Positions 1 to 64,000 of a stretch of 64,000 nucleotides of DNA are shown here, piece after piece (position 1 is the first letter of the stretch; every line of letters begins with the position of its first letter). The notes under the pieces were generated by a model, which worked only from the letters and a program-made list of their open reading frames with translations, searched no databases and was not told the origin of the DNA. The DNA comes from Microlunatus panaciterrae (lineage in GTDB: Bacteria; Actinomycetota; Actinomycetes; Propionibacteriales; Propionibacteriaceae): positions 372,001 through 436,000 of the forward strand of contig NZ_JAFBCF010000001.1 of the NCBI RefSeq assembly GCF_016907535.1, read 5' to 3'. A program made the translations under genes and the position numbers.

Positions 1-512
1 ACGAGATCTTCGGCTCCGGCGTGGGCTCAATGCTGCTGCTCAGCAACTTGGCGACCGTGGTGGGCTTCGTCGTGATGATCGCCCTGTTCGCCCGCGGGTT
101 CCGCACCGACCCGTCACCGATCGCCGTCGGACTGGTCATCCTGTCCGTGGTGGCCATCATGGTGGTGACCAACAAGACCCTCAGCCCGCAGTACCTGCTC
201 TGGCTCGGCGGCCCGATGGCGGCCCTGCTGGCGATGAAGGCGGAACTGGCCGAGGATGAGCGGGCGTTGATCAGACGGCTCGGCAAGCAGCTGGTGCTGC
301 TCGCGCTGCTGACCCATCTGGTCTACCCGAGCCTCTATGACGGCCTGCTGGGCAGGCAGGGCCACGTGATGATCATCATCTCGACGGTCGCCGTCACGCT
401 GCGCAACCTCGCCCTGGTGCTCTTCACCGTCGAGGTCTGCCGGCTGGCCTGGAGGTTCCTCGGCCCGGAGCAGCAGAAGGGCCGCCACGGTTCCGTGGCA
501 GCCCTCCGATGA
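1..512 (+). CDS. GT87/DUF2029-like polyprenol-phosphate-sugar glycosyltransferase, C-terminal part
   Basis: The reading frame is open from base 3 at the left edge, so only the last ~170 residues are present. They form four hydrophobic segments with short loops and a basic tail. The stretch NKTLSPQYLLWLGGP matches the loop found in actinobacterial GT87 (DUF2029) membrane mannosyl/arabinosyl-transferases, which use polyprenyl-phosphate sugars for cell-envelope glycans. The catalytic N-terminal part lies outside the window, so donor and acceptor cannot be judged. The stop lies 14 bases before the convergent stop of the sugar-binding protein gene. The family call rests mainly on the one motif and the hydrophobic pattern. 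Confidence 0.55.
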   Translation, partial: EIFGSGVGSMLLLSNLATVVGFVVMIALFARGFRTDPSPIAVGLVILSVVAIMVVTNKTLSPQYLLWLGGPMAALLAMKAELAEDERALIRRLGKQLVLLALLTHLVYPSLYDGLLGRQGHVMIIISTVAVTLRNLALVLFTVEVCRLAWRFLGPEQQKGRHGSVAALR

Positions 513-526
513 AGCTGTCGGTCTGA

Positions 527-2002
527 TCAGCTCCGGCTGTACTTCTTGACTTTCGGGTCGCTGGCGACTGCGTCACAGGCCTTCTGCATCGCGGCAACGA
601 ACTGGTCCGCGTTGGAGCGGCCGGTGGTCAGGTTGGCCATCTCCCGCTTGCCGGCGTCGTTCATCTCCGCATACCAGCCGGCGTAGCTGACTGACACCAC
701 GTTGTCGCCGGCGGCGGCGGTGGCGTCCGAGACCGACTTCAAGGCGGTGCTCGGGTTCTTCAGGTCCTCACCGGCCCCCTTGACGGCCACCAACGAGCCG
801 GTCGACGCCGAGAACTTGGTCGCACCCTCCTTGCTGAGCATCCGCCGCAGGTATTCGTAGGCGCCGGGCTTGTTCTTGGCCTGCTCGGAGACGATGAAAG
901 GCTCCCCGGCGCCGCCGTTCAGCGTCTCGAACGGCATCTTGTCACTGGAGGTCAGCGACGGGATCGGCTGTACGACCATGTCGAAGCCCTCCGGCACCTT
1001 GCCCTTCATCTCGTTCTCGAGCCAGGAGCCGCAAGGGATCACCGCAGCCTTGCCGAGCAGCCACTGGGTCTGCGAGGTGGTGTGATCCATGCCCTCGGCT
1101 CCCTTCATGATGTAGCCGTCCTTGTAGAGCTTCTCGACCGCCTTGGCGGCTGTCAGCACCGAGTCGTTGGCCCAGGCGTCAGGCTTCAGGTTGTCCAGGC
1201 CCAGCATGATGTCCTTGCCGCCATGCTTGATCGCCATCGTGGTGAGGATGTTCATCATGTACTGGGTGTGCACACCGGTGTGGATGAACGGGGCCATCTT
1301 GCCCTGGTCCTTGATCTCCTTGCAGAGGGCGAAGAAGTCGTCCCACGTCTTGGCGGGCTCCCAACCGTTCTTGTCGAACAGCGGCTTGGAGTACCAGAAA
1401 CCCCACATGGAGAAGACGTAGCCGAGCTGGCGGAAGACCCCGTCGAAGGATCCGCCCTCGACGGCACCGGGAAGCATCAGATCGCCGATCTTGGTGTTCG
1501 GGTCGTCGATGCTCGGAGCATCCAGCAGCGGCTGCAGGTCGGCCAGCTGGTTCTTGTCCACCAGGGCCGAGGTGGGCATCGCGTCGGCACCGGAGTTGTC
1601 GATCACCTCCGGCGGGGTGCCACCGGCGAACCGGGGCTGCAGCGTGGTGGCGATCTTGACGGTCGAGGTCATCTTCGCCACCTCGGAGCCGGCCCAGTCG
1701 TTGTACAGCGCCACATGGGCCTTGCCGTACTCGTCGCCGTAGCCACCATCGAAGATGACCACCTCCAGGGGTGCCTTCTTGTCGACGCCGAACGGGTTGT
1801 CGGCGGTCTTCTCGCCGGCTGCCTGGCTCTCCGAGCCACCCGCAGCGCCCCCTCCGCCACCAGCCGCGCAGGCGGACAGGGCACCCCCCGCACCCACCAG
1901 TGCGGCACCGAGAGCGGCCGACTTGATCAGCGTGCGTCGACTGACGCCGGAGCTGCCCTCCGAGCCGCCGAACGTCAGTGCTGTGCGAATCTCGTCGCTC
2001 AT
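527..2002 (-). CDS. ngcE: NgcE-like N-acetylglucosamine/diacetylchitobiose ABC transporter substrate-binding lipoprotein
   Basis: Extracytoplasmic solute-binding protein of 491 residues. The N-terminus has a twin-arginine-type signal (SRRTLIKSAALGAALVGAGG) followed by a lipobox LSAC, so it is probably Tat-exported and lipid-anchored. The mature N-terminus (NPFGVDKKAPLEVVIFDGG), RFAGGTPPEVIDNSGAD and LLDAPSIDDPN follow the Streptomyces NgcE pattern closely. It is the last gene of a leftward operon after its two permeases, 64 bases beyond the second. No ATPase gene is present, as expected for systems that borrow a shared MsiK-type ATPase. A sugar kinase gene diverges on the other side of the permeases. 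Amino-sugar specificity is inferred from NgcE similarity. Confidence 0.8.
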   Translation of the reverse strand: MSDEIRTALTFGGSEGSSGVSRRTLIKSAALGAALVGAGGALSACAAGGGGGAAGGSESQAAGEKTADNPFGVDKKAPLEVVIFDGGYGDEYGKAHVALYNDWAGSEVAKMTSTVKIATTLQPRFAGGTPPEVIDNSGADAMPTSALVDKNQLADLQPLLDAPSIDDPNTKIGDLMLPGAVEGGSFDGVFRQLGYVFSMWGFWYSKPLFDKNGWEPAKTWDDFFALCKEIKDQGKMAPFIHTGVHTQYMMNILTTMAIKHGGKDIMLGLDNLKPDAWANDSVLTAAKAVEKLYKDGYIMKGAEGMDHTTSQTQWLLGKAAVIPCGSWLENEMKGKVPEGFDMVVQPIPSLTSSDKMPFETLNGGAGEPFIVSEQAKNKPGAYEYLRRMLSKEGATKFSASTGSLVAVKGAGEDLKNPSTALKSVSDATAAAGDNVVSVSYAGWYAEMNDAGKREMANLTTGRSNADQFVAAMQKACDAVASDPKVKKYSRS

Positions 2003-2066
2003 TGCTTTCCTTTCATCGAGACCGTGTCGACGTCGAGTACGGTCATTACGTAGTTGCTGCGGGAGG

Positions 2067-2966
2067 TCACTTCAACGCCCCCGCGGTCATGCCCGACTGG
2101 ATCTGCTTCTGGAAGATCAGGTAGAGGACCAGCACCGGGGCCATGCCGATCATCAAGCCGGCGAACAGCCCGGAGAAGTCCGATCGGTAGCCGGCGGTCG
2201 CCGCCAGGATGGCGAGCCCCTGGGGCACCACGAACTTGCTCTCGTCGGTGACCAGGAAGACGGGTATCAGGTACTGGTTCCACAACCCCAGCGCGTTGAA
2301 GATGCCGATGCTGATCATGCCGGGACGGGCCATCGGCAGCATCACCGAGAAGAACGTCCGGTAATGACCGGCTCCATCCACAAAGGCGGCCTCGGAGATC
2401 TCCTTGGGCAGGGTCGAGAAGAAGCCTGTGAGGAAGAAGACGGTGAAAGGCATCGCGTAGGCGACGTAGACGGCGATCAGCCCGTGGTAGGTGTTCAGCA
2501 GACCGAACCCCTTGACCACGCCGAACAGTGGCACGATCGCCAGGAACAGGGGCACGGCCATCGCGCCGATGAAGGCGTAGCGCAGGATGGTGCGCCCCGG
2601 GAACTCGTAGCGGGCCAGGCAGTAGGCCACCATCGCGCCCAGCACCATCACGATCACCACCGAGGCGGTCACCACGATCAGGCTGTTGAAGAAGTACTGG
2701 GAGATGTGGGACGCGTTCCACGCCCGGGCGTAGTTGTCGAACTGCAGCGCCGCGGGTGGCTTCCAGGAGTCCACGAAGATCTCGTTATCGGTCTTCAGCG
2801 AGGAGAACAGCACCCAGATCAATGGGATGGCCACGATCAGCGCCCAGCCGATCAGGAACACGTGCGTGAAGACGGTGAGTCCACGCTCACCGCGACCGAC
2901 CTTGATGGGTGCGGTCTCCTGCGACAGCTTCAGTTGTTCGCCAGGAGGCGCGGCAGCAAGCGTCAC
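2067..2966 (-). CDS. ngcG: Carbohydrate ABC transporter permease, MalG/NgcG type
   Basis: Inner-membrane permease of 299 residues with about six hydrophobic segments and the EAA loop that docks the ATPase (EAAFVDGAGHYRTFFSVMLP, roughly residues 190-210). The N-terminal ~30 residues are cytoplasmic and charged. Its start codon overlaps the stop of the upstream permease by four bases (ATGA type), indicating translational coupling. With the neighbouring permease and NgcE-like binding protein it forms one importer; the substrate is inferred from the binding protein only. Confidence 0.8.
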   Translation of the reverse strand: MTLAAAPPGEQLKLSQETAPIKVGRGERGLTVFTHVFLIGWALIVAIPLIWVLFSSLKTDNEIFVDSWKPPAALQFDNYARAWNASHISQYFFNSLIVVTASVVIVMVLGAMVAYCLARYEFPGRTILRYAFIGAMAVPLFLAIVPLFGVVKGFGLLNTYHGLIAVYVAYAMPFTVFFLTGFFSTLPKEISEAAFVDGAGHYRTFFSVMLPMARPGMISIGIFNALGLWNQYLIPVFLVTDESKFVVPQGLAILAATAGYRSDFSGLFAGLMIGMAPVLVLYLIFQKQIQSGMTAGALK

Positions 2967-3898
2967 ATCTCCACCTCTTCCCTCTTGGTCGCCCGCAAAG
3001 TGAACGCGGCCAGCACGATGGTGATGAAGAACAAGATCACTCCCTGCGCCGTGGCGTAGCCGAACTGGCCCTGCTCCTTGAAGTTCTTATAGATGGACAG
3101 GGCCATCACCGTGGTCGACTCGTTGGGCCCACCCGGCCCGATGGTCATGATCTGGACGATGGCGAAGGCGTCCAGCGCCATGATGCCCAGATAGATGAAC
3201 GCCACCTGCAGCGAGGGCCGTAGCAGGGGGAAGGTGATCAGCCGGAAGCTCTGCCAGCGACTGGCCTTGTCGATCGCGGCCGCCTCCAGCAGCTCCCGCG
3301 GGATGTTGGCCATCGCCGCCGAGAAGTAGACCATGTAGAAGCCGACGTTGGTCCAGACCAGAGTCACGATGACGGTCAGCAGTGCGGTCCTGGGGTCTGC
3401 CAGCCAGGACGGCGGGTCGGCACCCGGGAACAGCCGCAGCATTGAGTTGAGCAGCCCGGAGGGCTGGAAGACCTGTTGGAACATGATGCCCAGTGCGGCC
3501 ACCGAGATGACCTGCGGCACGAAGAAGAGGATCCGGTAGAACGATGATCCCCGGACGCCGCGAATCTGGCCGCCCTTGGTGCTGCCGGACAGGTTCAGCA
3601 TGGCAGCGAAGAACAGGGCGATGGCGATGGTGGCGGCAGGCACGATGAGCAGCAGGATCAGGTTGTTGCGTAGGCCCATCCAGAAGAACCGGTCAGGCGG
3701 GCCCTCGATACCGAACAGGTAGGCGAAGTTCTGCAGACCGATGAAGTTGTAGGTGGGGGTGTAGCCGGTCCAGTCGGTCAGAGCCAGGTAGAAGGCCTGG
3801 GCGTAGGGCGAGACGACGAAGATGACGAAGATGGCCATCGGCAGCGCCATGAAGACCGTGAGGAACCGATACTTGCCCTGACGCACCTGGCGGACCAC
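2963..3898 (-). CDS. ngcF: Carbohydrate ABC transporter permease, MalF/NgcF type
   Basis: First gene of the leftward operon, 311 residues. It has an N-terminal basic stretch, about six membrane segments and the EAA motif (EAAAIDKASRWQSFRLITFP). The order here is permease-permease-binding protein, whereas in the Streptomyces ngc operon the binding protein gene comes first; this may alter relative expression. The start lies 124 bases from the divergent kinase start, so the two transcription units share a regulatory region. Confidence 0.8.
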   Translation of the reverse strand: MVRQVRQGKYRFLTVFMALPMAIFVIFVVSPYAQAFYLALTDWTGYTPTYNFIGLQNFAYLFGIEGPPDRFFWMGLRNNLILLLIVPAATIAIALFFAAMLNLSGSTKGGQIRGVRGSSFYRILFFVPQVISVAALGIMFQQVFQPSGLLNSMLRLFPGADPPSWLADPRTALLTVIVTLVWTNVGFYMVYFSAAMANIPRELLEAAAIDKASRWQSFRLITFPLLRPSLQVAFIYLGIMALDAFAIVQIMTIGPGGPNESTTVMALSIYKNFKEQGQFGYATAQGVILFFITIVLAAFTLRATKREEVEM

Positions 3899-3934
3899 CC
3901 TTCTTCACCCGTCTGAGTAGTGGACACCTAAACA

Positions 3935-3989
3935 CAAATGCGCATGATTTGCCGTATGACGGGCAGAAGGTGCACTAATTTGCAACAAA
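3935..3989. promoter_or_regulatory. Divergent control region with two small inverted repeats
   Basis: The 124-base gap between the divergent transporter and kinase genes is noticeably more AT-rich than its surroundings. It holds CAAAT-N7-ATTTG (3935-3951) and TTTG-CAA-CAAA (3979-3989), both perfect short inverted repeats 28 bases apart. They could be operator half-sites for a local repressor. They do not look like the DasR box known for GlcNAc genes. No regulator gene is adjacent. Confidence 0.3.
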
Positions 3990-4022
3990 GCTGTCACATT
4001 TGGATCAAGTTTGAGGAGCCGT

Positions 4023-4973
4023 ATGCCCGACCCGTCCACCGCCCTTGTGATCGGCGCGGACATCGGAGGAACGTCGACCCGGGTGGCGGTCGCCGACCTC
4101 TCCGGTCGGGTCTTGAATCTGGCGCGCGGCGGTCCGGGGAACCCCAACTCGGTCGGGCTGGCCGGCTCTGCCGACCAGATCCGCGCTGTCACGGCTGAGG
4201 CCCTCGAGGGACTGAGCGGGGAGGTGGTGGCCGCCACCCTCGGCCTGGCCGGAGGGAGTCGGATCACCGACCAGGCGCCGTTCCTGCGCTCGGCGGTCCC
4301 TGAGACGGTGCGCTGCCTCCCGCGGCTGGTGTCGGACTTCGCAGTGTCGTTCTGTTCCGGCACCCCGGCCCGAACCGGCTATGCCGTCATCGCCGGCACT
4401 GGAGCAGGCTCGGGCCGGATCAGCGACGACGAGATGGTCGAGCGGCGCGATGCCTGGGGCTGGCTGCTCGGCGACGAGGGTTCGGGCTTCTGGCTCGGCC
4501 GGGCCGCGGTCCGGGCCACCCTGCTGGCGTTCGAACGAGACCGTCCGCTCGGTCCGTTGGGGCACCGGGTGCTGGATTTCGCCGGCTGCCGCACCCCGGT
4601 GGACCTGATTGCCACCTGCTACGCCCATCCGCCGACCTGGCTGGCCTCGTTCGCCACGTTGGTCAGCGAGACCGCTGCTCTCGACCCGGTGGCGCGTGAG
4701 ATCACCGAGGAGTGCGCTGCCATCCTCACCGGGTCCGTGCTCAGCCTCGACCCCCGGCCCGGCCTGCCCATCGTTCTGGGAGGTTCGGTGCTCACCGAGC
4801 CGGGCCCGATCAGCAACGCGTTCGAGCGGCACCTGTCCGCACAGTTGCCCAATCCGGTGCTGCGTTCCAGTCTGGGGGTGCTCGGCGCCCTCTGGATCGC
4901 CCTTCGCGGACTCGTCGCTGACGATCCGGCGGTGCATGCGCAACTGCTGGCCACCGGCGCTGCCTGGCGCTGA
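4023..4973 (+). CDS. BadF/BadG/BcrA/BcrD-family N-acetylglucosamine kinase-like protein
   Basis: ASKHA-fold ATPase of 316 residues. PHOSPHATE-1-type motif GADIGGTSTR is at the N-terminus, AGTGAGSG and WGWLLGDEGSGFWLG in the middle (typical of eukaryote-type GlcNAc kinases of this family), and VLGGSVL near the C-terminus. ATG 4023 is chosen because GAGGAG lies just upstream; an in-frame TTG at 4011 is less likely. Divergence from the NgcEFG-like importer supports a job phosphorylating the imported amino sugar. A kinase for another hexosamine or hexose remains possible. Confidence 0.72.
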   Translation: MPDPSTALVIGADIGGTSTRVAVADLSGRVLNLARGGPGNPNSVGLAGSADQIRAVTAEALEGLSGEVVAATLGLAGGSRITDQAPFLRSAVPETVRCLPRLVSDFAVSFCSGTPARTGYAVIAGTGAGSGRISDDEMVERRDAWGWLLGDEGSGFWLGRAAVRATLLAFERDRPLGPLGHRVLDFAGCRTPVDLIATCYAHPPTWLASFATLVSETAALDPVAREITEECAAILTGSVLSLDPRPGLPIVLGGSVLTEPGPISNAFERHLSAQLPNPVLRSSLGVLGALWIALRGLVADDPAVHAQLLATGAAWR

Positions 4974-5109
4974 CCCGAGGGACGATGATGCCGGTTGACA
5001 CTCTGGCAACCCGCCTGCCAACCACTCGACACCTGGTCTGCAATCTTGGGTAGCCTAGGTAACGGCAGTCAACCTGCCGAGCATCATCAGCAACCGGAAG
5101 AAGGCGACA

Positions 5110-8100
5110 GTGGCCCCCGCGCCAGACCCAAGCACACCCGAGTCAGCAACTGATTTCGGCGCCAATGACTGGCTCTTGGAAGAGATGTACGAGAAGTACA
5201 GCTCCGACCCGAACTCGGTGGATCCCAGCTGGGCGAAGTACTTCTCCAGCCATGGCGCGCCCGATCAGGCACCGGCTGCCAACGGCGCCCGGCCGGCTGT
5301 TGACCAGACGGCCCGATCGACGGCGGCAGGTGGAACCGAGCAGCAAGCTCGGCAAGCGCCTGCGCAGCAGACCGCCCCGCCTGCTCCGGCACCCAACCAG
5401 GCCGGCCGTAGGCAACAGCAAACCCCCGAGCAGGCACCCTCTCCGGCCAAGGCTCCCACCGGACGCCCGGCCTCCAGAGTCGAGTCCCCCACTGTGGTCA
5501 AGGACGCCCAGCCGGCCAAGCCAGGATCGAAGGGTGCAGTGCCCGCCGATCCACCCAACCCGGCGGATCGACCGAAGGTGGACACCACCCAGCCGGCCAC
5601 GAACGTCCTGCGCGGAGCGCCCGCGCGGACGGCCAAGAACATGGATCTGTCGCTGACAGTGCCGACCGCGACCAGTGTGCGGTCACTGCCGGTCAAGCTG
5701 CTGATCGACCAACGCGTGGTGATCAACAACCATCTGCGTCGGGCCCGCGGCGGGAAGGTCTCCTACACCCACATCCTCGGCTATGCGATGGTCAAGGCGC
5801 TGCAGTCGGTGCCGGCGATGAACAACGGCTACGAGGTGATCGACGGCAAGCCGAACATGGTCATCCCAGCGCACGTGAACCTGGGTCTGGCCATCGACCT
5901 CCCGAAGGATGACGGCACCCGGCAGCTGCTGGTGCCCAGCATCAAGAAGTGCGAGTCATTGAACTTCGCCCAGTTCTGGGCCGCCTACGAGGAGGTCGTC
6001 AAGAAGGCCCGCGCCGGAAAGCTGACTCTCGAGGACTTCGCCGGAACGACGATCACGCTGACCAACCCGGGCACGATCGGCACCAACCACTCGGTGCCCC
6101 GACTGATGAACGGGCAGGGCTGCATCATCGGCGTCGGCTCGATGGACTACCCGCCGGAGTTCCAGGGCTCCGATCCGGACCGGCTGAGCGAGATGAGCGT
6201 CTCGAAGGTGCTGACGCTGACCTCGACCTACGACCACCGAGTGATTCAGGGTGCCCAGTCCGGCGAGTACCTGGCGCGGCTGCACGCGCTGCTGCTCGGT
6301 GAGGACGGGTTCTACGACGACATCTTCGCCGCCCTGCGGATCCCGTACGAGCCGATCCGCTGGGCCCAGGACGTCAGCGCCCTGCACGACGACCAGGTCG
6401 GCAAGCAGGCCAGGGTCTTCGAGCTGATCAACGCCTATCGGGTCGGCGGCCACCTGATGGCCGACACCGACCCGCTGGAGTATCGGCAGCGCAGCCACCA
6501 TGACCTCGATGTCCAGACGCATGGTCTGACCCTGTGGGATCTGGACCGCGAGTTCGCCACCGGCAGTTTCGGCGGCGGCCAGAAGCTGATGAAGCTTCGC
6601 CAGATTCTCGGTGTGCTGCGTGACTCGTACTGCCGGACCACCGGCATCGAGTACATGCACATCCAGGAGCCGGCTCAGCGGAAGTGGATCCAGGACCGTG
6701 TCGAACGCCCGCACGAGTCGTTGCCTCGTGAGGAGCACCTGCGGATCCTGGACAAGCTCAACGAGGCCGAGATCTTCGAGACGTTCCTGCAGACCAAGTT
6801 CGTTGGTCAGAAGCGGTTCAGCCTCGAGGGCGGCGAGTCGGCGATCGTGCTGCTGGACGAGGTCTGCGAGCAGGCGGCCGACGCCGGTCTGCAGGAGGTC
6901 TGCATCGGGATGCCGCACCGCGGCCGGCTGAACGTGCTGGCCAACATCGTCGGCAAGTCCTACGGCCAGATCTTCCGCGAGTTCGAGGGCAATATCGACC
7001 CCCGGACCGTGCAGGGGTCGGGCGACGTCAAGTACCACCTCGGCAACGAGGGCCAGTTCAAGGCCCTCAGCGGCGCCACCATCAAGACCTCGGTGGCGGC
7101 CAACCCGAGCCACCTCGAGGCGGTCAACCCCGTGCTCGAAGGGATCGCCCGGGCCAAGCAGGACATCCTGGACCGGGGCGGCGAGTTCCCGGTGCTTCCG
7201 GTGCTGATGCACGGTGACGCCGCCTTCGCCGGCCAGGGTGTGGTCGCCGAGACGTTGAACCTGAGCCAGCTGCGCGGCTACCGGACCGGTGGCACGGTGC
7301 ACATCATCGTCAACAACCAGGTCGGCTTCACCACGTCGCCGACGGAGTCACGTTCGTCGATGTACTGCACCGACGTGGCGCGGATGATCCAGGCGCCGAT
7401 CTTCCATGTCAACGGCGACGACCCCGAGGCCTGTATCCGGGTCGCCCGGCTCGCGTTCGCGTTCCGGCAGGAGTTCAACAAGGATGTCGTGATCGACATC
7501 GTCTGCTACCGCCGCCGCGGACACAACGAGGGCGACGACCCGAGCTTCACGCAGCCGATGATGTACGACCTGATCGAGAAGAAGCGCAGCACCCGCAAGC
7601 TCTACACCGAAGCACTGATCGGCCGCGGCGACATCTCGGTCGAGGACGCCGAGGAGGTGATGGCCAAGTTCCAGCAGCGGCTGGAGGGGGTCTTCCGCGA
7701 GGTCCGGGCCGACGACACCCCGGCCGAGGCGGTCGACTACCGCCGGGTCCCCAAGTACCCGAGCAAGGCCGCCGCCGGCCATGGCACCTCGATCACCCCC
7801 GAGACGCTGAAGAAGATCGCCGACGCGCACACCAACGTGCCGGAAGGCTTCACAGTCCATCCCAAGGTGATGCCTCAGCTGCAGCGACGCGCCGCAGCGA
7901 TCACGCAGGGCCCGATCGACTGGGCCACGGCCGAGATCATGGCGTTCGGCTCGCTGTTGATCGAGGGGCGCCCGGTGCGCCTCACCGGGCAGGACAGCCG
8001 CCGTGGCACCTTCGTCCAGCGGTTCGCCGCAGTGGTAGATCGCAAGACCGGTGAGTCCTGGGTGCCGCTGAAGCACCTGGACGAGGAGCAGGGCAAGTTC

Positions 8101-8958
8101 CACATCTTCGACTCGCTGCTCAGCGAGTATGCGGCGATGGGGTTCGAGTACGGCTACTCGGTCGCCCGACCGGAGGCCCTGGTGCTGTGGGAGGCGCAGT
8201 TCGGCGACTTCGTCAACGGCGCGCAGATCATCAGCGACGAGTTCATCTCCGCCGGGCAGGCGAAGTGGACGCAGAAGTCGGGGGTCGTCCTGCTGCTGCC
8301 GCACGGCTACGAGGGCCAGGGACCTGACCATTCCTCGGCCCGCCCCGAACGCTGGCTCCAGCTGGCGGCGGAGGACGCGATGATCGTGGCTCAGCCGTCG
8401 ACTCCGGCCAGCCACTTCCACATGCTGCGCACCCAGGCGCTGGGCGAGAAGCACCGGCCGCTGATCGTGCTCACACCGAAGAAGATGCTGCGGATGAAGG
8501 CGGCCGTCTCCGACCCGTCGGACTTCACCGACGCGTCCTGGCAGCCGGTTCTCGGCGACGCCACCATCGCCAACCCGGACGCGGTGGAGCAGGTGCTGCT
8601 GTGCTCGGGCCGGATCCGCTGGGACCTCTTCGAGCACCGTTCGCGCGCTGGCAAGGATGACTCGGTGGCCATCGTGTCGCTGGAACGGCTCTACCCCGCC
8701 CCGGCCAGCGGGATCATCGCCGAGCTCAACAAGTACCCGAACGTACGTGAGGTGCGCTGGGTGCAGGACGAGCCCGAGAACCAGGGCGCCTGGCCGTTCA
8801 TCGCCCTCAACCTGCCGAAGGCCATGACGGACGTCGACCCGTCGGCGAAGTGGGAGATCGTGCCGATCACCAGGCCCGCCTCCTCCGCACCGTCGGTGGG
8901 CTCGGCCAAGGTCCACGAGGCCGAACAGCGGGCACTCCTCGAAGCAGCACTGCGCTGA
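5110..8958 (+). CDS. kgd: Multifunctional 2-oxoglutarate decarboxylase / dehydrogenase E1-E2 fusion (Kgd/OdhA/SucA)
   Basis: A 1282-residue TCA-cycle enzyme of the actinobacterial fused type. Residues ~18-45 carry the short E1 helix (NDWLLEEMYEKYSSDPNSVDPSW). Residues ~46-175 are a Pro/Ala/Gln linker. Residues ~180-400 are an E2 succinyltransferase core with the catalytic DHRV histidine at 376. The rest is a thiamine-diphosphate E1 with GMPHRGRLN (~600) and HGDAAFAGQG (~701). There is no lipoyl domain, so acyl transfer must use the E2 of pyruvate dehydrogenase, as known for OdhA/Kgd. The start is GTG. In relatives the enzyme is inhibited by the FHA protein GarA/OdhI, not encoded here. Confidence 0.95.
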   Translation: MAPAPDPSTPESATDFGANDWLLEEMYEKYSSDPNSVDPSWAKYFSSHGAPDQAPAANGARPAVDQTARSTAAGGTEQQARQAPAQQTAPPAPAPNQAGRRQQQTPEQAPSPAKAPTGRPASRVESPTVVKDAQPAKPGSKGAVPADPPNPADRPKVDTTQPATNVLRGAPARTAKNMDLSLTVPTATSVRSLPVKLLIDQRVVINNHLRRARGGKVSYTHILGYAMVKALQSVPAMNNGYEVIDGKPNMVIPAHVNLGLAIDLPKDDGTRQLLVPSIKKCESLNFAQFWAAYEEVVKKARAGKLTLEDFAGTTITLTNPGTIGTNHSVPRLMNGQGCIIGVGSMDYPPEFQGSDPDRLSEMSVSKVLTLTSTYDHRVIQGAQSGEYLARLHALLLGEDGFYDDIFAALRIPYEPIRWAQDVSALHDDQVGKQARVFELINAYRVGGHLMADTDPLEYRQRSHHDLDVQTHGLTLWDLDREFATGSFGGGQKLMKLRQILGVLRDSYCRTTGIEYMHIQEPAQRKWIQDRVERPHESLPREEHLRILDKLNEAEIFETFLQTKFVGQKRFSLEGGESAIVLLDEVCEQAADAGLQEVCIGMPHRGRLNVLANIVGKSYGQIFREFEGNIDPRTVQGSGDVKYHLGNEGQFKALSGATIKTSVAANPSHLEAVNPVLEGIARAKQDILDRGGEFPVLPVLMHGDAAFAGQGVVAETLNLSQLRGYRTGGTVHIIVNNQVGFTTSPTESRSSMYCTDVARMIQAPIFHVNGDDPEACIRVARLAFAFRQEFNKDVVIDIVCYRRRGHNEGDDPSFTQPMMYDLIEKKRSTRKLYTEALIGRGDISVEDAEEVMAKFQQRLEGVFREVRADDTPAEAVDYRRVPKYPSKAAAGHGTSITPETLKKIADAHTNVPEGFTVHPKVMPQLQRRAAAITQGPIDWATAEIMAFGSLLIEGRPVRLTGQDSRRGTFVQRFAAVVDRKTGESWVPLKHLDEEQGKFHIFDSLLSEYAAMGFEYGYSVARPEALVLWEAQFGDFVNGAQIISDEFISAGQAKWTQKSGVVLLLPHGYEGQGPDHSSARPERWLQLAAEDAMIVAQPSTPASHFHMLRTQALGEKHRPLIVLTPKKMLRMKAAVSDPSDFTDASWQPVLGDATIANPDAVEQVLLCSGRIRWDLFEHRSRAGKDDSVAIVSLERLYPAPASGIIAELNKYPNVREVRWVQDEPENQGAWPFIALNLPKAMTDVDPSAKWEIVPITRPASSAPSVGSAKVHEAEQRALLEAALR

Positions 8959-8974
8959 CCGGCCGGCAGCGCTG

Positions 8975-9151
8975 ATGTACTTCACCGATCGTGGCATCGA
9001 GGAGCTGGAGTCGCGTCGGGGCGACGACGACGTCAGCCTCGCCTGGCTCGCCGAGCAGCTGCGCACCTTCGTGGATCTCAACCCCGAGTTCGAGACCCCG
9101 ATCGAGCGGTTCGCCACCTGGCTCGCCCGGCTGGACGACGACGACGACTGA
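8975..9151 (+). CDS. DUF6104-family small protein
   Basis: A 58-residue acidic protein, MYFTDRGIEELESRRG then LAWLAEQLRTFVDLNPEFE, ending LARLDDDDD. The pattern matches the DUF6104 family, small actinobacterial proteins of unknown function. It begins 16 bases after the kgd stop with no obvious Shine-Dalgarno sequence, so it probably depends on read-through from kgd. Its conservation beside a TCA enzyme is intriguing, but nothing in the sequence gives a function. Confidence 0.7.
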   Translation: MYFTDRGIEELESRRGDDDVSLAWLAEQLRTFVDLNPEFETPIERFATWLARLDDDDD

Positions 9152-9513
9152 TTCCACGCGCTCTGAGCCGGTCGAAGAGCACAACGCGCTTGGAAGTTGA
9201 GAAGAGCGCCACGCGCTCTGAGCCTGTCGAAGAGCACCACGCGCTGTGACGAGCGCCCTTCGACAAGCTCAGGGCACGGCGGACAAGCTCAGGGCACGGC
9301 TGACAAGCTCAGGGCACGGCCGACAAGCTCAGGGCACGGCCGACAAGCTCAGGGCACGGCCGACAAGCTCAGGGCACGGTCTTCGGTTACGCGCTCTGAG
9401 CCTGTCGAAGAGCTCCCTTCGACAGGCTCAGGGCACGGCCGACACGCTCACGGCACGGTGCGACAGGCTCAGGGCCCGATCAGCGCTACGTGGCAGGGTG
9501 AGAGGGTTGGGGC
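9152..9513. repeat. Intergenic repeat tract: 20-bp tandem repeat plus dispersed GAGCCTGTCGAAG-type elements
   Basis: This non-coding tract between DUF6104 and an MDR dehydrogenase is built from one repeat family. From 9261 to 9380 there are six nearly identical 20-bp units (CGACAAGCTCAGGGCACGGC). Degenerate units follow at 9420-9476. Copies in the opposite orientation (CTCTGAGCCTGTCGAAGAGC and variants) lie at 9160-9240 and 9393-9415, making the tract partly palindromic. The same family recurs at 27954-27976 and 43362-43445. All six frames stay open in places, but the translated peptides are simple repeats and I do not call genes here. Confidence 0.85.
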
Positions 9514-10557
9514 ATGCGGGCCGTCGTCTTCAGTGCTGTCCATGGGCCCCTCGAGTTGGTGGAGGTGGATGACCCTCAGTGCCCGCCGACCGGAGCGGTG
9601 ATCCGGGTTCGGGCCACCGGGGTGTGCCGTTCCGACTGGCACGCCTGGCGGGGCCACGACCCGGTGTCGCTGCCGCACACGCCGGGGCACGAGCTGGCCG
9701 GAGTGGTCCACCAGGTCGGGCCCGAGGTGCGCCGATGGTCGGTCGGCGACCGGGTCACCGTCCCCTTCGTCTGCGGCTGCGGCTGCTGTGAGTGGTGCCG
9801 GAGCGGCGAGAGCCAGGTGTGCCCGCAGCAGACGCAACCCGGCTTCACCCATCCTGGATCGTTCGCAGAGCTTGTGGTGATCCATCACGCCGACCACAAC
9901 CTGGTCGGTCTCCCGGCCCAGATCGACTTCGTGGCCGCAGCCAGCCTGGGCTGCCGGTTCGCCACCGCGTTCCGCGCGCTGACCGTGCACGGCGAGCTGA
10001 CGTCCGGCCAGTGGCTCGCGGTGTACGGCTGCGGCGGTGTCGGGTTGTCGGCAGTGATGATCGCCGAGGCCCTCGGAGCGCGGGTGGTGGCTGTCGACGT
10101 CGACACACGGGCTCTCGACCGCGCCCGCGAGCTGGGTGCCGACGCCGTGCTCGACGCATCGGCACTGGACGGCCCTGAACAGGTGGCCGAGCGGGTCCGC
10201 GACCTCACCTCCGGCGGTGCCCACGTCTCGATGGACGCACTCGGATCGGAGCAGACCGCTGTCGGCTCGGTGCTGTCGCTGCGCCGTCGGGGCCGCCATC
10301 TCCAGGTGGGGCTGCTGCTCGGGCAGGGCGCGCGACCGCCACTGCCGATGGACCGGGTAGTGGCCCTCGAACTGTCGGTGCACGGCTCGCACGGGATGGC
10401 TGCGCGGGAGTACCCGGCACTGCTGGATCTGATCACCAGCGGCCGGCTGAACCCGAGACGCCTGGTCGGTCGGACGGTCGGGCTGGACCGGGCCGGGGCC
10501 GAGCTGGCCGCGTTCGACCAGGGTTCACCCGGCGGTCTCACCGTTGTGGTGATCTAG
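9514..10557 (+). CDS. Zinc-dependent alcohol dehydrogenase, MDR family
   Basis: A 347-residue medium-chain dehydrogenase/reductase. The catalytic zinc site starts with GVCRSDWH and continues with GHE in HTPGHELAG. The structural zinc lobe is the cysteine cluster CGCGCCEWCRSGESQVC. The Rossmann motif is YGCGGVGLSAVMIA, followed by an acidic residue in VAVDVD that suggests NAD+ over NADP+. It oxidises an alcohol or aldehyde; the substrate cannot be read from sequence. It stands alone after the repeat tract and converges with the next MDR gene, stops 7 bases apart. Confidence 0.8.
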   Translation: MRAVVFSAVHGPLELVEVDDPQCPPTGAVIRVRATGVCRSDWHAWRGHDPVSLPHTPGHELAGVVHQVGPEVRRWSVGDRVTVPFVCGCGCCEWCRSGESQVCPQQTQPGFTHPGSFAELVVIHHADHNLVGLPAQIDFVAAASLGCRFATAFRALTVHGELTSGQWLAVYGCGGVGLSAVMIAEALGARVVAVDVDTRALDRARELGADAVLDASALDGPEQVAERVRDLTSGGAHVSMDALGSEQTAVGSVLSLRRRGRHLQVGLLLGQGARPPLPMDRVVALELSVHGSHGMAAREYPALLDLITSGRLNPRRLVGRTVGLDRAGAELAAFDQGSPGGLTVVVI

Positions 10558-10564
10558 CGACCGG

Positions 10565-11536
10565 TCAGGGACGCAGCACGATCTTGCCGAACATGGCGCC
10601 GCTGATCATCGCCGCCACACCAGCACCGGCCTCGGTCAACGGGATCGTCCGGTCGATGACCGGTCGCAGACCCGTAGTCACCAGCATCCTGGTCAGCGAC
10701 ACCAGCTCGTCTCGGGTGCCCATGGTGGAGCCGATCACGCGCAGCGGTTTGAAGAAGATCTTGGTCAGCTCGGCCCGGCTCGGGTTGTCACCTGACGTCG
10801 TGCCGCTGATCACGAGTGTCCCGCCGGGCCGTAGCGCGTTAACCGAGTGTGACCAGGTCGCCGCCCCGACCGTCTCCATCACGGCGTCCACCCGTTCGGG
10901 CAGCCGTTCGCCGGAGCCGAAGGCCGCATGCGCCCCGAGATTCAGGGCCCGCTCCCCCCTCGCCGGGTCGCGTGAGGTGACCCAGACCCGCAGCCCGGCC
11001 CGCCGGGCCAGGCAGGTCAGCGCCGTCGAGACCCCGCCACCGGCACCTTGGATCAGCACCGTATCGCCGGGCCGGAGTCCGGACTGGGTGAACAGCATCC
11101 GATAGGCCGTCAGCCACGCCGTGGGCAGGCAGGCCGCTTCCTCAAACGTCAGCTCCGGCGGTTTGGGCACCAGGTTGGCGGCGGGCACCCGGACCTGCTC
11201 GGCCAGCGTGCCTGGGTAGCGTTCGGACAACAGTGATCGTCCCGGGTCGTAGGTCGAGTCTGCTCCGGTGAAGCCTGGGTCGTTGACCACGGCATGCACG
11301 ATCACCTCCGCGCCGTCGGCGGTGACCCCGGACGCGTCGCAGCCCAGGACCATCGGCAACCGATCCGCGGGCAGCCCGACCCCGCGCAGCGACCACACAT
11401 CATGCTGGTTCAGCGCCGCCGCCCTGACCTGGACCGTGACCCAGCCAGGTGGTGTGTCCGGCTGGCCCACATCGCCGATCTCCAGCGCCGCCAGAGGATC
11501 GTCGGCATCGGCGCGGGCAGCATAGGCAGCGAGCAT
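10565..11536 (-). CDS. Zinc-binding-type MDR dehydrogenase / quinone oxidoreductase-like
   Basis: A 323-residue MDR protein beginning MLAAYAARADADDPLAALEIG. It lacks the structural zinc cysteine lobe and the usual catalytic cysteine, resembling the quinone oxidoreductase/zeta-crystallin branch (AAALNQHDVWSLRGVG, GCDASGVT, GDTVLIQGAGGGVSTAL, ERVDAVMETVG). It probably binds NADPH. The open frame continues upstream through galK antisense, but homology begins at the ATG at 11536. That start is 21 bases from the galK start and is preceded by TATATT at exactly -13 to -8, suggesting a leaderless message. Confidence 0.75.
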   Translation of the reverse strand: MLAAYAARADADDPLAALEIGDVGQPDTPPGWVTVQVRAAALNQHDVWSLRGVGLPADRLPMVLGCDASGVTADGAEVIVHAVVNDPGFTGADSTYDPGRSLLSERYPGTLAEQVRVPAANLVPKPPELTFEEAACLPTAWLTAYRMLFTQSGLRPGDTVLIQGAGGGVSTALTCLARRAGLRVWVTSRDPARGERALNLGAHAAFGSGERLPERVDAVMETVGAATWSHSVNALRPGGTLVISGTTSGDNPSRAELTKIFFKPLRVIGSTMGTRDELVSLTRMLVTTGLRPVIDRTIPLTEAGAGVAAMISGAMFGKIVLRP

Positions 11537-11557
11537 GCGAGTCAATATACTTCCGCG
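11537..11557. promoter_or_regulatory. Bidirectional promoter core, probably giving two leaderless transcripts
   Basis: Only 21 bases separate the divergent start codons of the MDR gene (11536, minus) and galK (11558, plus). The centre reads AATATACT. On the plus strand it gives TATACT (11546-11551), six bases before the galK ATG. On the minus strand it gives TATATT (11549-11544), seven bases before the MDR ATG. Neither gene has a Shine-Dalgarno sequence. Overlapping -10 boxes placing transcription starts at or next to the ATGs are the simplest reading. Confidence 0.55.
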
Positions 11558-12742
<1,185 letters not shown>

Positions 12743-12892
12743 GTCTTTCGACGGATCCGGGCCGGCTTCGCGACAACTGCGTATCAATCCACTTTGCAGC
12801 CAGGATATGAGGGTAATCCGGGCCGAAAAGTGCCAGTATTCAGGTGACGGTTGCGCTCTGGCCCCGGAGCTTCGGGCCGCTGAGGAGGAACA

Positions 12893-13780
12893 GTGAAGGT
12901 GCGTGTCAAGGCCGGCCTGGCCCTGGTGTCTGTCTGCGCTCTCGCGCTGAGTGCCTGCGGATCCAACTCCCTCGGTGGCAGCGGCAACTCAGCTGCGCCG
13001 TCAACCAAGGTCAGCGTCAATGCCGACCTGGCTGCGAAGCTGCCGGCGAAGATCAAGTCCGCAGGCGAGATCGTGGTCGGCACCGACGCCACCTACGCCC
13101 CGAACGAGTTCCTCGACACCGACGGAAAGACGGTCATCGGCATGGATGTCGACCTGTTCGACGCGGTTGCCGCCAAGTTCGGCGTCAAGGTGGAGTGGCA
13201 GCCCTCCAAGTTCGACCCCATCATTGTCGGCGTTGAGGGTGGAAAGTTCGACATGGGCGTCTCCTCGTTCACCATCAACGACAAGCGCAAGCAGCAGGTG
13301 AACATGGTCAGCTACTTTTCGGCCGGCACCGAATGGGCGACTCAAGCCGGGAATCCCAAGAAGGTCGATCCCAACAACGCCTGTGGACTGAAGGTGGCGG
13401 TCCAGAGCAAGACGGTTCAGGAGGAGGAGGACCTTCCGGTCCGACAGGCCAAGTGCGGCAAGAACAAGATCAACATCTTGCCGTTCTCCGGTCAAGACCA
13501 AGCCACCTCCGCAGTCGTCAGCGGTCGCGCCGACGCCATGCTGGCTGACTCGCCTGTCGTGTCGTATGCGGTGAAGCAGTCCGGCGGCAAGCTGGAGGCC
13601 GTCGGCGAGATCTACGACGCGGCACCGTATGGCTACGTGATCAAGAAGGACCAGACGGAGTTCGCCAACGCCATTGTCGAGGCGCTCAAGGAGCTTGACG
13701 CCGAGGGCAGTTACAAAGCTGCCCTGAGCAAGTGGGGCCTCGAGAACGGAGCCATCTCGGACTTCGCCGTCAACCCGTAA
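12893..13780 (+). CDS. Polar amino-acid ABC transporter substrate-binding lipoprotein (SBP family 3)
   Basis: A 295-residue binding protein with a lipoprotein signal ending LALSACGS. The family-3 features are clear: [57 protein letters not shown] and a late [14 protein letters not shown] at 12893 follows the strong GAGGAGG at 12883-12889. First gene of a three-gene importer operon; the permease starts nine bases after its stop. Ligand unknown (a polar amino acid or opine). Confidence 0.88.
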
Positions 13781-13789
13781 GAGGTCGTC

Positions 13790-14770
13790 GTGACAGAGAA
13801 AGTCGAAGCAGAGCAGGCGTTGCAGCAGGAGGAACGTCCGGGCCGCATCGATGCGGTGCCGGTCAGGCACTACGGCCGCTGGCTGGCGGTCGCGGTGATC
13901 ACCGTCCTGCTGCTGATGCTGCTAAATATGTTGATCTTCAACCCGGTGTTCAACTGGCCCTTCGTTCTCGAGGTGATGAACCAGGCACCGGTCATCGACG
14001 GTCTGCTGAAGGGCACCCTGCTGGTGACTCTGCTGACCATGGTGCTGGGTGTGGTCGGCGGGGTCATCCTGGCCGTGATGCGGCTATCAGAGAACCCGGT
14101 GCTGCGCTCGGTTTCGTGGGCGTACACCTGGTTCTTCCGATCCGTACCGAGGATCGTGCTGCTCACCATCATGGGCGCCGCCATGGGCCTGATCTTCCCC
14201 CAGGGGATCGCGCTCGGGGTGCCGTTCGACTGGAAGCTGATCGACTGGCTCGGCCTTTCCGGCGACTGGCGATTCCTGACCCTGGACGCCAACACCTTGT
14301 TCAGTGGCTTCATGGGTGCCGTGCTGGGGCTGGGAGCGTCCGAGGCTGCCTACATGGCGGAGATTGCCCGGGCTGGCATCCTCAGCGTCGACGTGGGCCA
14401 GCAGGAGGCCGCCCAGGCGGTGGGGATGAGTCGACGGCAGTCCATGATCCGCATCGTGCTTCCGCAGGCCATGCGGGTGATCGTGCCGCCCACCGGCAAC
14501 GAGACGATAGCGATGATGAAGGACACCTCGCTGTTGATCGCCCTGCCGCTCACCGCCGAGCTGTTCTACCAGGTGAGTGCGATCGGCAGCCGCACCTACC
14601 AGATCGTCCCGTCGTACCTGGCGGCTGTCGTGTACTACCTGGTGATCACCAGCATCCTGATGGTCGGCCAGTCCTACCTGGAAAGACGGTTCGGCCGCGG
14701 CTTCGGGACCACCGTCAAGTCGGACAAGGCGAAGGCGGAGATCGGCCTGCAGGCTGGTCTGGCGAAATGA
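13790..14770 (+). CDS. Amino-acid ABC transporter permease (HisM/GlnP type)
   Basis: A 326-residue permease with a charged N-terminal cytoplasmic stretch (~25 residues), about five membrane segments and the EAA-type loop [26 protein letters not shown]. The insertion between the first segments ([22 protein letters not shown]) makes it longer than the usual ~230 residues, as often seen in actinobacterial glutamate/polar-amino-acid permeases. The stop overlaps the ATPase start (ATGA, 14767-14770), so the two are translationally coupled. Confidence 0.88.
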
Positions 14771-15615
14771 GCGAGCAGAGCACGACCTCCGGGCATCTGG
14801 TCCGCGCCGTCAACGTCAGCAAGTCCTTCGGCGAGAACGAGGTGCTGAAGGGTGTCGACATGACCGTCGATCGGCGCGAGGTGGTGTGCCTGCTGGGACC
14901 GAGCGGCTCCGGCAAGACCACCTTCCTTCGGCTGATCAACCAGATGGAGACCCTGACCGGTGGGCGGATCTGGGTCGGTGACGAGCTGATCGGCTTCGTC
15001 GAGCGCAACGGCCGGCTGCATGTGCGCAAGGACAAGGACATCGCCCGGCAGCGGTCGCGGATCGGCATGGTCTTCCAGCGGTTCAACCTCTTCCCGCACA
15101 TGACGGCGCTGGAAAACGTGATGGAGGCGCCGGTCCACGTCAAACGGATGCAGCGAGCCAAGGCCCGACAGGAGGCGCTCGAGCTGTTGGAGCAGGTTGG
15201 CCTGTCGGATCGGGCTCGCTACTACCCGGCACAGCTCTCCGGCGGACAGCAGCAGCGGGTCGCGATCGCCCGGGCCCTGGCCATGAGGCCCGAGCTGATG
15301 CTGTTTGACGAACCCACCTCGGCCTTGGACCCGGAGTTGGTCGGCGAGGTGCTCGGAGTCATGCGGTCCCTGGCCAAAGAGGGCACGACGATGATCGTGG
15401 TGACGCACGAGGTGGGGTTCGCCCGCGAGGTGGCGGACCGGGTCGTGTTCATGGACGGCGGCGTGGTCGTCGAGGAGGGCTCGCCGGACGAGGTGCTGCT
15501 CCGACCCAGGGAGGCGCGTACCAGGACTTTCCTCAGCCGGGTCAAGCAGGAGGCCGAGCTGGGAGCCCAGCACGACGTCGAGTTGGCCCGAACGCTGGAG
15601 GGCCTGGAGCGCTAG
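14767..15615 (+). CDS. Amino-acid ABC transporter ATP-binding protein (GlnQ type)
   Basis: A 282-residue ATPase with Walker A GPSGSGKT, signature [15 protein letters not shown], Walker [14 protein letters not shown] and switch histidine VVTHEVG. An insertion after Walker A ([20 protein letters not shown]) is common in this subfamily. The same frame is open far upstream of 14767, but that stretch is permease antiframe; the start is fixed by homology and the ATGA overlap. Its TAG stop shares the palindrome CTAG with the stop of the convergent membrane protein gene. Confidence 0.9.
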
Positions 15616-16016
15616 TCCTGGTCGCGGCCTGCGCTGGAGTCCATCAGCACCTGGGTCGAGGACGGCAGGATGAGACAGACGAGCGCGGTCAGGGAGACCG
15701 ACGCCAGCAGCACCGACACCCACCAGGTGCCGCCGCCCAGGAAGTTCCAGGCGAGCGGTAGGTGCAGCAACTGGGTGGCCACGGCGGGTCCGCGACTCCA
15801 CCTGCGGGCCGATATCACTCCCCGGGCGACCAGCGCGAGGACCGTCCCGTAGCCCACCATCAGCAGTGTCGTTCCCAGACCGACCACGAGCCGCGACGCC
15901 CGGATGTGGCTGGCCTCCGCCACGCCGAAAGCGATCGCGGCGACGGCCTCGACGGCCATCAACACCGCGGCCAGCACCAGCGGACGGGTCCGGGATGTGG
16001 GGATCTGCGCTCTCAC
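15612..16016 (-). CDS. Hypothetical four-helix integral membrane protein
   Basis: A 134-residue protein with four predicted membrane helices and a short basic N-terminus ([12 protein letters not shown]). I do not recognise a named family; proteins of this size and shape are common hypotheticals beside whiB1/pdtaS-type regions. Its TAG stop overlaps the convergent ABC ATPase stop by four bases at CTAG. Hydrophobic periodicity and third-position GC bias support a real gene. Confidence 0.6.
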
Positions 16017-16209
16017 GCCTACACTGTAGGGGTCACGGTTGGCGGGCGAACCGGCACGGTTCGGTACTTTTGGGCCACCCTACGGTGCAGCACGGCCAGA
16101 ATGTGAGCCATCCAACGCGGATAACTCTTGTATTAGCCGCAAATAATTGAAAGTGTGGGTGCGATCCGAGTGCCTCAAGGTTGAGGGCCTCGTGGTCTTC
16201 CCCCGAGAT

Positions 16210-16237
16210 TTTGCGGGCCGCTGTTCGGGCCCGCAAA
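16210..16237 (+). promoter_or_regulatory. Hairpin in the whiB1 leader
   Basis: TTTGCGGGCC (16210-16219) pairs perfectly with GGCCCGCAAA (16228-16237) across an 8-base loop, ending eight bases before the AAGGAG ribosome site of whiB1. The 243-base gap upstream of whiB1 is unusually AT-rich around 16120-16160, where the promoter probably lies, so this hairpin would sit in the 5' untranslated region. It could stabilise the message or attenuate it. Confidence 0.45.
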
Positions 16238-16259
16238 GAATGATAAGGAGTGTAACGCC

Positions 16260-16511
16260 ATGGATTGGCGCCATGAGGCCGCCTGTCTGGAAGAGGACCC
16301 GGAGCTGTTCTTCCCCATTGGGAACACCGGGCCCGCTCTTCTCCAGATCGAAGAGGCTAAGCAGGTCTGCCGGCGATGCGACGTTCGCGACGCGTGCCTG
16401 CAGTGGGCGCTGGAGGCAGGACAGGATCATGGTGTGTGGGGGGGCCTGAGCGAGGACGAGCGACGTGCGCTGAAGCGCCGCGCTGCCCGGTCGAGGATCC
16501 GCACCGCCTGA
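16260..16511 (+). CDS. whiB1: WhiB1-type [4Fe-4S] transcriptional regulator
   Basis: An 83-residue Wbl protein closely matching mycobacterial WhiB1 (MDWRHEAACLEEDPELFFPIG). The iron-sulfur ligands are Cys9, Cys37, Cys40 and Cys46 (CRRCDVRDAC), followed by the GVWGG turn (~58-62) and a basic tail KRRAARSR that contacts DNA. WhiB1 binds the primary sigma factor and is nitric-oxide sensitive in mycobacteria. A good AAGGAG lies ten bases before ATG. Its position beside a PdtaS-type kinase matches the mycobacterial arrangement. Confidence 0.95.
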   Translation: MDWRHEAACLEEDPELFFPIGNTGPALLQIEEAKQVCRRCDVRDACLQWALEAGQDHGVWGGLSEDERRALKRRAARSRIRTA

Positions 16512-16529
16512 GCTGTTCTTTCAGCAGAG

Positions 16530-16561
16530 GAGAAGCGCCGGGGGTTGCTCCGGCGCTTCTC
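16530..16561. terminator. Bidirectional terminator hairpin between whiB1 and pdtaS
   Basis: GAGAAGCGCCGG (16530-16541) and CCGGCGCTTCTC (16550-16561) form a perfect 12-bp stem with an 8-base loop, between two convergent genes. No long T-run follows on either strand, which is common in high-GC actinobacteria. Confidence 0.75.
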
Positions 16562-16612
16562 GTACGTCGGGCCTTCTCTTACAGAGGGGGCCTGCGCGTA
16601 GGGCTGGGATCG

Positions 16613-18109
16613 TCATCGCTCCACGCGCAGGTCGCGGCCCCGGGAGCGTTGCAGCGGGATGTCCAGCACGGCCCTGGTGCCGGGTCCCGCTGGGTTGGGA
16701 CCCAGCTCGATCGTCCCTTCCAGTTCTGCGACCAGGGTGGACACGATGGAGAGGCCCAGGCTGCGGGTGCTGGGCCAGCTGAAGTCATCCGGCAACCCCT
16801 TGCCGTTGTCGACCACCTCCACCCGCAGCCGACCGTCGGCAACGGCGGGAAGCACCCGCAGCTCGCCCGAGGAGTTGGCGAGCCCGTGCTCGACGGCGTT
16901 CTGGCACAGCTCGGTGACGATCATCGACAGGCTGGTCGCGAGGTCGGCCGACACCAGACCAAAGCTGCCGACCCGGCAGGCGGACACCGCCCCACTGGCA
17001 GCCGACACGTCGCCGACCATCCGCAGCAGCTGGTCGGCCACCCGGTCGAACTCCACCACCTCGTCGAAGGTCTGGGACAGGGTCTCGTGCACGATCGCGA
17101 TCGAGGCGACCCGGGACATCGCGTCCTGCAGGGCCGTCTTGGCCTCCGGCGACTCGATCCGTCGGGCCTGCATCCGAAGCAGGGCCGCCACCGTCTGCAG
17201 GTTGTTCTTGACCCGGTGGTGGATCTCGCGGATGGTGGCGTCCTTGGTCACCAGCTCGCGTTCCCTGTTGCGCAGATCGGTGACGTCACGGCAGAGGACG
17301 ATGGCGCCGGTGCGCTTGCCCCGCCGGATCAGCGGGACGGTGCGGATCAGCAGGTGCGCGTCGCCGGAGACGGCCTCGGTGCGCCTTGCGGTCCGGCCGG
17401 ACAGGATGGACTGCAGCGAGTCGTCCACCGGGCCGTCAGGCGCGGGCACCAGCTCGGCAGTGAGCGTAGGCAGATGCTCGCCTTGCAGGTCGGCGGTCAG
17501 CCCCAGTCGCCGGTAGGCGCTGAGCGCGTTCGGGCTGGCGTACTCGACGTCGCCGTCGGCATCGATCCGGATGAACCCGTCGCCCACCCGGGGTCCCAGG
17601 GTGTAGCGCTCGGCATACTCCCCCGGCAGCGGAAAGGCGCCGGTGGCCACCATCTCGCTAAGCTCCCCGGCGGTCTCCAGGTAGGCCTGCTCCAGTGAGC
17701 TCGGCATCCGTACGCCGAGCTGGCTGGTGTGCCGCTCCACCACGGCGATCACCCGGTCCCCGTGCCGTACCGGAATGGCCGAGACGTTGACCGGGATTCC
17801 GGCCAGCAGCTTGCCGTCACTGGTCCGGGTGATCTCCCCGCTGACGAACGCGCCGGAGACGAGGTGCTCGGGCGAGTAGGCGATCAGGTCCCCGACGACA
17901 TCGTCGACCAGGGCCGTCGGTCCGGTGGTCGGTCGGATCTGTGCGGCCGCCCAGTACACATTCGGGTCGGTGTCCTGGACCCACAGCACCAGGTCAGAGA
18001 AGGACAGGTCCGCCAGCAGCTGCCACTCCGACACCACCAGCTTGAGCCACGACTGCTCCTCCTCCGACAGCATGCAGTGCTCGGCGACGATCTCGGACAT
18101 GGTGGGCAT
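16613..18109 (-). CDS. pdtaS: PdtaS-type sensor histidine kinase (GAF-PAS-HisKA_2-HATPase)
   Basis: A 498-residue soluble kinase. The N-terminal GAF-like domain (WQLLADLSFSDLVLWV onward, ~25-150) is followed by a PAS domain (~165-280), the HisKA_2 dimer helix with EIHHRVKNNLQTVAALL (His297/298) and a HATPase with ELCQNAVEHG (N box) and VVDNGKGLP (G1). There are no membrane segments. In mycobacteria PdtaS signals to the antiterminator-type regulator PdtaR, which is not encoded here. The start may instead be ATG 18100 (MSEIVAEH), where mycobacterial homologues begin. Confidence 0.88.
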   Translation of the reverse strand: MPTMSEIVAEHCMLSEEEQSWLKLVVSEWQLLADLSFSDLVLWVQDTDPNVYWAAAQIRPTTGPTALVDDVVGDLIAYSPEHLVSGAFVSGEITRTSDGKLLAGIPVNVSAIPVRHGDRVIAVVERHTSQLGVRMPSSLEQAYLETAGELSEMVATGAFPLPGEYAERYTLGPRVGDGFIRIDADGDVEYASPNALSAYRRLGLTADLQGEHLPTLTAELVPAPDGPVDDSLQSILSGRTARRTEAVSGDAHLLIRTVPLIRRGKRTGAIVLCRDVTDLRNRERELVTKDATIREIHHRVKNNLQTVAALLRMQARRIESPEAKTALQDAMSRVASIAIVHETLSQTFDEVVEFDRVADQLLRMVGDVSAASGAVSACRVGSFGLVSADLATSLSMIVTELCQNAVEHGLANSSGELRVLPAVADGRLRVEVVDNGKGLPDDFSWPSTRSLGLSIVSTLVAELEGTIELGPNPAGPGTRAVLDIPLQRSRGRDLRVER

Positions 18110-18174
18110 GCACCCAGCCTATTTGCCCGGCCCAGCGGGACCCGCCCGGGAGGACGCCGCTGGCCTGGGGGTCC

Positions 18175-18240
18175 GTTTCCCAAGTCGACTTGGGAAACTG
18201 TCACGAAGCCAGGGCAATCTCCCCCGCCCAGTGACAGTTT
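18175..18240. repeat. 24-bp perfect palindrome with a nested inverted repeat (copy 1)
   Basis: GTTTCCCAAGTC and its exact complement form an uninterrupted 24-bp palindrome at 18175-18198 (SalI site in the centre). From its right arm, AAACTGTCAC (18195-18204) is repeated inverted as GTGACAGTTT at 18231-18240. The element lies in the 275-base gap between the divergent pdtaS and DUF3311 genes. A second copy sharing the core is at 44356-44389. Confidence 0.8.
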
Positions 18241-18384
18241 TGTCAGCCATGTGCTGGCTCGGGTACGCACTGCGCGCGGGACACCTGCTGCGGGCACAGC
18301 CAGCATCGGGGCAGCGGCGCCGATGGTGCAGTAACGTGCCCTTGATCGGCCACGTCGGCGTGGCCCGAGTGCAAAGGCTGAGTC

Positions 18385-18690
18385 ATGGCTGATGACACGA
18401 GGCCGGACACTGATCCGCGCTGGAAACTCACTCCCACCAAGTACGCGGTCGCTGCGATCCTGCTTTTCGCCACCGTGGTTCCGCTGCTCGTCTCCACCTA
18501 CGACCGGGTGGAGCCGCGCCTGTTCGGGTTCCCCTTCTTCTACTGGTACCAGCTCATCTGGGTCTTCATCGCCGCGCTCTGCTGTGCCGCCGCCTTCTAT
18601 CTGCTCCAACGGGAGCGCCGAGCCTGGGAGCGAGACCATCCGCGGCCAGGCTCCTCCGACACGTCGACCGGCGAGCGAGGCTCGCGATGA
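18385..18690 (+). CDS. DUF3311 membrane protein, small subunit of an SSS-type transporter pair
   Basis: A 101-residue protein with two membrane helices (AVAAILLFATVVPLLVS and LIWVFIAALCCAAAFYLL) and the DUF3311 feature PRLFGFPFFYWYQL between them. DUF3311 proteins are encoded immediately before sodium:solute symporters of the MctP kind; here the stop overlaps the symporter start by four bases. Probably an accessory subunit of the permease. Confidence 0.82.
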   Translation: MADDTRPDTDPRWKLTPTKYAVAAILLFATVVPLLVSTYDRVEPRLFGFPFFYWYQLIWVFIAALCCAAAFYLLQRERRAWERDHPRPGSSDTSTGERGSR

Positions 18691-20330
18691 ACGGGGTCAA
18701 CTGGGTGGCGCTGATCGTGCTGATCGTGCTCTTCGCCCTCGTCACCGCGCTCGGCTTCCAGGCCGCGCGCTGGCGTCGGCCGAAGAACCTGGAGTCGCTG
18801 CACGAATGGGGTCTGGGGGGCAAGAGCTTCGGCACCATCACCACCTGGTTCCTGCTCGGTGGTGACCTCTACACCGCCTACACGTTCATCGCAGTCCCGG
18901 CGGCGATGTGGGCCACCGGCGCGGTGTCGGGGTTCTTCGCCGTGCCCTACACGATCGTGCTCTACCCCATCATCTTCTTCTTCCTGGGCCGGATGTGGTC
19001 GGTGGCCCACACCCACGGCTACGTCACCACCGCCGACATCGTCCAGGGCAGGTACGGGACGCGGAGCCTCAGCCTCGCCATCGCCGTCACCGGCATCCTG
19101 GCGACCATGCCCTACATCGCGCTGCAGCTGGTCGGCATCCAGGCGGTCCTCGAGGTCGCCGGGGTCGGCGGCAACAGCGCGGTGGCCCGCGACCTGCCAC
19201 TGCTGATCGCCTTCGCCGTACTGGCCGCCTACACCTACTCCTCCGGACTCCGGGCACCGGCGATGATCGCCTTCGTCAAGGACACCTTGATCTACATCGT
19301 GATCGCCGTCGCGGTGATCTACCTGCCGATCAAGCTGGGCGGCTGGCTCGGCATCTTCGATGCGGCTCAGGCGAAGATGAACACGCCCAAGCCGACGCCG
19401 ACCAACCCCGACGCCCTGACCGGCGCCTTCATCGCCGGCCCCGGCCTGCACTGGGCCTATGCCTCGCTGGCACTCGGCTCGGCGCTGGCGCTGTTCATGT
19501 ACCCGCACTGCGTCACCGCCACCCTGAGCTCGAAGGACCGGACCACCGGTCGTCGCAATGCGATGATCCTGCCCGCCTACTCGTTGCTGCTGGGTCTGCT
19601 GGCACTTCTCGGCTTTGTCGCCATCAAGGCGAAGACGGTGCCGATGGGCCTGGACGGCAAGCTGAACCCGCAGCTGGTCATCCCGCAACTCTTCGAAGAT
19701 CATTTCCCGAGCTGGTTCACCGGGGTGGCCTTCGGGGCTATCGCGATCGGGGCCCTGGTGCCCGCAGCAATCATGTCCATCGCCGCGGCCAACCTGTTCA
19801 CCCGCAACATCTACAAGGCCTACCTCAAGCCGGACGCCACCGACGCGCAGGAGGCCAAGATGTCCAAGATCGTCTCGCTGATCACCAAGGTCGGCGCGCT
19901 GCTCTTCGTGCTCACCCTGGACAAGCAGAACGCGCTCAACTTCCAGCTGCTCGGCGGCCTGTGGATCCTGCAGACCCTGCCGTCGATCGTGTTCGGCTTG
20001 TTCACCCGCTGGTTCCACCGGTGGGCCCTGCTCGCCGGCTGGGCCGTCGGGATGGTCTACGGCACCGTTGAGGCGTACGGCTTCTGCACCGCCTGCTCCA
20101 CCAAACCCTTCGGCAACTCGCTGGCGAAGGTGCCGTTGCTGGGTGACGCCGGCTACATCGGCCTCACCGCGCTGGTGATCAACATCGCTGTACTGGTGAT
20201 CGGCACCCTGATCCTGCGCCAGTTCAAGGTTTCCAACGGCACCGACCTGACCAGGCAGTCGGACTACTTCGCCGATGTCGGTGACCCCGGCGTCGTGCCG
20301 GTGCTGGACACCGACACGCCACTGCACTGA
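18687..20330 (+). CDS. Sodium:solute symporter, MctP-like monocarboxylate permease
   Basis: A 547-residue SSS-family protein with about 13 hydrophobic segments. LGGDLYTAYTFIAVPAAMWATGA, HTHGYVTTADIVQGRYG and the segment FMYPHCVTATLSSKDRTTGRRNAMILPAYSLL are typical of MctP-like uptake permeases for lactate, pyruvate, propionate or alanine. It is coupled to the DUF3311 gene by a four-base overlap. The exact acid is not deducible. Confidence 0.82.
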   Translation: MNGVNWVALIVLIVLFALVTALGFQAARWRRPKNLESLHEWGLGGKSFGTITTWFLLGGDLYTAYTFIAVPAAMWATGAVSGFFAVPYTIVLYPIIFFFLGRMWSVAHTHGYVTTADIVQGRYGTRSLSLAIAVTGILATMPYIALQLVGIQAVLEVAGVGGNSAVARDLPLLIAFAVLAAYTYSSGLRAPAMIAFVKDTLIYIVIAVAVIYLPIKLGGWLGIFDAAQAKMNTPKPTPTNPDALTGAFIAGPGLHWAYASLALGSALALFMYPHCVTATLSSKDRTTGRRNAMILPAYSLLLGLLALLGFVAIKAKTVPMGLDGKLNPQLVIPQLFEDHFPSWFTGVAFGAIAIGALVPAAIMSIAAANLFTRNIYKAYLKPDATDAQEAKMSKIVSLITKVGALLFVLTLDKQNALNFQLLGGLWILQTLPSIVFGLFTRWFHRWALLAGWAVGMVYGTVEAYGFCTACSTKPFGNSLAKVPLLGDAGYIGLTALVINIAVLVIGTLILRQFKVSNGTDLTRQSDYFADVGDPGVVPVLDTDTPLH

Positions 20331-20342
20331 CGGTCGGTTGAG

Positions 20343-20399
20343 CGGGCCGCCACCGGCCGGCGATCGTCCTCGCGACGTCGTCGGGCGGTGGCGGGCCCG
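20343..20399. terminator. Probable terminator hairpin between convergent symporter and GH2 genes
   Basis: CGGGCCGCCACCG (20343-20355) can pair with CGGTGGCGGGCCCG (20386-20399) with one bulged C; the 30-base loop contains a smaller GC-rich hairpin. It fills the 86-base gap between two convergent stops. Confidence 0.5.
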
Positions 20400-20416
20400 T
20401 CAGCTTTCGGTGCCGG

Positions 20417-22267
20417 TCAGCCTTGCGTGTCGGGGACCGCCCGACGACTGGCACGCCGCCGGTAGGCGTCGATCGTCTCGGCCGGAATCGCCTTCGACGG
20501 CTGGCTGACGATCTCGTGCACCCGTTCCAGCGGCAGCTTCGACGTCCGGTCGGCGTACAGCAGACCGTTCGCCTCCTGCAGCGTGTCGGTGAGCTGGGTG
20601 TAGCAGAAGCCGGCGATATCGGCCAACTCCGCGATCGCCCCGAACAGCTCCTCCAGCCGCTGCAGGAACTCGTCTTCAGACTCGATCGTCGAGTAGCCGA
20701 ACCAGTTCTCGCCACGGGACGGAGCATAGGACAGGCCGCCGAACTCCGTGATCATGATCGGCTGGCCTCGATGGTCCTGCTCGTCCAGCAGCACCCGCCG
20801 CCGGCCGGGGTTACGGTCGGTGAGGGTCCGCTCCAGCTCCTCGGTCGATCCATACCGCTCGCGGATGCTCTCGGCGTCGGGGGTGTAGTCGTGGATGCCC
20901 CAGATGTCGGACTGGGTGTGCTCCCAGCCCTCGTTGGACATGGTGGGCCTGGTCGGGTCGAGGGCCTTGGTCAGGTGGTACATGGCACTGGCGAAGTGCT
21001 GCTGCGGGACCTGCTCGGCGATCTCGGAAACCCCCCAGCTCTCGTTGATCGGCACCCAGGCGACGATGCTGGGATGTGACCGGTCCCGGCGCACCACCTC
21101 GGGCCACTCGGCGACCAGCCGGCGGAGCGACCGCTCGGAGTAGACGAACGCGTTGGCCATCTCGCCCCAGACCAGCAGACCGAGCCGGTCACACCAGTAG
21201 AGGAAGCGCGGGTCCTCGACCTTCTGGTGGATCCTGGCGCCGTTGAACCCGAGAGCCTTGATCGCCTCCACCTCGGCCCTGAAGGCATCCTCGTCGGGAG
21301 CCGCAAGATGCGAGTCGGCCCAGTAGCCCTGTTCGAGCACGAGCCGCAGATAGTAGGGCTGGCCGTTGAGGGTGAAGCGGCCGTCGGCGAAGCCGACCGA
21401 GCGCACGCCCAGATAGCTCTCTACCCGGTCGCCCTCCGCGCCGTCGACCTCGAGCTGGATCTCGGCGTCGAGCAGCATCGGGTTGTCGGGGCTCCAGACC
21501 AGGTCCCTCCGCTGGGCCACCCGCTGATCGAGCTGGATTTGGAGCGTGGTTGTGTCGCTGCCGGCCGGAACCTGGACGCGCTGCAGTGCGAGCTGCTCCC
21601 CATCGACGCTCAGCCGGACCACAGCCCAGAGGTCACCTCGAGACGGCCGTGACAGGGTGATCGCGGCAGTCGCGGTCAGCTCGGTCCGATCGGAGGTCCA
21701 GCTCACGTCCGTGATGTGGTCGGCCGGCACGATCTCCGACCACACGGGCTGCCAGATCCCGGACGTGCGCTCATAGAAGATCCCCGACGTCTCCGGTCGC
21801 CAGTCCTGCTTGCCGCGCGGCTGGGACAGGTCCTGCGGGTCGTCCTCGACCCGGATCGTCACCACCAGGCTCGCTCGACCCTGCAGATATGCCGTGGCAT
21901 CGACGGTGAACGGGGTCATGCCGCCCTCATGTTCGAGCGCCCGCTCCCCGTTCAGGAACACCGTGGCCCGATAGTCGACAGCACCGAAATGCAGCACCAG
22001 CCGGTCGCCCGTCGCCAGCTGGTCCTGGCGGAGCTCCGTGCGGTACCACAGCACCGGATGGAAGCCAGTATCACCGACTCCGGACGCCCTCGACTCGGGC
22101 GGGAACGGGACCACGATCCGTCCACCGAGCTCGTGTTCCGGGCGGTGCCAGTTCTCGGCCAGTCCCCGGTCCTCGTCGTCGTAGTCGAACTGCCAGGTGC
22201 CGTTCAGGTTCTGCCATCCGGCGCGGGCCAGCTGAGGGGTGGGGTGCAACGGTTGGTGGTCGCTCAT
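20417..22267 (-). CDS. Glycoside hydrolase family 2 (beta-galactosidase/glucuronidase/mannosidase-like)
   Basis: A 616-residue retaining glycosidase: N-terminal jelly-roll sugar-binding domain (~17-185), immunoglobulin-like domain (~190-290) and TIM barrel. The acid/base is Glu409 in VPINESWG and the nucleophile Glu508 in MITEFGGLSY, with GFNGARIHQKVEDPRFLYWCDRLGLLVWGE between. There is no signal peptide, so it acts in the cytoplasm. It lies 43 bases after a sulfatase in the same direction, suggesting sequential desulfation and hydrolysis of a sulfated glycoside. Substrate not resolvable. Confidence 0.85.
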   Translation of the reverse strand: MSDHQPLHPTPQLARAGWQNLNGTWQFDYDDEDRGLAENWHRPEHELGGRIVVPFPPESRASGVGDTGFHPVLWYRTELRQDQLATGDRLVLHFGAVDYRATVFLNGERALEHEGGMTPFTVDATAYLQGRASLVVTIRVEDDPQDLSQPRGKQDWRPETSGIFYERTSGIWQPVWSEIVPADHITDVSWTSDRTELTATAAITLSRPSRGDLWAVVRLSVDGEQLALQRVQVPAGSDTTTLQIQLDQRVAQRRDLVWSPDNPMLLDAEIQLEVDGAEGDRVESYLGVRSVGFADGRFTLNGQPYYLRLVLEQGYWADSHLAAPDEDAFRAEVEAIKALGFNGARIHQKVEDPRFLYWCDRLGLLVWGEMANAFVYSERSLRRLVAEWPEVVRRDRSHPSIVAWVPINESWGVSEIAEQVPQQHFASAMYHLTKALDPTRPTMSNEGWEHTQSDIWGIHDYTPDAESIRERYGSTEELERTLTDRNPGRRRVLLDEQDHRGQPIMITEFGGLSYAPSRGENWFGYSTIESEDEFLQRLEELFGAIAELADIAGFCYTQLTDTLQEANGLLYADRTSKLPLERVHEIVSQPSKAIPAETIDAYRRRASRRAVPDTQG

Positions 22268-22310
22268 CGGGGTCCTTCCCAGGGGTGGTGTGTGGTCTCC
22301 AGGCGTACGG

Positions 22311-23744
22311 TCACCAGACGGCGTGCCGCGGCTGCGAGCGGTCCTCGGTCGCCACCAGGACGTCCAGCAGCAGCTCAGTCATCTGCTGCCGCTCGCCGGC
22401 ATAGGCCGGGTCGTCCCAGTGGTTGACCAGCTCGTCCGGATCAGCGGCGAGATCGTAGAGCTCACCCTGCCTGGCCCGGCTGCTGCTGGGCGCTCCATGG
22501 TGCACGACGATCTTGCTCGCCCCCCGGCGCAGCATGGTCGTGTGCACCGGCGGATCGTAGGGATGGCCCGAGTTCCGATACTCGCACAGGGCCCAGTCCC
22601 GCACGGCCGGGCCGCTGCCGGTCGCCAGCGGCAGCAGACTCTGGCCCTGAGCCCCGGGCAGGTCGGCGCCGGCCAGGTCGAGGAAGGTGGAGGTCAGGTC
22701 GATCCACTGCACCAGGTCGTCGACTCGGCGGCCGGCCTGGATCCGGCCCGGCCAGCGCAGGATCAACGGCACCCGGACGGCGCAGTCGTACATCATCGGG
22801 CCCTTCAGCATCAGCTGATGGTCGCCGAGCATCTCCCCGTGATCGGAGGTGAAGATCACCAGGGTGTCATCAGCGAGACCCTCAGCCTCGAGGGTGGCGA
22901 GAATGCCGCCCACCTCGTCATCCACCAGCGACACCATCGCGTAGTACGCCGCCTTCACTTGCTGCAGCTCGGCCGCGGTGTAGTCGGTGAACCCGCGGGC
23001 ATGACCCGCATAGGACTCCTTGGACGCCTCCGTGTAGATGTCGGGTTTGGTCTCCAACTCGGCCGCGGACCCGATCGGGACGCTGAGGGAGTCCGGATGG
23101 TATCGAGCCAGGTATTCGGCCGGCGCGCCGAACCCGTGATGGGGGTCGAAGAAGTTGGCGATGAAGAAGAAGGGCTGGTTGTCGGCCCGCCCGCTAGTGA
23201 GGTAGCGACGGGTCTCGTCGCCGATCCACCGGCTGTAATGCGCCTGAGTCGGGACCGAATCCCAGTCGAAGTCGGCGGTGCCATTGCTCAACTGCCCGTA
23301 GATCTCCGGATGCGCCACCTGCAGGTAGCGGTGGTAGGCGTTCTCGGAAGACCTCGGATAGGGGTCGTGGGCCCAGCGGAAGACGCGCATCCCTGGCGGC
23401 GGCTGTTCGGTGCGCCCGTCGGCGCAGGCAGCCAGGTGGTATTTGCCGACCAGTCCGCAGTCATATCCGGCCGCGGTCAGCGGCTCGGCGACGACCTGCT
23501 CAGTTTCCCGCAACGCGACGCCGTTGGCCCACAGGCCGTGGTTGTGCAGGTAGCGCCCCGTCATCAGCGACGCGCGCGACGGCGCACAGACAGGACTTTG
23601 CACGTAGCAGTTCTCGAACAGGGCACCCTGGGCCGCCAACCGGTCGAGGTTGGGTGTCTGGATCTCGGGGTTGCCAGCCGCCCCCAGCGCGGAGAACCGC
23701 TGCTGGTCGGTGCAGAGCAACAGGATGTTGGTCGGCTGTGGCAC
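22311..23744 (-). CDS. Type I formylglycine-dependent sulfatase
   Basis: A 477-residue alkaline-phosphatase-superfamily arylsulfatase-like enzyme. It opens PQPTNILLLCTDQQRFSALG (metal-binding Asp), then the formylglycine site CAPSRASLMTGR with Cys53 converted by a formylglycine-generating enzyme encoded elsewhere, and later FTSDHGEMLGDH (metal ligands). I chose GTG 23744, where homology begins; the open frame extends to 23891 without sulfatase-like sequence. No signal peptide is visible from this start, so a cytoplasmic sulfatase acting on an imported sugar is likely. First gene of the pair with GH2. Confidence 0.85.
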   Translation of the reverse strand: MPQPTNILLLCTDQQRFSALGAAGNPEIQTPNLDRLAAQGALFENCYVQSPVCAPSRASLMTGRYLHNHGLWANGVALRETEQVVAEPLTAAGYDCGLVGKYHLAACADGRTEQPPPGMRVFRWAHDPYPRSSENAYHRYLQVAHPEIYGQLSNGTADFDWDSVPTQAHYSRWIGDETRRYLTSGRADNQPFFFIANFFDPHHGFGAPAEYLARYHPDSLSVPIGSAAELETKPDIYTEASKESYAGHARGFTDYTAAELQQVKAAYYAMVSLVDDEVGGILATLEAEGLADDTLVIFTSDHGEMLGDHQLMLKGPMMYDCAVRVPLILRWPGRIQAGRRVDDLVQWIDLTSTFLDLAGADLPGAQGQSLLPLATGSGPAVRDWALCEYRNSGHPYDPPVHTTMLRRGASKIVVHHGAPSSSRARQGELYDLAADPDELVNHWDDPAYAGERQQMTELLLDVLVATEDRSQPRHAVW

Positions 23745-23766
23745 GTCCCGCAGTCTAGGGGCACAT

Positions 23767-23781
23767 TTACTACCGTTGTAA
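23767..23781. promoter_or_regulatory. Candidate operator before the sulfatase-GH2 operon
   Basis: TTACTACCGTTGTAA is a 15-bp near-palindrome (one mismatched pair, central C), 23 bases upstream of the sulfatase GTG in a locally AT-rich patch. Its position over the expected core promoter fits a repressor site. It differs from the CCGAARCGYTTCGG sites elsewhere in the window. Confidence 0.35.
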
Positions 23782-23910
23782 GAATGGCGGCTGCACGTCT
23801 GGAGATCGGGACCGGCTCGACCGGATTCTGAGACCCTGGGCGTTCGTGGCACAATGAGTGGCCGCGCTCGGTTTCCCGGGCCGATCGACACAAGACCTGA
23901 GGAGGCTCAG

Positions 23911-23985
23911 ATGGGCAAGACTGGCCGCAAGCGCCGCGCCCGCAGGAAGAAGGGCGCTAACCACGGCAAGCGCCCCAACGCCTGA
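23911..23985 (+). CDS. Ribosomal protein bL37 (24 residues)
   Basis: A 24-residue, extremely basic peptide beginning MGKTGRKRRARRKKG and ending NHGKRPNA, which matches the actinobacterial large-subunit protein bL37 first seen in mycobacterial ribosome structures. A strong AGGAGG (23900-23905) sits five bases before the ATG, and a hairpin terminator follows 21 bases after the stop. It is too short for most gene finders and easily missed. It sits convergent with the rshA-sigH operon. Confidence 0.88.
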   Translation: MGKTGRKRRARRKKGANHGKRPNA

Positions 23986-24006
23986 GGGTCGGACCACGAC
24001 ACACAG

Positions 24007-24041
24007 CAGCCCCCACTCGCCTCTTCGGCGGGTGGGGGCTG
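24007..24041. terminator. Terminator hairpin after bL37
   Basis: CAGCCCCCAC (24007-24016) pairs with GTGGGGGCTG (24032-24041); inside, CGCC and GGCG extend the stem around a TCTTC loop. It serves bL37 and probably also the convergent rshA-sigH transcript ending at 24082. Confidence 0.75.
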
Positions 24042-24081
24042 TCTGCGGTGTGGCTGGGCGCTGTCGCGCGCGATGGTGCCG

Positions 24082-24366
24082 TCAGGCCTGTTCGAAGGCC
24101 CGCCGCTGGGCCGCGGCCAGCTGCCCGAGAACCTTGTCCCGCAGATGGGATGGGGCCTGGTCATTGCCGCAGTGTCGGTGCACCAGCGACTTCACGGCCT
24201 GCTCGACGTCGAACCGCTCCAGGCACGGCTCGCAAGCGGCCAGGTGTTGTCGGATCTCGGCGCCGTCGGCGTTGTCGAGCTCGTTGTCGAGGAACTCGTA
24301 GACCCGCTTCAGGACCCTCGCACAGTCGTCGGCATCATGGCTGCTCGCTGCCGGCACGTCGTTCAT
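24082..24366 (-). CDS. rshA: Zinc-binding redox-sensitive anti-sigma factor (RshA/RsrA)
   Basis: A 94-residue ZAS-family anti-sigma factor. The zinc/redox motif is His41-x3-Cys45-x2-Cys48 (HLAACEPC) with an additional Cys15, the same spacing as the four metal/redox ligands of Streptomyces RsrA. Oxidation of the cysteines to a disulfide releases the sigma factor. Its start overlaps the sigH stop by four bases, giving tight stoichiometric coupling. Confidence 0.92.
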
Positions 24367-25049
24367 GCCCGGCTCTCCTCCCGTCGGAGCAGACCGCGTT
24401 CGCGTGCGTAGTCTGCTAGATGTGACCGCAACTGGGTGCGGCCACGGTTCAGTCTGGACATCACGGTGCCTATCGGCGTCTCCATGATCTCGGCAATCTC
24501 CTTATAGGAGAAGCCCTCGACGTCAGCCAGGAAGACGGCCATCCGGAAGTCCGGGGCCAGCTCCTGCAACGCCTCTTTCACGTCGGAGTCCGGCAGGTTC
24601 TCCAGCGCCACCATCTCGGCGGACTTGAGTCCCGACGAGGTGTGTGACTCGGCTCGGGCGATCTGCCAGTCCTCGATGTTCTCGCCATCGGAGATCTGCG
24701 GCTGCCGCTGCTTCTTGCGGTACGAGTTGATGTAGGTGTTGGTGAGGATCCGGTAGAGCCAGGCCTTCAGGTTGGTACCTGGGGTGAACTGGTGGAACGA
24801 CGAGTAGGCCTTGGCAAAGGTCTCCTGCACCACGTCTTCGGCGTCGGCCGGGTTGCGGGTCATCCGCAGGGCCGCGGCGTACAGCTGGTCGAGGTAGCCG
24901 AGCGCGTCCGATTCGAACCGCGCGTGTCGCTGCTCGGGGGTTTCCTCCGCGGTGTCCACCTCGCTGAGGATCGTCTCGCCCGGGATCGTCTCGCCGGACA
25001 CCTCGGGGTCCGCTGGCTGCGGAACTGGGGAACTGCTGGGAATGGTCAT
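24363..25049 (-). CDS. sigH: Thiol-oxidative-stress ECF sigma factor SigH/SigR
   Basis: ECF sigma factor of 228 residues from ATG 25049. Region 2 ([36 protein letters not shown], with [19 protein letters not shown]) binds the -10 box, and region 4 ([32 protein letters not shown]) binds the -35. The same frame continues upstream to GTG 25124 (25 extra residues), and a SigH-type promoter lies just beyond. Either start may be used: the long form would parallel the inducible sigma-R' isoform of Streptomyces. Coupled to rshA downstream. Confidence 0.92.
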
Positions 25050-25132
25050 CACATACGAGAGTACCGGCGAGTACGGGCCCGACGCGCCCGCCGTCGCCGC
25101 TGGGTTTCTGGCCATCACGATCACGGTGATTA

Positions 25133-25159
25133 CAACCGTGGGTGGCGGGGGTTATTCCC
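25133..25159 (-). promoter_or_regulatory. SigH/SigR-type autoregulatory promoter
   Basis: On the minus strand GGGAAT (25159-25154), 17 bases, then GTTG (25136-25133) matches the SigH/SigR consensus (GGGAAT with GTT at the -10). Transcription would start near 25126, right at the upstream in-frame GTG (25124), so the induced message would encode the longer sigma factor. Confidence 0.75.
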
Positions 25160-25194
25160 ACCGGCGGCTCACTGCCCCATCTGTGGTCGGCCTG

Positions 25195-25860
25195 TCAGGG
25201 TGCCGGCGCGAGACAGAAGTCGGCGACGGCGTCGACGATCAGCTGCTTGACCTGCGACGCGGAGAAGGGCGCGCTCTTGGCGACTCCCAGGCCATGGCCG
25301 GCTCCAGGCACCGCAATGATGCGGATGTTCTCGCCCTGGGCGGCCAGCCGCACCTCGTCCGGGCCGCCGAAGGTGTCCCGCTCCCCCTGGATGACCAGTC
25401 GCGGCACGCCGGCACCGAGCAGCTCCGGGGCCCGCGAGCGCTCCGGCCGGCCCGGTGGATGCAGCGGGAAGGACAGGCAGACGACGCCGGTGACATCGAA
25501 CTGGGGCGCGGTCCGGCAGGCCACCCGAGCTCCAGCGCTGCGGCCCCCGAAGAAGAGTCGACTGACGGGACCCAGCCGGTCCAGCAGCTGGCGGGCCGCA
25601 GCAGTCCAGGCCTGGTCGAGCCGGGGCGGTGGCACAGCCACCTTCCTGCCGGCGGTCCGCCACGGTTGCTCGAACCGGACAACGGTGACGCCGCGCTCCG
25701 GCAGCCGGGCGGCCAGCTCCGCCAGGTCGAAGGCCCCGACACCCCCGCCGGCTCCGTGACCGAGCATCAGCACCGGTCCGCTGTCGGCCGCCTCGTCGAG
25801 GAAGAGCCTCCCATCGCCGACCGGTGTCGGGACCCGCTCGACCGTGCTGCGGGCGGCCAT
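25195..25860 (-). CDS. Alpha/beta hydrolase (dienelactone-hydrolase/TEX30-KANSL3-like)
   Basis: A 221-residue hydrolase with the oxyanion segment LMLGHGAGGG near the N-terminus, nucleophile elbow FFGGRSAGARVA (Ser) in the middle, RLVIQGERDTFG with the acidic residue, and PGAGHGLG with the catalytic histidine near the C-terminus. Such proteins are usually annotated as dienelactone-hydrolase-like with unknown substrate. Its ATG overlaps the stop of the SRAP gene (TGATG), so it is translated by reinitiation. The longer open frame upstream is antiframe of the SRAP gene. Confidence 0.8.
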   Translation of the reverse strand: MAARSTVERVPTPVGDGRLFLDEAADSGPVLMLGHGAGGGVGAFDLAELAARLPERGVTVVRFEQPWRTAGRKVAVPPPRLDQAWTAAARQLLDRLGPVSRLFFGGRSAGARVACRTAPQFDVTGVVCLSFPLHPPGRPERSRAPELLGAGVPRLVIQGERDTFGGPDEVRLAAQGENIRIIAVPGAGHGLGVAKSAPFSASQVKQLIVDAVADFCLAPAP

Positions 25861-26636
25861 CAGAACAGCGTCTCCGCCGACTGTTCCCCTGAGTCCTGGT
25901 CGGTGGCCAACGGCTCGACCAGCTGCGGCCCGTCGTTGCGGACACTGTTGACCTCGGTCGAGACGGCGTAGGCCTCCAGGGACTCGGCCTCGGTGACCGC
26001 CAGCAGCTCCAGAGCCGCATCCGGATCTGTCAGGTTCGGGTCGAGCCAGCGGTTGTAGGCCTCGGGGGCGACGACCATCGGCATCCGGTCGTGGATGTGA
26101 CCCACAGCGTCGGTGGCCGTCGTGGTGATCACTGTGCAGGTGCGCAGCCAGGCACTGTCGTCGTCGCGGTCCTTGCTGGGATCCCGCCAGATCTCGTACA
26201 GGCCGGCCATCGCCAGCAGGCCGCCGTCCGAGCGGTGGACGAAGAAAGGCTGCTTCCTCGGCTTGCCCTTCGGGCCGTCGGCAGGACTCTCGAGGGTGTA
26301 CCACTCGTAGTAGCCGTCGGCCGGCAGCAGGCAGCGACGGGCCGCGAACGCCTTCCGGAAGGCGGGCTTCTCCGCCACCGACTCGAACCGGGCGTTGATC
26401 ATCTTCGACCCGATCGAGCGGTCCTTGGCCCACGAGGGCACCAGCCCCCAGGTCAGCGGGCTGAGCCGCCTGGTCACCTCACCCGTGTCACTCCTGCGGC
26501 GCTCGAGCACCGCGGGCACCGAGTCGGTCGGCGCGATGTTGAAGTGGGGGCCGGGGATCTCTCCGGTCACCTCGTCGACGTCGAACTCCTCGACCAGCTT
26601 GTCCGGATCCGCTGACGCCGCATACCTGCCGCACAT
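25860..26636 (-). CDS. SRAP-family abasic-site DNA-protein crosslink protein (YedK/HMCES)
   Basis: A 258-residue SRAP domain beginning MCGRY; Cys2 becomes N-terminal after Met removal and forms a thiazolidine crosslink with abasic sites in single-stranded DNA. Other active-site elements are NIAPTDSVPAV, GYYEWY and the histidine in HDRMPMVV. It protects replication forks at abasic DNA. It heads a two-gene operon with the alpha/beta hydrolase. The same gene lies between sigH and aroA in mycobacteria. Confidence 0.92.
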   Translation of the reverse strand: MCGRYAASADPDKLVEEFDVDEVTGEIPGPHFNIAPTDSVPAVLERRRSDTGEVTRRLSPLTWGLVPSWAKDRSIGSKMINARFESVAEKPAFRKAFAARRCLLPADGYYEWYTLESPADGPKGKPRKQPFFVHRSDGGLLAMAGLYEIWRDPSKDRDDDSAWLRTCTVITTTATDAVGHIHDRMPMVVAPEAYNRWLDPNLTDPDAALELLAVTEAESLEAYAVSTEVNSVRNDGPQLVEPLATDQDSGEQSAETLF

Positions 26637-26726
26637 GACGTCAACGGTAGTCGACCCACCACTTCAACCGGGACGGGCCGGGACCCCCTCTTGGCGACTC
26701 GGCCCGCACACGGTAGGAATGGACCC

Positions 26727-27497
26727 ATGACCTTGTTGCGCGCCCTTGCCCGGCCGATGCTGGCCAGTTACTTCGTCCTCGGCGGGGCCAAGGCCCTGAA
26801 GGACCCGCAGCCGTTCGTGGCGGCGGCGGAGCCCGTCGCGCAGTGGATGGTGCCGATGGCGAAGAAGTTCGTGCCGGACGAGATCGTCGACAAGATTCCC
26901 GATGACACCGCGACCCTGGTCCGGATCAATGGTGCGCTGCAGCTGTTCGGCGGCCTCGCCCTGGCCAGCGGCAAGGGCCGTCGGCTCGGTTCAGCCATGC
27001 TGGCAGCTTCGCTGGTGCCGGCCACCCTGGCTCGGCACCCGTTCTGGAAGCGGACCGATCCGGAGGAGAAGGCCGCGGACAAGAACCACTTCATGAAGAA
27101 TGTGGCGCTGATGGGCGGCGTGCTGATCGCCTCGGCCGACACCGAGGGCAAGCCGAGCCTGGTCTGGCGGGCCCACGCCGGCGCGGACGCTCTCACCCAT
27201 GACACGAAGAGGGCTCGCAAGCGGGTGACCAAGAAGGGCCGCCGGACCGCGGACCTGGCCATCGCCGAGGGCGCGCGGGTGGTCGAGGCAGTCGTCAGGG
27301 AGAGCCGCCGGGCCAAGAAGACCGCCGAGCGGGAGGCCAAGCGGGCCGCCTCCGCGGTGGAGCGCGAGCTGTCGGACGCCAAGGACCAGGCCGTACGTCA
27401 GGCGAAGACCGCGAAGCGCGAGGCCCGGCACGCCACCCGGGCGGCCAAGCAGGAGGCGAAGCTGATCGGCAAGAACATCGAGCTCGGGCTCAACTGA
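26727..27497 (+). CDS. DoxX-family membrane protein with a long basic coiled-coil tail
   Basis: A 256-residue protein. Residues ~1-150 form a four-helix DoxX-like membrane domain (LLRALARPMLASYFVLGGAKAL, GALQLFGGLALASGKGRRLGSAMLAASLVPATLARHPFW). Residues ~165-250 are an Ala/Lys/Arg/Glu-rich amphipathic coil (AEREAKRAASAVERELSDAKDQAVRQAK split over several heptads) resembling histone-H1-like tails. ATG 26727 is chosen over upstream in-frame starts by homology. Function unknown; the tail could bind nucleic acid or the membrane surface. Confidence 0.72.
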   Translation: MTLLRALARPMLASYFVLGGAKALKDPQPFVAAAEPVAQWMVPMAKKFVPDEIVDKIPDDTATLVRINGALQLFGGLALASGKGRRLGSAMLAASLVPATLARHPFWKRTDPEEKAADKNHFMKNVALMGGVLIASADTEGKPSLVWRAHAGADALTHDTKRARKRVTKKGRRTADLAIAEGARVVEAVVRESRRAKKTAEREAKRAASAVERELSDAKDQAVRQAKTAKREARHATRAAKQEAKLIGKNIELGLN

Positions 27498-28003
27498 CCC
27501 GCTCTTCGACAGTCATCATGGCGTTCTTCGACAGTCATCATGGCGTTCCTGCGTGACCCCGCGCCCTGAACCCGTCGAAAACTCGGCAGAACGCGACTTC
27601 TCCCGCCTGGGAGCGTCAATCCCCCTCGAAAACTCGACAGAACACGACTTCTCGCGCCTAGGAGCGTCAATCCCCCTCGAAAACTCGACAGAACACGACT
27701 TCTCGCGCCCTAGGAGCGTCAAACCCGCTCGAAAACTCGACAGAACGCGAGTTTTCGCGGCCAAGGTCGCGGATCCCGGTCCACACACTCGGCAGAACGC
27801 GACTTCTTGGCAACCACCTCGTCGGCTCAGCGTTCCCATCCTCTGGCGCCAACGACACCACCACCAGGTGACGCCCAGGAGAAGCATCAAGCTCAGAGCG
27901 AGCGCGGAAGGCACTTCGACAACCTCAGAGCGCTAAGGCTCAGAGCGGATTCGCGCCCTGAGCCTGTCGAAGGGCGAACACCGCCGCCGATAGACTCGCG
28001 AGC
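27498..28003. repeat. Intergenic repeat tract: 22-bp and 51-bp tandem repeats plus a CCCTGAGCCTGTCGAAGGG element
   Basis: A 506-base tract without a convincing gene. CTTCGACAGTCATCATGGCGTT is repeated twice near 27504-27547. From about 27574 to 27770 a 51-bp unit starting CTCGAAAACTCG occurs about four times, the first three nearly exact. In the last copy CGAAAACTCG and CGAGTTTTCG form a perfect inverted repeat (27730-27757). The palindromic CGCCCTGAGCC/TGTCGAAGGGCG element is at 27954-27976. Because 51 is a multiple of three, a spurious 17-residue peptide repeat appears in translation. Confidence 0.8.
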
Positions 28004-29320
28004 GTGTCAACACCACAGCAGCAGCCCTGGCCCGCACCGATCGCTCAGGCACCGGTCGAGGCGACCGTACTGATCCCGGGATCGAAATCCGAGACCAACC
28101 GTGCTCTGGTGCTGGCTGCCCTGGCCACCGGCCCCTCGGTGATCACCGATGGGCTCGACTCCCGCGACACCCGGCTGATGCGCGACGCCCTGCGGGCGCT
28201 GGGGGTGGGCATCACCGAGGCAGGCAACCAGTGGACGGTCCAACCACCCAGCACCCTCTCCGCCGGCGGCACCGTGGACTGCGGCCTGGCCGGGACCGTG
28301 ATGCGGTTCGTCCCACCGATCGCCGCCCTGGTCAACGGCTCCGTGTCCTTCGACGGCGACGAGCAGGCGTACGCCCGGCCGATGGACGTGATGCTGGCGG
28401 CCCTGGACCAGCTGGGCGTGACTGTCGAAGACCAGGCGACCTCGCTCCCCTTCACCCTCACCGGCACCGGCCGACCGGCGGGCGGGGTGGTGACCATCGA
28501 CGCCTCGTCGTCCAGCCAGTTCGTCTCAGGGCTGCTGCTGGCCGGCGCCAAATATGCCGAGGGCATCGACATCCGACACGACGGCGAGCCGATCCCGTCG
28601 CTGCCGCACATCGAGATGACGGTCGCGATGCTGCGTGCCCGCGGCGTCCAGGTCGACGACTCGGAGCCTGACCGCTGGGTGGTCGCACCCGGTCCGATCC
28701 GCCCGCTCGACGTCAGCATTGAGCCCGACCTGAGCAACGCCGCGCCCTTCCTGGCCGCCGCGGCCGTCACCGGCGGTACCGTCACCATTCCGCACTGGCC
28801 GACCCGCACCCTGCAGCCCGGCGACCACCTGCGCGGCATCCTCGAACAGTTCGGTGCCGAGGTACGGCTGACCGAGGCCGGCCTGACCGTGCACGGCACC
28901 GACCAGCTGCACCATGTCGATCTCGACCTGCGCGAGGCCAGCGAGCTCACTCCGGTGGTGGCCGCCGTCGCCGCGCTCGCCAACACCACCAGTCACATCC
29001 GCGGTGTCGGCCACATCCGCGGTCACGAGACCGACCGGTTGGCGGCGCTTGAGTTCGAGCTGAACAGTCTGGGCGGCCACGTCGTCCAGACCGACGACGG
29101 GCTGACCATCCATCCACGGCTGATGTACAGCGGTGAATGGCGGACCTACGCCGACCACCGGCTGGCTCAAGCCGGTGCGGTGCTGGGCCTGGTGATCGAC
29201 GACATCGTGCTCGACGACGTGTCCTGCGTCGACAAGACCATGCCCGAGTTCGTGACGCTGTGGCAGCAGATGCTGGCCGGTTCGGAGCGGCGCAGCGGGG
29301 TCGCGGAGGCGCGGGAGTGA
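28004..29320 (+). CDS. aroA: 3-phosphoshikimate 1-carboxyvinyltransferase (EPSP synthase)
   Basis: A 438-residue shikimate-pathway enzyme joining PEP and shikimate-3-phosphate. The substrate motif GSKSETNRALVLAALA is near residue 27, followed by CGLAGTVMRFVPP (the catalytic-loop LxGNAGT region), SSSSQFVSGLLLA and the C-terminal DHRLAQAGAVLGL with DKTMPEF. GTG 28004 is the start. The stop overlaps the rsgA start (GTGA), coupling the two genes as in mycobacteria. Confidence 0.95.
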   Translation: MSTPQQQPWPAPIAQAPVEATVLIPGSKSETNRALVLAALATGPSVITDGLDSRDTRLMRDALRALGVGITEAGNQWTVQPPSTLSAGGTVDCGLAGTVMRFVPPIAALVNGSVSFDGDEQAYARPMDVMLAALDQLGVTVEDQATSLPFTLTGTGRPAGGVVTIDASSSSQFVSGLLLAGAKYAEGIDIRHDGEPIPSLPHIEMTVAMLRARGVQVDDSEPDRWVVAPGPIRPLDVSIEPDLSNAAPFLAAAAVTGGTVTIPHWPTRTLQPGDHLRGILEQFGAEVRLTEAGLTVHGTDQLHHVDLDLREASELTPVVAAVAALANTTSHIRGVGHIRGHETDRLAALEFELNSLGGHVVQTDDGLTIHPRLMYSGEWRTYADHRLAQAGAVLGLVIDDIVLDDVSCVDKTMPEFVTLWQQMLAGSERRSGVAEARE

Positions 29321-30300
29321 CGTCCCGGGGACTGCGCACCGACGATCAGGACGGCTTCGACCGCCCGCGTCGACGGACGAGGCCCCGTACCAAGGACCGG
29401 CCCGACTACTCCGACGCGGAGATCGGAATGGTGATCACGGTGGACCGTGGCCGGTACCGCTGTCTGGTCGGCGACGACCGCGAGGTGAGCGCAGCCAAGG
29501 CTCGCCAGCTGGGTCGCGGCGGGGTGATCGTCGGAGACCGGGTACGGCTGGTGGGTGATACCAGCGGCGAGGAGGGCACCCTGGCCAGGATCGTCCAGGT
29601 CGAGGAGCGCGAGACCGTGCTGCGTCGGACCGCCGACGACGACGACCCGTACGAGCGACCGATCGTGGCCAATGCGGACCAGCTGGCGATCGTGACCGCC
29701 CTTGCCGACCCGCCGCCGCGGACCGGGATGATCGACCGCATCCTGGTCGCCGGCTACGACGCGGGGCTGCAGCCGCTGCTCTGCCTGACCAAGGCCGATC
29801 TCGCCTCGCCGGACGAGCTGGTGGAGGCCTACGAGCCGCTGAACGTACCGATCGTCGTCACCCGCCCCGACTCGGATCTCAGCACCCTGCGCGGGCTGTT
29901 GGCCGGCCATCGCAGCGTCTTCGTCGGACACTCGGGCGTCGGGAAGTCGACGTTGGTCAATGCCCTGATCCCCGGAGTGGACCGCGCCATCGGGATCGTC
30001 AACGAGGTCACCGGGCGCGGGCGGCACACCTCCACCTCGGCGATCGCGCTGCTGCTGCCCGAGCCGGGCGGCTGGGTGATCGACACGCCTGGCGTCCGCT
30101 CGTTCGGGCTCAGCCACGTCAGCCCGGCCAATATCGTCGCAGCCTTCAGCGACCTCAGCGCGTTCACCGGCGACTGCCCGCGCGGGTGCTCGCACGACAA
30201 CGCGGCGGTCGGGTGTGGGTTGGACGAGGCGGTCGAGCGGGGCCAACTTTCGCGGCGGAGGCTGGAGTCGTTTAGACGGATGCTGACGTCCGGCCAGTAG
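29317..30300 (+). CDS. rsgA: Ribosome small-subunit-dependent GTPase RsgA
   Basis: A 327-residue circularly permuted GTPase acting in late 30S assembly. An OB-fold (~35-100) is followed by G4 TKAD (158-161), G1 GHSGVGKS (204-211), G3 DTPG (256-259) and the zinc knuckle Cys287, Cys291, His293, Cys300. GTG 29317 overlaps the aroA stop; the open frame further upstream lies inside aroA and has no RsgA similarity. The N-terminal ~30 residues are basic and probably contact rRNA. Confidence 0.94.
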   Translation: MTSRGLRTDDQDGFDRPRRRTRPRTKDRPDYSDAEIGMVITVDRGRYRCLVGDDREVSAAKARQLGRGGVIVGDRVRLVGDTSGEEGTLARIVQVEERETVLRRTADDDDPYERPIVANADQLAIVTALADPPPRTGMIDRILVAGYDAGLQPLLCLTKADLASPDELVEAYEPLNVPIVVTRPDSDLSTLRGLLAGHRSVFVGHSGVGKSTLVNALIPGVDRAIGIVNEVTGRGRHTSTSAIALLLPEPGGWVIDTPGVRSFGLSHVSPANIVAAFSDLSAFTGDCPRGCSHDNAAVGCGLDEAVERGQLSRRRLESFRRMLTSGQ

Positions 30301-30309
30301 CGTAGGGCC

Positions 30310-31158
30310 ATGCCCGCATCCGCCCACACCGGCCTCACCGACGATCTCCGCCTGGCGCACCTGCTCGCCGATGATGCCGACTCCCTCACCATGAGCCGCT
30401 TCAAGGCGCTCGACCTGCACGTCACAGCGAAGCCTGATCTGACCCCTGTCACCGACGCCGACACCGCCGTCGAGCAGCTGCTGCGCAAGACGTTGGGACG
30501 GGCCCGGCCGCGTGACGCGGTGCACGGCGAGGAGATGGAGGACACCGGTTGGGGGCCGCGGCGTTGGGTGATCGACCCGATCGACGGGACCAAGAACTTC
30601 GTCCGCGGTGTGCCGGTGTGGGCCACGCTGATTTCGTTGATGATCAACGACGAACCGGTGGTCGGGGTGGTGAGTGCACCGGCCCTGGGCCGACGCTGGT
30701 GGGCCAGCTCCGGTTCGGGCGCCTATGTCGGGAAGTCACTGATGTCGGCCACGCCCTGCCATGTGTCCGATGTGGCCGAGATCGCCGACGCCTCACTCAG
30801 CTATTCCTCCATCGACGGCTGGGTCAAGTCCGGGCACGGCCAGCAGTTCGTCGATCTGATGCGCGACTGCTGGCGGACCCGCGCCTTCGGCGACTTCTGG
30901 TCCTACATGCTGGTGGCTGAGGGCGCGGTCGACATCGCCTGCGAGCCCGACCTGGCCCTGCACGACATGGCCGCTTGTGCAGTGGTGGTGACCGAGGCGG
31001 GCGGACGATTCACCGACCTGGACGGCAGGCCCGGACCCAACGGCGCCGGCGCCTATGCGACCAACGGCAGGCTGCACGACGAGGTGCTGGCCCGGCTCCG
31101 CGGCGACCGGGACTTCGACGAAGATGATGACGACACTGCCGAGACAGACACCGAGTAG
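30310..31158 (+). CDS. hisN: Histidinol-phosphatase, inositol-monophosphatase family (HisN)
   Basis: A 282-residue Mg-dependent phosphatase. Metal ligands are in HGEEME (Glu74/75) and DPIDGT (89-94), with the late HDMAACAVVVTEAGG (WDxAAG-like site). The TPVTDAD segment and the actinobacterial context support HisN, which dephosphorylates histidinol phosphate, although inositol-phosphatase activity cannot be excluded. The last ~15 residues are strongly acidic. It starts nine bases after rsgA, so aroA-rsgA-hisN look like one operon. Confidence 0.82.
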   Translation: MPASAHTGLTDDLRLAHLLADDADSLTMSRFKALDLHVTAKPDLTPVTDADTAVEQLLRKTLGRARPRDAVHGEEMEDTGWGPRRWVIDPIDGTKNFVRGVPVWATLISLMINDEPVVGVVSAPALGRRWWASSGSGAYVGKSLMSATPCHVSDVAEIADASLSYSSIDGWVKSGHGQQFVDLMRDCWRTRAFGDFWSYMLVAEGAVDIACEPDLALHDMAACAVVVTEAGGRFTDLDGRPGPNGAGAYATNGRLHDEVLARLRGDRDFDEDDDDTAETDTE

Positions 31159-31171
31159 GAGACAATGAGCC

Positions 31172-31849
31172 ATGGATCTCAGTCATCGCTTCACCCTGCC
31201 GGTCGGGATCGACGAGGCCTGGCGGGCACTGACCAACCTGGAGTGGGTCACGCCTTGTGTCCCCGGTGCGACCCTGGGCTCGGTTGACGGCAACACGTTC
31301 ACCGGCTCGGTCAAGGTCAAGCTCGGTCCGATCTCGCTGTTCTATCTCGGCACCGGCGCCATCGTCGAGCGGGACGCCCGGCGGCACCGCGCGGTGGTCG
31401 AGGCCAAGGGCCGTGACCAGCGCGGCAACGGCAAGGTCTCGATGGCGGTGACGATGCGGCTGACGCCAGCCCAGCGGGGCACCACAGTGACGGTGGACAC
31501 CGACCTGGCGATCAACGGCAAACCCGCCCAGCTGGGCAGCGACGTCGTACAGGAGGTCAGCAACCGGCTGATGGACCGCTTCGTCAACAGTGTCTCGACC
31601 AAGCTCGGAGTCACTACGACGCCGGAGCCGGGCCTGTCGGCGGTGGCAGCAGGTGAGGCGGGTGCCGGCGGCGAACGCACCGCAGGCTCGCCCAAGCCTG
31701 AGGTGGTTGGCGCGGACGAGGTCGGGAAGAGGCGCCAGGCCCGGGCCCTGTCGATGCTGAGAAGCTATGCCGCACCCACGCTGGGGGCGCTGGTCGTCCT
31801 GGTGGCCCTGCTGGTGATCGTCCGCAAGATCCTCCGTCGGTCCCGCTGA
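31172..31849 (+). CDS. SRPBCC/CoxG-family protein with C-terminal membrane anchor
   Basis: A 225-residue protein. Residues ~1-145 form a CoxG-like START/SRPBCC fold (FTLPVGIDEAWRALTNLEWVTPCVPGATL, a typical opening). A flexible Gly/Ala linker follows, then one membrane helix (TLGALVVLVALLVIV) and a basic end. CoxG proteins help recruit carbon-monoxide dehydrogenase to the membrane, but no CO-dehydrogenase genes are near, so a general lipid- or quinone-binding role is equally possible. Starts 13 bases after hisN. Confidence 0.75.
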   Translation: MDLSHRFTLPVGIDEAWRALTNLEWVTPCVPGATLGSVDGNTFTGSVKVKLGPISLFYLGTGAIVERDARRHRAVVEAKGRDQRGNGKVSMAVTMRLTPAQRGTTVTVDTDLAINGKPAQLGSDVVQEVSNRLMDRFVNSVSTKLGVTTTPEPGLSAVAAGEAGAGGERTAGSPKPEVVGADEVGKRRQARALSMLRSYAAPTLGALVVLVALLVIVRKILRRSR

Positions 31850-31862
31850 GGGGACCGTCAGC

Positions 31863-33065
31863 TCAGCTCCGCGCCTCGATCACCCGAAGCCGTACGGTCT
31901 CGGCCAGACCCTGCAGCTTGTCGATCAGCTCAGGGGTGATGGTCGAACCGATGTCGGTGATCACGTAGCCGAGGTCACCACGGGTCGACAGCATCTGGTG
32001 CTCGATGTTGGCACCGTAGTCAGCCAGCACGCCGTTGACCATCGCCAGCACACCCGGCACGTTCTTGTGCAGGTGCAGGATGCGGTGGTTGCTGCTCTCG
32101 GGGACCTGCACCTGTGGCATGTTCACCGACATGTTTGTCGTCCCGGTGAAGGCAAAATCGCGCAGCTTGCCGGCCACGAACCGCCCGATGTCCTCCTGCG
32201 CCTCCTCGGTCGAGCCGCCGATGTGGGGAGTCAGGATGACATTCGGGATCCCTTGCAGGCTTGAGGTGAAGGGCTCCCCTGCCACCTTCGGCTCCTCATG
32301 GAAGACGTCCAACGCGGCACCGGCGATGTGGCCCGACAGCAGGTGTTCCCGCAATGCCTCATGATCAACGACGAAGCCTCGGCAGAGATTGAGGAACAGG
32401 CTCCGCGGGCGCATCTTGGCGAACTGCTCGGCTCCGAACAACCCGGCGTTGCCCTCGCGTCCGTCGACGTGCAGGGTGACCGTCTCCGCCTCGGCCAGCA
32501 GCTCGTCCAGCGTCTCGCAGCGTTGGGCGTTGCCGAGGGCGAGCTTGTCGGCGATGTCGTAGAACAGCACCCGGAAGCCGAGCGACTCCGCTACCACCGA
32601 CAGCTGGCTGCCGATGTTGCCGTAGCCGACGATGCCGAGCGTGCGACCACGTACCTCGTGGGCGCCCTTGGCCGACTTGTCCCAGATGCCGGCATGCATC
32701 ATCTGGTTCTTGTCCGTCAGGTGGCGGGCCATCGCGATGATCTCGGCAATGGCGAGCTCGACGACGCTGCGGGTGTTCGAGAAGGGCGCATTGAAGACAG
32801 CAGTGCCCTGCCGGGCGGCGGCGGCAAGGTCGATCTGGTTCGTGCCGATGCAGAAGGCCCCGATTCCGAGCAGCAGCGGCGACTTGTCCAGCACCGTCCG
32901 GGTCACGTGCGTCTTGGACCGGATCCCGAGGAAGTCGACCCCGTCCAAGGCCTCGATCAGCTCGGCCTCGTCCAGCGCGCCCTTGGCGGTGTCGACCTCA
33001 AACCCTCGCTCGGTCAACAGCCTGCGTGCCTCGGGGTGGATGTTCTCAAGCAGTAGCGCCTTCAT
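31863..33065 (-). CDS. serA: D-3-phosphoglycerate dehydrogenase, short ACT-containing type
   Basis: A 400-residue enzyme starting serine biosynthesis. The catalytic domain has GAFCIGTNQIDLAAA, the Rossmann fold GIVGYGNIGSQL, and the catalytic His in LTPHIGGSTEEAQ. A C-terminal ACT domain (VPGVLAMVNGVLADYGANIEHQ) allows serine feedback. The length and motif IGTNQ match the E. coli-type enzyme; actinobacteria usually carry the ~530-residue form with an extra intervening domain, so this may be a second or replacement enzyme. Convergent with the CoxG-like gene. Confidence 0.88.
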   Translation of the reverse strand: MKALLLENIHPEARRLLTERGFEVDTAKGALDEAELIEALDGVDFLGIRSKTHVTRTVLDKSPLLLGIGAFCIGTNQIDLAAAARQGTAVFNAPFSNTRSVVELAIAEIIAMARHLTDKNQMMHAGIWDKSAKGAHEVRGRTLGIVGYGNIGSQLSVVAESLGFRVLFYDIADKLALGNAQRCETLDELLAEAETVTLHVDGREGNAGLFGAEQFAKMRPRSLFLNLCRGFVVDHEALREHLLSGHIAGAALDVFHEEPKVAGEPFTSSLQGIPNVILTPHIGGSTEEAQEDIGRFVAGKLRDFAFTGTTNMSVNMPQVQVPESSNHRILHLHKNVPGVLAMVNGVLADYGANIEHQMLSTRGDLGYVITDIGSTITPELIDKLQGLAETVRLRVIEARS

Positions 33066-33095
33066 CGATCCTCGTCAGGTGATGTGACCCGCGTT

Positions 33096-33117
33096 GGGGT
33101 CGGTGGTTGTCGACCCC
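33096..33117 (-). promoter_or_regulatory. Small hairpin/dyad in the serA leader
   Basis: GGGGTCG (33096-33102) and CGACCCC (33111-33117) form a 7-bp dyad 31 bases upstream of the serA start. It could be an operator or leader hairpin; nothing else in the 120-base gap stands out. Confidence 0.25.
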
Positions 33118-33185
33118 AGTCTAGGAAACGCCGGCAGGCCTCGGTCGCCGGTCTCAGCGGGCAGCCCACCCGCGGCCGTCCGGGT

Positions 33186-33737
33186 TCAGGCGTCGACCGC
33201 CGCCACCAGGGCGGCGTAGGCCTCGTCCACCCGGCCGTCGACGGTGGTGATGGTGATCGTCCCCGGCCGGCTCCGGACCACGTCCAGCACCGCGGCGTAG
33301 TAGTCCCGCAGCAGCTCCTCGCCGCCGGCGCGCTCCACCAGGGCTGTGGCGTCGCGGTGGGTTGGCGATGCGGCCTGCTCCGAACGCCGGGCGAACCGCG
33401 CGACCGTCTCCTCCGGGCTGTTCAGCAGGGCGATCTCGACGAAGGTGGACCCGGTTTCCTCAGCGACCCGCTCGAGCTCCAGCACGAACGGCAACCGTCC
33501 CAGCAGCTGCGGGACCACCACGTCCTGGCCCGCCGCCAGCTGCACCCGGGCCATCGCCACCGCCAGGGCGCGGGCCCGCAGCCCAGCTTCACCCGCCCGG
33601 TCGAACCAGCCGCCGAGCATGCCCCGGATCTCGTCGATGTCCAGCACCAGCGTCAGCGGGTGCGCATCGGCATACCTCCGGGCCAGCGTGGACTTGCCGC
33701 TCGCGGGGGCACCGTTGATCAGGACGAGGCGGGGCAC
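33186..33737 (-). CDS. P-loop kinase (AAA_33/CPT/zeta-like)
   Basis: A 183-residue P-loop protein with Walker A NGAPASGKST at the N-terminus and LDIDEIRGMLGGWFDR as the substrate-side acidic loop, followed by VVPQLLGRLPFVLELE. This is the small-molecule kinase architecture shared by chloramphenicol phosphotransferases, gluconate kinases and zeta toxins. No antitoxin gene accompanies it, so a toxin role is unlikely; the substrate is unknown. It is divergent from the HesB-like gene. Confidence 0.7.
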   Translation of the reverse strand: MPRLVLINGAPASGKSTLARRYADAHPLTLVLDIDEIRGMLGGWFDRAGEAGLRARALAVAMARVQLAAGQDVVVPQLLGRLPFVLELERVAEETGSTFVEIALLNSPEETVARFARRSEQAASPTHRDATALVERAGGEELLRDYYAAVLDVVRSRPGTITITTVDGRVDEAYAALVAAVDA

Positions 33738-33777
33738 CGGGGCACGGTACCAGCGCTGCCAGCATCACCCGGCCCCG

Positions 33778-33807
33778 CACACCGAATTCGTGCACACCGA
33801 ATTCGCG
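33778..33807. repeat. Tandem 15-bp repeat with EcoRI-type core in a divergent promoter region
   Basis: CACACCGAATTCGTG and CACACCGAATTCGCG stand head to tail, each centred on the palindrome CGAATTCG. They sit 40-70 bases upstream of the kinase start (33737) and about 95 bases from the HesB-like start (33901). A pair of helically spaced protein-binding sites is plausible, though simple duplication is also possible. Confidence 0.4.
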
Positions 33808-33900
33808 CACCGAGTCCCAGCACCTGGGCGGGCATTTGTGTTGTCGGGCATCGTGAGGAACGGTGGATGGGTCCCAACCGCTATCGGAAAGAGAGAGTTC

Positions 33901-34185
33901 ATGCTCACCCTCACCGAGAACGCCAGCACGATTGTCAAGACCATCGCGACCCAGACCGTCGGCACCGAAGACGCCGGCCTGCGGATCAGCGCCCAGGAAG
34001 GCACCGCCGGCGACTTCGCCGTTGCCCCCGCCGAAGCACCCGAGCCGGGTGACCAGGTGGTCGAGAGCGAGGGTGCCAAGGTGTTCCTCGAAGAGACCGC
34101 CTCGGCCGCCCTGTCCGACAAGATCCTGGACGCGCAGGTCGACCAAGCCGGCTCGGTCCAGTTCCAGATCGGCCAGCAGGCCTGA
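33901..34185 (+). CDS. HesB/IscA-like protein lacking cysteines
   Basis: A 94-residue protein (MLTLTENASTIVKTIATQT) of the HesB/IscA-like family common in actinobacteria. True A-type carriers hold iron-sulfur clusters on three conserved cysteines; this protein has no cysteine at all, so it cannot bind a cluster in the standard way and the usual Fe-S assembly annotation is doubtful. ATG 33901 follows AAAGAGAGAG. The composition is acidic and ends QFQIGQQA. Real function unknown. Confidence 0.8.
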   Translation: MLTLTENASTIVKTIATQTVGTEDAGLRISAQEGTAGDFAVAPAEAPEPGDQVVESEGAKVFLEETASAALSDKILDAQVDQAGSVQFQIGQQA

Positions 34186-34197
34186 GCTGCCCGCACG

Positions 34198-34956
34198 ATG
34201 CGCGTTGACCGGATCGGTTTCACCGCGCTGAAGGGCGCCGCCCACAGCGAGCACGACCAGGTCGAGCTCGCTGTGGGCGGCCCCGTCGGGGACCGGCTCT
34301 TCTGCCTCCTCGACCCCGGTCAGGACCGGGTGCTCCGCACCGTTGAGAACCCGTGGTTCCTTACCGCCGCCGCCCAATGGGACGGCACCACGCTCAGCCT
34401 CCAGCATCGCGACGGCCTGCTCAAGGGCCCTGCTGAAGGCACCGGCGACTTCCGCTACGTCGACTACTGGGGGCGGCGCGTCGAGGTCGAGATCCTTCAC
34501 GGGCCGTGGGCGGCGCCGTACCGCCGTCGCCTCGGGCGTCCGGTCGAGCTGGTCCGCTCGACTGTGCCCTCGGCCCTGGTCTACGGTGCTCCGGTCAGCC
34601 TGGTCAGCTCCAGCTCGCTGTCCACCCTGGCCGAGGCTTCCGGCGTGCCGGTGACCGAGCTGGCCGTCCGGCTACGGATGACCTTCACTGTCGACACCCC
34701 TGGACTGCCGGCCCACGTCGAGGACGATTGGGTCGGGGCAGAGCTGACCCTCGGTGACGCCCGGGTGGCCGTCACCTCGACCATCCCCCGCTGTGCGGTG
34801 ATCAACCTCAACCCGGCGACCGGGCTCCCCGACCGACCGGTGTTGACTGCGCTGGCCCGGTACCGGCGCACCGACGCAGCCGTCCCGCTGGGGGTGGATG
34901 CCGTCGTCACCTGCCCTGGCACGGTCCGGCGGGGCGACCCGGTCCGGGCCGGGTAG
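34198..34956 (+). CDS. MOSC domain-containing protein
   Basis: A 252-residue protein with an N-terminal MOSC_N-like beta-barrel (~1-90) and a C-terminal MOSC domain ending in IPRCAVINLNPATGLPDRPVLTALARYRR. The Cys of that motif is the residue proposed to handle sulfur in MOSC sulfurtransferases related to molybdenum-cofactor sulfurases. It has an unusual start, RIGFTALKGAAHSEHDQVELAVGG, that is typical of actinobacterial members. It begins 12 bases after the HesB-like stop. No molybdoenzyme gene is nearby. Confidence 0.8.
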   Translation: MRVDRIGFTALKGAAHSEHDQVELAVGGPVGDRLFCLLDPGQDRVLRTVENPWFLTAAAQWDGTTLSLQHRDGLLKGPAEGTGDFRYVDYWGRRVEVEILHGPWAAPYRRRLGRPVELVRSTVPSALVYGAPVSLVSSSSLSTLAEASGVPVTELAVRLRMTFTVDTPGLPAHVEDDWVGAELTLGDARVAVTSTIPRCAVINLNPATGLPDRPVLTALARYRRTDAAVPLGVDAVVTCPGTVRRGDPVRAG

Positions 34957-34967
34957 GGCGGACACGC

Positions 34968-35774
34968 TCAGGGGATGCGCGGCACCGCGGCCAGCAGCTC
35001 GCGGGTGTACTGCTGCTGCGGGTTGGCGTAGATCTGTTCGGTGGGCCCCAGTTCCACCAGCTGACCGGACTTCATCACGGCGACCGTGTCGCAGACGTGG
35101 CGCACCACGGTCAGGTCATGGCTGACGAAGACCATGGTGAGCTGGAAGTCACGCACCAGTGAGTTGAGCAGGTTCAGCACCTGAGCCCGCACGGACACGT
35201 CCAGGGCAGAAACCGGCTCGTCGGCGATCAGCACCTGCGGCCGCGGCGCCAGCGCTCGGGCGATCGCGATCCGCTGACGTTGACCACCCGAGAACTCGTG
35301 CGGATAACGCCGAGCGAGACTCAGCGGCAGACCGACCGCGTCCATCACCTCGGCCAGCCGCTGCCTGCTGTCGGTGGGCACATCCGGCCGGTGCCGCAGC
35401 AGCCGCGAACGCAGCGGCTCGGTGATGATGTCGGCCACCCGCATCCGCGGGTCGAGCGACGACCGCGGGTCCTGGAACACCAGCTGCACCGCACTCCGCA
35501 GGAAACCGAGTTGTGACTCCCGGAGGCTGGTGATGTCTCGGCCACGGAACCTGATCTGCCCGCTGGTCGGCCGGTCCAAAGCCGCCATCAGCCGGATGAG
35601 GGTGGACTTGCCGGAGCCCGACTCGCCAACGATGCCGAGTCGCTCGCCCTGCTGCACCGACAGCGAGACCCCGCGAACCGCCGCCACCGCGTGCGGACCG
35701 TGGCCGAAGGTCCGGACGAGCTCGGACACCTCGTACAGCGACGGCGGCGATCCCTCCGCACTCACCGGGGCCAC
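34968..35774 (-). CDS. Dipeptide/oligopeptide ABC transporter ATP-binding protein (DppF/OppF type)
   Basis: A 268-residue ATPase with Walker A GESGSGKSTL, signature FSGGQRQRIAIARAL, Walker B LIADEPVSALDVSV and FVSHDLTVVRHVCD. The C-terminal GPTEQIYANPQQQYTRELLAAVPRIP is the Opp/Dpp family tail. It starts with GTG and overlaps the upstream ATPase by 13 bases. Last gene of a leftward operon of peptidase, binding protein, two permeases and two ATPases. Confidence 0.88.
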   Translation of the reverse strand: MAPVSAEGSPPSLYEVSELVRTFGHGPHAVAAVRGVSLSVQQGERLGIVGESGSGKSTLIRLMAALDRPTSGQIRFRGRDITSLRESQLGFLRSAVQLVFQDPRSSLDPRMRVADIITEPLRSRLLRHRPDVPTDSRQRLAEVMDAVGLPLSLARRYPHEFSGGQRQRIAIARALAPRPQVLIADEPVSALDVSVRAQVLNLLNSLVRDFQLTMVFVSHDLTVVRHVCDTVAVMKSGQLVELGPTEQIYANPQQQYTRELLAAVPRIP

Positions 35775-36616
35775 GACGCCTGGTCCGGCCGGTAGAAGTC
35801 GGCAAGGGTCGGCAGCCGCTGTCCGGGCTGGACCTGGTCGAGCCGCGCGGTGGCGACCAGGCCGGCGGTGTACGGGTGCCGCGGTTGTCCGAACACGTCG
35901 GTCACCGGACCGGCGTCGACGATGCGTCCTTCCAGCATGACGAGCACATCGGAACAGACCTGGCTGACCACAGCGAGGTCGTGGCTGATGAACAGGCAGC
36001 CCTCGTGCTCCGCGGTGAGCGCCGCGTCCAGGACACGGAGCACCTTCGCCTGCACCGTCACGTCGAGCGCGGTGGTCGGCTCGTCGCAGATCAACAGGTC
36101 CGGGTGGTTGACCAGAGCCATCGCCAGCACCACCCGCTGCCGCTGGCCGCCCGAAAGCTGGTGCGGGAAGGCGTTCACGATCCGATCGGGTTGCGGCAGG
36201 TCGACGGCGGACAGCATGTCCACCACCAGCTGCCGCGCCGTCCCGGCCGGCGCCCCCTGATGCAGTCGGATGACCTCCGCGACCTGGCGGCCCACCTGCA
36301 TGGTCGGGTCCAGCGCGGTCATCGGCTCCTGGAACACCATCGCCATCCGGTCTCCCCGCAGCCGGGCCAGCACCCGGTCCGGGCGGTTGAGCAGCTCCTC
36401 GCCGCGGAACCGGACCGATCCCGACGCGGTCGCCGAGTCCGGCAGCAGGCCCATCACCGCCAGAGCGGTCAACGACTTGCCCGAGCCCGACTCCCCGATC
36501 AGCCCCAGCCGTTGCCGGTGCTGGACCTGGAACGACACCCGGTGCAGCACCCGGTGGCGGCCGCCGCGACCGAAACCGACCTCCAGGTCGCGCACCTCGA
36601 GCAGTGGCCCACTCAT
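35762..36616 (-). CDS. Dipeptide/oligopeptide ABC transporter ATP-binding protein (DppD/OppD type)
   Basis: A 284-residue ATPase from ATG 36616 (MSGPLLEVRDLEVGFG); the open frame upstream is antiframe of the permease. Walker A GESGSGKSL, signature LSGGQRQRVVLAMALVN, Walker B LICDEPTTALDVTVQ and FISHDLAVVSQVC. The C-terminus lacks the cysteines that bind a [4Fe-4S] cluster in some OppD proteins. The start overlaps the permease stop by four bases. Confidence 0.88.
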   Translation of the reverse strand: MSGPLLEVRDLEVGFGRGGRHRVLHRVSFQVQHRQRLGLIGESGSGKSLTALAVMGLLPDSATASGSVRFRGEELLNRPDRVLARLRGDRMAMVFQEPMTALDPTMQVGRQVAEVIRLHQGAPAGTARQLVVDMLSAVDLPQPDRIVNAFPHQLSGGQRQRVVLAMALVNHPDLLICDEPTTALDVTVQAKVLRVLDAALTAEHEGCLFISHDLAVVSQVCSDVLVMLEGRIVDAGPVTDVFGQPRHPYTAGLVATARLDQVQPGQRLPTLADFYRPDQASWPR

Positions 36617-37430
36617 CGGAGCCCTTCCCGCAGCTTGGGGTCCAGTAGGTCCCGCAGGCCGTCGCCGAGCAGGTTGAAGCCGAGTACGGCCAGGGCGATC
36701 GCGAGCCCCGGCCACAGCGCCAGCAACGGGTTCGAGAACAGGTAGTTCTGGGCGTCCTTGAGCATCCGGCCCCAGGTCGGCGTGGGAGGCGGGGTGGAGA
36801 GGCCGAGGTAGCTCAGAGCCGCCTCGGCCAGGATGGCGATCCCGAACGCGATCGAGGCCTGGACTCCGACCACCGGGGCGATATTGGGCAGGATGTGCCG
36901 GACCGCGATCCCGGTCCGGCCGGTGCCGGCAGCCCGAGCCGCCAGCACATAGTCGGAGGCCATCACCTGCAGCGTCCCGGCCCGGGCCACCCGCGCGAAC
37001 GCCGGGATGGTGGCGATCCGATCGCGGTCATCGCCGTCCACGTCGACGCGCCGGCGGCTGCCGCCAGCAGGATGGCCAGCAGCAGGGCCGGGAAGGCGTA
37101 GAGCACGTCGGAGGCACGCATCACCACCTCCGAGAGCCAGCCGCCGGCGACCCCGGCCAGGATGCCCAGCGGCACCCCGATGACGGCCGCGATGCCGACC
37201 GCGATCACGCCGACCAGCAGGCAGATCCTGGCCGCCGACATGATCCTGCTCAGAATGTCGATGCCGAACCCGTCGGTGCCGAGCAGATGCGGCCACGCAC
37301 CCGGCGGTAGCAGCCGGGCCGACGGGTCCACCCTGATCGGGTCGAAGGGCGTCCAGACCAGGGAGACCAGAGCCACCAGCACCACCGCACCGACCAGGAC
37401 AGCGCCGGCCACCAGGTTCACCCGTCTCAT
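36613..37430 (-). pseudogene. DppC/OppC-type permease interrupted by a one-base frameshift
   Basis: Two frames together encode one ~270-residue permease. The N-terminal part (MRRVNLVAGAVLVGAVVLVA through GVPLGILAGVAGG and LLAAAAGASTWTAMTAIG) runs from ATG 37430 to about 37020. The C-terminal part (IATIPAFARVARAG, the EAA-like loop DYVLAARAAGTGRTGIAVRHILPN and TPTWGRMLKDAQ) is in another frame to 36613. Inserting a single base after GCGATCGG (minus strand, near 37019) restores a continuous family-like junction AIG-x-IATIP. Either an inactivating mutation or a sequencing error; the rest of the operon is intact. Confidence 0.8.
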
Positions 37431-38392
37431 CGGCGCCGCCCACCGTCGCTGCGCAGGCGTGGGTCGAGCGCCAGATACGACAGGTCGACTGCGGCATTGA
37501 TCACCAGTACGACGAACACCAGCACCATCACCGTGCCCTGCACCAGCACCAGGTCGCGTTGCCCCACCGCCGCCAGCAGCAGCTGACCCAGCCCGGGGAG
37601 GGTGAACACCTGCTCGATCACGATCGCCCCGACGAACAGGGTGGCCAGCTGCAGACCGAGCACGGTGACCACTGAGAGGGACGCGTTGCGCAGCCCGTGC
37701 CGTACCAACGCCCGCATCCGGGTCCAGCCGACCGCGCGGGCGGTGCGGAAGTAGTCCTCGCTCAGCACGTCCAGGATCGCTGACCGGATGTAGCGCACCA
37801 GCACGGAGGACTGCACGATCGCCAGCGACACCACCGGCAGCACCAGATGGGCCGCCCATTGGCCGGGATCCTGCAGTAGCGGGATGTAGCCGTTGGCGGG
37901 CAACCAGCCGAGCCGGACGGCGAACAGGACGACCAGCATGATGCCGGCCCAGAAGGCGGGCACCGCGAGCCCGACCTGCGACAGTGCTGAGACCAGGGTG
38001 CCGGACAGTCGGCGGTTGCGGACCGCAGCCAGCATTCCCAGCGGGATGGCGATCAGCAGCGCCAGCACCATTCCGAAGAGGACCAGCCACAGGGTCACGG
38101 CCATCCGCTCGGCGATCTGCGCTGCCACCGGCAACCGGGTGAGATAGGACTCGCCGAAGTTCCCGGTCAGCATGCCCCCCACCCAGTCGAGGTAGCGGAC
38201 CGCGAGCGGACGGTCGGTGCCGAGACGTTGCCGCAGCTCCGCCAGCGCCTCCGGGGTGGCGCTCTGACCGAGGATCACCTGGGCGATGTCACCCGGGAGG
38301 GCGGCGCAGACGGCGAAAACCAGTACCGAGGCGAGCGCCAGGCTGACGGCGAAGATCGCCAATCGCCTGACCACCGCAAGGAACACCGACAC
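37427..38392 (-). CDS. Dipeptide/oligopeptide ABC transporter permease (DppB/OppB type)
   Basis: A 321-residue permease with six membrane segments, the N-terminal GDIAQVILGQSATPEALAELRQRLG loop typical of DppB/OppB, and the EAA loop DYFRTARAVGWTRMRALVRHGLRNA. Its stop overlaps the DppC-type start by four bases. It begins 38 bases after the binding-protein gene. Confidence 0.88.
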   Translation of the reverse strand: MSVFLAVVRRLAIFAVSLALASVLVFAVCAALPGDIAQVILGQSATPEALAELRQRLGTDRPLAVRYLDWVGGMLTGNFGESYLTRLPVAAQIAERMAVTLWLVLFGMVLALLIAIPLGMLAAVRNRRLSGTLVSALSQVGLAVPAFWAGIMLVVLFAVRLGWLPANGYIPLLQDPGQWAAHLVLPVVSLAIVQSSVLVRYIRSAILDVLSEDYFRTARAVGWTRMRALVRHGLRNASLSVVTVLGLQLATLFVGAIVIEQVFTLPGLGQLLLAAVGQRDLVLVQGTVMVLVFVVLVINAAVDLSYLALDPRLRSDGGRRR

Positions 38393-38430
38393 GCGCTCAG
38401 GTTAGTGGCAGCGCGCCGTCGGTCCAGGCA

Positions 38431-39936
38431 TCAGGTCTTCGCGATGCCGGCCAGGTCGAAGCTGAGGGTGGTGGCGTTCTTCGGCACCCCGGTCACCTTG
38501 GTGGTGGTGACCACCAGATTCGGGAACAGGAACAGCCAGTCGGCGGCGGCGTCGTCGGCGAGAATCCGGGCCACCTGCTTCATCTTGGCGATCTGCTCGG
38601 CCTGGGTGCCCTGGTCCGCCTCGGCCACCAGCTTGGTGACCCTCGGGTTGTCGTAGCGCCAGTAGTAGGAGGGGTCGGCGTACTTGACGATGTCGCGAGG
38701 CTCGACATGGTTGACGATGGTGAGGTCGTAGTCGGCCTTGGTGAACACCTGGTCCAGCCAGCGGGGGAACTCCAGCTCCTCGATGCTGACGTCGACGCCC
38801 ACGTCGTTGAGCTGGCTGGCCACAAACTGGGCCGAGCTGGTCGCATAGGGCACCACCGGTACCCGCATTCGCAGCTTCAGCCCGCCGGCGTAGCCGGCGG
38901 CCTTCAGCAGCTGGCGGGCTTTGGCCGGGTTGTACGGGTAGGTGTTGGAGAGGTCCTCATACCAGGGGTCCGTGGGCGGCACCATCGACCCGATCAGCGT
39001 CCCCTTGCCGTTCCACACCGTGTCAACGAGCGCCTTCCGGTCGATGGCGTAGTTGATCGCCTGGCGGACCCGTCGGTCCTTCAGCGCCTTGGACTGGTTG
39101 TTCAATGCCATCACCACCTCCCCGTTGGTGGTGCCCTCGATCACCGTGTACCTGGAGGTGTCCGAGAACTGGTTGATCGCCTGGGGTGCCTGCACGCTGG
39201 AGATGATGTCGAGCCCCCCGCTGAGCATGGAGCTGTTCTCGGCGTTCGGGTCGGCGAAGTAGCGGAAGGTGACCCGGCTGAAGGTGGCCTTGTCCCCCCA
39301 GTAGGCGTCGTTGCGCTTCAGCACGATCTCCGAGCCCTTGGTCCAGCGGTCCAGGGCGTATGGACCGGAGCCGGCCGGTGCCGTCGCGAAGTCTGAGGTC
39401 GCCTTGGAGTCGAACACCATGCCGGCCGTCGAGGCCATGTTGAACAGCCAGCTGTTGCTCGGCCTCGCCAGGGTGACCACCAGCGTCTTGTCGTCCTTGG
39501 CCTTGGCCGACTTCACCACCGCCAGTTGGCTCTTGGCTGCCACGTTGTCGCCCCGCCTGAAGCGCTGCATGCTCCAGACGGCGTCGGTCGCCGTGACCGG
39601 CCTCCCGTCGGGGAAGACGGCCGAGGGCTGCAGGGTGAAGGTGTAGGTGCGCCGATCCGGGCTGATCTGCCAGCGCTCGGCCAGCAGCGGCGCCATCTTC
39701 CCGTTGGAGTCGACCTTGAGCAGGGTCTCGTACACGTTGTAGAGGAACACCTGTGGAATCGAGGCCGCGTCACTCGCGCTCGGATCTAGCGTGGGAGGCT
39801 CCAGCGTGGCGCCCACAACCAGCTGCTGTCGGGCCCCGTCCTGGCCGGACCCGGACGACGGCGGGGACGTGCACGCCGCCAGCACTGTCAGCGCCACGAC
39901 CGCGCAGACGAGCGCCCTGAGGCTCTTGAGTCTCAC
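38431..39936 (-). CDS. Peptide/nickel-type ABC transporter substrate-binding lipoprotein (SBP family 5)
   Basis: A 501-residue binding protein with lipoprotein signal VRLKSLRALVCAVVALTVLAAC. Family-5 features include LEPPTLDPSASDAASIPQVFLYNVYETLL, VFPDGRPVTATDAVWSMQR and DRRVRQAINYAIDRKALVD. GTG 39936 follows GGGAGA at a good distance; the longer open frame upstream lacks a signal sequence. Its place beside a P1-family aminopeptidase suggests a peptide or amide ligand, but this family also binds sugars, nickel and haem. Confidence 0.88.
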   Translation of the reverse strand: MRLKSLRALVCAVVALTVLAACTSPPSSGSGQDGARQQLVVGATLEPPTLDPSASDAASIPQVFLYNVYETLLKVDSNGKMAPLLAERWQISPDRRTYTFTLQPSAVFPDGRPVTATDAVWSMQRFRRGDNVAAKSQLAVVKSAKAKDDKTLVVTLARPSNSWLFNMASTAGMVFDSKATSDFATAPAGSGPYALDRWTKGSEIVLKRNDAYWGDKATFSRVTFRYFADPNAENSSMLSGGLDIISSVQAPQAINQFSDTSRYTVIEGTTNGEVVMALNNQSKALKDRRVRQAINYAIDRKALVDTVWNGKGTLIGSMVPPTDPWYEDLSNTYPYNPAKARQLLKAAGYAGGLKLRMRVPVVPYATSSAQFVASQLNDVGVDVSIEELEFPRWLDQVFTKADYDLTIVNHVEPRDIVKYADPSYYWRYDNPRVTKLVAEADQGTQAEQIAKMKQVARILADDAAADWLFLFPNLVVTTTKVTGVPKNATTLSFDLAGIAKT

Positions 39937-39979
39937 CGGTTCTCCCTCATTGGTTCGTTCGTTCGGCTCCGAACACGGG

Positions 39980-40948
39980 TCATGCCGTGTCCGGCACCAG
40001 GTCCGGGTAGCTCGTCCACCGGCCCCGGCTGGTCGCGGCCAGCATGGCGTTCCCGCAGGCCTCGGTGAACACGTCGGCCGCACCGGCGAGCAGGGAGTTG
40101 AACTGCAGCAGCGCGGCCCGGGGGTCGTCCGGGGGTGCCACCACCGGGGTCGCCAGCGAGAACACCGTGTCCCCGTCCAGCATCGAGTGCAACGGGCGGA
40201 TGGCCCGCGCCATTCCGTCGTGGGCCACTGCGGCGATCTTGCTGCACTGCGCCTTCGTCAGCTGCGCATCGCAGAGCACGACGCCGATGGTGGTGGCGAA
40301 CGAGGCGGATCCCTCGGCTGCCGCAGCCTGCAGAGCGGTGAGGTGCTGGCGGTCCAGATCGGCCCCTCGATGGTGGGCGTAGAGCCGTCCGGTGTCGGGG
40401 TCGACGGCCGAGCCGTTCGCGTTCACGACCACCGCGGCTGCCACCGAGACGCCGGAGGGAAGGGTGCGTTCGGCGTACCCGAAGCCGCCCTTCAGGCCGC
40501 CGCAGACCGCACCCGTGCCGGCGCCAACGCAACCCTGCACCGGCGCGTCGGCGGTCGCGGCGGCCAGCGCCGCCGCCCCGAAGGACGCGTCCGGCCGGTG
40601 GTCGAAGTTGTCGCCGCGACCCAGGTCGAAGATCACCGCAGCGGGGACGATCGGAACTACCTGACCGGCCTCGGGGCCCACCGGGAAGCCGATCCCGGCC
40701 TCGGCCAGTCCGGCCATCACCCCGTCGGCGGCGGCGAGACCGTAGGCGCTGCCGCCGGTCAGCACGACGGCGTGCACCCGCTCGATCAGCGCGGTCGGGT
40801 GCAGCAGGTCCGTCTCCCGGGTTCCCGGACCGCCGCCACGGACGTCGACACCACCCACTGCGCCACCACGGGCCAGGACCACCGTCGTCCCGGTCAGCCA
40901 GCCGTCAGCATCGGCGGTGTGATGGCCGATCTCGAACCCCTCGATCAC
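39980..40948 (-). CDS. P1-family peptidase (DmpA/L-aminopeptidase-D-esterase type)
   Basis: A 322-residue Ntn-like hydrolase. LTGTTVVLARGGAVGGVDVRGGGPGTRETDLL at the N-terminus, HAVVLTGGSAYGLAAADGVM and the late FATTIGVVLCDAQLTKAQ around the autoproteolysis site follow the DmpA pattern. Members self-cleave into two chains and act as aminopeptidases or beta-aminopeptidases. It is the first gene of the leftward operon with the peptide ABC transporter (43-base gap), suggesting it processes imported peptides. Confidence 0.85.
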   Translation of the reverse strand: MIEGFEIGHHTADADGWLTGTTVVLARGGAVGGVDVRGGGPGTRETDLLHPTALIERVHAVVLTGGSAYGLAAADGVMAGLAEAGIGFPVGPEAGQVVPIVPAAVIFDLGRGDNFDHRPDASFGAAALAAATADAPVQGCVGAGTGAVCGGLKGGFGYAERTLPSGVSVAAAVVVNANGSAVDPDTGRLYAHHRGADLDRQHLTALQAAAAEGSASFATTIGVVLCDAQLTKAQCSKIAAVAHDGMARAIRPLHSMLDGDTVFSLATPVVAPPDDPRAALLQFNSLLAGAADVFTEACGNAMLAATSRGRWTSYPDLVPDTA

Positions 40949-41003
40949 GGCTCCACCCTAGTGCTGCGGTCCCACCGGGGATCGACGCGCCACGAGCGCG
41001 GAC

Positions 41004-43040
41004 TCAGATGCCGAAGGCGTAGACCGTGCTCCAGGTGCCGGCCAGTGGCTTCATCGGCAGGAAGCCGCCGTTGCCGTTGCCTGGGTAGAGCCGGAACTTG
41101 GAGTCCACAGTCTTGGCCACCAGATCGGCATGGCCGTCGGCGTCGAAGTCACCGATGGACGTGATCGTGGCGATGGAGCCCCAACCGGTGCCGATTCTGA
41201 CCGGGCTGCTGAAGTTGGTCGCCGTGCCCTTGTGCAGGTAGAGGTCGGTGCCGACCCGGGTGATCAGGTCGGGACGGCCGTCGGAGTTCCAGTCCCCCGG
41301 GCTGCGCAGCCACTTCTGGTCACCCCAGCCGGTGGCGAGTCGGGTGAAACCGGTGAACCCGGTCGAGCCGTTGCCCCAGCAGATGTAGAGGTTGCCCGAG
41401 ACGTTGACCACGACCAGGTCGGGGAACGTGTCGCCGTTGAAGTCGCCGACACTGGTGAGCTCGGTGTGGTTGGACCTCAGCCCCATGTCCACCCCGGCGG
41501 AGAAGCCTCCGGTGCTCCGGCCCCGGTAGAGCAGCAGCCGTTCGCCGGTGGTGCGGGCGATCACGTCCTGGTAGCCGTCGCCGTTCCAGTCGCCGGCGTT
41601 CACGACATGGGTGAAGTTGGTCCAGCCACCGGTGCCGATCTGGACCGGGTCACCGAGGGTTCCGCCGGGCAGTGCCGGTCGTCTAACCAGGTTCCCGGCA
41701 TTGGTGACCATCAGCAGGTCGGCCAGGGAGCTGGGGTCGTAGCGCCGCGGGAACGTCTCGTACGGGGTGCCGACGCCGCCGGTGATGGTGAACAGGGTGG
41801 AGCGCAGAGCGAGCTTGGTCCGGAAGGCCATCCCGGTCACGGTCTGTGAGGTGGTGCTTCCGATGATCTTGATCGACTCCACCCGGCCGCCCCAGCGCCC
41901 GTAGCCGTCCCGGCTGAGCACCTGCAGCTGCCGCACCGTGCCGACGGCCGGGTAGGCGGCCGCGATGGCGGTGGTGGTCAGTGTCGCGGTCCAGGTGTTG
42001 GGCTTGATGACGGCGTCATACGGATCGGGGTGGGCCGGTAGGTAGGGGTAGTCACCCTGGGCCGCGTAGCCGCCGTTGGAGGAGGAGAACTGGGTCAGCG
42101 CGACCGTGCTGCCGTAGGCGAGATATCTTCCCGCCGTGGCGCTGACCGCGGCGTTGCCTGCCGCGGTCTCCTGCAGCGTCCGCACGCCCCCGCTGGTGAT
42201 GGCATAACCCTTGTAGACCTGGCAGGCGGTGGTGTCGCAGACGTCGTAGGTCGCTCCGGTGGCGGCACTGGCCTGCAGCCTCGCCGCATACGTGCGGGCC
42301 GCGACCGCCTGGCTACGTACCGCCTCGGGGTGCCAGGAGGTCGGCAACTCCGAGGGAACCACCGACTGCAGGTATTGCTCCATGGTCAGTGTGTTGACGG
42401 TACGCGAGGTGGTGGTGCCGATCCGCATTCCCGACACGGTGCCGCGGAACTCGCGGTAGGTGCCGTCGGTCAGCCAGACCTTGACGATCTTGGCGGTGTT
42501 GCTGAAGGTCCAGGTGCCGGGCGTCAGGGTGGTGGTGCGGGTCACCCAGTCGCCGTCAGCGTTGCGGTACTGGAGCTTCATCGTCGTTGAGGTCACCACG
42601 GCCCGCCACGCGCGGTAGCCGGTGCCGGTCGGCATGGTGTAGGAGTGGCCGTTGGTGTCGGAGACCTTCAGGCCACTGGAGGGCAGGACGCGCAGGTCGT
42701 TGTCGGTGTCCTCGGTGATCCAGACCCGGATGGTCGCTGTCACAGACCGGGTGGCCAGGGTGGTCCCCGGATAGTAGAACGCCATGATCTGCTGCCAGGT
42801 CAGGCCCTTGGTGGCCGCCCCGTAGGCGCCGTACTGGCTCATCCCCCAGCCGTGTCCGTAGCCGGCGCCGTAGAGGGTGAACACACCGGCCTTAGGGCTG
42901 ACGGCGGTATCCGCTCGGGCCGGCAGGACAGTGAGGACGCTGAGAGCGGCAAGGATGAGAGCACCGAGCAGCGCCGCCACGGCGCGGGTTAGTCGGTAGC
43001 TGCGACGAGTGCCGAGAACGGCGGCGAGGCGGGATTTCAT
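41004..43040 (-). CDS. Secreted SpoIID/LytB-domain protein with four VCBS/FG-GAP repeats
   Basis: A 678-residue secreted protein. The signal peptide (LTRAVAALLGALILAALSVLTVLPARA) is followed by a SpoIID/LytB amidase-enhancer domain with MEQYLQSVVPSELPTSWHPEAVRSQAVAARTYA (split in two stretches) around residues 230-270. Four FG-GAP/VCBS repeats follow, each with a calcium-type loop: GDWNGDGYQDVIA, GDFNGDTFPDLVV, GDWNSDGRPDLIT, GDFDADGHADLVA. SpoIID proteins cleave or help cleave denuded peptidoglycan glycans; the propeller-like C-terminus probably binds the wall or a ligand. ATG 43040 is fixed by the signal peptide. Confidence 0.85.
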   Translation of the reverse strand: MKSRLAAVLGTRRSYRLTRAVAALLGALILAALSVLTVLPARADTAVSPKAGVFTLYGAGYGHGWGMSQYGAYGAATKGLTWQQIMAFYYPGTTLATRSVTATIRVWITEDTDNDLRVLPSSGLKVSDTNGHSYTMPTGTGYRAWRAVVTSTTMKLQYRNADGDWVTRTTTLTPGTWTFSNTAKIVKVWLTDGTYREFRGTVSGMRIGTTTSRTVNTLTMEQYLQSVVPSELPTSWHPEAVRSQAVAARTYAARLQASAATGATYDVCDTTACQVYKGYAITSGGVRTLQETAAGNAAVSATAGRYLAYGSTVALTQFSSSNGGYAAQGDYPYLPAHPDPYDAVIKPNTWTATLTTTAIAAAYPAVGTVRQLQVLSRDGYGRWGGRVESIKIIGSTTSQTVTGMAFRTKLALRSTLFTITGGVGTPYETFPRRYDPSSLADLLMVTNAGNLVRRPALPGGTLGDPVQIGTGGWTNFTHVVNAGDWNGDGYQDVIARTTGERLLLYRGRSTGGFSAGVDMGLRSNHTELTSVGDFNGDTFPDLVVVNVSGNLYICWGNGSTGFTGFTRLATGWGDQKWLRSPGDWNSDGRPDLITRVGTDLYLHKGTATNFSSPVRIGTGWGSIATITSIGDFDADGHADLVAKTVDSKFRLYPGNGNGGFLPMKPLAGTWSTVYAFGI

Positions 43041-43241
43041 GACGATCCATTCGTACAGGGAGGCGGTGGACTGCCTCAGATCCAGCATGACACCGCAGAC
43101 TCGGTGATGATCTTTCCTGTTACAGATGTGACAGGTGAGGTTATGCCTGGCCGCGCCCGGTGACGTCGGTCCCACGGGGACCGGATGGGCGGGCCCCTGC
43201 GGCCGGTGCCAGGCACCGCTGTAGCCAGAGACGAGGACAGG

Positions 43242-43330
43242 TGCAAGAAACCGACCATTCATCGGTCTCCGGCAGGAACGCCCAGCCTTGTCGGGATGCA
43301 GCACCCCCAGCGAGTGGTCGATTTCTTGCA
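43242..43330. repeat. Inverted-repeat element A (TGCAAGAAATCGACCA family)
   Basis: The left arm TGCAAGAAACCGACCATTC (43242-43260) matches the complement of the right arm GAGTGGTCGATTTCTTGCA (43312-43330) at 17 of 19 positions, with a 51-base loop. The arms resemble those of a second element at 51309-51394, so this is a dispersed family. Confidence 0.7.
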
Positions 43331-43466
43331 TGGCCCGCTGCCGATGCGCGCAAATTCCACGCGCCCTGAGCCTGTCGAAGGGCGTCATGCGCGCAGTGTC
43401 GCCCCTTCGACAGCCTGAGGGCACGATGACAAGCTCAAGAGCGCAGGGCGGGAAGGCAACACACGA

Positions 43467-43540
43467 ATTGGCGCGTCAGCGAGGAACCACGTCAGACTCC
43501 ACGCTCAGATGACACCGTGGCTCAACGCTGACGCGCCAAT
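43467..43540. repeat. 74-bp hairpin element with 15-bp perfect arms
   Basis: ATTGGCGCGTCAGCG (43467-43481) and CGCTGACGCGCCAAT (43526-43540) are exact inverted repeats around a 44-base loop that itself contains CCACG and CGTGG. It lies 80 bases beyond the stop of the O-methyltransferase and could be its terminator, a miniature mobile element or a structured RNA. Confidence 0.65.
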
Positions 43541-43620
43541 ATGCCTGTTGGACAATCGGCAGGTGGCGAAGCCACACAGGCCCTGAGCCCGACGCGTGGT
43601 TTCCCTTCGCGTGGACTAAG

Positions 43621-44292
43621 TCACCCGTTGACCCGGATCAGGATGAACCCGTCGTAGCCCTTGCTGCCGACGGTCTGGATCGCTGTCGCGGACAGCCGGG
43701 GGTCGGCTCGGACGAGATCGACGAACGCCCGGACCCCCAGCACGTTCGGGTCGGTGCTGGTCTGGTCGGCGACGGCACCGCTGCGCACCGCGTTGTCCAG
43801 GATGATCACCGACCCCGGTCGGGTCAGCTGCAGCGACCGCTCGAGATAGACCGGGTTGGAGGGCTTGTCCGCGTCGATGAACACCAGGTCGAAGGGCTCC
43901 GCGCCGGACTCGATCACGGACTGCAGGGTGTCGGCTGCGGCACCGACGCGCACCTCGACCCTGTCCGCCAAGCCGGCCGCTGCCAGGTTCTCGACAGCGA
44001 CGGCCGCATGGTGCGGGTCGAGTTCACAGCTGAGCAGGTGCCCGTCTGGGGGCAGCGCCCTGGCCAGCCAGATGGTGCTGTAGCCCGCCAGCGTGCCGAT
44101 CTCCAGCACCCGTTGCGCACCCGCCAGTTGGACCAGCAGCTGCAACAGCTTTCCCTGGGCGGCGGACACCTGGATCTGCGGCAGTCCTGCCTCGTCAGCT
44201 CGGCGCAGGGCATCGAACAGCAGCTGGTCGGGTGCTATGAGCGGCTCGAAGTAGGTATCCACCGCACTCCACAGCGCTGTCTCCTCGGTCAT
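43621..44292 (-). CDS. Class I SAM-dependent O-methyltransferase (Methyltransf_3 type)
   Basis: A 223-residue catechol/caffeoyl-CoA-type O-methyltransferase: QGKLLQLLVQLAGAQRVLEIGTLAGYSTIWLA binds SAM (motif I), LSCELDPHHAAVAVENL is motif II, and FDLVFIDADKPSNPVYLE carries the metal-binding Asp. No partner genes point to a substrate. The palindrome at 44356-44389 lies 64 bases upstream of its start. Confidence 0.85.
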   Translation of the reverse strand: MTEETALWSAVDTYFEPLIAPDQLLFDALRRADEAGLPQIQVSAAQGKLLQLLVQLAGAQRVLEIGTLAGYSTIWLARALPPDGHLLSCELDPHHAAVAVENLAAAGLADRVEVRVGAAADTLQSVIESGAEPFDLVFIDADKPSNPVYLERSLQLTRPGSVIILDNAVRSGAVADQTSTDPNVLGVRAFVDLVRADPRLSATAIQTVGSKGYDGFILIRVNG

Positions 44293-44355
44293 GACCGCGA
44301 TCCTAGCCAGCCCGACGGCGCTCCCGGCTCCGACGTCCTCTTGTCCCCGCTAAGC

Positions 44356-44389
44356 GGTCAGTTTCCCAAGTCGACTTGGGAAACTGACC
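44356..44389. repeat. 34-bp perfect palindrome (copy 2)
   Basis: An uninterrupted palindrome of 17-base arms, GGTCAGTTTCCCAAGTC and its complement. The central 26 bases match the palindrome at 18175-18198 and its next two bases. It lies between the ThuA-Gfo/Idh operon's terminator and the O-methyltransferase start. Confidence 0.85.
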
Positions 44390-44429
44390 AGGAGCGGGTC
44401 CGGAGAACCACCAGCCGCCTCGACGACGA

Positions 44430-44473
44430 ACGGCCCCGGCCACGACCGCCGGAGCGGTCGCGGCCGGGGCCGT
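44430..44473 (-). terminator. Extended GC-rich terminator of the ThuA-Gfo/Idh operon
   Basis: ACGGCCCCGGCC (44430-44441) pairs with GGCCGGGGCCGT (44462-44473), and inside CGACCGC pairs with GCGGTCG around a four-base loop. The almost continuous 19-bp stem starts 13 bases after the oxidoreductase stop. Confidence 0.75.
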
Positions 44474-44485
44474 GAGCGGATCTGC

Positions 44486-45583
44486 TCAGTCGACGGTGAC
44501 CTCGGCGCCCTTCTGGGCCGACGCATAGCAGGCGTCCACGACGACGGAGCGGGACAGGCCCATCTCGCCGCGGTGCTGCTCCCAGTCACCGGAGCGGACC
44601 AGGACCAGGAAGTCCTGCACCGCCTCGGTATGGCCGCCACTGGCTGGGATGTCGGGCTGCAGCTCTGCCGGCACACCCGCAACCTCGGTCCAGACGTCCA
44701 GCTTGGTGTAGGTGGCGGGAGCGCCGCCGAGCTCGAGCGTCGCACCACCCTCGGAGCCGTAGACGTTGACGTAGATCAGGTCATGCGGGATCCAGCTCGC
44801 CCAGCTGGTCTCCAGCAGCAGAGTGCTGCCGGTGTCCAGGCGCATGAAGGCCGTGGACAGATCCTCCACCTCGAAGTCGACCGCTCCGCTGCCGCCGGAC
44901 TTGGCACCGGCCAGCCCACCGGCGCCGCCGCGGCCACGCGGGCCGAACTCGGCGTAGGTCGCCGCACTGACGGTCGTCACCCGCGGCTCGTTCAGCAGAT
45001 GCATGGCCATGTCCAGCATGTGCACGCCGATGTCCATCATCGGTCCGCCACCGGCGGTGGCCATCTTGGTGAACCAACTGCCGAGCCCCGGGATGCCGGA
45101 GCGTCGGAGCCAGCCGGCCTTGGCGTAGTAGATGTTGCCCAGGATGCCCTGGTCGATGATCTTCTTCAGCGCCTTCACCTGACCGCCGCGACGGTGGTTG
45201 AAGAGCACGTCCAGCACCCGGTCGTTCGCACGGGCGGCGTCGACCATGGCCCTGGCCACGTCGGCGTTCTCAGCCATCGGCTTCTCCGACAACACATGTA
45301 CGCCGGCGTTCAGCGCGGCGATGGCCATCGGTCCGTGCAGGGCGGTCGGCGTGCAGATGCTGACCACGTCAAGGTCACCCTCGGCCAACAGCTGCTCCCA
45401 GTCGGCGAACCGGAGCTCTGCGCCGTAGCGGTCACCGAGCAGCTCCAGCCGGTCCGGCTCCATCCCGGCGAGACCGACGATCTCGACATCGTCGGCGGTC
45501 GAGTAGCCGATCAGGTGCTGCTCGCCAGCCCAACCGACACCGATCACGCCGGCCCGGATCTTGCGGTCGGTCGACTCAGACAT
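44486..45583 (-). CDS. Gfo/Idh/MocA-family NAD(P)-dependent oxidoreductase (paired with ThuA)
   Basis: A 365-residue sugar dehydrogenase. The Rossmann motif is GVIGVGWAGEQHLIGYS, the catalytic lysine is in LSEKPMAENADVARAMV, and the C-terminal beta domain has GGGPMMDIGVHMLDMAMHLL with the catalytic His/Asp. It overlaps the ThuA-domain gene by eight bases, an arrangement like the trehalose-utilisation thuAB pair, in which sugars are oxidised to 3-keto derivatives. A CCGAARCGYTTCGG-like site precedes the operon. Confidence 0.85.
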   Translation of the reverse strand: MSESTDRKIRAGVIGVGWAGEQHLIGYSTADDVEIVGLAGMEPDRLELLGDRYGAELRFADWEQLLAEGDLDVVSICTPTALHGPMAIAALNAGVHVLSEKPMAENADVARAMVDAARANDRVLDVLFNHRRGGQVKALKKIIDQGILGNIYYAKAGWLRRSGIPGLGSWFTKMATAGGGPMMDIGVHMLDMAMHLLNEPRVTTVSAATYAEFGPRGRGGAGGLAGAKSGGSGAVDFEVEDLSTAFMRLDTGSTLLLETSWASWIPHDLIYVNVYGSEGGATLELGGAPATYTKLDVWTEVAGVPAELQPDIPASGGHTEAVQDFLVLVRSGDWEQHRGEMGLSRSVVVDACYASAQKGAEVTVD

Positions 45584-46358
45584 CTGCGCTCTCCTTCTGC
45601 TTCAGCTCGGCCGCGAAGAACGGCTCGGGCTGGTTGCGTACCGCCGGCGGCTGGAAGTCGGCGCTGGCTGCCGGTGCGGCCCACTCGACCGCGTTCGCCA
45701 GCACCCGCTTGATGTCGGGGTGGTGATAGACCGGATAGTCCTGGTCGCCCGGCGAGAAGTAGAACACCTTGCCCTTGCCGCGTCGGTAGCAGACGCCGGA
45801 GCGGAAGACCTCGCCGCCGGTGAACGTCGAGAGGAAGACCAGCTCATCGGGCTCGGGGATGTCGAAGAACTCCCCGTACATCTCCTGCTCGTCGATGACG
45901 ATGGGCTGCGGGACGCCCTGAGCGATCGGGTGTGACGGCGAGACTGTCCAGACCAGCTCGGTGTCGCGCGAGTTCCGCCACGACAGCGAGCAGGAGGTGG
46001 CCATCAGCTTGATGAAAATCTTGCTGAAGTGCGCCGAGTGCAGCGCCAGCAGCCCCATCCCGCCCAGCACCCGCTGGTGCACCCGATCGACGACGGCGTC
46101 GTCGACCGTGTCATGGGCCATGTGGCCCCACCAGGTCAGCACATCGGTGTTCTCCAGCACCTCCTCAGTGAGCCCGTGGTCGGGCTCCTGGTGGGTGGCG
46201 GTGCGCACTTCGACGGCATCACCCAGCAGTTCTTTGATGCCTGCGGCGACAGCGCCGTGCATGCCCTCGGGATAGCGCTCGGCCATGGCCGCGCGGTCCC
46301 GCTCGGAGTTTTCGTGGTGGTTTTCGCCCCATACGGTGACGCGAATCGGAGAGTTCAC
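45576..46358 (-). CDS. ThuA-domain protein
   Basis: A 260-residue ThuA/class-I-glutamine-amidotransferase-like protein: IRVTVWGENHHENSERD, TDVLTWWGHMAHD, GLLALHSAHFSKIF and GKVFYFSPGDQDYPVYHHPDIKRVLANAVEW. ThuA-fold proteins accompany Gfo/Idh dehydrogenases in sugar catabolism; their exact reaction is still debated. GTG 46358 is chosen because homology starts there. An operator-like site at 46371-46385 lies 12 bases upstream, so the leader would be very short or the site internal to the promoter. Confidence 0.85.
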   Translation of the reverse strand: MNSPIRVTVWGENHHENSERDRAAMAERYPEGMHGAVAAGIKELLGDAVEVRTATHQEPDHGLTEEVLENTDVLTWWGHMAHDTVDDAVVDRVHQRVLGGMGLLALHSAHFSKIFIKLMATSCSLSWRNSRDTELVWTVSPSHPIAQGVPQPIVIDEQEMYGEFFDIPEPDELVFLSTFTGGEVFRSGVCYRRGKGKVFYFSPGDQDYPVYHHPDIKRVLANAVEWAAPAASADFQPPAVRNQPEPFFAAELKQKESADV

Positions 46359-46370
46359 ATGCCTAGTCTG

Positions 46371-46385
46371 CCGAAACGCTTCTGG
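46371..46385 (-). promoter_or_regulatory. LacI-type operator-like site before ThuA-Gfo/Idh
   Basis: Minus strand CCAGAAGCGTTTCGG, identical to the CCGAAGCGTTTCGG-type sites at 52620, 59193 and 61700 except for one changed or inserted base in one half-site. It lies in the 47-base gap between the divergent ThuA and FUSC starts. Confidence 0.6.
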
Positions 46386-46405
46386 GCGAATGTACGGGGG
46401 GCGGG

Positions 46406-47554
46406 ATGATGGTGGCCATGGACTCCGGGCGGTTCTCCCTCGAGCAGATGAAGTTGCGCGCATTCGACCTGACCGAGCGCACTGCCAGGGCCGGACGCGA
46501 CACCGCGCATCGCCGGGTGCAGCGCTGGCGGTCGCGGATTTTCATGATCACCCAGTGCGCAGTCACGGCCGGGCTGGCCTGGTGGCTGGCCCAGACAGTC
46601 ATCGGACACCGGCTGCCGTTCTTCGCCCCGGTGGCAGCGATCATCTGCCTGGGCTTCACCTTCGGTCAGCGCCTCCGTCGCGGGATCGAGGTCGCGATCG
46701 GGGTGGCCGTCGGGGTCTTCATCGGCGACGTGTTCGTCACGTACTTCGGCACCGGGGTGTGGCAGATCATCGTCGTCTGCCTGCTCGCCATGTCGATCGC
46801 CTCGCTGGTCGGCGCCGGCAACCTGACCATCATTCAGGCGGGTGTGCAGTCCATCATCATCATCACCCTGGTGCCTGACCCCAACCAGGCCTTCGGTCGC
46901 TGGCTGGATGCGGTGATCGGCTGTGCACTCGCCATGTTGGTGGCGACCATCGCCCCCAGTGCCCCGGTGCGCCGGCCACGGCTGCTGGCTGCCGGGTTCC
47001 TGCTGGAGATGGCCGCAACGCTGAGGGCGGTCGACCAGGCGCTGCGGGAGGGCGACCGGGACGCAGGTGACGCCGTGCTGGAGCAGGCCCGCCGCGGGCA
47101 GGACCAGATCGTCGAGCTGGACGAGGCCGTCTCCGAGGGCCTGGCTGTCGTGCGCTTCTCCCCGTTCCGACGGGGCCAGCTGCCGGCCGTCCAGGGCTAC
47201 GCCGACCTGCTGGCACCACTGGACCGGGGCAACCGCAACCTTCGGGTGCTGGCGCGACGCTGCGCCATCGCCCTCTGGCGCGGTGAGACCGTGCCGCTCG
47301 CCTATCTGGTGCTGCTCACCTCGGTGGCCGAGGTGGTGGATTTCATGGCCGGCGAGCTGTACGAACGGCGGCTGCCCGTGGCCGCCCGCGACCGGCTCAC
47401 CGCTCTCGGCCGGGAAAGCTCTCGGCTCAAGCTGGCCGAGTCGCTGTCGGCGATCGTCATCCTGGCCCAGGTCAGGTCACTGCTGTGTGACCTGCTGGAA
47501 CTGACCGGGCTCACCTACGCCGAGGCGCGCGAGGCGATCCCGGAGATGGACTAG
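46406..47554 (+). CDS. FUSC-family (aromatic-acid-exporter-like) membrane protein
   Basis: A 382-residue protein with an N-terminal basic amphipathic stretch, about six membrane helices (TQCAVTAGLAWWLAQTVIG, PFFAPVAAIICLGFTFGQRLRRGIEVAIGVAVGVFIGD) and a long cytoplasmic helical C-terminus. The FGQRLRRGIEVAIG-type motif is characteristic of FUSC/ArAE transporters thought to export aromatic or other organic acids. Its stop codon TAG lies within the CTAG target site of the IS481 element; the coding sequence is complete. Confidence 0.75.
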   Translation: MMVAMDSGRFSLEQMKLRAFDLTERTARAGRDTAHRRVQRWRSRIFMITQCAVTAGLAWWLAQTVIGHRLPFFAPVAAIICLGFTFGQRLRRGIEVAIGVAVGVFIGDVFVTYFGTGVWQIIVVCLLAMSIASLVGAGNLTIIQAGVQSIIIITLVPDPNQAFGRWLDAVIGCALAMLVATIAPSAPVRRPRLLAAGFLLEMAATLRAVDQALREGDRDAGDAVLEQARRGQDQIVELDEAVSEGLAVVRFSPFRRGQLPAVQGYADLLAPLDRGNRNLRVLARRCAIALWRGETVPLAYLVLLTSVAEVVDFMAGELYERRLPVAARDRLTALGRESSRLKLAESLSAIVILAQVRSLLCDLLELTGLTYAEAREAIPEMD

Positions 47555-48546
47555 TTGTGATGTCCAGCGAGGTTGGTCAGCCGGGTGACTGGCGGCTTGC
47601 CTCCGATGGCGGAGTGGGCTCGGTGATGATTGTAGAAGTGGAGCCAGCCGGGCAGGGCGGTGTTGCGTTGCTCGGTTGATTCATAGAACCGGGCGTAGGC
47701 CCACCCGTCGGCCAGTGTGCGGTGGAACCGCTCGATCTTTCCGTTGGTCTGCGGCCGGTAGGGACGTGTGCGCTTGTGGGTGATGCCAAGCTCGGCGCAG
47801 GCGTCGCGCCAGGCGTGGGACCTGTAGGCCGATCCGTTGTCGGACAGCACACGCTCGACGGTGACACCGTGGTCTGTGAACCATGCCGCGGCACGATGGA
47901 GAACCTCGATCGCCGTCGCTGCCTTCTCGTCGGCACAGATCTCGGCGTAGGCCATCCGGGAGTGGTCATCGATGACGGTATGCACGTATGCGGTGCCGAT
48001 CAGCGGGCCACGCACTGGGCCTCTTCGCCGCTGGGTGTCGGTTGCAGCGCGGTTGCGATCTCCTTGCTGCTTGCCGAGGTAGCGCCATCCACCACCATCG
48101 GGAATGTTGCCGAACTTGGTGACGTCGACGTGGATCAGCGAGCCGGGGTGTGGGTGTTCGTATCGGCGCAGCGGCTCGCCTGTGACCCGGTCGATATGGC
48201 AGAGCCGGTTGATCCGACAACGCACCAGTACGGCGTGCACGGTGGAGGCCTGCATCCCAAGCCGGCCGGCGATCTGGACCGGGCCGAGCCGGTGCCGCCA
48301 CCGAAGCCGCACGATCCGCCGGACCACGTCCGGCGTGGTCTTTGTCGGGCTCGAATGTGGCCGCGAGCTGCGGTCGACCATCCCGGCAGCACCTTCGCTC
48401 CGATAGCGGTCGGCCCACTTCTTCGCTGTGCGAGGCGCGACCATGAACATCTTCGCAGCGGCGGCGAAGGTCCAGCCGCGGTCGACGACGAGTTCGGCGA
48501 GCCGTAAACGGGCGCGGGGGGTGAGGGCAGCGTTAGCGTGGGACAC
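47551..48546 (-). CDS. IS481-family DDE transposase
   Basis: A 331-residue transposase. An N-terminal helix-turn-helix (RLRLAELVVDRGWTFAAAAKMFMVAPRTAKKW, in two stretches) binds the ends; the rve-type catalytic domain has Asp141 (LIHVDVTKF), Asp236 (VLSDNGSAY) and Glu272 (NGKIERFHRTL). The reading frame runs through the terminal repeat, and the TAG stop is supplied by the duplicated CTAG target outside the element, so the protein's C-terminus depends on insertion at CTAG. Confidence 0.95.
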   Translation of the reverse strand: MSHANAALTPRARLRLAELVVDRGWTFAAAAKMFMVAPRTAKKWADRYRSEGAAGMVDRSSRPHSSPTKTTPDVVRRIVRLRWRHRLGPVQIAGRLGMQASTVHAVLVRCRINRLCHIDRVTGEPLRRYEHPHPGSLIHVDVTKFGNIPDGGGWRYLGKQQGDRNRAATDTQRRRGPVRGPLIGTAYVHTVIDDHSRMAYAEICADEKAATAIEVLHRAAAWFTDHGVTVERVLSDNGSAYRSHAWRDACAELGITHKRTRPYRPQTNGKIERFHRTLADGWAYARFYESTEQRNTALPGWLHFYNHHRAHSAIGGKPPVTRLTNLAGHHN

Positions 48547-48666
48547 GAGGGCCTCCGGTCAGCGAAGCGGTGAACTAGACAGCTCCACTTCACAACCGGA
48601 GGCCTTCGTCTGTCAGGCAGGCTCACCGATCCCCGGCGATACAACCTCCCTGGACATCACAACTAG
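47551..48666. mobile_element. IS481-family insertion sequence with CTAG target duplication
   Basis: The element proper is 47555-48662 (1108 bp). Its ends are inverted repeats TTGTGATGTCCAGCGAGGTTG and, from the right, TTGTGATGTCCAGGGAGGTTG (20 of 21 matching). It is flanked by direct repeats CTAG (47551-47554 and 48663-48666), the target known for IS481. One intact transposase gene fills it. The fresh-looking ends and intact gene suggest a recent, possibly active insertion. Confidence 0.93.
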
Positions 48667-50132
48667 TCGATCCGCTCCAGCTCGACCGCCAGACAGTGCG
48701 CGTAGGCGGTCGGACGCTTCTCCGGCAGCGTGGCCACCAGGACGCCACCCGCCTGCTCGAACTCCACCGGACCGGCCCCGAGCAACCGCACCGAGGTGAC
48801 GCGATCCGCCGGCGTCAGCGTCCGGATGATGGCCCGACCATCGTCTGGCCAGCGCATCTGGAAGGCGTACAGGGTGTTGCCCTTGCGGGTGAACCGGAAG
48901 TCGTCACTGGTCCAGGCGACCGCGTCCTCGACGAAGCCCTCGATCCGCACCCCGCTGCGCCCCTCGCCGGAGACCCGGAACGGGCGGGTGCCATAGATGC
49001 CCTCGCCGCAGATCGCGGTCCAGGCGGCCAGCTCGTCGAGGAGGTACAGGCACTCCTGGTCCAGGGTGCCGTCCGGCCGCTGCGGCAGGTTGAGCAGCAG
49101 GTTCCCGTTCTTCGCCACGATGTCGATGAGCATCTCGATGACGTGGCCGGGGGTCTTGTAGACGTCGCGGACGTTGTAGAACCAGTCACCTACCGAGGTG
49201 TCGGTCTGCCAGGGCTCCGGCTTGATGTCGGGCTCCTGGCTGCGCTCGATGTCGAGGATGCCGACCGAGTAGACCTCGGGGTTGCGGTCCTTCTGGTTGT
49301 AGACGGCCTGGTTGACGCCACCGTGCCGCGCAGCGCTGGTGTTGTAGAGATGCGCCACGGCCTCCAGGCCGGCGGCGTAGCCGTGCTCGCCGAACGGCAG
49401 CGGCCCGTCGGAGTAGAGCAGGTCGGGCTGGTAGCGGTCGATGACCTCCTTCATCACCGCCAGCCAGTGCTGGTGCCAGCGCTCGTTCGCCGTGTACCAG
49501 GGCTCGATCGGAAATCCCTCGGCCCGGGGGTCGTAGTGCTCCTGGTTGGCCAGATAGAGATCCTCGAACGCGGGGTCATTGCCGTCGTATGGCACTCCGG
49601 CGTACGGTCCCTGCCGGTCGCTGCCCTTGTTGTAGCGCCACCAGCTGAAGGTGGCACCGAGATGCTCGGTCAGGCCGAACGGCAGCCCGCGGCTGTCCGC
49701 GGCGGCCTTCCAGAGACCGGTGATGTCCTTGCCCGGGCCCATCTGCACCGAGTTCCAGCTGTGCAGGGCCGAGTCGTAGTTGAAAAAGTTGTCATGATGC
49801 ATGGCCTGACCGACGAAGTACCGGGCGCCGGCTGCAACGAACCGGTCCATCAGGTCCTCGGCGTCGAACTGCTCGGCCTTCCACAGCTTGACCAGGTCCT
49901 TGTAGCCGACCGCCGACGGGTGGCCGTACGTCCGGAGATGGTGCCGGTACTGGTCGGTGCCCTCGCAGTAGAGGTGCCGGGCGTACCAGTCTCCGAACAT
50001 CGGCACCGACTGGGCACCCCAGTGCGACCAGATCCCGAACTTGGCATCACGGAACCAGGCCGGGCAGCTGAACTCGCGCAGCGACTCGAAGCTGGGGCGG
50101 AACGGACCTTCGGCGACTGCTGGCTGCACCAT
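48663..50132 (-). CDS. Alpha-L-fucosidase, glycoside hydrolase family 29
   Basis: A 489-residue retaining fucosidase-like enzyme. WFRDAKFGIWSHWGAQSVP and RYFVGQAMHHDNFFNYDS are family signatures; the nucleophile is Asp242 in DLLYSDGPLPFGE, and GNLLLNLPQRPDGTLD closes the barrel. A C-terminal beta domain follows. No signal peptide is seen, so it is cytoplasmic. Its TAG stop lies in the right-hand CTAG copy of the IS target duplication; before insertion it overlapped the FUSC stop. Confidence 0.85.
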   Translation of the reverse strand: MVQPAVAEGPFRPSFESLREFSCPAWFRDAKFGIWSHWGAQSVPMFGDWYARHLYCEGTDQYRHHLRTYGHPSAVGYKDLVKLWKAEQFDAEDLMDRFVAAGARYFVGQAMHHDNFFNYDSALHSWNSVQMGPGKDITGLWKAAADSRGLPFGLTEHLGATFSWWRYNKGSDRQGPYAGVPYDGNDPAFEDLYLANQEHYDPRAEGFPIEPWYTANERWHQHWLAVMKEVIDRYQPDLLYSDGPLPFGEHGYAAGLEAVAHLYNTSAARHGGVNQAVYNQKDRNPEVYSVGILDIERSQEPDIKPEPWQTDTSVGDWFYNVRDVYKTPGHVIEMLIDIVAKNGNLLLNLPQRPDGTLDQECLYLLDELAAWTAICGEGIYGTRPFRVSGEGRSGVRIEGFVEDAVAWTSDDFRFTRKGNTLYAFQMRWPDDGRAIIRTLTPADRVTSVRLLGAGPVEFEQAGGVLVATLPEKRPTAYAHCLAVELERID

Positions 50133-50219
50133 GAGTGTCGGTGTCCTCTCGGGCGTGGGGGTGGTCGGCGCCTCGAGTCTTTCCTTTCCGGCAACCCAGC
50201 GTCAAGACTTCGAGGGGAT

Positions 50220-50234
50220 ATTCATTGGATGAAT
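50220..50234. promoter_or_regulatory. Candidate operator upstream of the fucosidase
   Basis: ATTCAT-TGG-ATGAAT is a perfect 6-bp dyad with a 3-base centre, 88 bases upstream of the fucosidase start in a 262-base gap before the tRNA gene. It is AT-rich against a GC-rich background. It may mark the fucosidase promoter. Confidence 0.3.
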
Positions 50235-50394
50235 GCTGACCGATCCCCCAGTGTCGAATGGCTGGCGCCACGATGCGCGGCGAAAGATCGAATCTATACC
50301 TCCCCAGAGAGACTCGCCGTGGACCGCCCCGCCGGCTTCCCGCGGCCCCGATTTGGCTTCTGCGAAACCCTGACGTAGAGTCTGGTTCTGCCGA

Positions 50395-50468
50395 CGCGGG
50401 GTGGAGCAGCTCGGTAGCTCGCTGGGCTCATAACCCAGAGGTCACAGGTTCAAATCCTGTCCCCGCTA
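50395..50468 (+). tRNA. Initiator tRNA-fMet (anticodon CAT)
   Basis: A complete cloverleaf: acceptor CGCGGGG with CCCCGCT, leaving the C1-T72 mismatch required of initiator tRNA; D arm GAGCAGCTCGGTAGCTC; anticodon arm CTGGGCTCATAACCCAG with the three G:C pairs and CAT anticodon; T arm ACAGGTTCAAATCCTGT. The gene ends at the discriminator A; CCA is not encoded (CAA follows). Confidence 0.96.
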
Positions 50469-50474
50469 CAAGAG

Positions 50475-50509
50475 AAGGTCCAGGTCAGACGCTGTCTGAC
50501 CTGGACCTT
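50475..50509 (+). terminator. Strong intrinsic terminator after tRNA-fMet
   Basis: AAGGTCCAGGTCAGAC (50475-50490) and GTCTGACCTGGACCTT (50494-50509) form a perfect 16-bp stem with a GCT loop, followed by TGCTTTT. One of the few hairpins here with a U-rich tail. Confidence 0.92.
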
Positions 50510-50605
50510 TGCTTTTCGGGCCACCAGTGACCTCGCACGAGGGCTCGTCCAGCGCTTCACCCGGCGCATCGCCGTTGCTCCCACCGCTCGTTGTCATAAG
50601 GTGCG

Positions 50606-51304
50606 GTGGTGAGCAACACGACCGTTCAGGGGGATCCGCGTCGCGCCACCCTGGTCCGGCGCATCCGGTTCCTCGTACTGTTCACGATCACCTACAACGT
50701 CATCGAGGCGGTTGTTGCGCTGCTGGCTGGAAGGTCCGCGTCATCGAGCGCGCTGCTCGGTTTCGGGCTCGACTCCGTGATCGAGGTGTCCTCGGCGCTG
50801 GCAGTGGCCTGGCAGTTCTCCCGGGATGATCATGAAGCCAGGGAGCGGACGACCCTGCGCGTCATCTCCTTCGCATTCTTCGCATTGGCTGCGTTCGTCG
50901 CGTTCGAAGCCCTCCGAAGCATTCTGACCGGAGAACCCGCCGAGCACTCGACGGTCGGCATTGCGCTGGCCGCGGTCAGCCTGATGGTCATGCCGACCGT
51001 CTCGTACCTGCAGCGCAGAACCGGAAAGGAGCTGGGATCCAGTTCGGCTGTGGCGGACTCGAAGCAGACGTTGCTCTGCACCTACATGTCCGGCGCATTG
51101 CTGGTGGGCCTGCTGCTCAACAGTGCAGTCGGCTGGTGGTGGGCCGATCCCTTCGCCGGACTGGCGATCGCCGGCCTGGCCGTTCGGGAGGGCATCGAGG
51201 CATGGAAAGGCGAGAGCTGCTGCTCAGCCGAGGCGTTGTTCGAACGCGGTGATGATGAGGCCGGGGCCGAGTCACAGCCCTGCGGCCCAGACTGCAACTG
51301 CTGA
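50606..51304 (+). CDS. Cation-diffusion-facilitator-like transporter with cysteine-rich tail
   Basis: A 232-residue protein with about five membrane helices: FTITYNVIEAVVALLAG, LLGFGLDSVIEVSSALAVAW (acidic metal site GLDSVIE), SLMVMPTVSYLQRRTGKELGS (in part) and LADSKQTLLC-like SSAVADSKQTLLCTYMSG (second site). The last 35 residues carry CC (in GESCCSAEA) and CGPDCNC, a likely cytosolic metal-binding tail in place of the usual CDF domain. Probably exports a soft divalent metal. GTG 50606 or 50609 could be the start. Confidence 0.78.
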   Translation: MVSNTTVQGDPRRATLVRRIRFLVLFTITYNVIEAVVALLAGRSASSSALLGFGLDSVIEVSSALAVAWQFSRDDHEARERTTLRVISFAFFALAAFVAFEALRSILTGEPAEHSTVGIALAAVSLMVMPTVSYLQRRTGKELGSSSAVADSKQTLLCTYMSGALLVGLLLNSAVGWWWADPFAGLAIAGLAVREGIEAWKGESCCSAEALFERGDDEAGAESQPCGPDCNC

Positions 51305-51308
51305 CTCC

Positions 51309-51394
51309 TGCAAGAGATCGACCATTCGTTCCCGGTCCTTCGCGGCGCTGCGCCTAAGGGCGGGAACGCGCCCGCGACGAATGGTCGATTCCTG
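51309..51394. repeat. Inverted-repeat element B (TGCAAGAAATCGACCA family)
   Basis: The left arm TGCAAGAGATCGACCATTCG begins at 51309 and the right arm ACGAATGGTCGATTCCTG ends at 51394; 13 bases (ATCGACCATTCGT) are exactly inverted. Inside, CGTTCCCG (51327-51334) and CGGGAACG (51361-51368) give a second stem. It starts five bases after the CDF stop and may double as its terminator. Related to element A at 43242-43330. Confidence 0.65.
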
Positions 51395-51491
51395 TCACCC
51401 CGACCCCCTCAGGACCGGCGAGAGTCGGGACCAACGTCCGTAGCGGAGCGAAGGGCAGCCGCTGGACGATGGGACAGGACCGACGAGAAGG

Positions 51492-52529
51492 GTGGGTGCA
51501 ACTGTGGATGTCGAATCCATGATCCAGACGGCGGTGGCGCTGGTCGCCCCGGGCAAGGGCATCCTGGCAGCGGACGAGAGCACACCGACGATGGCCAAGC
51601 GTCTTGCCGGGATCGGGGTGGAGTCGACCGAGCCACGACGCCGCGCCTACCGCGAGATCCTGTTCACGACCGCGGGGATCGGTGAGTTCATCAGCGGCGT
51701 GATCCTCTTCGACGAGACGATCCGCCAGCGCACGTCGGACGGCACGCCGTTCGCCGAGGTGCTGCAGAGCCAGGGGGTGATCCCGGGCATCAAGGTGGAC
51801 GGCGGCACGAAGGCGCTGGCCGGGTTCCCGGACGAGGTGGTCACCGAGGGGCTGGACGGACTGCGGGCGCGGCTGGAGGAGTACGCCGCCCTTGGCGCCC
51901 GGTTCGCCAAATGGCGCGCCGTCATCAAGATCGGGGACGCGCGTCCGACCACCTTCTGTGTCGAGGCGAACGCCCATGCCCTGGCGCGCTACGCCGCCCT
52001 CTCTCAGGAGGCCGGCCTGACGCCCATTGTCGAGCCCGAGGTGCTGATGGATGGCACCCACACCCTCGAGCGGTGCGCCGAGGTGACCGAGGCGACCCTG
52101 CGCGCCGTGTACGACCAGCTCAGCCGCCACCGGGTGATCCTAGAGGCGAGCCTGCTCAAGCCGAACATGGTGCTGTCAGGCAAGGACTGCCCCATCCAGG
52201 CGACGACCGACGAGGTCGCCGACGCGACGATCACCGTGATGCGGCGGACCGTGCCTACGGCGGTGCCGGGGATGGTCTTCCTGTCCGGCGGCCAGTCCGA
52301 CGAGCAGGCCACCGCGAACCTGGACGCCCTCAACCGGCGGACACCGCAGCCGTGGGAGCTGAGCTTCTCCTTCGGCCGCGCGCTCCAGGCCCCCGTGCTG
52401 CACGCCTGGGCCGGGGACGAGGCCAACCGCGACTCCGCCCAAGCCGCCCTACTCCACCGCGCCCGACTCAACGGCGCGGCCCGGCATGGGACGTACAGCG
52501 CCGAGATGGAACACCTGGTGTCGCACTAG
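51492..52529 (+). CDS. Class I fructose-bisphosphate aldolase
   Basis: A 345-residue Schiff-base aldolase. APGKGILAADES near the N-terminus, the second lysine in KWRAVIKIG, the Schiff-base lysine in ILEASLLKPNMVLSG, and FLSGGQSDEQAT are all class I hallmarks. GTG 51492 is listed; GTG 51504 is an alternative. Actinobacteria usually depend on class II aldolases, so this may be a second, catabolic copy feeding the sugar locus that follows. Its stop is 90 bases before a LacI-type site. Confidence 0.9.
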   Translation: MGATVDVESMIQTAVALVAPGKGILAADESTPTMAKRLAGIGVESTEPRRRAYREILFTTAGIGEFISGVILFDETIRQRTSDGTPFAEVLQSQGVIPGIKVDGGTKALAGFPDEVVTEGLDGLRARLEEYAALGARFAKWRAVIKIGDARPTTFCVEANAHALARYAALSQEAGLTPIVEPEVLMDGTHTLERCAEVTEATLRAVYDQLSRHRVILEASLLKPNMVLSGKDCPIQATTDEVADATITVMRRTVPTAVPGMVFLSGGQSDEQATANLDALNRRTPQPWELSFSFGRALQAPVLHAWAGDEANRDSAQAALLHRARLNGAARHGTYSAEMEHLVSH

Positions 52530-52619
52530 ACCCGGGTGAAAGGCCGGTCCCCTGGAGCGGCCAGGTGCTGCCGGCCGGTGCTTGCCCTCGCCGCTGCGCC
52601 TCGGTAGAGTCCCAGCGAG

Positions 52620-52633
52620 CCGAAGCGTTTCGG
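52620..52633. promoter_or_regulatory. LacI-type operator before the two coupled Gfo/Idh genes
   Basis: CCGAAGCGTTTCGG, flanked by G and C to give a 16-bp near-palindrome centred on CG, lies 69 bases upstream of the oxidoreductase GTG (52703). It matches the sites at 59193 and 61700. Confidence 0.75.
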
Positions 52634-52702
52634 CTTGGGTGTCGGGGCCGGGCATGCTCCGATCAGTGCGAGCAGTCGGCCCGGCCAGGGAGGGATCGGT
52701 CA

Positions 52703-53701
52703 GTGGTCGGGTTGCGTGTCGGCGTCATCGGGGCTGGTCGGATCGCCCAGCGGCAGATCTCCGCCTGGCGGGCTGTGGGCGCCGAAGTCGGTACCCTCGC
52801 CTACGACCCGCCGTTCCCGCAAGAGGCCGCGGGCGCCTCCTCTCCCTTCGACGCCCTCGACGACCTGCTCTCCTGGGTGGACATCGTTCATGTCTGCGCG
52901 CCGGCCGACTCCCGCCGCGACCTCTGTCTGGCCGCCATCGGGGCTGGTCGGTCCCTCGTCTGTGAGCAGCCCCTGGGTCGGACGTTCGATGAGGCGCTGA
53001 TGATCGCACGGGCCTCCTTGGACGCCGGGGTCTCGGTGTTGCCGTCCCAGGTCGGCCGGTTCGTCCCCGAGCGCACCACCCTGCAGGCAGCAGTGAGCAG
53101 CGGCCGCATCGGCACCCCGGCGATCCTCCGCTTCACCTGCTCCGTCCCCAGCCCATCTCCTGACGCCGGCGCGCCGACGCTCTTCGACCTGGTCGCCGAG
53201 GTGCTGATCGAGGACCTGGACCTGGCCCGCTGGATCGCCGGGGAGGTCACCGGGGTGTACGCGGTGGCGAACTCGGGCGCCGGCGACGGGCAAGGGCCGA
53301 GCACCATGGTGGCGCAGGTCACCCTCACCCACGCCGAGGGCGCCATCACCCATCTCCAGGGACAGTGCGGTCCGCCGGGTCTCGAGCGCCGTAGCTCCTT
53401 CGATGTCGCCGGTCACGCCGGCCGACTGACGTTTCGGTCAGAGGCGTCGGGCCTCGTCATCGACAACCCGCCCGGAGCCGGGCTGATGGCACCAGGGCTC
53501 GCCGACGAGAGCCCCGAGCTGGCACAGATCCGGGCGTACGTCAGCACGCTGCGGGCAGGTGCGCCATCTCCGGTGAGCCTGCTGGACGGAGTCGCGGCCG
53601 TGGGTCTCGCTGAGGCGGTCTCCCGGTCAGCCGGGACCGGGCAGCCGGTCGCCTTCGAGGACTACCTCACCCGACTCGAGGAGCTGAGCAGCCATGTCTG
53701 A
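52703..53701 (+). CDS. Gfo/Idh/MocA-family oxidoreductase (first of a coupled pair)
   Basis: A 332-residue oxidoreductase with Rossmann motif GVIGAGRIAQRQISAW. The usual catalytic EKP is replaced by CEQPLGRTFDEAL (Lys to Gln), and the later DLVAEVLIEDLDLARWIAG lacks the usual GG-D-H arrangement. It may therefore be a non-catalytic partner or use altered chemistry. GTG 52703 follows AGGGAGG. The frame is open far upstream through the aldolase antiframe, so the start rests on homology and ribosome site. It overlaps the next gene by eight bases. Confidence 0.8.
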   Translation: MVGLRVGVIGAGRIAQRQISAWRAVGAEVGTLAYDPPFPQEAAGASSPFDALDDLLSWVDIVHVCAPADSRRDLCLAAIGAGRSLVCEQPLGRTFDEALMIARASLDAGVSVLPSQVGRFVPERTTLQAAVSSGRIGTPAILRFTCSVPSPSPDAGAPTLFDLVAEVLIEDLDLARWIAGEVTGVYAVANSGAGDGQGPSTMVAQVTLTHAEGAITHLQGQCGPPGLERRSSFDVAGHAGRLTFRSEASGLVIDNPPGAGLMAPGLADESPELAQIRAYVSTLRAGAPSPVSLLDGVAAVGLAEAVSRSAGTGQPVAFEDYLTRLEELSSHV

Positions 53702-54770
53702 GCGAGCGCCGACAGGCCAGCACGGCCTGGCTGGGCAGCGGCAGCTGAAGGTGGCCGTCCTGTCAGCAGCCCATGGGCACGCGGTCGGCTACCTGCGCAA
53801 CCTGCACCAGCGGGACGACGTCGAGGTCGTGCTTGCCGATCCGGACGCGCCGGTGGACGGCGGTGCAGGGCTCCGAGGCGCCCGCCTCGCCAGCGAGCTT
53901 GGCATCGACTACTTCGACAGCTATCAGCAGGCGCTGGACTGGCAGCCGAACGCCGTCATCGTCTGCACGGAGAACACCCGTCATCGTGCCGTCGCCGAGC
54001 TGGCCATCAAGGCCGGCTGTCACGTGCTGTGCGAGAAGCCGCTGACCACCACGGTCGAGGACGCTGAGCTGCTGTGCCGTGCGGCGGACGAGGCTGGCGT
54101 CACCCTGAGCGTCGCCTATCCCCTGCGCCAGGCCGCCTCCTTCCAGCAGCTGCGGCAGGCGGTGATCGACGGTCGGCTGGGTGAGCTGGTCGCCATTCTC
54201 GGCACCAACAACGGCCAGCTTCCCGCCGACCGGCGCTGGTTCGTTGAGCCGGAGCTCTCCGGCGGAGGCGCCATCGTCGACCATGTCGTGCACTGCGCGG
54301 ACCTCATCGATGCGCTGCTGGGCGTCACCCCCGTCGAGGTCAGGGCTGTCTCGAACCGCATCCTGTGGCCGCTGGTCGATAGCGGCGTTGAGACGGGCGG
54401 GATGGTGTCCCTGCGGTACGGCTCGGGGCTGATCGCCACCATCGACTGCTCGTGGAGCCAACCCGCAAAGGCGGCCACCTGGGGCGGCCTGACGTTGGAG
54501 GTGATCGGGACGAAGGGCTCGGTCCGGATCGACCCGTTCGCGCCGCACGTCGGCGGATACGGCCGCGACGGCGCCGAATGGCTCGCAGTCGGGACTGACC
54601 TGGATGCACAGATGCTCGACGACTTCGTCCACAGCGTCCGGCACGGGACCCCTCCGGCAGTCTCGGCGGCAGCTGGGCTGCGCACTGTCCAGGTGATGGC
54701 GTCTGCGCTTCGGTCGGCAGCCTCCGGCGGCCAGACCGTCACGCTTGGCGTCCAGCCGCGCAAGGACTAG
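53694..54770 (+). CDS. Gfo/Idh/MocA-family oxidoreductase (second of a coupled pair)
   Basis: A 358-residue sugar oxidoreductase with catalytic lysine in LCEKPLTTTVEDAE and the C-terminal site GGGAIVDHVVHCADLIDALLG. The N-terminal Rossmann loop is atypical (VLSAAHGHAVGYLRNL instead of GxGxxG), as in some family members that act on carbohydrate acids or amides. It overlaps the previous gene by eight bases, so a hetero-oligomer with the lysine-lacking partner is plausible. Its TAG stop shares CTAG with the convergent GH130 gene. Confidence 0.82.
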   Translation: MSERAPTGQHGLAGQRQLKVAVLSAAHGHAVGYLRNLHQRDDVEVVLADPDAPVDGGAGLRGARLASELGIDYFDSYQQALDWQPNAVIVCTENTRHRAVAELAIKAGCHVLCEKPLTTTVEDAELLCRAADEAGVTLSVAYPLRQAASFQQLRQAVIDGRLGELVAILGTNNGQLPADRRWFVEPELSGGGAIVDHVVHCADLIDALLGVTPVEVRAVSNRILWPLVDSGVETGGMVSLRYGSGLIATIDCSWSQPAKAATWGGLTLEVIGTKGSVRIDPFAPHVGGYGRDGAEWLAVGTDLDAQMLDDFVHSVRHGTPPAVSAAAGLRTVQVMASALRSAASGGQTVTLGVQPRKD

Positions 54771-55879
54771 CCGGCGGTTTCCCGACCCGAGGTCTGATCG
54801 ACCCGGTCCAGCCGGGCCACGCCGATCTGTGAGTCGGCCATGCCGTAGAGGACGTAGAGCACCTTCTCGATCTCCACGATGGCGGTCGGGAACACGACAT
54901 TCGACACCTGACCGGTCGTCTCCTCGGCGGTCTCCGGGCGCATCATCGGCTCGACGGTGCGGGCCACGACTCGCTCGGGATGATCGGCGTCGAGGATCAT
55001 CGCACCGGCCGCATAGTTGACGTTCTTCTGGTTCTCTGGTTGGAAACCGTCGCCGTCAATGCTTCCGCTGACGCCGTGGTGCAGCAGCAGCCAGCCTTCG
55101 GGGATCCTGATCGGAGGTGGCCCGCCGCCGATCTTGAGTGACTCCCAGTCGTACTGTGAGCCGGCCACGAACTGGTGGCCGAAGGGACGGCACAAGGCGC
55201 TGATGTCCGCCTTCGCGTCCTCGGCGCGGACGTAGGAGATCCAGATGGCTGCCCGGTCGTCGACCGTGCCTGCCGGCAAGGGCGCCTGCTCACCTTCGCG
55301 CAGGAAGTCAAGCTCCCACATGGGCCGGTGCAGCAGCGCGAAACAGGGCACCCCGTCGGGTCCCGGCACGGCTTCGGGGAACCAGACGACATCCTTGTTG
55401 GGGAAGAGGTTCAGGTCGGTGTCCAGCTCGTCGGCATAACCGAACTGCACCGGCCCGAGGCGCTTCCACTCGACAAGATCAGTGGAGACCGCCAGCGCCG
55501 GATGCGGGCCCAGCGGGCCGAACGCGACGTAGGTCATGACATAGCTCTGCAGCTCGGGGATCCAGGTCATCCGAGGGTCCTCTACCCCGCCATGATCAGT
55601 GCCGTGCTCCCAGCCGCGGTCGGGCGCCAGGACGACGCCCTGTCGTTCGACCCGGTCCGGCACCCCATCTTCGATGATGATCTCCCCCTTGCCGACCCTG
55701 GACACGTTGCCCTCCGCCACCAGGCGCGGGAAGATGTACAGCCGCTCGTCCGGTCCCCAGGCCGCCGCCGGGTTGAGCACCCCTTCGACCTCAAGCGGCT
55801 CTCCGGGTTCGGGGCGCATCAACGTCCCCACTCGCGTAAGCGTGTACGGAACCTCGGGAACGGTGGTGTTGGCAGGCAC
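54767..55879 (-). CDS. GH130-family beta-mannosyl phosphorylase/mannosidase-like enzyme
   Basis: A 370-residue five-bladed propeller protein: VLNPAAAWGPDERLYIFPRLV, GVEDPRMTWIPELQSYVMTYVAFG (the GH130 Glu-Asp signature), NKDVVWFPEAV, WLLLHHGVSG and NVVFPTAIV. GH130 enzymes split beta-mannosides, usually by phosphorolysis giving mannose-1-phosphate. It is the fourth gene of the leftward operon with the sugar ABC transporter. GTG 55879 follows AAGGA at a seven-base gap. Whether it is a phosphorylase or a hydrolase depends on phosphate-binding residues I cannot assign with confidence. Confidence 0.82.
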   Translation of the reverse strand: MPANTTVPEVPYTLTRVGTLMRPEPGEPLEVEGVLNPAAAWGPDERLYIFPRLVAEGNVSRVGKGEIIIEDGVPDRVERQGVVLAPDRGWEHGTDHGGVEDPRMTWIPELQSYVMTYVAFGPLGPHPALAVSTDLVEWKRLGPVQFGYADELDTDLNLFPNKDVVWFPEAVPGPDGVPCFALLHRPMWELDFLREGEQAPLPAGTVDDRAAIWISYVRAEDAKADISALCRPFGHQFVAGSQYDWESLKIGGGPPPIRIPEGWLLLHHGVSGSIDGDGFQPENQKNVNYAAGAMILDADHPERVVARTVEPMMRPETAEETTGQVSNVVFPTAIVEIEKVLYVLYGMADSQIGVARLDRVDQTSGRETAG

Positions 55880-55927
55880 AGGAAATCCTTTCGGTGAAGG
55901 TGATGGTCGAGATCTCGGTGTCAGTGG

Positions 55928-56848
55928 TCAGCCCTTGACGGCGCCACCCACGACACTGGCCACCAGGTAGCGCTGCAGGAAGACGTAGGCCACCAGCAGC
56001 GGGGCGGCAACGATGATCGTCGCAGCCGACAGCAGGCTCCACTGGCTGGTGTAGGTGCCCTGGAAGGCGAACAATCCCAGCGTCACCGGAGATTTCGTCT
56101 GGTCCGGCAGCAGAATGGTGGCCAGGATGATGTCGTTCCAGACCCCGATCGCCTGCAGGATGAAGATCGTCGACAGGACGGGCTTGAGCAGCGCTGGCAG
56201 GAAGCCGAAGAGGTAACGCAGATAGCCGACGCCGTCGAGGGCCGCCGCCTCGTCGAGCTCGACCGGGACCGACTTGACGTAACCGGCGACGAGCAGCGGG
56301 CCGACACCGACTCCGGCCGCCATCATCAGCATGTAGCCCAGTCGGGTGTCGTACAGGTTGAGCCGCAGCACCAGCTGGAACTGCGTCACCAGCGAGTTCG
56401 GCAGGAACAACATGGCGACGAACAACCCGTACCAGAGCTTGGTGTGCTTCAGGTAGCCACGCGACACCGGGAACCCCACGAGCAACGAGATGAACGTTCC
56501 CAGACCGGCCGCGACCGCGGTGTACAGGATGCTGTTCAGCATGTAGGCGCCGAAGTTGCCCTGACGCCACGCCTGGCTGAAGTTGTTGATCGCCAGGTGC
56601 TTGACCATCCCCAGCGGGTTGGAGAAGAACTCGGCGTTGCTCTTCAGTGCGGTGTTCAACAGGAAGAGCAACGGAAACAGGTACAGCACCATCACGACCA
56701 GCACCGCGAGGTAGGACAACAGCCTGCCCAGCGGGAATCGCCGAGGACGATGCTCGTGCGCCGGTGTGGGCTCGGGTCGGCGCCCGCCCGAGTCTCTCCT
56801 CGCCGCGGTGCCCTCGGCCGGCTCTTTGCTGACCGCCTGGTTGCTCAC
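55928..56848 (-). CDS. Carbohydrate ABC transporter permease, MalG type
   Basis: A 306-residue permease with a long charged N-terminus (~40 residues), six membrane segments and EAA loop DEAAALDGVGYLRYLFGFLP. The start overlaps the stop of the previous permease by four bases. The GH130 gene follows after 48 bases. No ATPase is encoded, so it must share one, as is usual for actinobacterial sugar importers. Confidence 0.87.
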   Translation of the reverse strand: MSNQAVSKEPAEGTAARRDSGGRRPEPTPAHEHRPRRFPLGRLLSYLAVLVVMVLYLFPLLFLLNTALKSNAEFFSNPLGMVKHLAINNFSQAWRQGNFGAYMLNSILYTAVAAGLGTFISLLVGFPVSRGYLKHTKLWYGLFVAMLFLPNSLVTQFQLVLRLNLYDTRLGYMLMMAAGVGVGPLLVAGYVKSVPVELDEAAALDGVGYLRYLFGFLPALLKPVLSTIFILQAIGVWNDIILATILLPDQTKSPVTLGLFAFQGTYTSQWSLLSAATIIVAAPLLVAYVFLQRYLVASVVGGAVKG

Positions 56849-57756
56849 AGCCTCTCCTCCCGCTTGCGCAGGTATGCCAGCACGATCAGCGAGATGACCC
56901 CTACCATGACGAACTGGACGACCGAGATGGCGGCCGCGTAGCCCTGTGACTGCGCCGAGCCGCCAGCCGCACTGCCGCCGAAGCCCTGGGTGAAGATCGC
57001 CAGCGACAGCACCTGGGTGGCGTCGTTGTTCGGTCCGGTCAACACGTAGATCAACTGGTAGCTCTGCAACGATCCCACTATGCAGAGCAGCATGTTCGCC
57101 GTCACCGACGGCGCCAACAACGGGTAGGTGATCAGCCGCAGCTTCTGCCAGCTGCTCGCCCCGTCGATGCTGGCGACCTCGTACAGCTCAGCTGGGATGG
57201 CCTGCAGCCCGGCAAGGTAGATCACCACTGCGACGCCGATGCCTGCCCAGACCTGGACGAAGATCACCAGGTACAGGGCGATCTTGGGATCACCGAAGAA
57301 GGCGGTGTTGGCGCCGAACCAGTGCCAGATCGCCGCACCCGGGCTCGCTGTCGGGTTGAACATCAGCGACCAGATGAGGCCGATCACCGTCACGCCCAGG
57401 ATGGTGGGAAGGAAGACGACGGACCGGTAGAAGGTCGTCCCGCGCAGCGGTTGGTTGAACAGGACGGCGATCAGCAGTGCCAGCACGTTCTGGATGATGG
57501 TCACCAGGAATGCGAAGATGAAGGTGTTCTTCAACGCGTTCACGTTGTAGCCGAGATGGGCCGCGGAGAAGAACGACTTGTAGTTCTCCACTCCCACCCA
57601 GTTGACCGGCAGGAACGGCAGCGCGCGTACGTCGGTGAAGGAGATCACGAAGACGGCCACCGCCGGCAGGAGGGCGAACACGAGTATCGGCAGGAGACCT
57701 ACCGCGAACGACGCCCGCACGGTGGCCCGGCGTCCGAACACGAAATAGCTCGACAC
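56845..57756 (-). CDS. Carbohydrate ABC transporter permease, MalF type
   Basis: A 303-residue permease with six membrane segments and EAA-type loop YEVASIDGASSWQKLRLITYP. GTG 57756 follows GGAGG by nine bases; the longer open frame upstream is low-complexity Arg/Pro sequence running through a hairpin and is not coding. It is separated from the binding-protein gene by 76 bases that contain a strong hairpin. Confidence 0.87.
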   Translation of the reverse strand: MSSYFVFGRRATVRASFAVGLLPILVFALLPAVAVFVISFTDVRALPFLPVNWVGVENYKSFFSAAHLGYNVNALKNTFIFAFLVTIIQNVLALLIAVLFNQPLRGTTFYRSVVFLPTILGVTVIGLIWSLMFNPTASPGAAIWHWFGANTAFFGDPKIALYLVIFVQVWAGIGVAVVIYLAGLQAIPAELYEVASIDGASSWQKLRLITYPLLAPSVTANMLLCIVGSLQSYQLIYVLTGPNNDATQVLSLAIFTQGFGGSAAGGSAQSQGYAAAISVVQFVMVGVISLIVLAYLRKREERL

Positions 57757-57780
57757 GACTGCGGACCTCCTTCCGTTAGT

Positions 57781-57825
57781 CTCCGCAGGGCCGGCCGAGG
57801 GAGTGCCTCGGCCGGACCTGCGGAG
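57781..57825 (-). terminator. Intra-operon hairpin between binding protein and permease genes
   Basis: CTCCGCAGG (57781-57789) and CCGGCCGAGG (57791-57800) pair with CCTCGGCCGG (57806-57815) and CCTGCGGAG (57817-57825): 19 base pairs, one mismatch, five-base loop. It follows the binding-protein stop by seven bases and lacks a U-tract, fitting a partial terminator or 3' stabiliser that raises binding-protein levels relative to permeases. Confidence 0.7.
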
Positions 57826-57832
57826 AGAGGGT

Positions 57833-59173
57833 TCAGAAGCCGGCGGCCCAGTCCGCCTGAGAGGCCGCGGCGGCCTTCTCGGGCGTCTGGCTGCCCAGTG
57901 GCGCGATGCCGGAGTAGTTGAACGGGAACTGAGCCTTCGCACCCGCCTTGGTGTTCGCGATCCAGATGGTGTCCCAGGCGGGCTGGAACGTCTTGGTGTA
58001 CGGCGCGATCGAGTTGTAGAACGGCGTCAGCTCGATGTTCGGCTGGGAGGGGGCGAAACCCGCCTCCTTGAGGAACAGCTTGTAGTTCTCCGGCTCGGAG
58101 AAGAAGGCCAGGTAGGCCAGCGCCGCACCGACGTTCTTCGAGTTGCTCGGCACGGCGAACGTCAGCTCGACCTTGCCACCCAGGAACGCATTGTCTGCGG
58201 CGTTGTCACTGGACGGCAGCGGGAAGTAGCCGTACTTGAAGTTCGGGCCACCGGCCGCATCGATGGTGGTCTGGTTCCACGTCCCGTCCGACATCATGGC
58301 GAACTGTCCCTTGACGAATCCGGCGGTCATCGTGTTGTAGGAGACACCGGCGAAGTTCGGCTCGGCGTAGTCGTACAGCGCCTTCACCTTGGTCAGGACC
58401 TCCAGCTGCTTGCCGTCGGTGAGCTTGACGCTCTGATCCCACAGACCCTTGGCCAGATCTTCCTTGTCCTTCTGGGTCGGGTAGATGTTCTGCACCACCC
58501 CCAGCATGTTGACGCCGGCGCTGTCCTTGCCGGAGATGCCGAGTGGCACGACCCCCTTCGACTTCAGCGTCTTGCAGACGGTCATGAACTCCGACCAGGT
58601 GGTGGGGATCTTCAGGCCGTACTTGTCGAAGATCGTCTTGTTGTAGTAGACGCCGGTGTAGTAGCTCAGCCCGGTCGGCACCGTGTACTGCTTGCCCTTG
58701 TACTTGATGGAGTCCAGCACCGTGGGCGTGTAGTTCTTCATGAACGGCTGGTTGGTGAGGTCCACCAGTCCGCCGGCATCAGCGAGCCGCGCGTCGTCAC
58801 CCATATTGGAGGCCGGCACATAGCTGGGGAGCTCCTTGGGGCCGGCCAGACCGACATCGATGCTGCCCGCGCTCAGCCGCGACGAGTGGGCAGCCGCGTA
58901 GTTCTCGTTCGGGATCGCGGTGAACTTCACCTTGACGTCGGGATATTTCGCCGCGAATGCCTTGTTCACCGCCTTGAAACCGGCATCGGATCCGGTTGCG
59001 CTGGAGACCACGACATTCAGGTCACCCTTCGGGGCGGCTGCCGGGCTCTGGTTGCCGCTGGACGCGCCCTGGCTGCCTGAGCAGCCGGCGAACAGCGCCA
59101 GGCCGAGCAGCGCTGCCAGGAGAGCACTGATGCCGCGCCGTGTCCTGATCATCTGGAACTTCTTCGTTGCCAT
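57833..59173 (-). CDS. Carbohydrate ABC transporter substrate-binding lipoprotein (SBP family 1)
   Basis: A 446-residue binding protein. The signal MATKKFQMIRTRRGISALLA continues to the lipobox LALFAGC. Family-1 features are DLNVVVSSATGSDAGFKAVNKAFAAKYPDVKVKF (two stretches), TTWSEFMTVCKTLKSKGVVPLGI and FAMMSDGTWNQTTIDAAG. ATG 59173 follows GGAGG. First gene of the operon SBP-permease-permease-GH130; a LacI-type operator overlaps its leader 20-33 bases upstream of the ATG. Confidence 0.88.
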   Translation of the reverse strand: MATKKFQMIRTRRGISALLAALLGLALFAGCSGSQGASSGNQSPAAAPKGDLNVVVSSATGSDAGFKAVNKAFAAKYPDVKVKFTAIPNENYAAAHSSRLSAGSIDVGLAGPKELPSYVPASNMGDDARLADAGGLVDLTNQPFMKNYTPTVLDSIKYKGKQYTVPTGLSYYTGVYYNKTIFDKYGLKIPTTWSEFMTVCKTLKSKGVVPLGISGKDSAGVNMLGVVQNIYPTQKDKEDLAKGLWDQSVKLTDGKQLEVLTKVKALYDYAEPNFAGVSYNTMTAGFVKGQFAMMSDGTWNQTTIDAAGGPNFKYGYFPLPSSDNAADNAFLGGKVELTFAVPSNSKNVGAALAYLAFFSEPENYKLFLKEAGFAPSQPNIELTPFYNSIAPYTKTFQPAWDTIWIANTKAGAKAQFPFNYSGIAPLGSQTPEKAAAASQADWAAGF

Positions 59174-59192
59174 GATGCCTCCGGGAGATCTA

Positions 59193-59206
59193 CCGAAGCG
59201 TTTCGG
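59193..59206. promoter_or_regulatory. LacI-type operator in the divergent ABC transporter/Gfo-Idh region
   Basis: CCGAAGCGTTTCGG, extended to 16 bp by flanking A and T, lies in the 115-base gap between the divergent binding-protein (59173) and oxidoreductase (59289) starts. One site could repress both directions. Confidence 0.8.
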
Positions 59207-59288
59207 TTGATGGAAGGTAACATCACGGTCAGTGCCGGTCAATGCACCGGCTCGCAGCACCTCCCCCACCGACGTCGAGAGGCCCGAC

Positions 59289-60515
59289 ATGACCCCGGCT
59301 GAACCACACCCGGAACCGGCTCAGGACGGGCCGGCTGAGTGCCCGCTCGGGCTGGGGGTCGTCGGTGCCGGCGGCTTCGGCACCTTCGTCGGCGATGCCG
59401 CAGCCCAGCTGCCCGACCTGCGGGTCGTGGCTGTGACCGACGAGGACCCGGCCAGGGCCGAGCGCCTCGCGGTCTCGACTGGGGCCGCTGTGGCTGCCGA
59501 CCTGACCACCCTGCTGGCCGATCCGGCGGTGCAGGCGGTGGTTATCGCCACCCCACCCAGTACCCACGCCGCACTGGCCGTCAGCGCCCTCAATGCGGGC
59601 CGTCACGTCTTCTCCGAGAAGCCGATGGCGCTGAGCCTCGAGGACACCCGTCGGGTCAGCACGGCGGCCAGGACGTCGGGCTGCGCCTATGTGGTGGACC
59701 ACGTGATCAGGTACAACCCGATCATCGTCGCCGTCCAGAGGTTGCGCGACGAAGGGCTGGTCGGGCAGCTGCAGCGGTTCAGCTTCGAGAACGATGCGGC
59801 AGACGAGTTCCTGCCGGCCGAACACTGGTTCTGGGATCCGGAGCTCAGCGGTGGCATCCTGCTCGAGCACGGCGTCCACTTCTTCGATGTCGCGGCAGCG
59901 CTCGCCGACGCTCCGGCAGCAGAGGTGCAGACCATGGGCTACCGGCGCGCCGACGGCCGGGTGGACACCGTGGTGGCCACGGTCAGGCACTCCAACGGGG
60001 TGCTGGCCACCCATGCGCACGGCTTCAGCCACGCCAGCCGGGCGGAACGCCAGCTGATGCGGCTGGACTGTGGGCTCACCCAGCTCCGGATCCACGGCTG
60101 GATCCCCCTCCTGGCCGAGATCGACGGCTGGGTCGACGACCAGGCCGCGCAGGAGTACGAGAGGCTGCCGGCACGCCTCCACCAGTTGCTCGACGTTCCT
60201 GGCGGCCGGCTTCAGGGAACGGAGACGGTCACTGTGCGGGTGCAGCGCGACGCCGCCGAGGCGGCGACACACTCGCGGGACCAGGACTTCCGGGCTCCGC
60301 ACCGGGTGACGGCCACGATCGACCTCGGCGGGCCGGCGGCGCATCTGCGGGTCTACTCCGAGAGCGTCCGGGCCGCCCTCAGCGATCTGGCCACCTGTGC
60401 GCGGACCGGCGGGCAACCGCGAGCCGGTGTTGAGGCGGGTGCCGCGGCGGTCCGGGTCGCTGTCGCCGGCACCCGTGCACTCGAGACGGGGACAACCGTC
60501 CAGGTCCGTGTCTAG
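59289..60515 (+). CDS. Gfo/Idh/MocA-family oxidoreductase
   Basis: A 408-residue dehydrogenase: Rossmann motif GVVGAGGFGTFVGDA, AVVIATPPSTHAALAVSAL, catalytic lysine in FSEKPMALSLEDTRRV, and GGILLEHGVHFFDVAAAL. ATG 59289 follows GAGAGG. It diverges from the ABC operon and converges with the lacI-type gene. The substrate is presumably the imported sugar or its cleavage product. It is the third such enzyme within 8 kb. Confidence 0.85.
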   Translation: MTPAEPHPEPAQDGPAECPLGLGVVGAGGFGTFVGDAAAQLPDLRVVAVTDEDPARAERLAVSTGAAVAADLTTLLADPAVQAVVIATPPSTHAALAVSALNAGRHVFSEKPMALSLEDTRRVSTAARTSGCAYVVDHVIRYNPIIVAVQRLRDEGLVGQLQRFSFENDAADEFLPAEHWFWDPELSGGILLEHGVHFFDVAAALADAPAAEVQTMGYRRADGRVDTVVATVRHSNGVLATHAHGFSHASRAERQLMRLDCGLTQLRIHGWIPLLAEIDGWVDDQAAQEYERLPARLHQLLDVPGGRLQGTETVTVRVQRDAAEAATHSRDQDFRAPHRVTATIDLGGPAAHLRVYSESVRAALSDLATCARTGGQPRAGVEAGAAAVRVAVAGTRALETGTTVQVRV

Positions 60516-60524
60516 CAGAACCGT

Positions 60525-61541
60525 TCACGCAGGTGGGGCGGCCGTCGACCCCCGGATGATGAGTGACGCCGGCTGGATCTCGACGTCGGTGACGGGCTTG
60601 CCGTCGATCAGGTCGAGCAGCAGTCCGGCCGCCGCCCGGCCGAGTCCGTGCGGCGACGTCAGCAGCGTGGTGAGCGGTGGCCGCATGAAGGAGCCGAGCT
60701 GGATGCCGTCATAGCCTGTGACCGAGACCTGGTGCGGCACATGGAAGCCGATCTCGGTCGCCCGGGCGATGAAGCCGATGGCCGTCAGGTCGTTCGCGCA
60801 GACGACTGCCGTCGGTGGCTCCGGGAGGCTGAGCAGCTCGTCGGCTGCCCGCGACCCTCCCTCGGAGGTGAAGTCGCCCTGAACCACCGGGCCGTGCGGC
60901 AGCCCTGCGGCATCCAGACCCCGCCGCCAGGCCTTCAGTCGCTGAGCCGAATGGATCATGCCCTTGCCGCCGCTCACGTGGGCGATCCGCCGATGCCCCA
61001 GCCCCACCAGATGGGCCATCAGGTCGCGCATGCCCGGCTCCGGGTCCTGTCGCACTGTCGGGAAAGGGCACCCGGGCCCGGCGTTGATCGCCACCGTCGG
61101 CAGTCCGAGCATGGCCAGTAACGGGATCCGTGGATCGCGCAGCCGGATGTCGGTGAGGAACATCCCGTCGATCCGACGGGCCAGGGCCAGCCGCCGACAG
61201 CGGTCGATCATGCCTGAGCGGCTGGACGCCAACTGCAGCACCAACGCGAAGTCACGCCTTTCCAGGATCGACTCGACTCCGCCGATGAACCCGGCGAAGA
61301 ACGGGTCGGCCTCGAGCACCTCCGGTTTCCGCTGCAGCACCAGCCCGAGAGCGAAGGCACGATTGCCGGACAGGCTGCGTCCGCGGACCGAGGGCACCCA
61401 GCCGGTGCTCCGGGCCACCTCAGCGATCCGCGCCCGGGTCTCCTCGGACACGCCGGGACCACCGTTGAGGGCGACGGACACAGAGCTGATCGAGACGCCC
61501 GCCTCCCTGGCGACGTCGGCGATCGTCACGCGCTTGCCCAT
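60525..61541 (-). CDS. LacI-family transcriptional repressor
   Basis: A 338-residue regulator. The helix-turn-helix with hinge is VTIADVAREAGVSISSVSVALNG, then a periplasmic-binding-protein-like effector domain (ALGLVLQRKPEVLEADPFFAGFIGG, VSVTGYDGIQLGSFMRPPLTTL). ATG 61541 follows GGAGA at six bases; MGEWRQ at 61562 is a weaker alternative. Its gene sits between two CCGAARCGYTTCGG sites, the shape of site LacI proteins bind, so it is the likely regulator of the whole locus. The effector is probably a sugar from the pathway. Confidence 0.9.
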   Translation of the reverse strand: MGKRVTIADVAREAGVSISSVSVALNGGPGVSEETRARIAEVARSTGWVPSVRGRSLSGNRAFALGLVLQRKPEVLEADPFFAGFIGGVESILERRDFALVLQLASSRSGMIDRCRRLALARRIDGMFLTDIRLRDPRIPLLAMLGLPTVAINAGPGCPFPTVRQDPEPGMRDLMAHLVGLGHRRIAHVSGGKGMIHSAQRLKAWRRGLDAAGLPHGPVVQGDFTSEGGSRAADELLSLPEPPTAVVCANDLTAIGFIARATEIGFHVPHQVSVTGYDGIQLGSFMRPPLTTLLTSPHGLGRAAAGLLLDLIDGKPVTDVEIQPASLIIRGSTAAPPA

Positions 61542-61699
61542 CAGCTGTCTCCACTCACCCATGGCCCGCAGGTCAGGCCCACCACCGCGCACGACCGGAT
61601 ACGAGACCGTATCGGCCACTGCTGCTGGAGCAAAGGGTAAATGACGAGCAGGGATCACTGTTGACCCCGGCGGATTCACGCAACTAGAGTCGCCGAGAA

Positions 61700-61713
61700 C
61701 CGAAACGTTTCGG
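61700..61713. promoter_or_regulatory. LacI-type operator, perfect palindrome, before the unknown protein and lacI
   Basis: CCGAAACGTTTCGG is an exact 14-bp palindrome in the 209-base gap between the repressor (61541, minus) and the large unknown gene (61751, plus). It starts 38 bases upstream of the latter's ATG. It may serve both genes, giving autoregulation. Confidence 0.8.
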
Positions 61714-61750
61714 CTGAAGATGATCACCCAGATAGAGGCGAGGCGGCATC

Positions 61751-64000
61751 ATGAACACTCCCCCAGAGGCTTCGACTCGGCTCGAGGCCGGCGGCGGACG
61801 AGTGGTGTTCCAGCGCGGTGTGGACGGGTTCGGCTACCACCTCGAGGTCCAGGACACCCTGGACTGGCGCCGGGTGACCGCGGAGCACAATGCGCTCATC
61901 AGCGGGCCCACGTTCGGACTGCGGCCAGAGAACGTCGACCTCGAGGGTGACGTGCTCACCCTGTCCGGGACGAAGGAGCTGGCCGATGGGCGCAGCTACT
62001 CCTGGCGCGGCCTGGTCGAGCCCGTGTCCGGCACCAGCTGGTTCCACTGGGTCGTGATCGTCGAGTCGGCCGGGTTCCCCATCGGAACAAGCGGTGCCGT
62101 CGAGCCGCAGATCGCCCTCGACCTGGGGCCGCTGCCTCCGTACGAGCGTGGTGACCATGTCTGGTTCAAGACCCTGGTGCAGAACCCCACCCAGTGGAAC
62201 AACGAGGGTCGGGGCAACGATTTCCCGGCGCTGTACTACTACGACCCCTATCTCAAGGCGAAGTTCCAGATGTTCTTCGATATGAGCCCGATGAGCTGGA
62301 TGGGGCCCGAGACGATCAAGCGGTTCCAGGGGTACCGCTGCGGGCTGCGGCGGCTCGACCATGGTCATCCCGCGGCGGAGATCGGTTTGCTGGCGGAGGC
62401 GCAGGGCGGTCAGCGGTTCCCCGCCGGCAGCCAGGTCTTCTCCTGGTACGTCTCCGTGCAGCACCTCTCCGACGAACCGACCCCACCGCGTGAGCAGGAC
62501 GCCCTGACAGCGCTGGTGTCCGACTGCCTTGCCCTGCTGCCGCCCATCAACGGGTACTGGCCCGAGCGGGCCACCAGCTGGCGGGAGCTGGCCGACGGCT
62601 GCGCCGTGGATCTGATGGACGACGAGCACTGCTGGGGAAGAGATGATACGGGTGAGTACCTGCGCTCCTACGTGGATGGTCACTCCGATGCCTGGGCCGT
62701 GACCGTCGCCGCACGCGGTCGGACGTACGACGGCGACGGACCCTGTCTGGAGGCAGCCCTGTGGGCTCTCGATCCGTTGGATGACCTCGCCCGATCGTTG
62801 GCCGGCGACCCGTATCCCGAGCTCCGCAGCCGGCTGCGGGCCTTCATCACCGCCGAGGTGCGCAGACCACACTGTGCGATTCTCAGCGGTCGCACCGACC
62901 AGCCGCTCTTCATGGGCACCTGGCAGTACGTCTATCTGCTGGCGGAGGTGTGGCGGCTGTTCGAGGGCACGGAGGACGACGAGCTGCAGAAGCTCATCCA
63001 GAACGAGATCGACACGGTACTGGTGCCGATGGCCCACACCGTGGCCTACCTGTTTCCGCTGCAGTTCGACAAGGCGTCGCTGACCGCGGTGGGCCCGGGA
63101 CCGGCCTATCCGGTGGCGGGCACGTTCGCCCTGCTGATGCTCGACGTCGCCGCGGCGACCGGCGAGCGCAGCTATCAGCACGAGGCCGAGCGGGCGCTTC
63201 GTGCCCTCGCGCACGTCCCGATCGACGCGGCGCTGCAGGAGGTCTTCCTGGTCGCCCACGCACTGGATGCGGCCGACCGGCTCTGCACCTTGACCGGTGA
63301 TCAGGAGTGGGAGCGGGCACGAGAGTACTTCCGGGCCCAGACGCTGCGGATGATGTACTGGTACAACGACAACACCTCCCCGCGGACGGCGCTCTCGCGC
63401 CACCTCGGCATGTTCCTGGCCTGCGCCAACATCGGCTACCCGGCCTTCTTCGAGAACATCGAGGTGGCTGCCCGACTGGCGACCGCTGCCGGCACCGAGG
63501 ACGACCCGTCCGACAGCCTGCGCATCCTCGATTACGCTCGCCGCACCAACCAGTCGTTCATGCCGGTGTGCTCGCCCGACATGTACGGGCCGATGCCGGT
63601 CGGCTACATCCCGTTCGAGGACGTCCCCATCCTGGAGGGGCCGAACGACGCGGGCTTCCTCGGGCAGGAGATCTATGGCGCCGGCTTCACCTTCCGTGCC
63701 CACCTGTTGTGGGACGCGCTCGCCGGGGCCGACCACAGTGAGGTGATGGTGGTCAACACCGACTCCTACCGCGGCGGCACCACGTCGGCACCCACCCGGC
63801 TCACCTTCCTTGCCTACAACAGCACTGCCGCAGCGGTGAGCAGTGAGATCAACTTCCCGTGCCTCGCCGACGGCAGAACGGGGACGCTCGAGGTGTCACC
63901 TCCCGGAGAGAGTGCAGTCCGCCGCCGAGTCGACGAGGGCCACGGGATCCGGCTGAGCCTGCCGGGGGGTGGTTGGGCCAGGCTGACCCTCACCCTCGAT
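61751..64000 (+). CDS. Large unrecognised protein, probably carbohydrate-active, truncated by the window edge
   Basis: The frame is open from ATG 61751 to the last base: 750 residues with no stop. I do not recognise the family. Residues ~1-235 look beta-rich (RVVFQRGVDGFGYHLEVQDTLDW, WFHWVVIVESAG, GSQVFSWYVSVQHL). Residues ~240-640 look helical and toroid-like with many aromatic and acidic residues (ATSWRELADGC, HCAILSGRTDQPLFMGTWQYVYLLAEVWR, LMYWYNDNT-type MMYWYNDNTSPRTALSRHLG). From ~650 a second beta-rich part begins (TRLTFLAYNSTAAAV). No signal peptide. This layout resembles glycosidases or lyases with an alpha/alpha barrel, but that is inference. Confidence 0.75.
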   Translation, partial: MNTPPEASTRLEAGGGRVVFQRGVDGFGYHLEVQDTLDWRRVTAEHNALISGPTFGLRPENVDLEGDVLTLSGTKELADGRSYSWRGLVEPVSGTSWFHWVVIVESAGFPIGTSGAVEPQIALDLGPLPPYERGDHVWFKTLVQNPTQWNNEGRGNDFPALYYYDPYLKAKFQMFFDMSPMSWMGPETIKRFQGYRCGLRRLDHGHPAAEIGLLAEAQGGQRFPAGSQVFSWYVSVQHLSDEPTPPREQDALTALVSDCLALLPPINGYWPERATSWRELADGCAVDLMDDEHCWGRDDTGEYLRSYVDGHSDAWAVTVAARGRTYDGDGPCLEAALWALDPLDDLARSLAGDPYPELRSRLRAFITAEVRRPHCAILSGRTDQPLFMGTWQYVYLLAEVWRLFEGTEDDELQKLIQNEIDTVLVPMAHTVAYLFPLQFDKASLTAVGPGPAYPVAGTFALLMLDVAAATGERSYQHEAERALRALAHVPIDAALQEVFLVAHALDAADRLCTLTGDQEWERAREYFRAQTLRMMYWYNDNTSPRTALSRHLGMFLACANIGYPAFFENIEVAARLATAAGTEDDPSDSLRILDYARRTNQSFMPVCSPDMYGPMPVGYIPFEDVPILEGPNDAGFLGQEIYGAGFTFRAHLLWDALAGADHSEVMVVNTDSYRGGTTSAPTRLTFLAYNSTAAAVSSEINFPCLADGRTGTLEVSPPGESAVRRRVDEGHGIRLSLPGGGWARLTLTLD

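Follow-up and report, generated by a model that had tools for sequence, protein, structure and literature searches.

A putative LacI-controlled mannoside regulon combining GH130, Gfo/Idh proteins and a large protein of no recognised family in Microlunatus panaciterrae

Results and discussion

The locus appears to be a LacI-controlled catabolic regulon for the import and intracellular degradation of a mannose-containing sugar. The reading preferred here, held with a confidence just short of even, is that an ABC importer, a GH130 protein, a large protein (BIG) and several Gfo/Idh proteins jointly degrade a beta-mannoside oligosaccharide under LacI control. Gene content, operator copies, core synteny, residue losses and family distribution were computed from the window (the whole stretch of 64,000 nucleotides that was analysed) and from other genomes. 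In a literature search of one library with limited terms, no listed title or abstract connected GH130 to multiple Gfo/Idh genes or dealt with BIG.

Gene content and operators

The original prediction listed a LacI regulator, an ABC importer, a GH130 protein and three Gfo/Idh proteins, and all of these are present by Pfam and ORF reading, the importer as a sugar-binding protein with two permeases. The features of the likely regulon are as follows.

44486..45583, minus strand: GfoT, Gfo/Idh oxidoreductase (PF01408, 90.9 bits; EKP, GVHMLD and DIGVH), downstream of ThuA with an 8-base overlap
45576..46463, minus strand: ThuA-family protein (PF06283, 113.1 bits)
52703..53701, plus strand: GfoA, Gfo/Idh protein without the presumed catalytic Lys (EQP) and His (IEDLD)
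53694..54770, plus strand: GfoB, Gfo/Idh oxidoreductase (EKP and HVVH, the latter within DHVVH), 8-base overlap with GfoA
54767..55879, minus strand: GH130 family protein (PF04041, 110.4 bits, cut-off 26; no signal peptide by eye)
55928..56848, minus strand: ABC sugar permease B (PF00528, 25.5 bits, slightly below the cut-off of 26.4)
56845..57942, minus strand: ABC sugar permease A (PF00528, 47.6 bits; true start probably within the ORF)
57833..59173, minus strand: sugar-binding protein (SBP) of the importer (PF01547, 122.6 bits; lipoprotein-like by eye; probable start ATG 59173)
59289..60515, plus strand: GfoC, Gfo/Idh oxidoreductase (PF01408, 103.3 bits; EKP, EHGVH)
60525..61541, minus strand: LacI-family regulator (PF00356, 48.4 bits; PF13377, 107.5 bits; probable start ATG 61541)
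61751..64015, plus strand (61751..64000 in the window): BIG, large protein of 754 aa (family alignment A7)

Both the HTH and the periplasmic-binding-like domain of the regulator are matched. In the 4.07-Mb genome the LacI-type operator CCGAARCGYTTCGG occurs exactly three times, always at a promoter of this locus, whereas base composition alone predicts 0.12 copies. The 10-base core, with at most one mismatch, has four matches in the window against a shuffle mean of 0.52, a count reached in 1 of 100 shuffles. The predicted sites, to which LacI would bind, are these.

46371..46384, no strand: operator copy with one mismatch, CCGAAACGCTTCTG, ahead of ThuA-GfoT
52620..52633, no strand: operator CCGAAGCGTTTCGG, before GfoA
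59193..59206, no strand: operator CCGAAGCGTTTCGG, between SBP and GfoC
61700..61713, no strand: operator CCGAAACGTTTCGG, between LacI and BIG

The sites change the limits of the locus, which had been placed at 51492..64000. The ORF at 51492 encodes a class I fructose-bisphosphate aldolase (PF00274, 462.9 bits) and was rejected as a member because it lies upstream of the first operator; the regulated unit therefore begins near 52620. The proposed range was also too narrow, and the one-mismatch operator likely extends the regulon to ThuA and the fourth Gfo/Idh protein at 44486-46384. Since the listed ThuA ORF starts before this operator, translation probably begins at a GTG near 46358, immediately beyond the site.

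The LacI-importer-GH130 core, including the operator, recurs in one genome of the same family (G120), which has CCGAAACGTTTCGG before its own SBP and matches permeases A and B at 70% each. Control by LacI, import, and action of GH130 on the imported mannoside thus gain support from the common operator, this synteny and the GH130 sequence. The full set of genes does not co-occur in related genomes, an outcome that the original prediction had named as speaking against it; all of them together were found in this genome only.

This distribution bears on the possibility that BIG, GfoA-C and ThuA-GfoT were acquired by an ordinary LacI-ABC-GH130 operon and form no joint pathway with it. Of 293 genomes surveyed in the order, this is the only one with BIG; GfoC has, besides itself, a single relative at E <= 1e-60 in 196 order genomes, outside such a neighbourhood; and an IS481-type transposase ORF lies at 47551-48546. 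Such a chance assembly is nevertheless very unlikely. Against it, an exact operator stands ahead of each of BIG, GfoA-GfoB and GfoC, and the genome has no fourth exact copy.

The GH130 protein

The GH130 protein looks cytosolic, and its sequence resembles those of beta-1,2-mannoside enzymes. Its PDB matches are headed by beta-1,2-mannobiose and oligomannan phosphorylases, and its xDPR motif, GGVEDPR, aligns with EDPR of the solved GH130 chains. The catalytic acid of GH130 enzymes lies in this motif. The beta-1,2 group is marked by a Glu beside that acid and by a lysine equivalent to Lys199 of BT3780; the Glu is present here. GH130 phosphorylases have three basic residues that bind phosphate; the candidate motifs LFPNK, LLHRP and LHHGV are present and are mostly common to relatives in the order, and residues ~163-230 are unaligned to solved chains. 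K162 aligns with K151 of 9fj8 and, by spacing only, may be equivalent to Lys199 of BT3780 (PMC4599007). The protein scores below every NCBIfam GH130 equivalog cut-off, including that of NF052550 for beta-1,2-mannobiose phosphorylase (110.2 against 450 bits). The studied GH130_NC members are reported to lack the phosphate-binding residues and to act as hydrolases, which speaks for a hydrolase (PMC4599007). The protein is likelier, though unproven, to be a phosphorylase than a hydrolase.

The GH130 beta-1,2-mannoside phosphorylase loci of Thermoanaerobacter (Teth514_1788/1789) likewise combine GH130 with ABC transporter genes and have similar sequence, as far as the available part of their report goes (PMC4264767). 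That cluster is tied to GDP-mannose synthesis, however, and the same part of the report describes no LacI regulon with Gfo/Idh and BIG (PMC4264767).

The Gfo/Idh proteins and ThuA

In Gfo/Idh proteins the Lys of EKP and the His of a second motif are presumably catalytic. One of these proteins was expected to lack the lysine, and this holds for GfoA, where EQP replaces EKP and the His is gone as well. Both residues are kept in 11 of 11 relatives examined and are present in GfoB, GfoC and GfoT. GfoA and GfoB are a conserved tandem pair, in which GfoA looks, from its residues, catalytically dead.

It has been established that C3-oxidised glycosides can be cleaved by beta-elimination, according to the available part of PMC10628242. 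This precedent favours the oxidation-assisted route raised by the original prediction. Here GfoB, GfoC or GfoT would oxidise the imported glycoside to a keto-glycoside, BIG or ThuA would break this down through elimination or hydrolysis, and a second Gfo/Idh protein would reduce what is formed. GfoA-GfoB and GfoC share the exact operator with BIG, ThuA-GfoT stands behind the one-mismatch copy, and an SDR dehydrogenase gene is present in all four plasmid loci of BIG (Bacteroidota and Alphaproteobacteria). The SDR gene adjoins BIG in three of them; on the Spirosoma plasmid it lies two genes beyond GH130, on the opposite strand. Several results argue against the route. Homologues of the window Gfo/Idh proteins, ThuA and the plasmid SDR were absent at E <= 1e-5 from the Paenibacillus, Bacillota and L021 stretches around BIG, and GfoA is missing both catalytic residues. 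The four Gfo/Idh proteins reach at most 40 bits with the NCBIfam glycoside 3-dehydrogenase and disaccharide 3-dehydrogenase models, whose cut-offs are 750 and 650. In the four other GfoA/GfoB contexts read, GH130 was recognised in none and two follow a different sugar importer. An oxidation-assisted route is considered unlikely.

The locus resembles Gfo/Idh-ThuA pathways, such as ThuAB, and glycoside 3-dehydrogenase pathways in having multiple Gfo/Idh genes and ThuA under one operator type, alongside a putative glycoside enzyme. It differs from them in the lost catalytic residues of GfoA and in scores far under the 3-dehydrogenase cut-offs, and any 3-keto step here would be hypothetical.

BIG

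The large protein had been left open-ended at 750+ residues; the flanking genome shows that it ends at 64015, and a GNAT-domain gene comes after it. As predicted, it belongs to none of the families searched: Pfam and NCBIfam gave no match with the query P0001, and sequence comparison found no relative in the PDB. Profile searches of the PDB gave no real match, the 11-sequence profile yielding one of 10 bits to a transporter. GH76, whose members have a catalytic Asp-Asp pair, was tried and rejected: Pfam gave no match, the clade B profile gave only weak PDB matches (best 16 bits, E 0.026), and the 11-sequence profile gave none. Nor did BIG show a link to the secreted-looking protein encoded after GH130 in relatives (profile A9; hhalign probability 1.4%).

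The family is uncharacterised and sporadic, occurring in sugar-related loci of distantly related bacteria: Bacillota, Bacteroidota and Alphaproteobacteria, plus this genome. The alignment leaves out a fifth Bacillota copy at a contig end (G1004), 99.9% identical to G979 over 861 residues; a weak Burkholderia match to an integrase (E 1, covering 9% of the query) does not count among the relatives. Neighbourhoods of GH130, GfoC and BIG relatives were read by tblastn. GH130 is near BIG in 5 of 12 loci, the other 7 being without it in the stretch read; conversely, 12 of 12 other GH130 loci read in the order lack BIG. The pairing of GH130 with BIG does recur, yet elsewhere only on distant plasmids. 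Sugar ABC importers lie close to BIG in the window and in the Paenibacillus and Bacillota loci.

Viral contigs scanned with P0003, P0004 and A1 gave no relative, those scanned with A2, A3 and A5 only one matching contig, and phage records scanned with P0003 none. The P0013 translation begins upstream of its probable start.

Two structure models of BIG are poor (pLDDT 46.0 and 48.5). At this low confidence they suggest a GalM-like beta-supersandwich followed by an (alpha/alpha) toroid, an architecture known from several families of glycoside hydrolases and phosphorylases. YidC tops the Foldseek list of the full (first) model, a match taken as a shared beta-fold only, and the toroid matches point to no single family among those listed by the structure aligner. 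Two-domain (alpha/alpha)6 enzymes with a beta-supersandwich include GH94, GH65 and similar families. BIG is like them in suggested domain order, size (~750 aa), absence of a visible signal peptide and nearby sugar ABC importers, but it has no Pfam or PDB sequence match to them and the weakness of the models keeps active-site residues from being located. The likeliest assignment of BIG is to an undescribed family of glycoside-active enzymes in the cytosol, either hydrolase or phosphorylase.

That BIG is instead a polysaccharide-lyase-like enzyme, akin to PL26 or to BACCELL_00875 (a PL27 member), is highly improbable. BACCELL_00875 chains supply two of the four Foldseek matches under 1e-4, PL26 chains align over 376-382 residues, and alpha-L-rhamnosidase genes lie near the Paenibacillus relative. 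These alignments, however, show rmsd values of 17-22 A, reach no TM-score above 0.26 and rank below YidC, and a uronate-related gene was recognised nowhere in the regulon. There is a small chance that BIG is instead an AGE-type sugar epimerase or isomerase, converting one residue for use by GH130. In the known mannan route, mannobiose 2-epimerase serves mannosylglucose phosphorylase in this way; no AGE Pfam match was obtained with P0001.

Proposed pathway

In the preferred reading, that of a joint beta-mannoside regulon, a sugar inducer would free LacI from the operators before GfoA-GfoB, the importer-GH130 operon, GfoC and BIG, and, more weakly, from that of ThuA-GfoT. The ABC importer would take up a small oligosaccharide containing beta-mannoside, the presumed substrate. 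GH130 would cleave terminal mannose; the linkage is most likely beta-1,2, and the reaction most likely a phosphorolysis that yields mannose 1-phosphate. BIG, in a putative reaction, would take a further residue off this oligosaccharide, either before GH130 acts or afterwards. GfoB, GfoC and GfoT would convert the released or modified residue between its sugar and keto-sugar forms, with GfoA serving as the catalytically dead partner of GfoB; these pathway roles are our inference. Counting against this reading are the poor models of BIG, the seven BIG loci without GH130 in the stretch read, the Paenibacillus, Bacillota and L021 stretches without window Gfo/Idh, ThuA or SDR homologues at E <= 1e-5, the GH130 loci of the order that do without BIG, the hydrolytic GH130_NC members and the GH130 scores below the equivalog cut-offs.

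A further proposal, which we regard as doubtful, is that BIG founds a new cytosolic family of glycoside-active enzymes, which joins GH130 and NAD(P)-dependent oxidoreductases in attacking a beta-mannoside with a modified or oxidised residue out of reach of ordinary glycosidases. Such a pathway would have been assembled more than once, in the lineage of this genome and on the Bacteroidota and Alphaproteobacteria plasmids.

GfoA is a clear case of catalytic residue loss inside a conserved Gfo/Idh tandem pair. Should BIG prove to be an enzyme, it would be a candidate for a new carbohydrate-active family, and a test system is at hand in the regulator and its defined operator, the importer and a partner enzyme of known family. 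Its recurrence beside GH130 would then hint at a class of mannosides not yet described.

Gene content and regulation

The genome is a single contig of 4,068,014 bases, of which the window covers 372001-436000; its GC content and genes suggest an actinobacterium. The gene order was taken from an ORF listing and Pfam.

Genes of the locus, in order
51492: class I FBP aldolase, heading the gene order
52703-53701: GfoA, a Gfo/Idh protein
53694-54770: GfoB, a Gfo/Idh protein
54767-55879, minus strand: GH130
between GH130 and GfoC: two permeases, then the sugar-binding protein (SBP)
59289-60515: GfoC, a Gfo/Idh protein
probable start 61541, minus strand: LacI
61751-64015: BIG, the large protein, 754 aa (complete once flanking genome was added), with a GNAT-domain gene next

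Exact copies of the LacI-type operator CCGAARCGYTTCGG number three genome-wide, at window positions 52620, 59193 and 61700, compared with about 0.12 expected from base composition alone, and every copy sits before genes of this locus. Allowing one mismatch gives 15 and 15 genomic matches on the two strands versus 6 and 5 for the reversed control. One such copy, at 46371, precedes ThuA and the fourth Gfo/Idh gene (GfoT). Elsewhere the operator core was seen in one of 16 loci scanned, the orthologous locus of the same-family genome G120, ahead of the SBP gene. The regulon is genuine and clearly bounded. A LacI-controlled locus had been predicted to begin at 51492; the operator-bearing regulon is real, but its first operator comes only after the aldolase gene.

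An IS481-type transposase ORF (47551-48546, minus strand; PF00665 and PF13011) separates ThuA-GfoT from the main locus. A GH29 alpha-L-fucosidase gene (48663-50132, minus strand; PF01120) is near the locus and has no operator core nearby with up to one mismatch allowed. A GH2-type glycosidase beside a sulfatase (20417-22267 and 22311-23891, both minus strand) is possibly a sulfated-glycan locus.

GH130 specificity

The closest solved structures to the GH130 protein are beta-1,2-mannobiose and 1,2-beta-oligomannan phosphorylases, and it scores under every NCBIfam equivalog cut-off. The lysine of its LFPNK motif aligns to LFPEK of 9fj8 and a Glu adjoins the catalytic acid. PMC4599007 associates Glu at that position with the GH130_NC group, attributes beta-1,2 specificity to a lysine, and describes phosphorylases as cytoplasmic and hydrolases as secreted. 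In the same paper, the GH130_NC members investigated are reported to have no phosphate-binding residues and to act as hydrolases. That this enzyme carries out beta-1,2-mannoside phosphorolysis is therefore a guess, with hydrolysis as the alternative.

Conserved core and apparent additions

Among 117 genomes sampled from the order, 47 (this one counted) have GH130 homologues at E <= 1e-30, and the full-length ones share 55-64% identity. The genome has a second copy (59%) at 9352-10407 of L069, its region 3256000-3275500. Two Gfo/Idh-like ORFs and a GH36-like gene lie no more than about 6 kb from this copy. Twelve GH130 stretches were compared: the one around this second copy and 11 in other genomes. 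One of the twelve (L066) is cut by a contig end. G120 keeps the gene order, with identities of 55% for LacI, 59% for SBP, 70% for the permeases and 64% for GH130. By tblastn (E <= 1e-15), LacI is found in 9 of the 12 stretches, the window SBP has a homologue in G120 alone, and BIG, GfoA and ThuA are in none. This comparison suggests that BIG, ThuA-GfoT and the three Gfo/Idh genes were added in this lineage.

A secreted-looking protein family follows GH130 in 9/12 stretches (tblastn, E <= 1e-15). Four members scanned have no Pfam family, and the family profile matches PDB 7tem (E 4.5e-42).

Secreted-looking family members, by locus
L063:10796-12910
L065:7451-9409
L067:10863-12758
L070:10771-12795
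L071:8109-9998

Of 196 genomes sampled from the order, 54 (this one counted) have a GfoA homologue at E <= 1e-40. In all 11 other loci examined GfoA is followed by GfoB and retains EKP and an H, both of which are gone from GfoA of this genome. Four wider GfoA/GfoB contexts were viewed by eye; two are downstream of a sugar ABC importer and one is upstream of a GH13-like gene. GfoC has a single relative besides itself (E <= 1e-60) among the 196 genomes, and the 34 kb around that relative contain none of this locus's other genes tried (E <= 1e-15). It is possible that the Gfo/Idh enzymes oxidise the imported glycoside to aid its cleavage, as originally proposed.

The BIG family

As predicted, BIG falls in no recognised family: it matched nothing in Pfam or NCBIfam, and PDB searches yielded no relative. 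In samples of 57 relatives, 293 genomes of the order and 396 of the phylum, the single match each time was this genome. A scan of genome contigs found one relative (37-38%) in Paenibacillus psychroresistens, which is the only carrier among 104 genomes sampled from its family and one of 6 among 398 from its phylum. Distant relatives are on 4 of 72,556 plasmids, three of which first appeared as weak matches, and on one contig of a viral collection, L021. There (2381-5967) a GT4 gene is immediately upstream of the BIG relative; the contig's other end is phage-like by eye.

Twelve BIG loci were compared: the window, Paenibacillus, five Bacillota, L021 and four plasmids, of which two, from Asticcacaulis, are close relatives. 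In five of them, namely the window and all four plasmids, GH130 is within the stretch read. The proposed GH130-BIG neighbourhood thus recurs only on these distant plasmids; none of the order's 12 GH130 stretches has BIG. All four plasmid loci have an SDR gene (opposite strand in Spirosoma). LacI adjoins BIG in the window and in 5/5 Bacillota loci. Four of these five additionally carry genes for an SBP and two permeases along with a GH5-like gene, and a contig end truncates the fifth. The Paenibacillus locus has importer, two-component and rhamnosidase genes, and about 56 kb read there contain no GH130 or Gfo/Idh homologue (E <= 1e-5). Four of six Bacillota genomes carry GH130 elsewhere.

Six plasmids have a GH130 at least 60% identical to the Novosphingobium one, and BIG is on four; the two absent from the BIG matches are one with GH130-GH13-GT4 and one unannotated. 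The GH130-GH13-GT4 row of a Sphingomonas plasmid (L096:5992-9697), whose GH130 is of the type neighbouring plasmid BIG, is suggestive of a module for synthesis or turnover. On the Novosphingobium plasmid (L023:6287-13102), BIG-SDR-GH130 is close to Ku and Hsp20 genes, a setting that is perhaps stress-linked.

The locus is a common core with unusual additions and one uncharacterised protein family.
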